Source of the DNA: Cyclobacteriaceae bacterium
GTDB lineage: Bacteria > Bacteroidota > Bacteroidia > Cytophagales > Cyclobacteriaceae
Assembly (NCBI GenBank): GCA_012033595.1
Contig: JAAUQL010000063.1
Span: forward strand, 1 to 35,980
Direction of reading: 5' to 3'
DNA length: 35,980 nucleotides
Shown here: piece by piece, positions 1-35,980 of the stretch
How positions within the stretch are numbered: position 1 is the first letter of the stretch
Layout: each line of letters starts with the position of its first letter
Notes under the pieces: model-generated
The model's input: only the letters and a program-made list of their open reading frames with translations
Told to the model about the DNA's origin: nothing
Database searches by the model: none
Program-made: the position numbers and the translations under genes

Positions 1-217
1 AATAAAATATAAGATTTCCATCGATATCTGAAATCGTTGCAAAACGGTCATCCTGAGCAGGCGCATTTGATATTAGGCTGGGTGGAGATGTGTTAAAATC
101 GATCCCATCTCCATTTCCCAAATACCAAATCGAAGCCTGTTTTTGAGCCCAAGTTTCTGCGTAAAAAAAGATCACACAAACTGTAATAAACCTATAAAAG
201 ATATTAATTGCTCTCAT
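1..217 (-). CDS. Partial secreted Bacteroidota surface protein (N-terminus only)
   Basis: An open frame reads leftwards from an ATG at 217 and runs off the window edge after about 72 codons. The first 24 or so residues look like a signal peptide: basic start (MRAINIFYR), hydrophobic core (FITVCVIFFY) and an AETWAQ end. The mature start reads WYLGNGDGIDFN and later RFATISDIDGNLIFY. This closely resembles the WYFGNxAGLDF...ATISDxxGNLLFY start found in many large secreted Bacteroidota proteins, often with PKD repeats and a type IX secretion C-terminus; that family knowledge is from memory. The rest of the protein is outside the window, so its function cannot be given. It lies 87 bases downstream of the ClC gene on the same strand. 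Confidence 0.7.
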   Translation of the reverse strand, partial: MRAINIFYRFITVCVIFFYAETWAQKQASIWYLGNGDGIDFNTSPPSLISNAPAQDDRFATISDIDGNLIFY

Positions 218-304
218 TTAATGGGTACTAAAAAAATCTTTTTTCTCCAAAGCGAAAACCTACTAAATATCCGCTAACGCGCTTTTCACTTTAGTAATAG
301 CAAT

Positions 305-2080
305 TTACTCAGCGCGGTCTTTTTTAAGTTTTGTTCTATAGGTATTGAATATGCGCGATTTGGAAACAAAGCCTATGTATTTGCCTTCATCAATTACAGG
401 CAGGTTCCATGCTCCCGAAATTTCGAAGGTGTTCATTACGGATTGCATGCGGTCTTTCGACGATATCGATGCAGGGGGGTCATTCATAATGGAGCTGATC
501 AAAATTTCATTTCTTGCTTCTTCATCAAACATGATATCCCTGATATCGTCGAGGGTGATGATGCCCACCAACTGGCCGTCATCATCAACGACCGGGAAAA
601 TATTCCTTTTTGACATCCTCACGGCATTTACCAGATCGCTCAGTTTTTCGTAGGGCTTCACCGTGATCAGATCCTTCTCTATAACCTTGCGCAATTTAAT
701 GCCACTGAGCAATTGCTTGTCTTTATCATGAGGTACGTATTCTCCTCGCTCTATCAATCTCTTGGTGTAGATAGAATATTTTTCAAAATATGAAATGGTG
801 CTGAAAGAAATGGCCGAAACCAGCATGAGCGGGATAAATAAGGTGTAGCCACCGGTGATTTCGGCGATTAGAAATATGGCGGTGAGTGGGGCATGAAGTA
901 CGCCGCTCATTACCCCGCACATCCCTACAAGGGTAAAATTGCTCAGACTGATACTTTCTGGCGATATATAATTTACCGTGAAGGCAAAAACAAAACCTAC
1001 AACGCCACCCAAAAACAGCGAAGGGGCAAAAATACCTCCACTGCCGCCAGATTCAATGGTAAGTGACGATGCAATGGGTTTCAGAAAAATGACACCGACC
1101 ATAAAGGCCAGGAAAACCAGCGGATTGCTGTAGTTGAATTTAAATATTGACTGAAATGCCATTTCCGATTCATTGGAGTTGAGCAATAATTTGATCGTAT
1201 CATAGCCTTCGCCATAGATTGGTGGAAAGAAAAATATGATGATGGCGAGCAACAAACCACCTACTACGCCCCGGACAATGTAATTTTTTATTTTGGTGAT
1301 TTTTTCATCCACATAGTAGGTAAACCTGGTGAAATAGACAGAAATTAGTCCACAAAGTACCCCCAATAATATATAATAGGGGGTATTGGCAGCTACAAAA
1401 GGGTCTTTGAGCACATAAGAAAAAAGGATATCGTCGCCATGCAAAAACATGGAGACCAGTGAGCCGCTCACTGCGGCAATCAGCAAGGGGATAAAGGAGG
1501 CAAAGCCCAAACCGACCAATATGACTTCGCTGCTGAAAATGACACCAGCGATAGGCGAATTGAATATGCCTGCTATAGCGCCGGCAGCCCCGCAACCGAT
1601 CAGTATCGTCCGGTTTTTGTAGTCGAGGTGCATGATGCGAGCCACGTTGGAGCCTATTGCCGAACCTGTGACCACAATGGGCGCCTCCAATCCCACCGAA
1701 CCACCGAAGCCTACTGTGATGGCACTGGTGATCATACGCGAATACATCTTGGCACCCTGAATAATGCTGGACTTTTGTGAAATGGTGTACAATATGTCTG
1801 TAATACCATGGCCTTGTTTCTCTTTCCAGTAGTACCGGGTAATGAGCACCGTGGCCACTATGCCTATCAAAGGATAGAAATAAATGAGGTAGTTATTGAC
1901 TTCGGCATGTGCGCCTTGCATCAAAAAATGTTGGATCAAATGTACGGCTTCCTTCAGCGTGACCGCAGCTACTCCTGCAATTACCCCTATCACCACACTG
2001 AGCATCATGGTGAAATTTTGTGTATTGATATGTTTGATCCTCCAGATTAAAAAATTAAGCAGGATTTGATTATTTTTCAT
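305..2080 (-). CDS. ClC-family chloride channel/transporter with C-terminal CBS pair
   Basis: A 591-residue integral membrane protein that should move Cl- (or another anion) across the inner membrane. Residues about 25-440 form the ClC core. The GHGI stretch near 90 corresponds to the central-serine region, and GGSVGLEAP (127-134) places the gating glutamate at Glu132. GSGGIFAPS near 345 matches the GxFxP filter motif. The last 130 residues hold two CBS domains (about 460-520 and 530-585), which in this family usually bind adenine nucleotides and modulate gating. The presence of Glu132 leaves both channel and Cl-/H+ exchanger possible. The gene is divergent from the nitronate monooxygenase across about 144 bases. 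Length is normal for the CBS-bearing subgroup. Confidence 0.93.
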   Translation of the reverse strand: MKNNQILLNFLIWRIKHINTQNFTMMLSVVIGVIAGVAAVTLKEAVHLIQHFLMQGAHAEVNNYLIYFYPLIGIVATVLITRYYWKEKQGHGITDILYTISQKSSIIQGAKMYSRMITSAITVGFGGSVGLEAPIVVTGSAIGSNVARIMHLDYKNRTILIGCGAAGAIAGIFNSPIAGVIFSSEVILVGLGFASFIPLLIAAVSGSLVSMFLHGDDILFSYVLKDPFVAANTPYYILLGVLCGLISVYFTRFTYYVDEKITKIKNYIVRGVVGGLLLAIIIFFFPPIYGEGYDTIKLLLNSNESEMAFQSIFKFNYSNPLVFLAFMVGVIFLKPIASSLTIESGGSGGIFAPSLFLGGVVGFVFAFTVNYISPESISLSNFTLVGMCGVMSGVLHAPLTAIFLIAEITGGYTLFIPLMLVSAISFSTISYFEKYSIYTKRLIERGEYVPHDKDKQLLSGIKLRKVIEKDLITVKPYEKLSDLVNAVRMSKRNIFPVVDDDGQLVGIITLDDIRDIMFDEEARNEILISSIMNDPPASISSKDRMQSVMNTFEISGAWNLPVIDEGKYIGFVSKSRIFNTYRTKLKKDRAE

Positions 2081-2171
2081 GCCTCAAATGTTGTAAAGAG
2101 CGTTCTAGAAAGCATTTATCGAAAGCAGAAAGCGAAGCATTTAAAATTGATTTTGTGTCAGCGCGACGGAG

Positions 2172-2207
2172 GTGAAAATGAGCTGTGCTTCCTGATGCAA
2201 TTTTCAC
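2172..2207. repeat. Inverted repeat in a divergent intergenic region
   Basis: GTGAAAAT (2172-2179) and ATTTTCAC (2200-2207) are perfect 8-base inverted arms around a 20-base loop. They lie between the divergent ClC and nitronate monooxygenase genes. This could be an operator or RNA hairpin, but chance is not excluded in AT-rich intergenic DNA. Confidence 0.3.
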
Positions 2208-2224
2208 TTAAATATCACTAGAAC

Positions 2225-3247
2225 TTGAATAAATATGTCGTAAAAGTAATTTTTTCATTTGAGCTATTTCAATTTATTCTTTCACAATCATCATTTTTTC
2301 ATGAAAATCGTATCACAACACTTTTCGAAATCAACTACCCGATCATTCAGGCAGGCATGGTATGGTGCAGTGGCTGGAAGCTCGCTTCGGCAGTGAGCAA
2401 TGCCGGTGGCTTGGGACTCATCGGTGCCGGCTCAATGTACCCCGACACCTTGAGAGCACATATTGCCAAATGCCAAAACGCTACCCGACAGCCATTTGGA
2501 GTGAATGTGCCGCTTATGTACCCGCAGATAGAAGAGATCATGGATATCATCATGGAACTGAAGGTACCCGTGGTGTTTACTTCTGCCGGCAATCCCAAAG
2601 CCTGGACTGCGAAATTACAGCAGCAGGGCATCAAAGTGGCTCATGTAGTTTCCAGTCTCAAATTTGCCCTTAAATGCGAAGAAGCTGGTGTCGATGCCAT
2701 CGTTGCCGAAGGCTTTGAGGCGGGTGGGCACAACGGCCGCGAAGAAACCACTACCTTTTGCCTTATCCCCATGGTTGCCAAGGCGATACACACACCTCTG
2801 ATCGCCGCCGGGGGCATCGCCAGCGGTAGTGCCATGCTCGGTGCCATGGCGCTGGGTGCCGATGGCGTACAGATCGGGAGCAGATTTGCCGCCAGCCAGG
2901 AATCATCCGCCAGTCAGGCATTCAAAAATTTGATCATCGAGGCCAAAGAAGGAAGCACTCAGTTGATGATGAAACAGCTTACCCCTGTCAGGTTGCTGAA
3001 AAACAAGTTCTATGACCAGGTAAAATTGGCCGAAGATGCCGGAGCAACCCCTGAAAACCTAAGGTTGCTTTTGGGCCATGGAAGAGCTAAACGTGGAATG
3101 TTTGAAGGCGATCTCGATGAAGGTGAACTGGAAATAGGACAAGTAGCGGCTACCATCGACCGTATAGACAGCGCCGGTGATATAGTCAGGGAGATATGGA
3201 CAGCGTGTCTAGCGGAAAGTAAAAGGCTAAATGCAATGTTTGATTGA
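2225..3247 (+). CDS. Nitronate monooxygenase (2-nitropropane dioxygenase family)
   Basis: FMN-dependent TIM-barrel enzyme expected to oxidise alkyl nitronates. Recognised from YPIIQAGMVWCSGWKLAS, SNAGGLGLIGAG, PFGVNVPL, EAGGHNGRE (probable catalytic His) and the phosphate-binding LIAAGGIASG...ALGADGVQIGSRF. Family similarity begins at ENRITTLF (codon at 2303). The only in-frame start upstream of that is a TTG at 2225, which would add 26 unlikely residues. An ATG at 2301 sits one base out of frame. If one G is missing after it, the protein starts MENRITTLF and is 315 residues, the usual size. The true start is therefore probably 2301. The gene converges on nhaD. Confidence 0.88.
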   Translation: MNKYVVKVIFSFELFQFILSQSSFFHENRITTLFEINYPIIQAGMVWCSGWKLASAVSNAGGLGLIGAGSMYPDTLRAHIAKCQNATRQPFGVNVPLMYPQIEEIMDIIMELKVPVVFTSAGNPKAWTAKLQQQGIKVAHVVSSLKFALKCEEAGVDAIVAEGFEAGGHNGREETTTFCLIPMVAKAIHTPLIAAGGIASGSAMLGAMALGADGVQIGSRFAASQESSASQAFKNLIIEAKEGSTQLMMKQLTPVRLLKNKFYDQVKLAEDAGATPENLRLLLGHGRAKRGMFEGDLDEGELEIGQVAATIDRIDSAGDIVREIWTACLAESKRLNAMFD

Positions 3248-3315
3248 TTGATAATCAATAGACCAGACACGCAAAGACCAGGTCAAAGCACTCTAAAATC
3301 AGACAACTAGCACCA

Positions 3316-4590
3316 CTAAAAAAGCAGGTTTTGCAACCACCATACGCCGATGGCTGCAAAGTAACCCAGCAATGCGGGGATAGAACCCTTTACCAAGTAA
3401 TCTTTGAAGGATAGCTCCGGCACCTGTCCCATAGCCGCCACGCCTGCTGCAGAGCCAATAATGAGCACACTGCCTCCGGTGCCCGCTGTCACGGCCAGCA
3501 GTATCCAATACTGATAGTGAATGCTGTCGGGTAGCATTTCCATGACCGCGGCCGTAAGTGGCACATTGTCCAGAACCGATGATACCAGTCCCAGAATGGT
3601 ATGTCCGACCATGATGCGCCCCGGGTCCAAAGCCGGGTTTTCACCAAATATGACATGGGCGATTTGCTGTAGCACCCCATGGAAGCTAAGGGCATGCACC
3701 GCCAGCAAAATGCCTATGAAAAAGATGATCGTGGCCATGTCTATGGTTTTGATCACATTCACCATTTTGTTGGCTTTCTTTTTCAAGCTTCCTTTTTTCA
3801 TTCTAAAGTCAATGACTATTGCCGCTACCCCCATGCCCAATAAAATGCCCATGAACGGGGGCAGATGGACGAGGTTGACAAAAATGGCGAAACCAAAAGT
3901 GGTGAAGCCCAATAAGATGATATTCCATTTCAGAGGCTCTATTACCTTGTGCTCTCTGCTGTCGCGGTCTTCATAAAATATTTTGCTCGTAAGTATAGCC
4001 TGAGGGATAGCCCACGCAGCGACAGCCGGTAAAAACCCGTGCAAAACGATTTGCCATGCAGTAAATTTCCCCTCCAGCCACATCATGATGGTCGTAACGT
4101 CGCCAACCGGCGACATGGCGCCACCTGCATTAGCAGCTATGACCGTATTGATGACGAAGACGTTGAAATTTCGCTTGCGGATGTACAAATGCCTGCCAAT
4201 CTGTATCATGATCAGTGTGCTGGTAAGGTTGTCCAATACGGCAGAAGCTGCGAAGGTAATGGCTCCTAATATCCAGAAAAGCTTTCGGTTGGATATCTTC
4301 AGCTTTAAAAGTTTGGCTTCTATCCAGGTGAAAAAGCGGAAGTGAGCCATCATTTCCACAATGGTCATGGCGCCGATCAAAAAGACAATCAGCCCGAAAA
4401 TTTCCTGCGATCCTTCCTGAATGGCCTCATTCATGGCCTCGGGGTCTTGCCCGATGGCAAGCACGATCCACATGGATGACCCGGTGAAAATAGCGATCCA
4501 GCTTTTGTTGATCTTAAGACTGTGTTCGAAGGCAATGGCAATAATGCCATTGATAAAAATCAAAATGATGATAATACCCTGAAGATCCAT
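3316..4590 (-). CDS. nhaD: NhaD-type Na+/H+ antiporter
   Basis: A 424-residue protein of the ion-transporter (ArsB/NhaD) superfamily with about a dozen hydrophobic segments. It should export Na+ (or Li+) in exchange for H+ at the inner membrane. Recognised from the N-terminal segment through FEHSLKINKSWIAIFTGS, the conserved SAVLDNLTSTLIMIQIG (about 115-131), ANAGGAMSPVGDVTTIMMW (about 153-171), and the inverted second half with SSVLDNVPLTAAVMEMLP and GTGGSVLIIGSAAGVAAMG. The duplicated LDN motifs and the SPVGDVTT motif are typical of NhaD. Length is normal. It runs toward the nitronate monooxygenase; the 337 bases upstream of its start hold no secure gene. Confidence 0.92.
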   Translation of the reverse strand: MDLQGIIIILIFINGIIAIAFEHSLKINKSWIAIFTGSSMWIVLAIGQDPEAMNEAIQEGSQEIFGLIVFLIGAMTIVEMMAHFRFFTWIEAKLLKLKISNRKLFWILGAITFAASAVLDNLTSTLIMIQIGRHLYIRKRNFNVFVINTVIAANAGGAMSPVGDVTTIMMWLEGKFTAWQIVLHGFLPAVAAWAIPQAILTSKIFYEDRDSREHKVIEPLKWNIILLGFTTFGFAIFVNLVHLPPFMGILLGMGVAAIVIDFRMKKGSLKKKANKMVNVIKTIDMATIIFFIGILLAVHALSFHGVLQQIAHVIFGENPALDPGRIMVGHTILGLVSSVLDNVPLTAAVMEMLPDSIHYQYWILLAVTAGTGGSVLIIGSAAGVAAMGQVPELSFKDYLVKGSIPALLGYFAAIGVWWLQNLLF

Positions 4591-4927
4591 GGTAAAGGCA
4601 AAAACAGATGAATTGAAATAAAGCGCAAAAATGGAAAATGCCCGGGTACTATTTTATGATTAAACTCATTTTTTTAAAATATGTAATATCCATTGAATTA
4701 AAGGTGAAAAACAAAGGGGATGCCATTCGCGAGTTCTTACCGGCAGCAGATCAAATGAGTGAAAGGTAAGCTACTATGGTCTGTTTCATTCAAATAGCTC
4801 TGACCTACTGATGTCGCCAATGGTTTTTTTTCTGGCTTTCAGGTAAAACACAAAATGTATGATAAGAAACACACCCCAGATGAGCGATTCGGCAAAGCGA
4901 TGATAATTTTAGCTTGTATAGAGGGGG
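4591..4927. other. Intergenic region with a 41-codon protein-like fragment
   Basis: 337 bases between the nhaD start and the end of the cyclase gene, presumably carrying the nhaD promoter. On the minus strand, 4908-4786 is an open stretch with no ATG, bounded by stops. It reads like a membrane segment plus basic tail (ESLIWGVFLIIHFVFYLKAR, then KKTIGDISRSELFE). It could be the end of a small decayed membrane-protein gene or chance. No terminator or RNA gene was recognised. Confidence 0.3.
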
Positions 4928-5973
4928 CTATGTCAAATTCCTGGATGCTTCAGAACTAATACGTTCCACGGTGTAGAGGATCATTTCGGTGCTCTTGCCT
5001 CTAAGGCTGATTTCGCCTATTTTTTTTGGCAAAAATCGCCATTAACCGGCAAAATATCGACCAGGTTTTTAGAAATCAGCAAATCTACCTGGTGTTTGTT
5101 GCAGAGTCCTTCGATGCGGCTGGCAGTATTGAGCACATCGCCGGTATAGATGATCTCTTTTTTTAGGGTGCCCACCGTACCGGTAGAAACTTTACCAAAG
5201 TGCATACCTGCCTTAAAGCTGGGGCTGATGGCATATTTAGCTTTGTACTTATGCGCCATTTTTTCCATAATGTCACCGATATCAAAAAAGCATTTCAGGC
5301 AATTTGCGTTGTTCAAACCATCATCGAGAGGCCAGGAAACCACGACCTCATCGCCAACATATTGATAGATGTGGCCTTTATTTTTGGAAATAGGCTCTGC
5401 AATGTCTCTGAAAAAATCATTGAGCAAGGCAAAATACTGGACATGTCCCAATTCTTCGGCTATGGTTGTGGAAGAGCGGATATCCAAAAACATAAAAATA
5501 CGCTCCACCTCCGAAAAGGGCTTTCTATAGTCCTGGTCTGCTTCGGGGGTGTTTCCGTAGTCGTCATGGTGGTTGGTGGTGCTCAGGCCTTTTTTGTAGG
5601 CCGTCAACACGGTTGATATCAGCTTGGAATTGTCCCATGGCTTAACAATAAAATCGGACGCGCCTTCCTTTATCGCCTTTATCGCCAGGTCTATGTCACC
5701 GTAGGCTGTCATCATAATCACGCTGGTGCGCGGTGAGTTTCTTTTGATTTTTTTGAGCAGATCCAGCCCTTCCTTACCACTGGTGGCACCGGTGGTATAG
5801 TTCATGTCGAGCAGGGCAATGTCAAAGTTGTTTGACGTCAGCAAATCTTCGATGGTATCCGGGCCTCCGGCAGTCACAATGGTGGTAAAGTGTTTTTTTA
5901 GCAGAAATTTAGCTGCCAACAAAATATCTTCATCGTCATCTATCAGCAATATTTTCGCTTCTTCTTTAGACAT
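4928..5973 (-). CDS. Response regulator fused to class III adenylate/guanylate cyclase (frameshifted in this sequence)
   Basis: Residues 1-120 are an NtrC-like receiver: acidic pocket Asp12-14, phospho-acceptor Asp56, Thr89 and Lys111 (FIVKPW). Residues about 150-340 are a class III cyclase catalytic domain with metal-binding aspartates in FLDIRSS and YQYVGDEVVV, and LNTASRIEG supplying the transition-state Asn and Arg. It should make cAMP or cGMP when phosphorylated; the specificity residues are not clear enough to choose. The reading frame as given stops at 5017 after NGDFCQKK. Adding one A to the run of eight (5020-5027, T on plus) continues into IGEISLRGKSTEMILYTVER and stops at 4928. That is the expected end of a cyclase domain, giving 348 residues. 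No histidine kinase is adjacent. Confidence 0.87.
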
Positions 5974-6039
5974 TGATCTGCTCTCTGTGTTGGTTAACGC
6001 ACCGGGATGGCCAAAACAGGCACACCTGGCTTCGAATTT

Positions 6040-6056
6040 AGTGATATTGTATCACT
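6040..6056. promoter_or_regulatory. Perfect palindrome upstream of the cyclase gene
   Basis: AGTGATATTGTATCACT has perfect 7-base arms around TTG, 67 bases upstream of the cyclase start. It resembles a CRP-type site (GTGA...TCAC), but the gap is 7 rather than 6 bases. A dimeric regulator site is the likeliest role; the regulator is unknown. Confidence 0.45.
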
Positions 6057-6161
6057 TTTGCTCAACTGCGGTACATGAATTATAGGCATAGTTTGTTGAG
6101 TTGTCTTATTTTTTTACAAATGGGCGGGTACATGTTTGAAGGGTGAGGCAGCAGATTGGCG

Positions 6162-6815
6162 TTAAAAAAATACCGACAAAAACTGAAATTCATATAAATT
6201 GAAATTTTTGATGCGTTCAAAAAATTCCAGAACGACTACCGGCCTGATGAGGATGGTAAACGCTATGCCAAAGAGTGCCCCGTACAGGTGCGCATCGTGG
6301 TTTACGTTGTCACCCTTGCGGTGGCCGGAATAATATGAATAAATAAGGTAGGCGATACCCAATATAAACGCCGGCAGACAGATGGCAAAATAGAGGCAAA
6401 TAGACGAGGTAGGCCGGTACAAAATGGAGGCGAATAAAATAGACGCTACACCACCCGAAGCACCCAGGGAATTGTAGTAGCTGCGGTCTTTGTATTTATA
6501 AAATGTGCGCGTATTGGCCACTATGATGCCCAGCAAATAGGTGATAAGGTAAAATGCCAGACCCCAGGTGCCAAACAAATGCACGTAAATCCGCTCCAGC
6601 ACATCGCCAAAGAAAAATAAGGCAATCATATTGAACAAAAGGTGCAATGTATTGCTATGGATAAAACCTGAACTCAGAAAGCGATAATACTGCCTGGCAT
6701 GGTGGGCCGCATATGGATTAAACATCCACCTGGTCTGAAGGTGATCATTGTTCCACCCATAAATGGTCGTGGCCACCGTAATGATGATTAGAATGATCGT
6801 AAGGTCAAGTTGCAT
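6162..6815 (-). CDS. Rhomboid-family intramembrane serine protease
   Basis: A 217-residue polytopic membrane protein. The rhomboid signature is present in order: HSNTLHLLFNMIALFFFG (53-70) in the second helix region, the nucleophile motif GASG with Ser120, and NHDAHLYGALFG with catalytic His176. This Ser-His dyad cleaves transmembrane substrates within the inner membrane. The substrate cannot be predicted. The start shares one base with the stop of the polyprenyl synthase gene upstream (TAATG), so the two are almost certainly co-transcribed. Length fits the short bacterial form with six helices. Confidence 0.88.
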   Translation of the reverse strand: MQLDLTIILIIITVATTIYGWNNDHLQTRWMFNPYAAHHARQYYRFLSSGFIHSNTLHLLFNMIALFFFGDVLERIYVHLFGTWGLAFYLITYLLGIIVANTRTFYKYKDRSYYNSLGASGGVASILFASILYRPTSSICLYFAICLPAFILGIAYLIYSYYSGHRKGDNVNHDAHLYGALFGIAFTILIRPVVVLEFFERIKNFNLYEFQFLSVFF

Positions 6816-7824
6816 TAATTCTGTCTGTCTATCAGGTTCAATATCAATGATTTCAACGGCGATTTTTTTGCTTCATCTACCGGCAGTGCTTCGAGCAGGG
6901 CTATTCCCCGGTCAAAGTATTCGTTCATTTTTTGCTCGCTTAGTCTTTTTATGCCCAAGGTAGCATATATTGTTTTTACGGCCTTTATTTTTTCATTGGC
7001 ATCAAACACTTTTTGGTTTAGCCAGTGTACAAGTTGCTCTTTTTCCTTTCCGATGGCCAGGTCCAGAGCCTTGATAAGCAAATATGTTTTTTTGTTGGAT
7101 ATAATATCTCCACCCAGTTGTTTGCCAAAGCTGGTATTTTCGGCATATACATCCAGCAGATCGTCCTTGAGCTGAAAACCTAGCCCGATGTTGATGCCTA
7201 TTTGGTAAAGTTGCTGGCAAATCGAGGCTTCTGCTCCGCCAATGATGGCTCCCAGCTCCATCGCGCAGCCGAGCAGCACCGCAGTTTTTAGCCTGATCAT
7301 TTCCAGGTATTCCGATTCGCTCACGTCAAGTGTCGATTCATAATTCATATCGAATTGCTGACCCTCGCATACTTCGGCGCACATGTGCTGAATCTCGAGA
7401 GGAGATGCTTCAATTGGGGGTGATCGCTTTTCAAAAACAAATCATACGCGCGAACCAGCATTACATCGCCGGAAAGTATGGCAATATTGGCATTCCATTT
7501 TTCATGAACTGTTTGCTTTCCCCGACGGATTGGAGCATTGTCCATGATATCATCGTGTAGCAACGTGAAATTGTGGAACACTTCAATGCCCAGGGCAGGG
7601 AAAATGGCTTTTTCTACTTTTTCATCAAAAATGGCACAGGTCATCAGGGTGAGTGCCGGCCTCAGGCGCTTGCCCCCAAGGCTCAGAATATACCTGATCG
7701 GTTCGTACAGCTCGACCGGTTCGTTACCAAAGTCCAGCGTGGACAGGTGTGTCTCAATTAGTTTTAAGTACCGCTCCAAAATTATAATGCTATGGTGGTG
7801 TGCAATTTTATTTATATCCGGCAA
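6815..7824 (-). CDS. Polyprenyl (all-trans) diphosphate synthase, frameshifted in this sequence
   Basis: An isoprenyl diphosphate synthase extending allylic diphosphates with IPP, for quinone side chains or related lipids. The first part (7824 to about 7383) carries LSLGGKRLRP, the first Asp-rich motif DDIMD and the following RRGK. The second part (about 7383-6815) carries EVCEGQQFDM, the second Asp-rich motif DDLLD in GFQLKDDLLD, and the C-terminal region. The two are in different frames and join at about 7375-7383 (GCGCC on the minus strand), where one extra base gives FSTCAxEVCEGQQ, as in homologues. Repaired length is about 336 residues. No ATG begins the first frame: TTG at 7824 directly follows a stop, so the start is uncertain. 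Product chain length is not determined. Confidence 0.86.
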
Positions 7825-8125
7825 TTATACTTCTTTGTTGCCTTAATTCCGTAAAGGCTGTTGTTCTTTTGTTAAAATTAACCTGCGTGGAGCCATTTGC
7901 GCTGCCAATTCATAGGTTTGCCCGATACAAAAATCGAGTATTCAGTTGAACCAGAAGTCTATTTGCTTGCCTTTGTGGCAGCCTAAGCCCCAATTTCAGA
8001 TGCTTTTTGTCTTAAATAAAAATAACGAAGATGCAAAAAATACGTCTCACCTGGTTGATGAAACAGAAAGACATAAAAAAAGCCGGAACGAATCCCGGCT
8101 TTCCATTTTTACAATATGTTAAGTC
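7825..8125. other. Intergenic region between YceI and polyprenyl synthase genes
   Basis: About 300 bases without a supportable gene. The only clear element is the terminator at 8075-8102; the part next to 7824 should hold the promoter of the polyprenyl synthase-rhomboid pair. No RNA gene was recognised. Confidence 0.5.
8075..8102 (-). terminator. Rho-independent terminator after the MarR-pirin-YceI unit
   Basis: On the minus strand AAAGCCGG and CCGGCTTT form a perfect 8-pair stem around an 8-base loop, followed by a run of T (A run at 8075-8081 on plus). It starts 23 bases past the YceI stop and should end the whole unit. Confidence 0.85.
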
Positions 8126-8725
8126 TTACTGTCCTGCTACCAGGCTCACATTCAGAGTAAAGTCGTCGTAGATCATTTTATCGCCCAGCCCATCAAAAAA
8201 TGAGCCCGAACCATATTTCACATCAAACTCGGACCTGTCGATGGTGATCACCGCCGAGGCAAAAGCCTTGTCACCTGCCAGACTCACTTCTGCAGGAAAA
8301 TCAATGGGTTTGGTAATTCCCTTAATGGTGATGTTGCCCTTTACCTGGTATTTACTTCCTTTTTCATGCGTCACCTGCGTGATCACCAACTTAGAAGTAG
8401 GATACTTCTCTACTGCAAAGAAATCATCCGACTTGAGATGGCCAACCAGCTTTTCGTTCATATCAGATTTTTCGATGTCGGTATTGGTAATAGACGACAT
8501 GTCTATCACAAAAGTGCCTCCGCTCAGTTTACCACCATCAATAATCAACTCTCCCGAAGATATATCGATATGACCGGTGTGCTCGCCAGTCACTTTTTTA
8601 CCGAGCCATTCTACTTTGCTTTCGGTGGGGTTTACCCTGAGTTTCGAATCGTTTGTGTCACTTGCTTTTGCCCAAAGGCCGGTAGCTGCTACTGCCAGGG
8701 TCATCATAATAATTTGCTTCTTCAT
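8126..8725 (-). CDS. YceI-family periplasmic lipid-binding-like protein
   Basis: A 199-residue exported protein. Residues 1-20 form a signal peptide (MKKQIIMMTLAVAATGLWA). The rest is a YceI lipocalin-like barrel, seen from VEWLGKKVTGEHTGHIDISSG, the SITNTDIEKSDMNEKLVGHLKSDDFF block, the FPTSKL-like KYPTSKLVI, GNITIKGITKPIDFP and the C-terminal IYDDFTLNVSLVA. YceI proteins bind polyisoprenoid chains; the physiological role is usually unclear. It is the last gene of the MarR-pirin-YceI run, 20 bases after pirin, with a terminator just downstream. The MarR regulator is therefore the likely controller. Confidence 0.92.
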   Translation of the reverse strand: MKKQIIMMTLAVAATGLWAKASDTNDSKLRVNPTESKVEWLGKKVTGEHTGHIDISSGELIIDGGKLSGGTFVIDMSSITNTDIEKSDMNEKLVGHLKSDDFFAVEKYPTSKLVITQVTHEKGSKYQVKGNITIKGITKPIDFPAEVSLAGDKAFASAVITIDRSEFDVKYGSGSFFDGLGDKMIYDDFTLNVSLVAGQ

Positions 8726-8745
8726 GTTTGTTTATTTGTAATTGA

Positions 8746-9473
8746 TTAATAAATTTTTGGTATTTCTATAATTAAAAGGGTTGAATCAGTTACGATCTCA
8801 ATGGGCAATTTTTTTATGCCTTCCAGTCCGACTGCATCACGCTCGTCCAGCGTAGTGCCATTTATTTCTGCCATTCCTTTAATCAAAAAGGCATAGATCA
8901 GATTTTCGCCGCCGCTGGCAGACCGGTAAAATGTGCTGGTGCCGGCGGCAAGATGACCCAATGACAAGGTAGCGTCCTGGTTGATCCACAAGGCATTTTC
9001 ATCTGCCGGCGATACCACCGTCACCAATTCGTTATTTTTCAATTGTTCTGAAAAATCCATTTGCTGATACCGCGGCGCAATGTTTTTTTCTTTGGGCAAA
9101 ATCCATATTTGCAAAAATTGACCGCTTCCAATTGGGAATAATTGTATTCAGAATGCTGTATGCCGGTGCCGGCAGACATTATTTGCACTTCGCCGGTTTT
9201 GATTTGCTGCTCCTGCCCGGTGCTGTCTTTGTGCGCCAGCGAACCAGAAATGGGGATGGAAATGATTTCCATATTGTCGTGCGGATGCTTGCCAAAACCC
9301 ATTCCGGGTTGTACGATGTCGTCATTGAGCACACGAAGGGCGCCAAAATTTATCCTATCCGGATTGAAATAGCTGCCAAAGCTAAAAGTATGCCTTGAAA
9401 CAAGCCACCCGTGATCTGCCACACCTCGCGAGGAGGCTTTGTGAAAAATGCTTTGTTTGGTTTTTGTTTGCAT
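8746..9473 (-). CDS. Pirin family protein, frameshifted in this sequence
   Basis: A bicupin pirin of the YhhW/quercetinase-like group, an Fe(II) cytoplasmic protein. The N-terminal part has RGVADHGWLVSRHTFSFGSY, FGALRVLNDD, and metal ligands in GKHPHDNMEI and GTGIQHSEYN. The C-terminal part continues QIWILPKEKNIAPRYQQ and the second cupin. The two halves are in different frames: the first reads VNFCKYGF and the second LQIWIL. Restoring one base in the run of five A at 9113-9117 (plus) gives EAVNFLQIWILPKEKN, exactly the family sequence. Repaired length from ATG 9473 is 242 residues. A GTG at 9494 overlapping the MarR stop (GTGA) is an alternative start. Substrate unknown. Confidence 0.88.
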
Positions 9474-9490
9474 AGTTTGGTTTGTTTTGT

Positions 9491-9940
9491 TCACCCGCGC
9501 AATTTGTCGAGAAGCCCATTCAACGTTTGCGCTTCTTCTACGCTTATTTTTTTCATTGTTCTGTTCATCTCGTCCAGCTTGGGTGCAATAAGCTCTAACA
9601 TGCTAAGACCCTTTTCTGTGATGGTAATGTCCACCTGCCTTCTATTATTAGGGCAAATTCGCCTTTGGGACAACCCTGATTTTTCCAGCTTGTCTATCAG
9701 TCGAGATGCATTGGAAGATTTGTCTAACATTCGGTCTCTAATGAGCAAAAGGTTGCAGGCATTCGGATATTGGCCTCTCAATATCCTCAGCACATTGTAT
9801 TGCTGTGGCGATATATCATAGGATTTAAATATCCGCGATTGCGATGCTTCAAGCCATTTGCTGGTAAATAACAGGTTGATGGCCAGCTTATGGTATTCGC
9901 TCAAAAACGACTTCTGTTTGATTTCTTCTTCTATGTTCAT
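9491..9940 (-). CDS. MarR-family transcriptional regulator
   Basis: A 149-residue winged-helix dimer regulator (start at ATG 9940, MNIEEEIKQKSFLS). The open frame extends upstream to 9994, but that extension covers the operator and is rejected. The core has ISPQQYNVLRILRGQ, then the recognition region NLLLIRDRMLDKSSNASRLIDKLEKSGL, and the wing RRICPNNRRQVDITITEKG. MarR proteins of this type respond to phenolic or redox ligands; no ligand can be named here. It heads the MarR-pirin-YceI unit, overlapping a possible GTG start of pirin. The palindrome at 9949-9962 suggests autoregulation. Confidence 0.9.
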   Translation of the reverse strand: MNIEEEIKQKSFLSEYHKLAINLLFTSKWLEASQSRIFKSYDISPQQYNVLRILRGQYPNACNLLLIRDRMLDKSSNASRLIDKLEKSGLSQRRICPNNRRQVDITITEKGLSMLELIAPKLDEMNRTMKKISVEEAQTLNGLLDKLRG

Positions 9941-9948
9941 TTTCAATA

Positions 9949-9962
9949 GTTGTATATACAAC
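9949..9962. promoter_or_regulatory. MarR operator candidate
   Basis: GTTGTATATACAAC is a perfect 14-base palindrome, 8 bases upstream of the MarR start codon. It abuts a consensus -7 element, so a bound dimer would block initiation. Confidence 0.65.
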
Positions 9963-9969
9963 AAATGTA
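9962..9969 (-). promoter_or_regulatory. Bacteroidota -7 element for the MarR operon
   Basis: On the minus strand TACATTTG matches the TAnnTTTG consensus of the Bacteroidota primary sigma factor. No TTG sits at the usual -33 spacing, so the promoter is only half supported; its position against the palindrome makes it plausible. Confidence 0.45.
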
Positions 9970-10202
9970 GGTACAATGTTTTGAAAAAGAGCATTTATTT
10001 TTCATGTTTCAAAAAATAATTACAAATGAGGGCTTTCGATACCCGAGATTCATTGCATAAAAGTCAGTTTCCTTTTGCGCCTTTACCTCTTCGCGTATTT
10101 TTCATGTGTTTTAGTAATTATATTTATTGATTAATGTTTTAATTTCAATTTTTTATTTTAGAACAGTTGCCGAGCGTTTTTTCTGACCAGAATTTCAGAC
10201 CG

Positions 10203-12617
10203 ATGTCGAATAGTAAATCAGTATTTGGGGATTTTTTCAAACGGATAAACCTTGGGTTTACCCAGCGCATTTTTATTTTGTTTGCCATTTTGTTTGTCAC
10301 GATATCCGTGTTTTTTTACGGGGTGCTCGCCCGATACCAGCATGACACAAGCCGCCAACTGATCGAAAAGGCAACATACAAGACCCATCTGCTCGATATC
10401 AAAAACCAGCTCGAATCAGAAACGCAAAAGTCGCTCAACAGTAGCTTGCTGTTTAATATTTCAGACAAGGAAGTAGATCGTTTCCAGACCATATATTCAT
10501 TAAAGGCCAGCAAGACCCTGTTTGACAGGCTACAATCTGCCACTACGCCCTATGCCGGGCATGCCTCCGTTGAGTCGTCGATGGACAAATTAAAACTATT
10601 GTTAACCACTTTCGACAGCAACATTGCGGCATCGATCAATGGCGACGGAAAATTTGCAGAATGGATGCAAACCAAAGGCAACGAGCTGCCCATCGAAGTG
10701 GCAGATACCCTGGAAGAAGCTGCAATCGAAGGCGAGTTTTTATTTGAGCAGCAAGACATCACCCCTACCGTCGATATCGCAGACGCAAGGGTGCTTGAAG
10801 GCTTATTGGGAAACATCCAAAACGAACTCCTTGCTTTGGAAAACCACTTAATTATAATAATAAATGAGGAAATGGCCACTTTGGCAGCCAAATCGCCACG
10901 TGCCATTTATATCGCTTTTTCTATAGTTTTAGTGCTTTTGCTTGTCATATTGGGGTATTATGTGTCTGCCAGGGTCAAGACGTCTATTACCCGACTGAGC
11001 TCTGTGCTGCACAGTATATCTATGGGCGAATTGCCCGACAGCAAAGTGAATGAAGGAGGCGAATTTGCAAGCATAGTAGTAGCCAGCAACCAGTTGGTTC
11101 ACTACCTGGACGATGCCAGCCAGTTTGCCGTGAAAATTGGTGATGGAGACTTCAACTACGAATTTAAACCGAAAAGCAAGCAAGATGCCTTGGGTAATTC
11201 ACTCATCGACATGCGAAACAGGCTGCAACAGGTAGCCAGAGAAGATAAGATACGTAACTGGATGAACGAAGGCCAGGCGCGGTTTGCAGAAATTTTGCGC
11301 CAGCAAAACGATGACCTTCACAACCTCGGCGCTCATGTCATATCCAATCTTGTGGAATATCTGGATGCCAGCCAGGGGGCTTTGTTTGTGGTAAAAGGTG
11401 AAGATGAAGACGGTTATCTGGAATTGCTTTCGGCTTATGCCTACAAGCGAAAGAAATATATTCAGAAAAGAATAGAGAAAGGTGAGGGACTGGCAGGGCA
11501 GGCCTTTGCCGAAGGCAAGACAATATTCCTTACAGAGATCAACACCGATCACTACCAGATACAGACCGGGCTGGGCGAGTCCAGGCCTTCATGCCTGCTC
11601 ATCGTTCCTTTGAAAGAAGACGACAAAATAGAAGGCATTATTGAAATTGCGTCATTGAAAATGCTGGATAAGCACCAGCGCGAGTTTGTAGAATCTATCG
11701 GCGAAAGCCTGGCCTCATCGCTCAATGCCGGCAAAGTAAACCAAACCACCAAGTCGCTGCTGGCCGAAACCCAGGAAAAGGCCGAAGAAATGAAAGCCCA
11801 GGAAGAAGAACTGAGGCAAAACATGGAAGAGCTGGCCGCCACCCAAGAGCAGATGGAGCGACGCAACAAAGAGATGGAAGAGATTCAACAGCGACTCAGC
11901 GAAGAGCGCTATCTGCTAAATGCCTTGCTCAACAGCTCCAACGACCGCATCTATTTCAAAGACAAAGACAGCCGGTTTATCAGGGTGAGCAAGTCGATGG
12001 TAGAGCTCTTTGACAAAGCTGATGAAAGCGAGTTGCAGGGCAAGTCGGATTTTGACTTCGGTTTTGGTGAGCATGCCAAAGAGGCCTTTGAAGATGAGCA
12101 AAGGATCATAAGAACTGCCAAACCAATGGAAGATGTGGTGGAAGCAGAAAAATGGGACGATGGCCGCCTGACATGGGTATCAACCACCAAAAATCCTCTT
12201 CGCGACCTCGATGGCAACATCATTGGCACCTTTGGCATCTCGCGCGACGTTACCTCCAGCAAGCTGGTGGAAATGGAAATGAAGAAGCGCAAGGAGTGGT
12301 TCGATAACTTCTTCAACTTCTACCCTGCCGGCTTTGTGGTACTCAACCAGCACGGCAAAGTAAGTTTTGCCTCCAAAGGTATTTTGTCTCAAATGGCTCT
12401 CGATTCTGCCGAAGGCCTAAGCTTTGAAGACTTAGTGGAAAACAAAACCATGGAGCAATTTCTTCTGGAAATTGATTTTGAAAAAACCAAAGATCAGGGT
12501 GTCGATATCGAAGTGGTAATGAAAGGAACCTACGGCAAGAAATCCGCCATGACGGCCATATCAGGAAGCAAAATGAGCGAAGACGGCACACAGCATATTT
12601 TCCTTATCCAAAAATAG
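10203..12617 (+). CDS. Membrane sensor protein: HAMP-like, GAF, coiled coil, two PAS domains, no output domain
   Basis: An 804-residue inner-membrane sensor. A first membrane helix (about 22-44) is followed by a roughly 190-residue periplasmic region, a second helix (about 234-257), a HAMP-like linker (to about 310), and a GAF domain (about 370-510, LEYLDASQGALFVV through EGIIEIASL). A charged coiled coil follows (about 515-575, with EEELRQNMEELAATQEQM), then a PAS domain (NDRIYFKDKDSRFIRVS through GTFGISRDVTSSK) and a second PAS-like domain to the end. No histidine kinase, GGDEF, EAL, phosphatase or MCP hairpin is visible, so output must be through a partner. ATG 10203 is preferred over TTG 10167. 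The frame is intact over 2.4 kb. Confidence 0.82.
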   Translation: MSNSKSVFGDFFKRINLGFTQRIFILFAILFVTISVFFYGVLARYQHDTSRQLIEKATYKTHLLDIKNQLESETQKSLNSSLLFNISDKEVDRFQTIYSLKASKTLFDRLQSATTPYAGHASVESSMDKLKLLLTTFDSNIAASINGDGKFAEWMQTKGNELPIEVADTLEEAAIEGEFLFEQQDITPTVDIADARVLEGLLGNIQNELLALENHLIIIINEEMATLAAKSPRAIYIAFSIVLVLLLVILGYYVSARVKTSITRLSSVLHSISMGELPDSKVNEGGEFASIVVASNQLVHYLDDASQFAVKIGDGDFNYEFKPKSKQDALGNSLIDMRNRLQQVAREDKIRNWMNEGQARFAEILRQQNDDLHNLGAHVISNLVEYLDASQGALFVVKGEDEDGYLELLSAYAYKRKKYIQKRIEKGEGLAGQAFAEGKTIFLTEINTDHYQIQTGLGESRPSCLLIVPLKEDDKIEGIIEIASLKMLDKHQREFVESIGESLASSLNAGKVNQTTKSLLAETQEKAEEMKAQEEELRQNMEELAATQEQMERRNKEMEEIQQRLSEERYLLNALLNSSNDRIYFKDKDSRFIRVSKSMVELFDKADESELQGKSDFDFGFGEHAKEAFEDEQRIIRTAKPMEDVVEAEKWDDGRLTWVSTTKNPLRDLDGNIIGTFGISRDVTSSKLVEMEMKKRKEWFDNFFNFYPAGFVVLNQHGKVSFASKGILSQMALDSAEGLSFEDLVENKTMEQFLLEIDFEKTKDQGVDIEVVMKGTYGKKSAMTAISGSKMSEDGTQHIFLIQK

Positions 12618-12682
12618 CCACCCCTTGTGATTTTTACCTTACAAGTAAAAGCAATATAAACTTCTAATACTAAACCACAGCT

Positions 12683-14389
12683 ATGCGGGCATTCTTGTTC
12701 TTATTCCTTTGCTGTTTCATCACCTGCCAGCGGCCCCAACAATTCGCTGATACTATTTTCGTCCATGGAAATATTTATACCATGGATCAGGCACAGCCAA
12801 AGGCAGAGGGCATGGCCGTTCTCGATGGCAAAATCATAGCCATAGGTCATCTCGAAGCAGTAATGCAATTCAAAGGCGAAAACACCAGGGTCATGGAGTT
12901 GCACGGCAGTACGATCAGTCCGGGATTTATCGATAGCCATGCTCATTTTATGGGTTTAGGCTATGCCAAACTCAACCTCGATCTGGCAGGCACCACCAGC
13001 TACGCGCAAATAGTACAAAAAATTCGGGATCGTGTAGCACACACCCCCCCAGGAGCATGGATAGTAGGCAGAGGCTGGCATCAGGACAAATGGGACAGTG
13101 TAAGCGGTACAATGGTGCGTGGTTTCCCCACCCATGCATTATTAAGCGAGGTATCACCTGACCATCCGGTCTTTCTGATGCATGCCAGCGGACATCTGGG
13201 GCTGGCCAATGGCAAAGCCATGGAATTGGCAGGCATTACTAGTGCCACCGGATACTCCGGTGCTGGAGATATTTTCGAAGACGAGGTGGGCAACCTTACG
13301 GGAATATTCAACGAAAGTGCAATGGAGCTCATAGCTTCGCACATTCCAAAAAATGAGGCACAGCAAGACCAATTGGCATTTGATGCTGCTACAAAGGAAT
13401 GCCTCAGTCATGGAATCACCAGTTTTCACGATGCAGGCGTTGGGCAATCCACTATTGATTTATATAAAAAAAATATTGCTGATGGTAATATGAAGGTGCG
13501 CATCTATGCCATGCTTGATGGCAGTGACAGACTCTTGCTGAGCTCCTATTTTGTCACCGGCCCGGCGATTGGACTGGGTCAAGACATGCTCACTATTCGT
13601 TCCATCAAATTGTACAGCGATGGTGCGCTGGGTTCGAGAGGGGCGTGGTTGTTGGACGCTTATAGCGATATGCCCGATGTTCATGGGCACTCCATAGTGC
13701 CTCCGGACACCCTTTATCGAGTTAGCACCGATGCGATCAGGTATGGCTTTCAGGTAGGAACTCATGCCATTGGTGACCGGGCCAACCGCGAAGTGCTGAA
13801 TCAGTATCAAAAAGTGTTTGACAACCAGGAGTGTCTGCCGTCAGATTTCAGGTTTAGGGTGGAGCATGCGCAGCACCTCCATCCCGACGATATCAGTCGC
13901 TTTCACCAAATGGGCGTAATTGCAGCCATGCAGGCCATCCATATGAGTTCGGACAGGCCGTGGGCTATCGACAGGCTGGGTCAGCAAAGGATAGAAGATG
14001 GCGCCTATGTGTGGCAAAAATTATTGAAAAGTGGCGCCGTCATCATTAATGGGACGGATGCCCCTGTAGAGCCGATTGATCCGATGGCGTGTTTTTATGC
14101 CTCGGTTAGCAGAAAGACCCTTACGGGGATACCACCGGGAGGGTATGAACCATCGCAAAAAATGACCAGGGAGCAAGCCCTGCGATCATATACCCTGGAT
14201 GCAGCCTTTGGTGCATTTGAAGAAAATATAAAAGGAAGCCTGGAGCCTGGAAAGTATGCCGATTTTGTGCTTTTCGATCAGGATTTTATGCAAATAGAAG
14301 AAGATAACATACCTGCGACAAAGGTGTTGATGACTGTGGTGAACGGAGAGGTAGTTTATACCGATCCAACATATAGTTCCGAAAAATAG
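12683..14389 (+). CDS. Amidohydrolase (YtcJ-like, amidohydrolase_3), probable lipoprotein
   Basis: A 568-residue metal-dependent hydrolase of the amidohydrolase superfamily. After a hydrophobic N-terminus (MRAFLFLFLCCFITCQRP) a cysteine at 15 could be lipidated, though the lipobox is imperfect. Metal ligands are visible: His86 and His88 in GFIDSHAHF, then a His in GTHAIGDRANRE, another in RVEHAQHLHPDD, and the late Asp in INGTDAPVEPIDP. The C-terminal SLEPGKYADFVLFDQD strand returns to the composite beta domain. This subgroup hydrolyses amide or imide bonds of poorly known substrates, so none is assigned. It lies 65 bases after the sensor gene and 12 bases before the WcaF-like gene, so it may share a transcript with the glycan cluster. 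Confidence 0.87.
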   Translation: MRAFLFLFLCCFITCQRPQQFADTIFVHGNIYTMDQAQPKAEGMAVLDGKIIAIGHLEAVMQFKGENTRVMELHGSTISPGFIDSHAHFMGLGYAKLNLDLAGTTSYAQIVQKIRDRVAHTPPGAWIVGRGWHQDKWDSVSGTMVRGFPTHALLSEVSPDHPVFLMHASGHLGLANGKAMELAGITSATGYSGAGDIFEDEVGNLTGIFNESAMELIASHIPKNEAQQDQLAFDAATKECLSHGITSFHDAGVGQSTIDLYKKNIADGNMKVRIYAMLDGSDRLLLSSYFVTGPAIGLGQDMLTIRSIKLYSDGALGSRGAWLLDAYSDMPDVHGHSIVPPDTLYRVSTDAIRYGFQVGTHAIGDRANREVLNQYQKVFDNQECLPSDFRFRVEHAQHLHPDDISRFHQMGVIAAMQAIHMSSDRPWAIDRLGQQRIEDGAYVWQKLLKSGAVIINGTDAPVEPIDPMACFYASVSRKTLTGIPPGGYEPSQKMTREQALRSYTLDAAFGAFEENIKGSLEPGKYADFVLFDQDFMQIEEDNIPATKVLMTVVNGEVVYTDPTYSSEK

Positions 14390-14401
14390 CCCGATTTCCT
14401 C

Positions 14402-14971
14402 ATGGCAAATGTTGATCTTTCTACCTACAACAACAGTTGGTATCATCCGGGTGCCGGCATACTTAAACGCAGCCTGTGGCATATGGTCAACCATTTGATT
14501 TTTACCCATGGTTTGCTGCCCTTTTCCTCTTTGAAAATAAGAATATTGCGTTGGTTTGGCGCCAAAGTAGGATTAGGTGTCAACATTAAGCCATCGGTCA
14601 ACATCAAGTACCCGTGGCTGCTGGAGCTCGGCGATCATGTATGGATAGGCGAAAAGGTATGGATAGACAACCTCGCGATGGTGACAATAGGAAGTCATGT
14701 GTGCTTATCGCAAGGAGCGATGCTGCTGACGGGCAACCACGATTTTTCCAGGTCAACCTTTGATCTTAAAGTCGGAGCGATATCGTTGGAAAATGGCGCA
14801 TGGATTGGCGCCAAAGCCATTGTATGTCCGGGCGTGTTGTGTGGCGCTCACAGCATATTGTCGGTGGCATCTGTGGCAACAAAAAACCTGGAAGCACATG
14901 GCATATACCGGGGCAATCCGGCGGTAAAGGTAAAAACCAGGACGGTAGATATTCCAACGCCCATTCCATAA
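14402..14971 (+). CDS. WcaF-like sugar O-acetyltransferase (hexapeptide repeat)
   Basis: A 189-residue left-handed beta-helix acyltransferase like WcaF of colanic acid synthesis. N-terminal NNSWYHPGAGILKRSLWHMV is typical of the WcaF group. The hexapeptide repeats run from IKPSVNIKYPW through ALGDHVWIG-type turns to VCPGVLCGAHSILSVASV, and the conserved LLTGNHDF contains the probable catalytic His. It would acetylate a sugar of a surface polysaccharide using acetyl-CoA at the cytoplasmic face. First gene of the glycan cluster. The following 92 bases include a TATTTTTG -7-like element (15050-15057) just before the GT2 start. Confidence 0.88.
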   Translation: MANVDLSTYNNSWYHPGAGILKRSLWHMVNHLIFTHGLLPFSSLKIRILRWFGAKVGLGVNIKPSVNIKYPWLLELGDHVWIGEKVWIDNLAMVTIGSHVCLSQGAMLLTGNHDFSRSTFDLKVGAISLENGAWIGAKAIVCPGVLCGAHSILSVASVATKNLEAHGIYRGNPAVKVKTRTVDIPTPIP

Positions 14972-15063
14972 TTATTTGCCTGGTGCTACCCTGAATGGTA
15001 ATTTGGGGTTCCGGCCAATCAGCTATTTTCAAATTCCAACTTACTGAATTATTTTTGGCATTT

Positions 15064-15816
15064 ATGAAAGTTTCTATCATTACCGTCTGTTACAATAGCG
15101 CAGCGCACCTCGAAGATGCAATCCGGTCGGTGGCAAATCAGGAATATGGCGATATTGAACATATTGTAATAGACGGAGACAGCAAAGACGGCACACAGAA
15201 CCTGTTGGAAAAACATAAGCAAAGCCTGGCAAAGTGGGTAAGTGAGCCAGATGAAGGCATATACGACGCTATGAACAAAGGCATAAGCATGTCGGATGGC
15301 CAAATTATAGGCATGCTCAACTCCGACGATTTTTATTACGACAACAGGGTGATTTCCAGGGTAGTTCAGGCCTTTGCCGATCCTGCGGTCGATGCGGTTT
15401 TTGGGGATTTGATTTTTGTAGATCCCAAAAACCTGGAGCGGACGGTTCGCACCTATTCTTCCAGAAAATGGCACCCTGGCAAATTTGCCAGCGGCTATAT
15501 GCCAGCCCACCCCACCTTTTTTGTCCGAAGAGAATTTTATGAAAAATACGGTCTTTTTGAGACTGATTATAAAATAGCCGCCGACTACGAAATGCTCATC
15601 AGGTTGCTGTACGTCCACGGTTTAAAATATGCCTATTTGCCCATCAAGATGGTGAAAATGCGCAAAGGGGGGGTTAGCTCCAATGGTTTCAGGAGCAATA
15701 TATTGCTCAATGCAGAAATCGTAAGGGCTTGCCGAACACACGGCATCAAAACCAATGCCTTCAAAATTTATCCAAAGTATTTTAATAAAGTCTTCGAATT
15801 GTTCATTCACAAATGA
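15064..15816 (+). CDS. Family 2 glycosyltransferase
   Basis: A 250-residue GT-A fold glycosyltransferase. MKVSIITVCYNSAAHLEDAI opens the nucleotide-binding fold; EHIVIDGDSKDGT, GIYDAMNKGI and the metal-binding GMLNSDDFYYD are the typical WcaE/WcaA-like motifs. The later AADYEMLIRL supplies the catalytic-base region. It should add one sugar to a lipid-linked glycan at the cytoplasmic face; donor and acceptor are unknown. ATG 15064 is chosen because the fold begins there; the open frame upstream to 14995 is not protein-like. Its stop overlaps the start of the next gene (ATGA), indicating an operon. Confidence 0.91.
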   Translation: MKVSIITVCYNSAAHLEDAIRSVANQEYGDIEHIVIDGDSKDGTQNLLEKHKQSLAKWVSEPDEGIYDAMNKGISMSDGQIIGMLNSDDFYYDNRVISRVVQAFADPAVDAVFGDLIFVDPKNLERTVRTYSSRKWHPGKFASGYMPAHPTFFVRREFYEKYGLFETDYKIAADYEMLIRLLYVHGLKYAYLPIKMVKMRKGGVSSNGFRSNILLNAEIVRACRTHGIKTNAFKIYPKYFNKVFELFIHK

Positions 15817-16761
15817 AGCATATACTCATTACCGGCATTAGTGGCTTTGTAGGCAGCAGCCTGGTCAGACATTTCCAGGAGCTTGATGGTGTCATTGTAC
15901 ATGGCTATTCGCGCGCGCCCGGGCTACCAGAAGTTTGCTCGCAGACTTTCCCGTAGATATCGTCGATGACCTCTCTGCCGCCACCCTCGACCAGCTACAA
16001 ATCGATATTGTCATTCACCTGGCGGGTATCGCACATGACCTTGCAGGCCACTATCAGGAGCGCGACTATGAATTGGCCAACTACGAAATGACCAAAATGA
16101 TTTATGAGGAGTTTGCACCCTCCAAGGCAACGGCATTCGTTTTTGTTAGTTCCGTTAAGGCGCTGATAGACAAGGCCGACGAGATCGTAACAGAGGAAAC
16201 TACAGCCAGGCCTGCCTCTCCCTATGGCAAGTCGAAACGAAAGGCAGAGGAATATATCATGGCTCAAAATACCGGCGGAAAGCAAAATTATATCTTGCGT
16301 CCATGCATGATTCACGGGCCGGGCAACAAAGGCAACCTCAATCTGCTGTATAAATTTATTCACTCCGGCGTGCCCTATCCTTGGGGTCTTTTCGCAATAA
16401 GCGATCTTTTCTTTCCATTGCTAATTTTTGCTTTGTAGTGCAGGCTATTGTCACCGAGCGTCTGCCTGCCAGCGACTATTTGCTCTGCGACGACGAGGCC
16501 ATCGCCACCACAGAAATGGTGCAACTGATGGGAAAAGTGCTAAACAAAAAAGTGGCAATATGGAATATTCCAAGGCCGGCCATGAAGCTGTTGGCTGCTA
16601 TGGGTTCCGTCGTGCATGCGCCTTTCAATAGCCTGACCCTCGAAAAACTCACTGAGAATATGATTGTTTCCAATGCGAAGCTAAAACGTGCGCTGGGCGA
16701 GCCCTTGCCGGTTTCGGCGATGGAGGGACTAGGCCACACCATAAAATCATTTAATGGATAA
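15813..16761 (+). CDS. WbpV-like NAD-dependent epimerase/4-reductase, frameshifted twice in this sequence
   Basis: A short-chain dehydrogenase of the extended type, about 316 residues after repair. The first frame (15813-15957) has the nucleotide-binding ITGISGFVGSSLVRHF. The second (about 15935-16385) has VIHLAGIAHDLAG, the SSVKAL serine and the catalytic YGKSK. The third (about 16385-16761) has GSFRNKRSFLSIANF and the C-terminus. Each join needs one added base: somewhere in the CG-rich 15905-15935 stretch, and in CCTTGGGG near 16380-16386. The NKRSF block and C-terminus resemble WbpV, which makes N-acetylquinovosamine or N-acetylfucosamine donors from a 4-keto-6-deoxy intermediate; that assignment is from memory. 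Overlaps both neighbours by a few bases. Confidence 0.83.
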
Positions 16762-17719
16762 TTTGATTTACCTGCTTTTTGTTCTGCTGCTATTTGCCGG
16801 ATATTTGGCATATTTTGTCATCGCGCGACGCTTTCAGATCGTTGATATGCCCAACCACCGCACCATGCACGATGGAGCCACCATCAGAGGTGGAGGTGTG
16901 GTCTTGTTCCTGGGCATGGCCGTGGGCGCTATGGGCATGGACGACATCGGCCTTTGGTTTTTAGGCGGACTTATTATTATCGCGCTCACCGGATTTTTAG
17001 ATGATATGTACAACCTGTCCGGCAAGATACGTTTGCCACTGCAGGTGCTTTCTGTGTTATGCATTTTTTTAGAATTGGAGCTGTTTGGTATTGGGTTTTT
17101 CATACTTTTCTTCGCTATCGTTGTGGCTGCCGGCACCCTCAATGCCTACAACTTTATGGATGGCATCAATGGAATGACGGGCGGGTACAGTCTGGTGGTG
17201 GTTGGCACATTGCTCTATGTCAACGGTTTTATGTATGAGTTTATAGACAATTCCTTTCTCGTATTTTTTACTTTGGCGTTGCTTGTTTTCAGTTTCTATA
17301 ATTTCCGAAAAAAAGCCGTTTGTTTCGCAGGAGACGTGGGCAGCCTGTCCATAGCTTTTATTGTAGTGTATCTGCTCATCAGACTCATTGCCGACACGCA
17401 TCAGTTTGTGTACATTTTGCTACTTACCGTGTATGGCATCGATACCATATTTACCATAGTGCAGCGAATAGCCAGAAAAGAAAATATTTTCGACGCCCAC
17501 AGGCTTCACCTGTTTCAGGTGATCGTGAGCAAGACCAAAATGCCACATTTACGCATGTCGCTGATCTATATGGTCATTCAGCTCCTGGTGAATGTGATAT
17601 TGCTGAGTATGCTGCCGCTGCCACAACATTTGCAGGTGCTGGGCTCTATCGGTTTACTCCTGGTTCTTTCGGTCATTTACATTGTAATAAAGAAAAAAAT
17701 GATGCCGACTTCAAACTGA
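16754..17719 (+). CDS. WbpL/WecA-like undecaprenyl-phosphate phosphosugar transferase (GT4-type, polytopic)
   Basis: A 321-residue polytopic membrane protein of the MraY/WecA family, which moves a HexNAc-1-phosphate from UDP to undecaprenyl phosphate. Visible motifs: VDMPNHRTMHDGATIRGGG at the first cytoplasmic loop, LTGFLDDMYNLSGKIRLP with the Asp pair, LNAYNFMDGINGMTGG with the nucleophilic-loop Asp, FAGDVGS, and the His-containing DAHRLHLFQ in the last loop. Its position directly behind and overlapping (8 bases) a WbpV-like reductase matches the WbpV-WbpL pairing of Pseudomonas O-antigen loci, suggesting QuiNAc or FucNAc as the first sugar. That donor is inferred. Confidence 0.9.
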   Translation: MDNLIYLLFVLLLFAGYLAYFVIARRFQIVDMPNHRTMHDGATIRGGGVVLFLGMAVGAMGMDDIGLWFLGGLIIIALTGFLDDMYNLSGKIRLPLQVLSVLCIFLELELFGIGFFILFFAIVVAAGTLNAYNFMDGINGMTGGYSLVVVGTLLYVNGFMYEFIDNSFLVFFTLALLVFSFYNFRKKAVCFAGDVGSLSIAFIVVYLLIRLIADTHQFVYILLLTVYGIDTIFTIVQRIARKENIFDAHRLHLFQVIVSKTKMPHLRMSLIYMVIQLLVNVILLSMLPLPQHLQVLGSIGLLLVLSVIYIVIKKKMMPTSN

Positions 17720-18321
17720 TGTACTGTTTGTATTGGAAGACATATCTTGACAAACTGGTCGCTGCGTTGCTTATCATCGCATTGTTGCCGATGTTTGCCC
17801 TGGTGTTTCTGGTACTATACATCAGCGAGGGTCGCCCGGTATTGTTTTCGCAAATGAGATCGGGACAGGGTATGGTACCCTTTAAAATGTACAAATTTCG
17901 GAGCCTGCCAGTAGGCAACGAGGGCGGTTTGGACATGGCAGATCGCCAACCTAACGCTGTGGGTCGGGCGATTAGAGCATTGGGCATCGATGAGCTCCCG
18001 CAGTTGGTTCATATCATCACAGGTCACATGTCTTTTGTGGGTCCACGTCCATTGCCTGTGGCTTATGCACCGCTATATGGAGCGCCTCATCTGGCAAGAT
18101 TTGCAGTGAAACCAGGCATTACAGGTTGGGCACAGGTAAATGGCAGAAACAATATGTCCTGGGGTAAGCGATTCGAACTGGATAGTTGGTACGTAGATCA
18201 CATCAGTGTGCTGCTCGACCTTAAAATACTGGTCATGACCATCAGGCTACTCGTTGCAAATGTTTTTGAGCATAAGCCTGCGCAAGACATGCGGGTATTT
18301 GATGGTTTTAATCTTGATTGA
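17719..18321 (+). CDS. pglC: PglC-like monotopic phosphoglycosyltransferase (initiating sugar transferase)
   Basis: A 200-residue bacterial sugar transferase with one N-terminal membrane helix (about 12-34). Motifs in order: FKMYKFRS, the catalytic Asp91-Glu92 dyad in LGIDELPQL, MSFVGPRPLP, and KPGITGWAQVNGRN. It forms a covalent phospho-sugar intermediate and passes it to undecaprenyl phosphate. The compact size and the following PglD-, PglE- and PglF-like genes point to UDP-diacetylbacillosamine as donor. The ATG at 17719 shares a base with the upstream stop (TGATG). The same frame is open upstream to 17320, but that part lies inside the GT4 gene and is not protein-like. Confidence 0.9.
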   Translation: MYCLYWKTYLDKLVAALLIIALLPMFALVFLVLYISEGRPVLFSQMRSGQGMVPFKMYKFRSLPVGNEGGLDMADRQPNAVGRAIRALGIDELPQLVHIITGHMSFVGPRPLPVAYAPLYGAPHLARFAVKPGITGWAQVNGRNNMSWGKRFELDSWYVDHISVLLDLKILVMTIRLLVANVFEHKPAQDMRVFDGFNLD

Positions 18322-18322
18322 C

Positions 18323-18910
18323 ATGATACTTTATGGTGCAGGCGGACATGCCAAAAATATATTTGATTGTCTGGTGTCGGTGGGTTTGTCGCTCAGCGCT
18401 ATATTCGATGACGATCGGGCGCGCCATACTTTTTTTGAGACTGACATTTGGCATGAGTACTCGGCTGAACGCTTGCCGGAGGAAAAGCTCATCGTCAGCA
18501 TTGGTGACAACAAGGCACGATTTGTATTGGCTAATAAGATTAAACATCCCTTTGGCACTGTAGTTCATTCCTCCGTCTGGATGGCCACCAATGTGCAGAT
18601 TGGCCAGGGCACGGTAGTAATGGCCGGAGCTGTGCTGCAAACAGAGGCTGGTATCGGACAACATGCCATTATTAATACCTCTGCCATAGTAGAGCACGAA
18701 TGTACTATTGGTAATTTTGCACATATTGGTCCGGGGGCGGTGGTTTGTGGGGCTGCGCAGGTTGGCGAAGGCGCATTGATAGGTGCCAACGCCACCATCT
18801 TACCGGGCATTTCTGTAGGCAAATGGGCCATTGTAGGAGCAGGGGCGGTCGTAACCCGCAATATAGATGACGGCGTAAAAGTGGCAGGAAATCCGGCACG
18901 GATAGTTTAG
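18323..18910 (+). CDS. pglD: PglD/NeuD-like sugar N-acetyltransferase
   Basis: A 195-residue two-domain acetyltransferase. MILYGAGGHAKNIFDC is the N-terminal Rossmann-like UDP-sugar-binding part. From about residue 80 a left-handed beta helix of hexapeptide repeats follows. His125 in AIVEHECTIGNF falls at the position of the catalytic His125 of Campylobacter PglD. The end VAGNPARIV is typical. It should acetylate the 4-amino group of the UDP sugar made by the next gene. It begins one base after the PglC-like stop and ends two bases before the aminotransferase. A NeuD-type O-acetyltransferase is the alternative, but neighbours favour PglD. Confidence 0.88.
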   Translation: MILYGAGGHAKNIFDCLVSVGLSLSAIFDDDRARHTFFETDIWHEYSAERLPEEKLIVSIGDNKARFVLANKIKHPFGTVVHSSVWMATNVQIGQGTVVMAGAVLQTEAGIGQHAIINTSAIVEHECTIGNFAHIGPGAVVCGAAQVGEGALIGANATILPGISVGKWAIVGAGAVVTRNIDDGVKVAGNPARIV

Positions 18911-18912
18911 CA

Positions 18913-20034
18913 ATGAAAGAGAAAAACAAATACAGAATATTTTTATCCCCACCCCACCAAAGCGGGCAAGAACTCGAATACTTCAATCGGGTGCTTCAGG
19001 AAAACTGGCTGGCGCCGGGCGGTATGCAGGTGGAACAATTGGAAAGCCAGCTCAAAAACATAGCAAACAGGAAATATTGCGTAGCGCTCAATTCTGGTAC
19101 AGCCGCGCTACATCTGGCGCTCAAAGCCCTGAAGGTGGGGCCTGGTGATTTCGTGTTTTGTCAGTCCTTTAGCTTTGTGGCCACTGCCAATCCGATAGCC
19201 TATGTGGGCGCCCATCCCATTTTTATCGATAGCGAAGCTACCACATGGAACATGGATCCTGCACTATTGGAGGAGGCCATAGTCGATCTTCATCATAAAA
19301 ATATAAGACCCAAGGCGATAATATACGCTCATATCTATGGCATGCCCGCTCTGGTGAAAGAGCTCTTGCGAATATCGCAGACTTATCAGATACCGATAAT
19401 CGAAGATGCCGCCGAAGCACTCGGGTCGAGCATAGACGGTAAGTCGGTAGGTCAGTTTGGTGATATCAGCATATTGTCTTTCAATGGCAACAAGGTGGTG
19501 ACTACAGCCGGAGGTGGCGCCTTACTCACCGATGATGAAGAAATAGCACACAAAGCGCTGATGCTGGCCACGCAGGCGCGCAGCCTCAACGAGGGCTATC
19601 AGCATACCGAAGTAGGCTATAATTACCGTATGAGCAACCTCAGTGCAGCGCTCGGACAGGCACAGCTTGGCATGTTAAAAAAGTGGGTAAATCAAAAAAG
19701 AAACATTTTCCAGTCATACCAGCGCATCAATGCATCTGATCTGCAAGTGGAATGGATCGACGAAGTAAACGGTATTTATGCCAACAGATGGTTGTCGGTT
19801 TTCCTTTTCAGGAATCATGCAACAATGCTCGAAGCAATGGAGACACTATTGAAAAATGGCATCGAAAGCAGGAGGTTTTGGATGCCGCTGGATAAAATGG
19901 GCATTTACCGGATTCAAAAAGCATACCTTACCGGAATGGCATCGCGACTGTTTGAGCTGGGCATTTGTCTTCCATCGGGCGTAGGACTGACTGTAGATGA
20001 GCAGCAAGAGATTATACATCTACTTAGCCATTAG
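18913..20034 (+). CDS. pglE: PglE-like UDP-sugar 4-aminotransferase (DegT/DnrJ/EryC1/StrS family)
   Basis: A 373-residue PLP enzyme. FLSPPHQSGQELEY, the substrate-loop NSGTAALHLALKAL (60-73), the PLP-ring partner in IIEDAAEALGS (Asp165) and the Schiff-base Lys194 in SFNGNKVVTTAGGG are all present. It should transfer an amino group from glutamate to C4 of UDP-4-keto-6-deoxy-GlcNAc. The product suits the acetyltransferase two bases upstream. Full length and intact. About 146 bases separate it from the PglF-like gene, with a possible promoter there. WbpE- or ArnB-like chemistry on another 4-keto sugar is the main alternative. Confidence 0.9.
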   Translation: MKEKNKYRIFLSPPHQSGQELEYFNRVLQENWLAPGGMQVEQLESQLKNIANRKYCVALNSGTAALHLALKALKVGPGDFVFCQSFSFVATANPIAYVGAHPIFIDSEATTWNMDPALLEEAIVDLHHKNIRPKAIIYAHIYGMPALVKELLRISQTYQIPIIEDAAEALGSSIDGKSVGQFGDISILSFNGNKVVTTAGGGALLTDDEEIAHKALMLATQARSLNEGYQHTEVGYNYRMSNLSAALGQAQLGMLKKWVNQKRNIFQSYQRINASDLQVEWIDEVNGIYANRWLSVFLFRNHATMLEAMETLLKNGIESRRFWMPLDKMGIYRIQKAYLTGMASRLFELGICLPSGVGLTVDEQQEIIHLLSH

Positions 20035-20142
20035 ATTCTAATTATTCTTTTATATTTGGGGGTCATTCAATGCTTTTTTTAAATTCGACCAACACACGAA
20101 ATTTGATGAAGGTGATAATTCAGTATTTTTCCAACTTTCGGT

Positions 20143-20171
20143 TTGATTATTTTTATTTATAATTGACTTTG
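20143..20171 (+). promoter_or_regulatory. Possible promoter of the PglF-like gene
   Basis: TTG at 20143-20145 and TGACTTTG at 20164-20171 (one mismatch to TAnnTTTG) are 18 bases apart, within Bacteroidota spacing. The ATG follows 9 bases later, which would make a very short leader. Weak evidence. Confidence 0.3.
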
Positions 20172-20180
20172 TTTCTCTGA

Positions 20181-22089
20181 ATGGATAAACTACTATTAAA
20201 GATCAAAATCCTTCCTCGCTGGATTATCATACTGATAGACCTGTCATTGCTGTTTTTTTCATCTCTGATGGCCTATTTGCTTCGTTTCAATTTCGATTTC
20301 AGCAGGCTGGGAGGCATCGATGTTAATACCGGCATTTTATTATTTACATTTTTCAGCCTGATTTCTACCCTTGCCACACGCAGTTATGCAGGTATAGTCA
20401 GATACACCGGCATGCAGGATGCTGCCCGCATTTTGCTTACCATCTTTATTGGTTCCGTGCTTACCTTTTTGGCCAGTTATGGTCATTTTAAAATGTACAA
20501 TGAGTACCTGATCCCGGTCTCAGTCATCATCATTGCTTTTCTCAATTCCGTGCTTTCGCTCATCCTTTACCGGCTGTTTGTGAAGCAGTTGTTTTCTTCT
20601 TTTGGAAAAAAGAAAAAAAACAGGAGCACATCATGATATTCGGCACCAACAAATCTGCGCAGATGGCCCGCCAAATTCTCGAAGACAACACCGAAAGAAG
20701 ATACAAAGTACTGGGATATCTGGACGATGATAAAAAGCATGTAGGCAAAGTGGTGAATGGAGTGAAGATATTTGATGCCCGCGAAGATCTGGAATACATT
20801 CTGGTGAATAAAAAGATTACCGAACTGATCATTTCTGAAAGAAACATCCCGATTGAGCGCAAAAATGAGCTGGTGGATTTTTGTCTTGAAAAAAATATAA
20901 AAGTGAGAATGGTACCTCCTGTGGATCAGTGGGTAAAAGGAGAGCTGAGCCTAAACCAGATCAAGAACATCAATATCGAAGAGCTTTTGGGGCGCGAGTC
21001 GATCAAGCTCGACAATTATAACGTGACGCAAGAGCTAAAGGGGCGCAAGGTAATGGTGACCGGTGCAGCGGGCTCTATAGGCAGCGAAATAGTACGACAG
21101 GCGCTTTATTACAATCCTGATTTGATTATTATGGTTGATCAGGCCGAATCGGACCTGTTCGAAATAGAAAACGAATTGCTACTGAAAAAGGGCACCCTCA
21201 AAATATACACCTGCATAGCCGATGTTACCAACAAAGAGCGGATGGAAGGCCTCTTCAAGGAGTTTGAGCCGCAGATCATCTTCCATGCCGCAGCGTACAA
21301 GCATGTGCCTATGATGGAGAGAAACCCGGTGGAAGCAGTATTGTGCAACATCAACGGCACCAAAACCATGGCAGACCTGGCCGTAAAGTACAAGTCAGAA
21401 AAGTTTGTGATGATCTCCACAGACAAGGCGGTGAACCCTTCTAATGTAATGGGAGCCTCTAAGCGTATTGCGGAGATGTATGTGCAGTCGCTCAATAACT
21501 ACCTCAAAGACAAAAACCCCGATCATACCAAATTCATTACCACCAGGTTTGGCAATGTGCTGGGCTCCAATGGGTCGGTTATCCCGGTATTCAAGAAACA
21601 AATAGACCGGGGGGGGCCCATTACCGTGACGCACCCGGAGATCACCAGGTTTTTTATGACCATACCTGAAGCTTGCCAACTGGTGCTGGAAGCAGGAGCC
21701 ATGGGCGAAGGGGGTGAGATATTCGTTTCGATATGGGCAAGTCGGTACGCATCATCGATCTGGCCAAGAAAATGGTAAGACTCTCAGGTCTGGAACTTGG
21801 CCGGGATATAGAAATCGTCTTCACAGGGTTACGCAGCGGAGAGAAATTGTATGAAGAAGTGCTGAGCAGCCATGAAGGCACCCTGCCCACCTACCATCAC
21901 AAAATATTGATTGCCAGCACCAGGGAAGAACGCTACGAAACCGTGAAGCGGGATATTCAGCTGCTTATCAACGCTGCTCAGGACTATGACGAGCTCAAGT
22001 TGGTAGGCATCATGAAGTTTATCGTACCGGAATTTAAGAGCAACTCTTCCAAATTTGAAGTTTTGGATAGACAAAAAGGAGTGACCTGA
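20181..22089 (+). CDS. pglF: PglF/WbpM/CapD-like UDP-GlcNAc 4,6-dehydratase, frameshifted twice in this sequence
   Basis: A membrane-anchored nucleotide-sugar dehydratase, about 636 residues after repair, the usual size. Part one (20181 to about 20620) has four hydrophobic helices. Part two (about 20620-21728) has a first Rossmann region (MIFGTNKSAQMARQ), then the catalytic domain with VTGAAGSIGSEIVRQ, HAAAYKHVPMMERNP, and STDKAVNPSNVMGASKR. In that last block Met replaces the usual Tyr, as in the Ser-Met-Lys triad of WbpM/PglF. Part three (about 21728-22089) is the C-terminus. Frames rejoin with one A added to the run of eight (20613-20620) and one T added at 21726-21728, giving GEIFVFDMGKSV. 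It dehydrates UDP-GlcNAc to UDP-4-keto-6-deoxy-GlcNAc, feeding PglE and possibly the WbpV-like gene. Confidence 0.89.
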
Positions 22090-22132
22090 TTATTTCTGGC
22101 GTTTATAGAAGGGGGGAAGTTAAAGGGAATGT

Positions 22133-23215
22133 ATGGAAATCGTCTTATATAAATCTATCACTACCGCATTGGCCATTTCAGTGGTTTTTACCCCGGTTTT
22201 AGTGAAGATATCGAGAAGAAAAGGGTATGTGGCTTCCGTAAACCACCGCAGCTCACACGCACTCAGCGTACCCAATACCGGAGGGATCATATTATGCTTT
22301 GCTGTGCTCACACCCCTGATTTTATTTTCGGATTATCCGCAGCAAGCAGATTTTAGTGTGCTTATAACCGCCTTTGCCGTTTTGCTCATAACCGGCATTA
22401 TCGATGATTTCAATCCCATACCGGTCACCTTCAAATTCCTTGGACAATTTATTCCTGCTATCGTCATCGTTACGTCAATAGACCAGCAAGAACTCGTGAT
22501 CCCGTTTATCAAAGAGCTGGTCGAGCTGCCATTCATATTCAACTATCTGTTTTGGATTGTATTTGTGGTCATGAGCATCAACGCCTTCAACCTCATAGAT
22601 GGCATCGATGGATTGGCTCTGGGCTTGGGTATGGTCAGCGGCATGTTTTATTCTATTTATTTCTTCATCATAGCCGAATACAATCTGCTCATATTTTCCA
22701 TTTCGCTGGTATTCGGACTGCTGGGCTTGTTTTTTTACAATATTACCGACAAGTTCAAGATATTTATTGGCGATACCGGTTCGTTGCTCATCGGAGGCTT
22801 GTTGGTATTCTTTGCGTTGAAATACATTGATTTCTCAGGCGCTGATACCAAGAATCAATCCTTCTTTATGGTACTCGCAAGCATCTTTATTCCACTGGCA
22901 GATATGCTGCGGATTGCCCTGGTGCGTATCGCTCATGGACAGTCACCCTTCAAAGCAGACAGGCAACACATTCACCACATTATGCTCGATCTCCTGGGCA
23001 AAAAGCACCTTGCGGCCACCTCCGTGTTGCTCTTGGTTCAGATCATGGTTTTATACCTGTTTCATCAAATTTCCCTCCTCGATCGTCCTCCTTACTTTTA
23101 CATCATTATCACTTCTTTCCTTGTATATTTTATGGCTGTACACGTTTTGAAGTATTACCGCGACAAACAGTTGAGCAAGGATAAATGCCAAAGCAACCGG
23201 TATGCAAATTTTTAA
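22133..23215 (+). CDS. Second MraY/WecA-like undecaprenyl-phosphate GlcNAc-1-phosphate transferase
   Basis: A 360-residue polytopic membrane protein, full length. Motifs: NHRSSHALSVPNTGGI, LITGIIDDFNPIPVTFKFLGQ (Asp pair), NAFNLIDGIDGLALGLG, FIGDTGSLLIGG, and the loop HGQSPFKADRQHIHHIMLDL with the HIHH histidines characteristic of WecA/TagO. It should attach GlcNAc-1-P (or similar) to undecaprenyl phosphate. It differs from the GT4 at 16754 by having the full HIHH loop, so it is the better WecA candidate and may start a different polymer. It lies 43 bases after the PglF-like gene, probably co-transcribed. Confidence 0.9.
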   Translation: MEIVLYKSITTALAISVVFTPVLVKISRRKGYVASVNHRSSHALSVPNTGGIILCFAVLTPLILFSDYPQQADFSVLITAFAVLLITGIIDDFNPIPVTFKFLGQFIPAIVIVTSIDQQELVIPFIKELVELPFIFNYLFWIVFVVMSINAFNLIDGIDGLALGLGMVSGMFYSIYFFIIAEYNLLIFSISLVFGLLGLFFYNITDKFKIFIGDTGSLLIGGLLVFFALKYIDFSGADTKNQSFFMVLASIFIPLADMLRIALVRIAHGQSPFKADRQHIHHIMLDLLGKKHLAATSVLLLVQIMVLYLFHQISLLDRPPYFYIIITSFLVYFMAVHVLKYYRDKQLSKDKCQSNRYANF

Positions 23216-23533
23216 AATAGGCGCCAGCCATTCTGAAGTCCCGGTTAGGCACAAGATGTAAGCCCGGCAAAGTTTCTCTTTTATTGTCCTTTGAATGCGA
23301 TGCATACCTTGTGCTGTTGCAGCATTCACTATAGGGGTTTTCGCAGAATTATAAAACGAGTTCATCAATATGATACAAAAAGATGAACATGGAGTGTCGC
23401 ATTATAAAAGTGTCTTTTCAGCTCAATTTTTCTGTAATAAATCTAATTGTTTAGCCAATTGATACTAAATTAGGGTAGGCGCGTAAAAAAATGTGCGCTT
23501 TTTATTTTAAACACAACGAAATACCCAAAGTTT
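23216..23533. other. Intergenic region with imperfect hairpin
   Basis: 318 bases between the glycan cluster and the pyrophosphatase. GAATGC (23293-23298) and GCATTC (23322-23327), with inner TGCA arms, form an imperfect stem, and GCACAAG (23249-23255) pairs with CTTGTGC (23308-23314) as a competing pairing. No T tract follows, so this is not a clear terminator. A 30-codon open frame at about 23370-23460 is not supported as a gene. Confidence 0.3.
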
Positions 23534-25824
23534 ATGCAATCAGTTCTATATTTTTCCGCAGTTATGGGCGTAGTCGCCCTTTTATTTGTTGTATGGAAGT
23601 CCTCCTGGGTATCGAAGCAGGAATCGGGAAATAAAAAAATGACCGGTATTGCGCACCACATAGCCACAGGCGCTATGGCCTTTCTGAAGGCAGAGTATAA
23701 GGTGCTTATCATTTTTGTTATTCTGGTAGGCATCATTTTGTTGTTGAAAGGTTCGTTTGAACCAGGTTCTCATCCCTTGCTAGCCCTGTCCTTTATCGTC
23801 GGGGCATTTTGTTCTGCCCTTGCGGGATATTTGGGCATGCGAGTGGCCACCAAAGCCAATGTACGTACTACCCAGGCAGCGCGAAGTTCGCTGGGCAGGG
23901 CACTTGAAGTCGCTTTTGCCGGAGGCTCAGTGATGGGGCTGGGTGTGGTAGAGCTTGGCGTGCTCGGGTTGAGTTTATTGTTTTTGCTTTATACTTACCT
24001 ATTCGGGATAGATTTCGACAATATCGGGAAGGTGCTCAATGTATTGGCCGGTTTTTCACTTGGTGCTTCTTCTATAGCCCTGTTTGCCCGGGTTGGTGGA
24101 GGTATTTATACCAAAGCTGCCGATGTAGGTGCCGATTTGGTGGGCAAAGTAGAGGCGGGTATTCCAGAAGACCACCCGCTGAACCCGGCCACCATAGCAG
24201 ACAATGTGGGTGACAATGTAGGCGATGTGGCAGGCATGGGTGCCGACCTGTTCGAGTCGTATGTTGGCTCAATTATCGGCGCTATGGTGTTAGGTGCCTC
24301 GTTTGTGGCCTTACCTGAGTTTGGCAATTCATTCAACGGACTAGGGGCGGTGATCCTGCCCTTGGCATTGGCTGCATCGGGCATCATCATGTCCATTATC
24401 GGCACTTTTTTCGTGAAGGTAAAAGATGGCGGCAATCCGCAAAGAGCGCTCAATATAGGCGAGTTTGGCTCTTCTCTTCTGATGATCATCGTTTCAGTTT
24501 TTATTATCCGTGGTATCATGCCAGAGCGTTGGGTGGCAGCTAATGGCGAAACATATACTGCTCTGGGTATCTTTTATGCCACACTTGCCGGGCTGCTGGC
24601 GGGGTTGGGCATTGGCAAAATTACGGAATTCCATACGGGTACCGGAAATTCTCCGGTGCGCCTTATCGCCAGGCAATCGCTTACCGGCAGTGCTACCAAC
24701 ATCATTGCCGGGGTGGGTGTAGGCATGTTTTCAACGGCCATCCCCATCATACTGATCAGCGCGGCTATTCTCATATCTTACCATTTTGCCGGGCTATACG
24801 GCATAGCCATCGCGGCCGTGGGTATGTTGGCCAATACAGGCATTCAGCTCGCCGTAGATGCCTATGGCCCCATATCTGACAATGCCGGTGGCATCGCCGA
24901 AATGAGTGACCTGCCCAGGGAAGTGCGCATGCGTACCGACAAGCTCGACGCTGTGGGCAATACCACGGCTGCTATAGGCAAGGGCTTTGCGGTAGGATCG
25001 GCAGCATTGACAGCCTTGGCCCTCTTCGCAGCGTATATGCAGGAGGCGCATCTTACCAGTATCGATATATCAAAACCTGTAGTAATGGTTGGCTTATTGG
25101 TCGGCGCTATGTTGCCCTTTGTTTTTTCTGCGTTGGCGATGAGTGCCGTGGGCAGGGCTGCCATGGCCATGATAGAAGAGGTTAGAAGGCAGTTTAGCGA
25201 TATTCCGGCATTGAAAAATGCGCTGGAAATTATGCGGAAATATGATTCGAAAATAGAAAAGGCCACAGAAGCTGAAATGGAGATTTTTCAACTGGCAGAT
25301 GATGCCGCCGAATATGATAAATGCGTGGAAATTTCTACAAAAGCCTCTATCAAAGCCATGGTATTACCGGGGCTTTTGGCTATAGGCTCACCGGTGGTCA
25401 TAGGTTTTGGCGGAGGAGCAGAGATGCTCGGAGGTTTACTGGCCGGGGTCACTGCTTCTGGCGTATTGATGGCTATTTTTCAGTCTAATGCAGGCGGAGC
25501 ATGGGACAATGCAAAAAAATGTTTGAAGAAGGGATCGAAATAGATGGAACCATGCACCATAAAGGATCGTACGGTCATAAGGCCGCAGTAGTGGGCGATA
25601 CGGTGGGTGATCCGTTCAAAGACACCTCCGGGCCTTCGCTCAATATTCTGCTCAAACTCATGTCGGTAGTGGCATTGGTCATAGCACCGTCTATTGCATT
25701 GGAGCAACTGCCAGTGGAAGGGTTAATTCCCGAAAAGGAAATACAAGCCCCGGCAAATTTAGAATCATCGGAAAATGAGCTTGGAGAAGTTTATGAAGGC
25801 GTATTCACGCAAGTGAAGTTTTAG
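23534..25824 (+). CDS. hppA: K+-dependent membrane pyrophosphatase, probably Na+-pumping; frameshifted in this sequence
   Basis: A membrane-integral pyrophosphatase, about 763 residues with some 16 helices, coupling PPi hydrolysis to cation export. Active-site motifs include [20 protein letters not shown] (188-207) and [12 protein letters not shown] (223-234). [10 protein letters not shown] (475-484) has Ala and Gly where K+-independent enzymes have Lys and Thr, so K+ dependence is predicted. Glu241 in ADLFESYVG lies at the site used by Na+-PPases, one turn before the SYAE site of plant H+-PPases. The first frame stops at 25543; adding one A to the run of seven (25513-25519) continues as [20 protein letters not shown] and [17 protein letters not shown], essential family motifs, ending at 25824. 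A dual Na+,H+ pump remains possible. Confidence 0.92.
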
Positions 25825-25855
25825 AATTATGCTGCTTCCCATGCTCAATGCCAGG

Positions 25856-25913
25856 AAAAAAGCAAGCCAGCCCTGAGCCAAACTGTTTTGGGCTGCGCTC
25901 TTTGCTGTTTTTT
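25856..25913. terminator. Bidirectional terminator between the pyrophosphatase and rsmG
   Basis: AGCAA (25861-25865) with TTGCT (25902-25906) and AGCCC (25869-25873) with GGGCT (25890-25894) form an interrupted stem. An A6 run precedes it and a T run follows, so it can terminate both converging genes. Confidence 0.6.
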
Positions 25914-26007
25914 ATGGACATCGCGTATTCAGAAAAGCTGGCTGTACAAGGTAGAAGGATAGCGGCAAAGGAAAATGAAGCATTTTTTCAATTTCCGTCC
26001 GGCAGGT

Positions 26008-26646
26008 CTAAGGTTTGACCAGGTGTACCACCTTTTTGGTTTCAAAGAAGGGTTCTGCGAACATCCCGGAGATTTCGAGCGTGGTCGATTTCCACCTTAC
26101 CCCTTTCAGCTCAGCTTCCAGATCGCCACCTTTCAGGTACACTATGCCATTGCCAATGCCCGATTGGTCTCCTTTTCTGATTTTATCAGCTACCCAGCTC
26201 ATAAAGGTAGCCAGATCGGTGACGGCCCTGCTCACCACCACGTCGTATCTCCCGGGTAGTTGTTCAGCACGTGCCTGAAGCCCGGTAGCATTATGAATAT
26301 CCAATACCTTCAGCACTTCATTCACCACTTTAATCTTTTTACCGATGGAATCGACCAGGGTAAATTGTACATTTTCGAAATAAATACTGAGTGGTATTCC
26401 GGGAAAACCACCCCCGGTACCTACATCGAGCACTTCTGTGCCTGATTGAAACTTGTACGCTTTGGCAATGGCCAGAGAATGAAGCACATGCCTGAGATAT
26501 AGCTCATCGATATCTTTTCGGGAGATCACGTTGATTTGCGCATTCCAGTGATGGTAAACATCCCAAAGCTGGCCAAACAGGTCTAATTGTCGGCCGGATA
26601 GTTCCGGAAAGTACCTGGGGATCAAGTCGAGATATGGGCGGTTCAT
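26008..26646 (-). CDS. rsmG: 16S rRNA (guanine-527-N7) methyltransferase RsmG
   Basis: A 212-residue SAM-dependent methyltransferase that modifies G527 of 16S rRNA in the 30S subunit. Recognised from YHHWNAQINVISRKDIDELYLRHVLHSL, the SAM loop EVLDVGTGGGFPGIPLSI (71-88), LVDSIGKKIKVVNEV and SRAVTDLATF, all characteristic RsmG blocks in order. Length is normal and the frame is intact. In the family, loss gives low-level streptomycin resistance. It is on the same strand as, and 210 bases downstream of, the sigma factor gene, and converges with the pyrophosphatase. Confidence 0.95.
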   Translation of the reverse strand: MNRPYLDLIPRYFPELSGRQLDLFGQLWDVYHHWNAQINVISRKDIDELYLRHVLHSLAIAKAYKFQSGTEVLDVGTGGGFPGIPLSIYFENVQFTLVDSIGKKIKVVNEVLKVLDIHNATGLQARAEQLPGRYDVVVSRAVTDLATFMSWVADKIRKGDQSGIGNGIVYLKGGDLEAELKGVRWKSTTLEISGMFAEPFFETKKVVHLVKP

Positions 26647-26822
26647 TTGAAAAAATAATTATTACCGAAGTCTATTTAAAAGCCAATTACAGCATTGTTT
26701 CTCAAAACTCATCCTTGCCAATGAGGGGAAAAGCCGGGTATAAGATTACCTTCCGTATGCGTACTGTTCATTGGTATTTAGCCATAAGATCATGTTTTGC
26801 AGCACGTAGTTTCCCGCTATGG

Positions 26823-26852
26823 AAACCGCCGATTTCAGCATTTGCGGTTTTT
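26823..26852. terminator. Possible hairpin terminator after the sigma factor gene
   Basis: AAACCGC (26823-26829) pairs with GCGGTTT (26844-26850), 5 bases past the sigma factor stop. On the minus strand only three T follow, so it is a weak terminator as read from the sigma gene. Confidence 0.35.
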
Positions 26853-26856
26853 GTTG

Positions 26857-27465
26857 CTAAATGTGCTCTTGTTTGCCTTTCACCAGATCATACATGAGTT
26901 CGCGTGCCCGGTGCAACTGGGCCTTTACGGTGCCAAGGGGCGCTTCTAGTTCCTGAGCGATTTCTTCATATGATAGTTCGTCGAAATATCGCAATTTTAC
27001 CAGTCGCTGATATTTTGGGGGCAATTTGTCAACGAATATTCGTATCAGCTCGATCTTCTGGGTTTTAATGGTTTCTTCCATGGGATTCAGCTCGCTGTCT
27101 TCCACATCTATGGTCACCGACTCGCCGCTATCATCTTTGAATGAGGTATCGAGACTCATGGTTTCAAGTTTTTTCTTGCGGATAAAATCGATGGCATTGT
27201 TGGTGGCGATCCTGAACAGCCAGGTAGAAAAGGTATAATCTTTTTTGAACCTGTTTAAGTGTCTAAACGCCTTGGCGAAGGCCTCAATGGTGAGGTCTTC
27301 GGCATCATCGACATTGCGAACCATTTTCAATATCATATGATAAACAGGTTTTTTGTAGCGCTTCATCAGATCTGCAAAAGCCTGCTCGTCGTTTTGTATG
27401 GTCGCTCGGTCAATAAGCCTGAAATCTTCAAGCGCTTTATCAGAGAAATTTTTTTCTACTTCCAT
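26857..27465 (-). CDS. ECF-type RNA polymerase sigma factor (sigma-70 family)
   Basis: A 202-residue sigma factor with region 2 (about 25-95: FADLMKRYKKPVYHMILKMV, DAEDLTIEAFAKAFRHL, FSTWLFRIATNNAIDFIRKKK) and region 4 (about 140-195: LPPKYQRLVKLRYFDELSYEEIAQELEAPLGTVKAQLHRARELM). Regions 1 and 3 are absent, as in ECF sigmas. The linker between is long and acidic (DDSGESVTIDVEDSELNPMEE). No anti-sigma gene is adjacent. The upstream GT2 gene overlaps its start by 10 bases, so the two are co-transcribed and translation is probably coupled. Confidence 0.93.
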   Translation of the reverse strand: MEVEKNFSDKALEDFRLIDRATIQNDEQAFADLMKRYKKPVYHMILKMVRNVDDAEDLTIEAFAKAFRHLNRFKKDYTFSTWLFRIATNNAIDFIRKKKLETMSLDTSFKDDSGESVTIDVEDSELNPMEETIKTQKIELIRIFVDKLPPKYQRLVKLRYFDELSYEEIAQELEAPLGTVKAQLHRARELMYDLVKGKQEHI

Positions 27466-28565
27466 CTAACCTTTTTTGTGAATAGAACTTTGAGGCCGGT
27501 CGAAATATAATAAAAGATGTATATCAAATCCAGGATGGGCAATAACCATATTTTTGAATTATCCCCGGTCTTCTTTTTCAACGCTGACAGGGCCGTCAAT
27601 AATGATACCATTACCAACACAAAACCCCCGATGACCAAATAAGTTTGAAACCCTGCCATAATTGCCGCGAAGCAAGCAAGCCAGAAAAGGATTTTGGACA
27701 ATGACAAGATGCCCAGCAGCAATTTGTCAGCCATTCGGTAGTGTTTGCCCACAGAGAGGTGCCTTGTCTTTTGCAACACAAAATCCCTCCTGGTGGTCTT
27801 CGGATTAGAATACATGGTGGATTGGGGAGAGAGCATAAAAGAGGTGTTGCTTCGCGTGGCGAATTGGTTGACCAGCAAATCATCGTCGCCACCAGTTACC
27901 CCCTGGTATTTGCCAAAGCCTTTGTGTTGCAAAAAGAATGATTTTTTATAGGCCATATTTCGTCCCAGACCCATATATGGATTGCCCAGCAAGCCAATAC
28001 CGAAGCAATGCACACCAGTGAGCAGCGTTTCGTAAGTAATAAAATTGTTCAGCAAGCCTTTGGTCTCAAAATACTGCGAATATCCCAGCACAAATTTCTT
28101 TTGGTCAGAGGTGAACCCTAGGCACATTTGGGCAATCCACTGGTCGCCCTGTGGAAAACAATCGGCATCAGTGAGCAGAATCTGATCATATTTGGCTGAG
28201 CGAATGCCAAGGGTCAGGGCAAATTTTTTGTTGTTGATGTGGTCTGGCGTCTCATCGATCCTGACCAGCTTAAATTTGTCTTCTTTTTTGTCCAGCTCTA
28301 TGGCATAGTCGTAGGTCTCATCTGAGGAATTGTCATCGACAAGCACAATTTCAAATTGTTGGTATTGCTGACTGAGCAAAAGGGGAATAAGTCGCTGTAG
28401 GTTTTCATACTCATTTTTGGCGCTAATCACTATCGAAACCCCGGCGACAACATGGTTTTCGGTGTGAGGTATTTTATATCTGTATATAGCAATAGCCACC
28501 AAGCCAAAGAACAGCAGTTGAATGGCGGCGCTTGCTACGAACACCCAAAACAAGATATATGGCAT
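27456..28565 (-). CDS. Family 2 glycosyltransferase with membrane helices
   Basis: A 369-residue membrane-associated GT2. An N-terminal helix (about 3-28) precedes the GT-A domain: VSIVISAKNEYENLQRLIPLL, FEIVLVDDNSSDET, the metal-binding LLTDADCFPQGDQW, and a QxxRW-like region replaced by LQKTRHLSVGKHYR. Two or three helices close the protein (about 280-355). This topology resembles processive or lipid-directed GT2 enzymes such as those making glycolipids; donor and acceptor are unknown. It is divergent from tgt across 103 bases and overlaps the sigma factor gene by 10 bases. Confidence 0.9.
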   Translation of the reverse strand: MPYILFWVFVASAAIQLLFFGLVAIAIYRYKIPHTENHVVAGVSIVISAKNEYENLQRLIPLLLSQQYQQFEIVLVDDNSSDETYDYAIELDKKEDKFKLVRIDETPDHINNKKFALTLGIRSAKYDQILLTDADCFPQGDQWIAQMCLGFTSDQKKFVLGYSQYFETKGLLNNFITYETLLTGVHCFGIGLLGNPYMGLGRNMAYKKSFFLQHKGFGKYQGVTGGDDDLLVNQFATRSNTSFMLSPQSTMYSNPKTTRRDFVLQKTRHLSVGKHYRMADKLLLGILSLSKILFWLACFAAIMAGFQTYLVIGGFVLVMVSLLTALSALKKKTGDNSKIWLLPILDLIYIFYYISTGLKVLFTKKVRWK

Positions 28566-28641
28566 TTTTTGATTGTTTTAAGACTACAAAACGGAGGTAA
28601 ATGTAAAAGGATATTAGCATCTTATTGTAAATTTTATCGCT

Positions 28642-28649
28642 TATTTTTG
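28642..28649 (+). promoter_or_regulatory. Bacteroidota -7 element upstream of tgt
   Basis: TATTTTTG matches TAnnTTTG exactly and lies 19 bases before the tgt ATG. The nearest upstream TTG is only 14 bases away, shorter than usual, so the -33 box is doubtful. Confidence 0.4.
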
Positions 28650-28668
28650 CGGCACAAATAGATTTTGA

Positions 28669-29799
28669 ATGAGATTTGATGTCATAGCAAACGATCAGGG
28701 GTCGAAGGCAAGGGCTGGTGTTTTCGAAACTGCACATGGGCAGGTGGCCACCCCGATCTTTATGCCTGTAGGCACTGCCGGAACCGTAAAGGCCGTACAC
28801 CAACGTGAGCTGGTGCGCGACATCAACGCACAAATCATACTTGGCAATACGTATCATCTCTATTTGAGACCTGGCCTCGAGCTACTCGAAAAGGCCGGTG
28901 GTTTGCATCAATTCAACGGCTGGAGCGGCCCCATACTCACCGACAGCGGCGGGTACCAGGTGTATTCGCTGGCCGATGTGCGCAAGATCAGGGAAGATGG
29001 CGTCAGGTTTCAGTCTCATATCGATGGATCAACGCATTTATTTACCCCTGAGCGAGTGATGGACATCCAGCGAAGCATAGGCGCAGACATCATCATGGCA
29101 TTTGACGAGTGTACCCCTTATCCCTGCGAATACGACTATGCCAAATCATCGATGGAAATGACACACCGGTGGCTACAACGCTGCTGCGACCATCTCGATG
29201 CCTCAGATCCAAAATACGGGTACGATCAACATCTCTTCCCGATTGTTCAGGGCAGCACCTTTCACGATTTGCGATCCAGGTCGGCAGAGACCATCGCCTC
29301 TTATGGTCGGGCGGGTAATGCCATCGGAGGTCTTTCGGTAGGCGAGCCGGCAGAAGAAATGTATGCCATGACCCAATTGGTGTGTGATATATTGCCCAAA
29401 GACAGACCCCGATACCTGATGGGGGTGGGCACTCCGGAAAATATCCTGGAGTGTATCGCCCTGGGGGTGGATATGTTTGACTGCGTAATGCCCACCAGAA
29501 ATGCCCGCAACGGAATGTTGTTTACTACCGAAGGGGTCATTAATATAAGAAATGAAAAATGGAAAGATGAATTGAGCTGCATAGACGCCGGTTTGGAAAA
29601 CGAGGTAAGCACTTTTTATTCCAAGGCGTATCTCAGGCACCTGATTATTAGCAAAGAAATGCTGGGCGCACAGATAGCAAGCATACACAATTTGGCGTTT
29701 TATTTGTGGCTGGTGGGTCAGGCACGCGCTCACATCATCGCCGGAACATTTGACACCTGGAAAAGGGAAATGGTGCTAAAAGTAAGCCGAAGGTTGTAA
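28669..29799 (+). CDS. tgt: Queuine tRNA-ribosyltransferase (Tgt), zinc cysteines missing
   Basis: A 376-residue TIM-barrel enzyme that exchanges G34 of tRNAs with GUN anticodons for the queuosine precursor preQ1. Asp92 in LTDSGGYQ and nucleophile Asp271 in FDCVMPTRNARNG are present, with GNTYHLYLRPG, FDECTPYP and GGLSVGE also intact. The zinc site is odd. Aligned on YSKAYLRHL, the three usual cysteines (CxCxxC) are replaced by Leu309, Asn311 and Ser314, while His340 remains. I believe related Bacteroidota show similar loss, but could not check. First gene of a run with the LptF/G-like gene (7 bases), EamA and PAP2. Confidence 0.95.
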   Translation: MRFDVIANDQGSKARAGVFETAHGQVATPIFMPVGTAGTVKAVHQRELVRDINAQIILGNTYHLYLRPGLELLEKAGGLHQFNGWSGPILTDSGGYQVYSLADVRKIREDGVRFQSHIDGSTHLFTPERVMDIQRSIGADIIMAFDECTPYPCEYDYAKSSMEMTHRWLQRCCDHLDASDPKYGYDQHLFPIVQGSTFHDLRSRSAETIASYGRAGNAIGGLSVGEPAEEMYAMTQLVCDILPKDRPRYLMGVGTPENILECIALGVDMFDCVMPTRNARNGMLFTTEGVINIRNEKWKDELSCIDAGLENEVSTFYSKAYLRHLIISKEMLGAQIASIHNLAFYLWLVGQARAHIIAGTFDTWKREMVLKVSRRL

Positions 29800-29806
29800 T
29801 CGTACT

Positions 29807-30880
29807 ATGAAAATACTTGACTGGTATATCCTAAAGAAATTCCTGAAATCATACGTGTTTGTGGTTTTTGTCATTGAGCTGGTGGTGGTAATCATACACA
29901 TCACCGAGCAAAACGAAAATTACATAAAGCATGAACTGAGCGCCGCCCAGATATTTGGTTATTATCTGGACTACGTGCCGTATATCGCTAATATGATTGC
30001 GCCCATTACCATTTTTATCACTGTAGTATTTGTTACTTCGCAATTGGCGCAGCACTCAGAAATTATCGCCATGCTCAGTAGCGGGGTCAGCTTTACTAGG
30101 CTGATGAGGCCATATATGTTTGGCGCCATTATTATTGGTGCCATTACCTTTTACCTCGGTGGGTGGGTGATTCCCAATGGCAACAAAGACCGAGTGGCAT
30201 TTGAGCTTCAATATATCAAAGGCACCTATCACTATTCGGGCAAAAACATCCATATCAAAATAGCCCCCACCACCATGCTGTATTTGCAAAGCTACAACGT
30301 GACATCTAATGTGGGATATAAACCAACGCTGGAAACGCTCGAAGACGGGGTGCTCAAAAACAAATTGGAGGCCGTGCGCATGGAGTGGCAGGATGAAACA
30401 GAAAAATGGCGCTTGCGCACTTGGAAAAAAAGGGAAATAGATGGTATGAACGAGATATTCACTACCGGCGAACAACTCGATACCACCCTGCGCATCAGCC
30501 CCAAAGATTTTGAGAGTGACTACAGCAGGTTCGAAACACTCACCATGAACGAGCTCTACGCATATATCGATGAATTGCGAATGCGCGGGGCAGATGATAT
30601 AGAAGTGTATGAGATAGAAAAATACATACGGTACACGGCCCCCTTTGCGGCGATCATTCTCACATTTATTGGATTGAGCGTATCTGCACGCAAAGCCCGC
30701 GGTGGGTCAGGCTTTCAGATTGCCCTGGGATTTTTGCTGGCATTTATCTATATCATTTTCTTTATATTTTCACGCACCTCTGCCGAAGCCGGCAGCATTA
30801 CGCCGATTGTGGCCATTTGGATACCTAATATAGTTTTTACCATTATAGGACTGGCCATTTACCAAACAGTCCCAAGATGA
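29807..30880 (+). CDS. LptF/LptG-family permease
   Basis: A 357-residue inner-membrane protein of the YjgP/YjgQ family. LptF and LptG pair with the LptB ATPase to extract lipopolysaccharide and push it to the outer membrane. Three N-terminal helices (MKILDWYILKKFLKSYVFVV, ANMIAPITIFITVVFVTSQLA, MFGAIIIGAITFYLGGWVIP) flank the conserved EIIAMLSSGVSF. A periplasmic beta-jellyroll-like segment (about 125-270) and three C-terminal helices follow. Which of LptF or LptG cannot be said; Bacteroidota often keep these genes apart. It follows tgt by 7 bases, a common order in the phylum, and overlaps the EamA gene by four bases (ATGA). Confidence 0.9.
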   Translation: MKILDWYILKKFLKSYVFVVFVIELVVVIIHITEQNENYIKHELSAAQIFGYYLDYVPYIANMIAPITIFITVVFVTSQLAQHSEIIAMLSSGVSFTRLMRPYMFGAIIIGAITFYLGGWVIPNGNKDRVAFELQYIKGTYHYSGKNIHIKIAPTTMLYLQSYNVTSNVGYKPTLETLEDGVLKNKLEAVRMEWQDETEKWRLRTWKKREIDGMNEIFTTGEQLDTTLRISPKDFESDYSRFETLTMNELYAYIDELRMRGADDIEVYEIEKYIRYTAPFAAIILTFIGLSVSARKARGGSGFQIALGFLLAFIYIIFFIFSRTSAEAGSITPIVAIWIPNIVFTIIGLAIYQTVPR

Positions 30881-31791
30881 GGCACGAGCTCAAGGACTAC
30901 TTGCACCTCCACTTTTTGGTGTTGATCTGGGGTTTTACGGCTATTATAGGACTACTCATTACCATTCCACCGGTAGAAGTGGTTTTTTACCGGACACTTA
31001 TTTCAGCCGCAGGACTTGGTTTTTTACTTTATTACCATCAATTATCGCTGAAAATCGGCAAGGCTGCGATCGTGAGGCTACTGCTTACCGGCTCGCTAAT
31101 TGCAGCACATTGGATCACCTTTTTCGCATCTGCGCGCGTTTCCACTGCTTCGGTTTGCCTGGCCGGGCTTGCCACCACTTCTTTTTGGACAAGTCTTTTG
31201 GAACCCCTACTGCTCAGAAAAAAGATTAAGTGGTACGAGGTTTTTCTCGGTCTGGTGGTAATCGGGGGGCTATACATTGTTTTTCACTTTGAGGTCGATC
31301 ATGCCCTGGGAATATTGTTGGCGCTGGTTTCGGCATTTTTGGCCGCTTTGTTCACGGTGATCAACGCCCGATTTGCCAGAGAACATCACCACCACACCAT
31401 CACATTTTACGAAATGGCAGGAGCCAATCTTTCCATCCTGTTGTTTTTTCCTTTCTATCAATATTTCATCGCAGATTTGCAGCAACTGCAACTGGGCTTG
31501 TCGTGGTCAGACTTTATGTACATCGTCGTGTTGGCCATAGTATGCACCGTATATGCCTATTCTGCTTCCATAGAGCTAATGAAGAGGCTCTCAGCATTTA
31601 CGGTCAACCTTACGGTAAATTTGGAGCCCGTTTATGGCACCATACTGGCCGTATTGATGTTTGGAGAAAAAGAAAAGATGCACCCGGGATTTTATATGGG
31701 CGCCGGAGTCATTTTATTTTCAGTACTCGCACATCCCATTCTCAATAAATATTATAAAAGAAAATTCCTGGAGACAGATAATTTAAGGTGA
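30877..31791 (+). CDS. EamA-family (drug/metabolite transporter) permease
   Basis: A 304-residue inner-membrane protein with ten hydrophobic segments and the internal duplication of the EamA family: FLVLIWGFTAIIGLLI at the start of repeat one, and LGILLALVSAFLAALFTVINARFA at the start of repeat two. NLTVNLEPVYGTILAVLMFGE is the conserved ninth-helix block. Substrate unknown; family members export amino acids, nucleobases or other small metabolites. Overlaps the LptF/G-like gene by four bases and precedes PAP2 by 56 bases, so it sits inside an operon. Confidence 0.88.
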   Translation: MRHELKDYLHLHFLVLIWGFTAIIGLLITIPPVEVVFYRTLISAAGLGFLLYYHQLSLKIGKAAIVRLLLTGSLIAAHWITFFASARVSTASVCLAGLATTSFWTSLLEPLLLRKKIKWYEVFLGLVVIGGLYIVFHFEVDHALGILLALVSAFLAALFTVINARFAREHHHHTITFYEMAGANLSILLFFPFYQYFIADLQQLQLGLSWSDFMYIVVLAIVCTVYAYSASIELMKRLSAFTVNLTVNLEPVYGTILAVLMFGEKEKMHPGFYMGAGVILFSVLAHPILNKYYKRKFLETDNLR

Positions 31792-31847
31792 TTTTTCCCT
31801 TGGCGGGAATTAGTATTATTTTTGACCTTCAGGCAATTATTTCATAT

Positions 31848-32531
31848 ATGAATAGTAAAGCGTTTTACCGGTCTGGATTTTTTGCCCTCATGTTGGGGTC
31901 GGGTATTATTTTATTATACCCTGTGTTGGTATTTCCCAAAGGCGAGTTGGAGCTCATGATCAACCAACACCACTTTCCGGTGCTGGATTTTTGGTTCAAA
32001 TACATCACCAATATCGGAGATGGCGTGGTAATGGCCGTACTGCTACTTGTTTTTTTGTTTTACAATTACTATCTCGCCTTGCTCACGCTGGTGTCTATTG
32101 TGGTGCAGACCATCCTGGTTTCCATATTCAAGCGATGGCTTTTTGAAGGAATGGAGCGGCCACTGGCTTTTTTTGGTGAAGATGCAGTGCTCAACTTTGT
32201 AGAAGGTGTGGCAGTGCACAGTACCAATACCTTTCCTTCAGGGCATACCACTACAGGATTTGCCGTGGCGGCTCTTGCCTTTATTGCCTTCAATAGCCGG
32301 GGTCACCTCGCTTCAATTTTTTGGTTTCTGATAGCGATGATGGTTGGTTTTTCTCGCGTTTACCTGTTGCAACATTTTGTGGTCGATGTGTACGCAGGCG
32401 CCCTGTTCGGTTTGATTTCAGTGATTTCGGGTTTGGCACTGTTGCCCCTACTTTTTGATGAAAATAAACTGAAACGGTTCAAAAGCCATTCCCTACTCAC
32501 TTTAATGAAAAAAGACCAGACTCAGCATTGA
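31848..32531 (+). CDS. PAP2-family membrane phosphatase
   Basis: A 227-residue membrane phosphatase with the three-part catalytic signature: Lys95...ArgPro104-105 (FKRWLFEGMERPL), PSGH at 130-133, and SR169-170...His176...Asp180 (SRVYLLQHFVVD). It could dephosphorylate undecaprenyl diphosphate, phosphatidic acid or a lipid A phosphate; the sequence alone does not choose. ATG 31848 is preferred. A GTG at 31788 overlapping the EamA stop (GTGA) would add 20 residues without family likeness. Last gene of the tgt run; its stop lies in a long inverted repeat. Confidence 0.9.
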   Translation: MNSKAFYRSGFFALMLGSGIILLYPVLVFPKGELELMINQHHFPVLDFWFKYITNIGDGVVMAVLLLVFLFYNYYLALLTLVSIVVQTILVSIFKRWLFEGMERPLAFFGEDAVLNFVEGVAVHSTNTFPSGHTTTGFAVAALAFIAFNSRGHLASIFWFLIAMMVGFSRVYLLQHFVVDVYAGALFGLISVISGLALLPLLFDENKLKRFKSHSLLTLMKKDQTQH

Positions 32532-32566
32532 GTTTACAATGCATGCACCCTGTTTGTAGACTCAAT
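32527..32566. terminator. Long hairpin between convergent PAP2 and kinase genes
   Basis: Arms 32527-32539 (ATTGAGTTTACAA) and 32554-32566 (TTGTAGACTCAAT) pair over 13 positions with a single G-T wobble, around a 14-base loop. It includes the PAP2 stop codon and lies 13 bases from the opposing gene's stop. No T tract, so it may block read-through or protect ends, and not act as a classical terminator. Confidence 0.5.
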
Positions 32567-32579
32567 TGTGGCCACCAGC

Positions 32580-33928
32580 CTAAAACTGGTTGAGCTCTTT
32601 GATGGATCGGTATTCAAATTCAAAATCGATTTCGAAGGCATCAACAAATTTCTGTTTCATGGCTTTCTTGAGCTGGTCAACATCATTGGCAAAAAACAAA
32701 AATGCTCCACCCCCGCCGGCTCCGCATAGCTTACCTCCCAATGCGCCATTGGCTTTGGCAAATGCATACATCGCATCGAGTTTTTCTGTGGTAGACGACG
32801 GAGCCAATAGCTTTTGAGCTTCCCAGTTTCGATCTATTATTTGCGCGCAGGCATCAAAATCTTTGCGTTCCAACGCCCGCGCAAACTCCCGGCCGCAAAT
32901 CACCAATTCAGCGATGGCTCGTTGCCCATTTTCTGTATTATGATATTTGTACACCTCCTCCACGGCCAATTGTGCATTGCGCGATTCACTGGTATGCAAT
33001 AGCAGAAGCTTTTGCCTGAGTGTATCGAGTGTATCGCGATCTATATCCAAATCGAGTGGTTTGGCATAATCATCGCCAAATTCAAAACAATGAAAGCCGC
33101 CATACACTATGGCATACTGATCTTGCCGGCCAATAAACCACTGCAACTCTTCATTTTCGAGATTAAAGAGGTCTTCACCGATGTTGGATAGGGATTTCGG
33201 CTCTGCGTTGTATGTCTTAGAATTGAGCATTTCCAGTAGTTTGGCGGCGGTACTGGTGCTCAATCCGCTACCTCGCGGATAGCCGGAAAAGTTGAATTTT
33301 CCGGCTTTGTATTCGACCAACGGCCTGATGGCCGCATTGGAAACGAAGCCTTTTTTACCTTTCATAATGTGGGGCACATCGGTCCATCCACCTGCAAAAT
33401 CGATGCGGAGGGGTGCTTTAAGGCTATAGTTGATTTTGTTGATGATGTTAGATGTACTGGTGGGCATCAGTTCTTGTGGCACTTCACGGGCAACAAATTG
33501 TATGGAAATGCCCAGGCTGTCGCATAGTAGTTTTTGGGCTCAATGGATGAATCATCGTCATTCAGAATAAAAAAGTCTGGTCTGAGTGCAGTGAGTACTT
33601 CTTTAAAATCGATTTTACCCTCACCGATTTCATTGTCGTTGAGCACGGCATAGTCCACATCTTGCATGGCAGCCACCAGATACACCCGGTTATTTTCCGG
33701 GTTTACCGGACGTCCCGGGCCTTTGAGCTTGCGCAGCGTTTCGTCCCTGCCCACACCTACCACCAGTATATCGCCATGGGCTTTGCACTGATTAAAAAAC
33801 ACCGCATGACCCGATTGTAATATGTCGTAGCACCCTGTGGCAAAAACGATTTTTTTATCGCGACTACTGTTTCTGAAGGCTTTAAGCTGATCTTTTGCCA
33901 ATACTTTGGCTCTGATATTTTCAAACAT
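32580..33928 (-). CDS. Bifunctional nucleotidyltransferase/GHMP kinase fusion, frameshifted in this sequence
   Basis: Residues 1-150 form an RfaE2/TagD-like nucleotidyltransferase: FATGCYDILQSGHAVFFNQC, VGVGRDETLRKLKG, and NPENNRVYLVAAMQDVDY. The HxGH motif reads QSGH, so the first His is Gln. The frame as given ends at 33467 after unnatural residues (NYYATAWAF). Adding one base to the T5 run 33531-33535 gives KKLLCDSLGISIQFVAREVP, then PTSTSNIINKI, the usual end of the domain. It runs without a stop into a GHMP kinase: APLRIDFAGGWTDVP, ATP loop YPRGSGLSTSTA, and GGKLCGAGGGGAFLFF. Total 449 residues. The kinase resembles heptose-7-phosphate kinase HddA but has a short N-terminal insert. It may make an activated sugar, possibly a heptose; the substrate is a guess. 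Without the repair it would be two overlapping genes with GTG 33482 as the second start. Confidence 0.8.
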
Positions 33929-33951
33929 ACTTTTGGAATAAAAAGAAAAAA

Positions 33952-34809
33952 TTATATGCGATCCAGTACTTTTAAGATGATGGAGTCAATGATTTTATTT
34001 GGGTCTTTGATAAAGGTGCCCCGTGCTCTGTTGCCCAGCACGGCATTGACGCTGATGGCCTCATGGCCAAGCATGCTGGCAAAGGCATACAATAGAGATG
34101 TTTCCATTTCGAAATTGGTCAGCCAAAATCCTTCATGGTTAAATCGAATGATTTGGTCAAGCAATTTTGGGTTACGCACCGGAATCCGTACTTCACGGCC
34201 TTGAGGGGCATAAAATCCCGGTGAGGTCAAGGTATTGCCAGGTGTGAATCCTTCGCCAATTTTTGCTTTGAGCAAGTCAGATCCTTTGGCAATATAGGGG
34301 GTAAAGGGCATGTCGAGTTCCCGCTGGAGTTTTTGCACTATTGCCAGTTCGTCGGCAGTCTGTTCAAAATGGTAATAAAGCATCAAATTGTCCAGCCCTA
34401 TGCCATAATCGGAGATGATTTCCGATCCGACTTTGATATCTTCCTGAATGGCTCCCGAAGTGCCTATTCTGATGACATTAAAGCTTTTCTTTTCTTCTTT
34501 GGGCACTCTTTTTTTCAAATCAATATTAAACAAGGCATCGAGTTCTATCATGGCAATTTCAATATTGTCCACTCCCATGCCCGTGCTCATCACGGTGATG
34601 AGCTTGCCTTTGTACATTCCTGTATGGGTAATAAACTCGCGTTTGTTCATTTCAAACTCGATCTGGTCAAAATGCCGGCTGATGCGATATACCCTGCCCG
34701 GATCTCCTACCACAATGATGTTTTCTGACACATTGTGGGGTTTCAGGTTGAGGTGATATACGCTGCCATCGTTGTTGAGTACCAGGTCGGCGTCAGAATA
34801 TTTTAGCAT
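33952..34809 (-). CDS. Nucleoside phosphorylase (uridine phosphorylase-like, PNP/UDP family)
   Basis: A 285-residue enzyme of the trimeric/hexameric nucleoside phosphorylase family, cleaving a nucleoside with phosphate for salvage. Motifs: IVVGDPGRVYRISRHF (phosphate-binding Gly and Arg near the start), STGMGVDNIEIAMIEL, VIRIGTSGAI, and NFEMETSLLYAFASMLGH, the Met-Glu ribose-contact block. ATG 34809 (MLKYSDADLVLN) is preferred to the TTG at 34890, which adds an unlikely 27 residues. The base specificity is uncertain, with uridine more likely than purine by overall pattern. It lies between TrhO and the fusion gene on one strand, 23 bases from the latter. Confidence 0.88.
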   Translation of the reverse strand: MLKYSDADLVLNNDGSVYHLNLKPHNVSENIIVVGDPGRVYRISRHFDQIEFEMNKREFITHTGMYKGKLITVMSTGMGVDNIEIAMIELDALFNIDLKKRVPKEEKKSFNVIRIGTSGAIQEDIKVGSEIISDYGIGLDNLMLYYHFEQTADELAIVQKLQRELDMPFTPYIAKGSDLLKAKIGEGFTPGNTLTSPGFYAPQGREVRIPVRNPKLLDQIIRFNHEGFWLTNFEMETSLLYAFASMLGHEAISVNAVLGNRARGTFIKDPNKIIDSIILKVLDRI

Positions 34810-34902
34810 AGTAGTAAAAGTGTCTACTTTTCTTGTGTAAAAGATATTGTTCGATTCAAAAACTAAATTTGAATAAAATAGCGCGCACAATCAATATAAA
34901 TA

Positions 34903-35844
34903 TCATTTCCTTTTTATTCCGCTGTAGGGATTGTAGCCGTTAAGATTTTTTGGGTAATAACCCCTGCCATCATAAGGGCGTTTGCGCGGATGTGATTTGC
35001 ATTTTTCTGAACAGGCACCTTCCATGGCCTCTGCGCAGGTTTCGCAAATGGGCACATGTTTGTTGCACTCCGGGTTGGCACAATTGACCATGCGGTCGCT
35101 GTGGTCGCCACATATGTGGCACGAGCTCACTATAGTCGGATTTACCTTATTCACATCGGCCACTATGCGGTTGTCAAACACATAACATTTGCCTTCGAAG
35201 TCTTCACCACCCTCTTCGATACCGTATTTGATAATGCCCCCATGGAGTTGGTACACGTTGGCAAAGCCTTTTTCGAGCAGGTAGGCACTGGCCTTTTCGC
35301 ACTTAATCCCACCGGTGCAGTAGGTAATTACTTTTTTGTCTTTGTATTGCTCCAGCTCCGCTACCTTGTCGGGAAAGTCCCGAAAATTATCTATATCAAA
35401 TGAGATGGCATTTTTAAACCTGCCGACATTGTGTTCGTAATTCGACCGCACATCCACCACGATAACGTCCTCATCGTTTTTTACTTTTTTAAACTCATGC
35501 GGTTCGATGTATTTTCCGGTTTTTTTGTTGGGATCAATGTGGCGCAGGCCAGAATGGACGATTTCATCCTTCACCCTGATGTTCAATTTCTGAAACCCGT
35601 GAGTTGGTGATGTCTCCACTTTGAATTCGGTATGGGCAAACCTTTGATCTGCATGGAGATGCGACATATACTTTTCGCAATCGGTTTTTAATCCGGAAAT
35701 GGTGCCATTGATTCCCTCTTCGGCTATGATAATCCTGCCAAGCAGATTGTTTTCAATACAATATAAATGGTGTTGAACTCTGAAGGCCTCAGGGTCTACT
35801 ATTTTGGTGTAGCAATAATAAAGTAAGATCAAATATTCGTTCAT
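34903..35844 (-). CDS. trhO: TrhO/YceA-like tRNA uridine-34 hydroxylase (rhodanese domain)
   Basis: A 313-residue protein of the YceA family. TrhO makes 5-hydroxyuridine at the wobble position of tRNAs with O2. The N-terminal ferredoxin-like part has RIIIAEEGINGTISG and FQKLNIRVKDEIVHSGL. The rhodanese domain (about 120-220) has VVDVRSNYEHNVGRFKNA and the catalytic cysteine in ITYCTGGIKCEKASAYL. The C-terminus has cysteine pairs (CHICGDHSD, NCANPEC, CETC, CSEKC), probably a zinc module, then a basic tail. Start at ATG 35844; the TTG two codons upstream is less likely. First gene of the minus-strand run. Confidence 0.92.
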   Translation of the reverse strand: MNEYLILLYYCYTKIVDPEAFRVQHHLYCIENNLLGRIIIAEEGINGTISGLKTDCEKYMSHLHADQRFAHTEFKVETSPTHGFQKLNIRVKDEIVHSGLRHIDPNKKTGKYIEPHEFKKVKNDEDVIVVDVRSNYEHNVGRFKNAISFDIDNFRDFPDKVAELEQYKDKKVITYCTGGIKCEKASAYLLEKGFANVYQLHGGIIKYGIEEGGEDFEGKCYVFDNRIVADVNKVNPTIVSSCHICGDHSDRMVNCANPECNKHVPICETCAEAMEGACSEKCKSHPRKRPYDGRGYYPKNLNGYNPYSGIKRK

Positions 35845-35911
35845 GGTCAATACTATGAGTCACAGATATATTGGTTTTATGGATACATTTTTTTTGTAAT
35901 AAATGCCTGGC

Positions 35912-35980
35912 TTAGGCTATTCCGCAGGCATCAAACAGGGTCATTCTTTCAAATGACTTATGGGCTATTTGCCGCAATTG
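35912..35980 (-). CDS. Possible C-terminal end of a gene entering from the right edge
   Basis: The only minus-strand frame open from the right edge beyond a few codons encodes 22 residues ending SFERMTLFDACGIA and a TAA at 35914. It is too short to identify. The other two frames stop within seven codons. Chance is possible. Confidence 0.3.
   Translation of the reverse strand, partial: QLRQIAHKSFERMTLFDACGIA

Follow-up and report, generated by a model that had tools for sequence, protein, structure and literature searches.

A nucleotidyltransferase and a compact GHMP kinase are joined in this order in a single protein encoded on the minus strand of the window, the 35,980-nucleotide stretch analysed here, which makes up the whole of contig C114 in a 5.75 Mb genome of 234 contigs. 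We see about an even chance that the protein is a bifunctional activator of L-fucose or a close relative of it, that is, a half-length analogue of FKP (L-fucokinase/GDP-fucose pyrophosphorylase) with an HxGH-fold nucleotidyltransferase. The sequences show the single chain present in eleven relatives, the kept pocket and catalytic residues, a missing kinase segment and the genomic context of sister clades. The C-terminal kinase would phosphorylate the anomeric hydroxyl of L-fucose or of a stereochemical relative (L-galactose, D-arabinose), and the N-terminal HxGH-fold domain would move a nucleotide from an NTP onto the sugar 1-phosphate, with an NDP-sugar and pyrophosphate as products; the NDP-sugar may then serve surface glycans. 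The whole enzyme would be FKP-like with an unrelated nucleotidyltransferase half. Both activities and the order of the two steps are predicted, as are the nucleotide and the sugar used in the clade of the window, and the conversion of a sugar to an NDP-sugar by such a chain, put forward in a preliminary description of this DNA, is kept as the likely role. GTP is favoured as the nucleotide on the single ground that some neighbours in a sister clade are predicted to make GDP-fucose; the relation to RfaE2 would favour ATP or CTP.

The two halves lie in different frames in the window. The nucleotidyltransferase half is an ORF of 153 aa (33928..33467, minus strand) with a CTP_transf_like match of 46.1 bits, and its fold is RfaE2/HldE2-like; the kinase half is an ORF of 300 aa (33482..32580, minus strand) with a GHMP_kinases_C match of 42.3 bits. 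Profile A2 matched both in abutting frames, at 33928-33515 (profile 1-138) and 33539-32586 (profile 131-448), which places one frame break near 33515-33540. The in-frame match of the first half stops near 33515, and the kinase ORF, which starts with the last nucleotidyltransferase residues (TSTSNII), stays open, with homology, from about 33539 onwards. The break was missing from eleven intact relatives, each an uninterrupted 449-aa chain of nucleotidyltransferase and GHMP kinase (eight distinct aligned relatives together with L054, L055 and L056). These and the window copy form clade A, with 12 members, and the frame is split in the window copy only (1/12). The fusion is real, with the nucleotidyltransferase first, as the preliminary description had it.

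Four other window genes were likewise found in two frames when the 30 ORFs besides the two of the fusion were scanned, namely a polyprenyl synthetase (6815-7824), a pirin (8746-9494), a CapD-like dehydratase (20633-22089) and an H+-pyrophosphatase (23534-25824). These suggest frequent sequence errors in this contig, and because at least four other genes are split, the break in the fusion is probably a sequence error, which is also its simplest cause. A decaying pseudogene would account for a break that eleven relatives lack, but it is improbable, since the rest of the kinase frame is open and 79-84% identical to five members of the genus, and four more split genes within the same 36 kb point to sequence errors.

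The same architecture was sought across the phylum, and profile searches revealed two further clades, B and C. Clade B consisted of L021, L022, L023, L057, L093 (a second copy in genome G232), L013 with L061 (G010) and L116; the G010 copy is cut by contig ends, and L116 comes from a viral-contig collection. Clade C is L031. The features of the GHMP superfamily (motif 1, the glycine-rich ATP loop and GAGGGG) were present in clade A and most of clade B. The Pfam model GHMP_kinases_C missed L057 and L031, which counts against a fucokinase assignment, and the kinase half of clade C was assigned by motifs only.

Motif 1 of the window kinase, RIDFAGGWTDVP (33372..33407, minus strand), contains the equivalents of FKP R592, D594, W599, D601 and P603, with Val in place of T602; residues were numbered by alignment to an FKP whose numbers fall on known residues. 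In the 449-aa chain, W599 and D601 correspond to W182 and D184. According to PMC11982464, D601, T602, Q761 and D762 of FKP contact the hydroxyls of the sugar, on which W599 stacks, and R592 is close to O1, while the W599A and D601A substitutions lower kcat/Km for fucose more than 3000-fold. The R592A and D594A variants have hardly any activity left, and T602A is much weaker (PMC6468028). R592, D594, W599, D601, P603, Q761 and D762 were all kept in the 20 matched compact kinases (12 of clade A, 7 of clade B and 1 of clade C), the last two appearing in the window as a Gln-Asp pair (33120..33125, minus strand; proposed general base, PMC11982464). A 21st compact kinase, L093, escaped the pattern; it retains the Trp and carries Cys at 594, and this Cys speaks against fucose. 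D594 and W599 occurred in none of 16 HddA and none of five HddA-like kinases, as in all 21 position 594 is occupied by Gly or Ser and position 599 by Gly. T602 gives way to Val in clades A and C and to Gln in clade B, and the full GGWXDTPP signature including T602 is absent from the compact kinases; this too weighs against the assignment. Except for T602, the fused kinases appear to have the fucokinase version of motif 1, despite overall clade A scores that favour HddA.

Those scores bear on the activation of heptose, in which an HddA-like kinase and an HldE2-like nucleotidyltransferase would produce an NDP-heptose and which had been the leading candidate. Over the whole sequence, the HddA and FKP models gave the clade A protein 98.1 and 69.0 bits, respectively, and a true FKP kinase 93.4 and 617.5 bits. 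As the HddA model gives a true FKP kinase 93.4 bits as well, the HddA score of clade A is weak evidence, and heptose was lowered from first choice since this score does not discriminate. The best models remain HddA, with 99 bits against a cut-off of 600, and RfaE domain II, with 85 bits against 181.5, and both scores fall far short. The kinase belongs to the same GHMP superfamily as HddA/WcbL, the heptose 7-phosphate kinases, and HddA is the best whole-sequence match of the clade A kinase. The two differ in that HddA has RxGLAGGGxDV and stands alone in the loci seen, whereas the fusion has RIDFAGGWxDVP and its kinase carries a nucleotidyltransferase; the fusion lacks the HddA motif R[LI]GLAGGG[TS]DV and stayed at 98.1-99 bits with NF049969 against the cut-off of 600. 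By eye, gmhA/hddC/gmhB-type neighbours occurred at none of 10 clade A loci, whereas two HddA loci do show them (L119, annotated, and L062, by eye). With motif 1 of the fucokinase kind and the neighbours of clades B and C indicating fucose, we give heptose a low probability; fucose had also been among the sugars named for assay, and the current evidence points there.

The compactness of the kinase, claimed from the window alone, could be confirmed in its relatives. The distance from motif 1 to the ATP loop amounts to 42 residues in all 12 clade A members, 39 in clade C (n=1) and 32 in 5/5 clade B members measured (a sixth was unmatched), against 96-97 in 15/15 HddA, 85-86 in three HddA-like kinases and 118 in FKP (n=1). 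Relative to HddA, about 54 residues are missing, more than the roughly 40 estimated earlier. The short connection (33291..33329, minus strand) stands where FKP and HddA have a long segment, which in FKP includes ATP-base residues 644, 645, 666 and 669. In a model of FKP with ATP described in PMC11982464, the base is held by D644, M645, P666, I669 and L722. Positions 644, 645, 666 and 669 fell in the gap in all 10 aligned compact kinases (5 of clade A and 5 of clade B, out of 21). FKP G717 is replaced by Ser or Ala and S720 by Thr, and G713, required for FKP activity, aligns with Arg in clade B. The gap and the Arg at G713 both count against a fucokinase. The sequences suggest that either other parts of the protein, possibly the nucleotidyltransferase half, bind the ATP base, or the donor is bound unlike in other GHMP kinases, and the loss of the segment raises the question of the minimum size of a GHMP kinase.

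From these changes it could be argued that the GHMP half no longer works as an ATP kinase and instead has a regulatory role, takes its phosphate from another donor or does no more than bind a sugar phosphate, with a nucleotidyltransferase left as the enzyme. We regard this as unlikely, because the general base, GAGGGG (32706..32723, minus strand) and, in clade A, most of the glycine-rich loop (YPRGSGLSTST in the window, 33249..33281, minus strand) are retained, and eight clade A chains have a mean column identity of 82%. Tentatively, the protein may be a minimal fucose enzyme that arose apart from FKP, in which the HxGH domain would make NDP-L-fucose, either GDP-linked or as a new nucleotide sugar. 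Its GHMP kinase would have the fucose pocket without the usual ATP-base pocket and would bind its phosphate donor in a new way (a base-blind NTP, polyphosphate, pyrophosphate, or a nucleotide held by the nucleotidyltransferase half).

An AlphaFold2 model of the intact relative L017 reached a pLDDT of 75.9 with seven alignment rows, compared with 53.1 for an earlier model with four rows. Residues 153-170, 186-188 and 206-222 are below 50, so the ATP site is not readable from the model. The best PDB matches included HldC for the nucleotidyltransferase (rmsd 2.7 Å for the better chains) and the WcbL heptokinase and FKP fucokinase for the kinase; HldC and WcbL would suit heptose. Matches of the kinase half were loose, with rmsd of 8.9-9.9 Å and TM-scores of about 0.4 by query length, which is a further point against fucokinase. 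Overall, the model appears to agree with both folds, loosely so for the kinase.

Gene neighbourhoods of clades B and C were compared at nine loci, with the G010 copy counted once, and six of them have a sugar mutarotase, FucP, GH95 or GDP-fucose-synthesis gene no more than two genes from the fusion. At L091, a GDP-fucose-synthase-like gene (492.2 bits, cut-off 500) precedes the fusion with GMD (575.1 bits) further upstream, and a PF05336 mutarotase (95.1 bits) follows it. A mutarotase also follows at L092 (89.7 bits), where the next gene is FucP (317.3 bits, cut-off 280.4), and at L093 (82.6 bits), where an epimerase-family gene lies before the fusion and a GH95 protein three genes upstream. 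GMD adjoins the fusion at L094 (568.1 bits, cut-off 415), with an epimerase-family gene beyond it (Pfam only), and at L116 GMD (497.6 bits) lies before and a GDP-fucose-synthase-like gene (471.2 bits, cut-off 500) after the fusion. At L098, a GH95 protein (491.3 bits) is encoded directly downstream; GH95 comprises fucosidases and L-galactosidases. The PF05336 mutarotase, found directly downstream in three clade B/C loci, bears the Pfam name L-rhamnose mutarotase, and some PF05336 proteins act on L-fucose. L093 is the weakest of the six, as its only close genes are the mutarotase, named for L-rhamnose, and the epimerase. Near the compact kinases of L095, L096/L097 and L115, no relevant fucose gene was recognised. 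Support for the sugar is strongest in clade B; in clades A and C the sugar is suggested by the pocket residues and a thinner context.

In clade A, no fucose gene was recognised by eye in flanks of approximately 3-10 kb a side at 10 loci, which counts against fucose. The fusion at L019 is part of a polysaccharide cluster, where it immediately follows an epimerase/dehydratase-family gene (GDP_Man_Dehyd, 212.7 bits); a GT11 gene (123.8 bits) is 15.6 kb away. The upstream neighbour in the window belongs to the nucleoside phosphorylase family (PNP_UDP_1, 33952..34890, minus strand), and the order TrhO-like gene, nucleoside phosphorylase and fusion (33467-35850) was seen in 4/4 contigs of the genus examined, that of the window among them. 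A different sugar could accordingly be imagined for the clade of the window, for example a pentose 1-phosphate tied to this phosphorylase, and at position 602 clade A is unlike both FKP and clade B, from the latter of which it also differs in the HxGH motif. It is a rather unlikely possibility, since the phosphorylase was missing at the 6 other clade A loci examined and the seven other active-site residues are identical to those of FKP. Elsewhere in the window, a surface-glycan cluster (14402-23215) encodes a hexapeptide-type protein, glycosyltransferases, Bac_transf, a PglD-like acetyltransferase, a DegT aminotransferase and the CapD-like dehydratase.

The occurrence of fucose genes was also assessed genome-wide. 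In the genome of the window, FucP and a mutarotase are encoded side by side, two genes pass the GMD cut-off, and GT11 is matched twice. Counted over cut-off, fucP was found in 11/12 genomes of clade A, 5/6 of clades B and C, and 9/16 in which no copy of the fusion was found; the corresponding counts were 11/12, 4/6 and 9/16 for rhaM, 4/12, 0/6 and 3/16 for GT11, and 12/12, 5/6 and 11/16 for GMD. Such genes are too common among non-carriers, and their co-occurrence was dropped as support and counts against the assignment.

Comparison with FKP (NF009948, PRK13412) revealed a shared order of nucleotidyltransferase then GHMP kinase in a single chain, seven kinase active-site residues in common, and, in the sister clades, L-fucose/GDP-fucose neighbours. 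However, the nucleotidyltransferase of the fusion is an HxGH-type domain of approximately 165 aa, whereas that of FKP is a Rossmann and beta-helix pyrophosphorylase, and the fusion measures approximately 380-450 aa against about 950 aa for FKP and has neither T602 nor the ATP-base segment. With NF009948, L005 scored 69.0 bits against a cut-off of 721, and only model positions 734-938 of 974 were matched. The nucleotidyltransferase half, T602 and the curated cut-off all place the fusion outside FKP as judged from sequence. None of the 16 carrier genomes tested reached the FKP cut-off; as FKP was over the cut-off in just 1 of 198 sampled genomes of the phylum, its absence from carriers was dropped as support. 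A search of the family of that single FKP genome found FKP in 1 of 21 genomes, the same genome again. A survey of FKP searched with FUK and GFPP models and limited its FKP tree to chains of 745-1745 aa (PMC12732313), and a fusion of about 449 aa is not expected in that tree on account of this range. If the fusion does activate fucose, free fucose would be activated by two or more bifunctional designs whose nucleotidyltransferase halves are unrelated, and the half-size enzyme would be a useful alternative route to fucosylated glycans.

Another large chain was noticed at L100 (around G000:C30:23133-24077), where a frame open for about 1,100 aa weakly resembles the FKP kinase (motif HSGWSD, read by eye), contains a UDPGP domain and adjoins an NTP_transferase ORF. 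Frames of 1,108-1,134 aa in G003, G004, G010 and G135 match the same part of the FKP model, and L100 is possibly another kinase/pyrophosphorylase fusion.

The nucleotidyltransferase half resembles the second domain of HldE (RfaE), in which an RfaE2-like nucleotidyltransferase is likewise joined to a sugar kinase. The kinase of HldE is of PfkB type. In HldE, the kinase comes first and the nucleotidyltransferase lies at model positions 322-472 of 475, whereas the fusion has the nucleotidyltransferase followed by GHMP_kinases_C, with no PfkB match by Pfam, and QSGH in clade A; kinase type and domain order place it outside HldE. In L005, TIGR02199 matched residues 21-167 of 449 (model 7-143 of 144; 87.3 bits, below the cut-off of 181.5) and Pfam residues 30-163. 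As the match reaches about residue 167, TSTSNII, first taken for a linker, is the last motif of the nucleotidyltransferase, and the first kinase strand follows directly. The C-terminal STT motif is the second motif of HxGH nucleotidyltransferases. The Gln of QSGH (33806..33817, minus strand; Q38 of the 449-aa chain), which the preliminary description had singled out, proved to be conserved when checked, with Gln at the first HxGH position in 12/12 clade A members, His in 8/8 of clades B and C, and His in 15/15 RfaE2/HldE nucleotidyltransferases from the same family of genomes. The second His was kept in all 35 nucleotidyltransferases compared, and STT/STS is retained in the fusion. CoaD has TxGH in place of HxGH. 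The Gln of clade A counts against the fucose assignment.

In the tree of nucleotidyltransferases, the 15 RfaE2/HldE sequences fell on one side of a branch with 100/100 support and no fused sequence among them, and whether the fused sequences form one clade depends on the root. The kinase tree separated clades A and B from clade C, FKP and HddA by a weak branch (88/72) with long-branch warnings; it was built without L008, L009, L011, L027, L036, L046 and the clade B members L093 and L116, which the motif pattern missed. FKP branches apart from the compact kinases, which counts against fucose. A single origin of the fusion is possible.

The kinase was matched in 6/7 genomes searched in the genus of the window (its own included), the seventh being 85% complete. 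Full-length copies beyond the genus were found in G018, G505 and G545 (one genus), in G585 and in the MAG contigs L018 and L019; L016 and L017 were taken, from their lengths, as the same contigs as L003 and L004 and not counted again. Among 196 genomes of the family, clade A occurred in 8 (the split window copy counted) and clade B in 2, and in a phylum sample of 395 genomes at E ≤1e-25, clade B occurred in 3 and clade C in 1. When viral contigs were scanned with clade A, no relative could be confirmed, and no record in a phage collection covered 80% of the query, the best 10 of 34 covering 32-45%. Plasmid records gave one weak kinase match, nucleotidyltransferase matches only with a clade B query, and FKP and other kinases with an FKP query. 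No description of an HxGH-type nucleotidyltransferase fused to a GHMP kinase was found in the literature searched, mostly outside subscription journals.

Homologues always encoded as separate genes would have told against the fusion; all eleven intact clade A relatives found are single chains. One lone related kinase without a nucleotidyltransferase was found (L115:4992-5723, 243 aa) on a contig of the viral collection, surrounded by small genes resembling methyl- and glycosyltransferases by eye. In clade B, L057:1492-2571 (G544) has a stop directly after GAGGGG, past which the profile match goes on in-frame. The second, divergent fusion of G232 (L093:8858-9994) has HNGH and Cys at the D594 position, and genes nearby encode the GH95 protein, a regulator judged by eye to be of LacI type, and a sodium/solute symporter.
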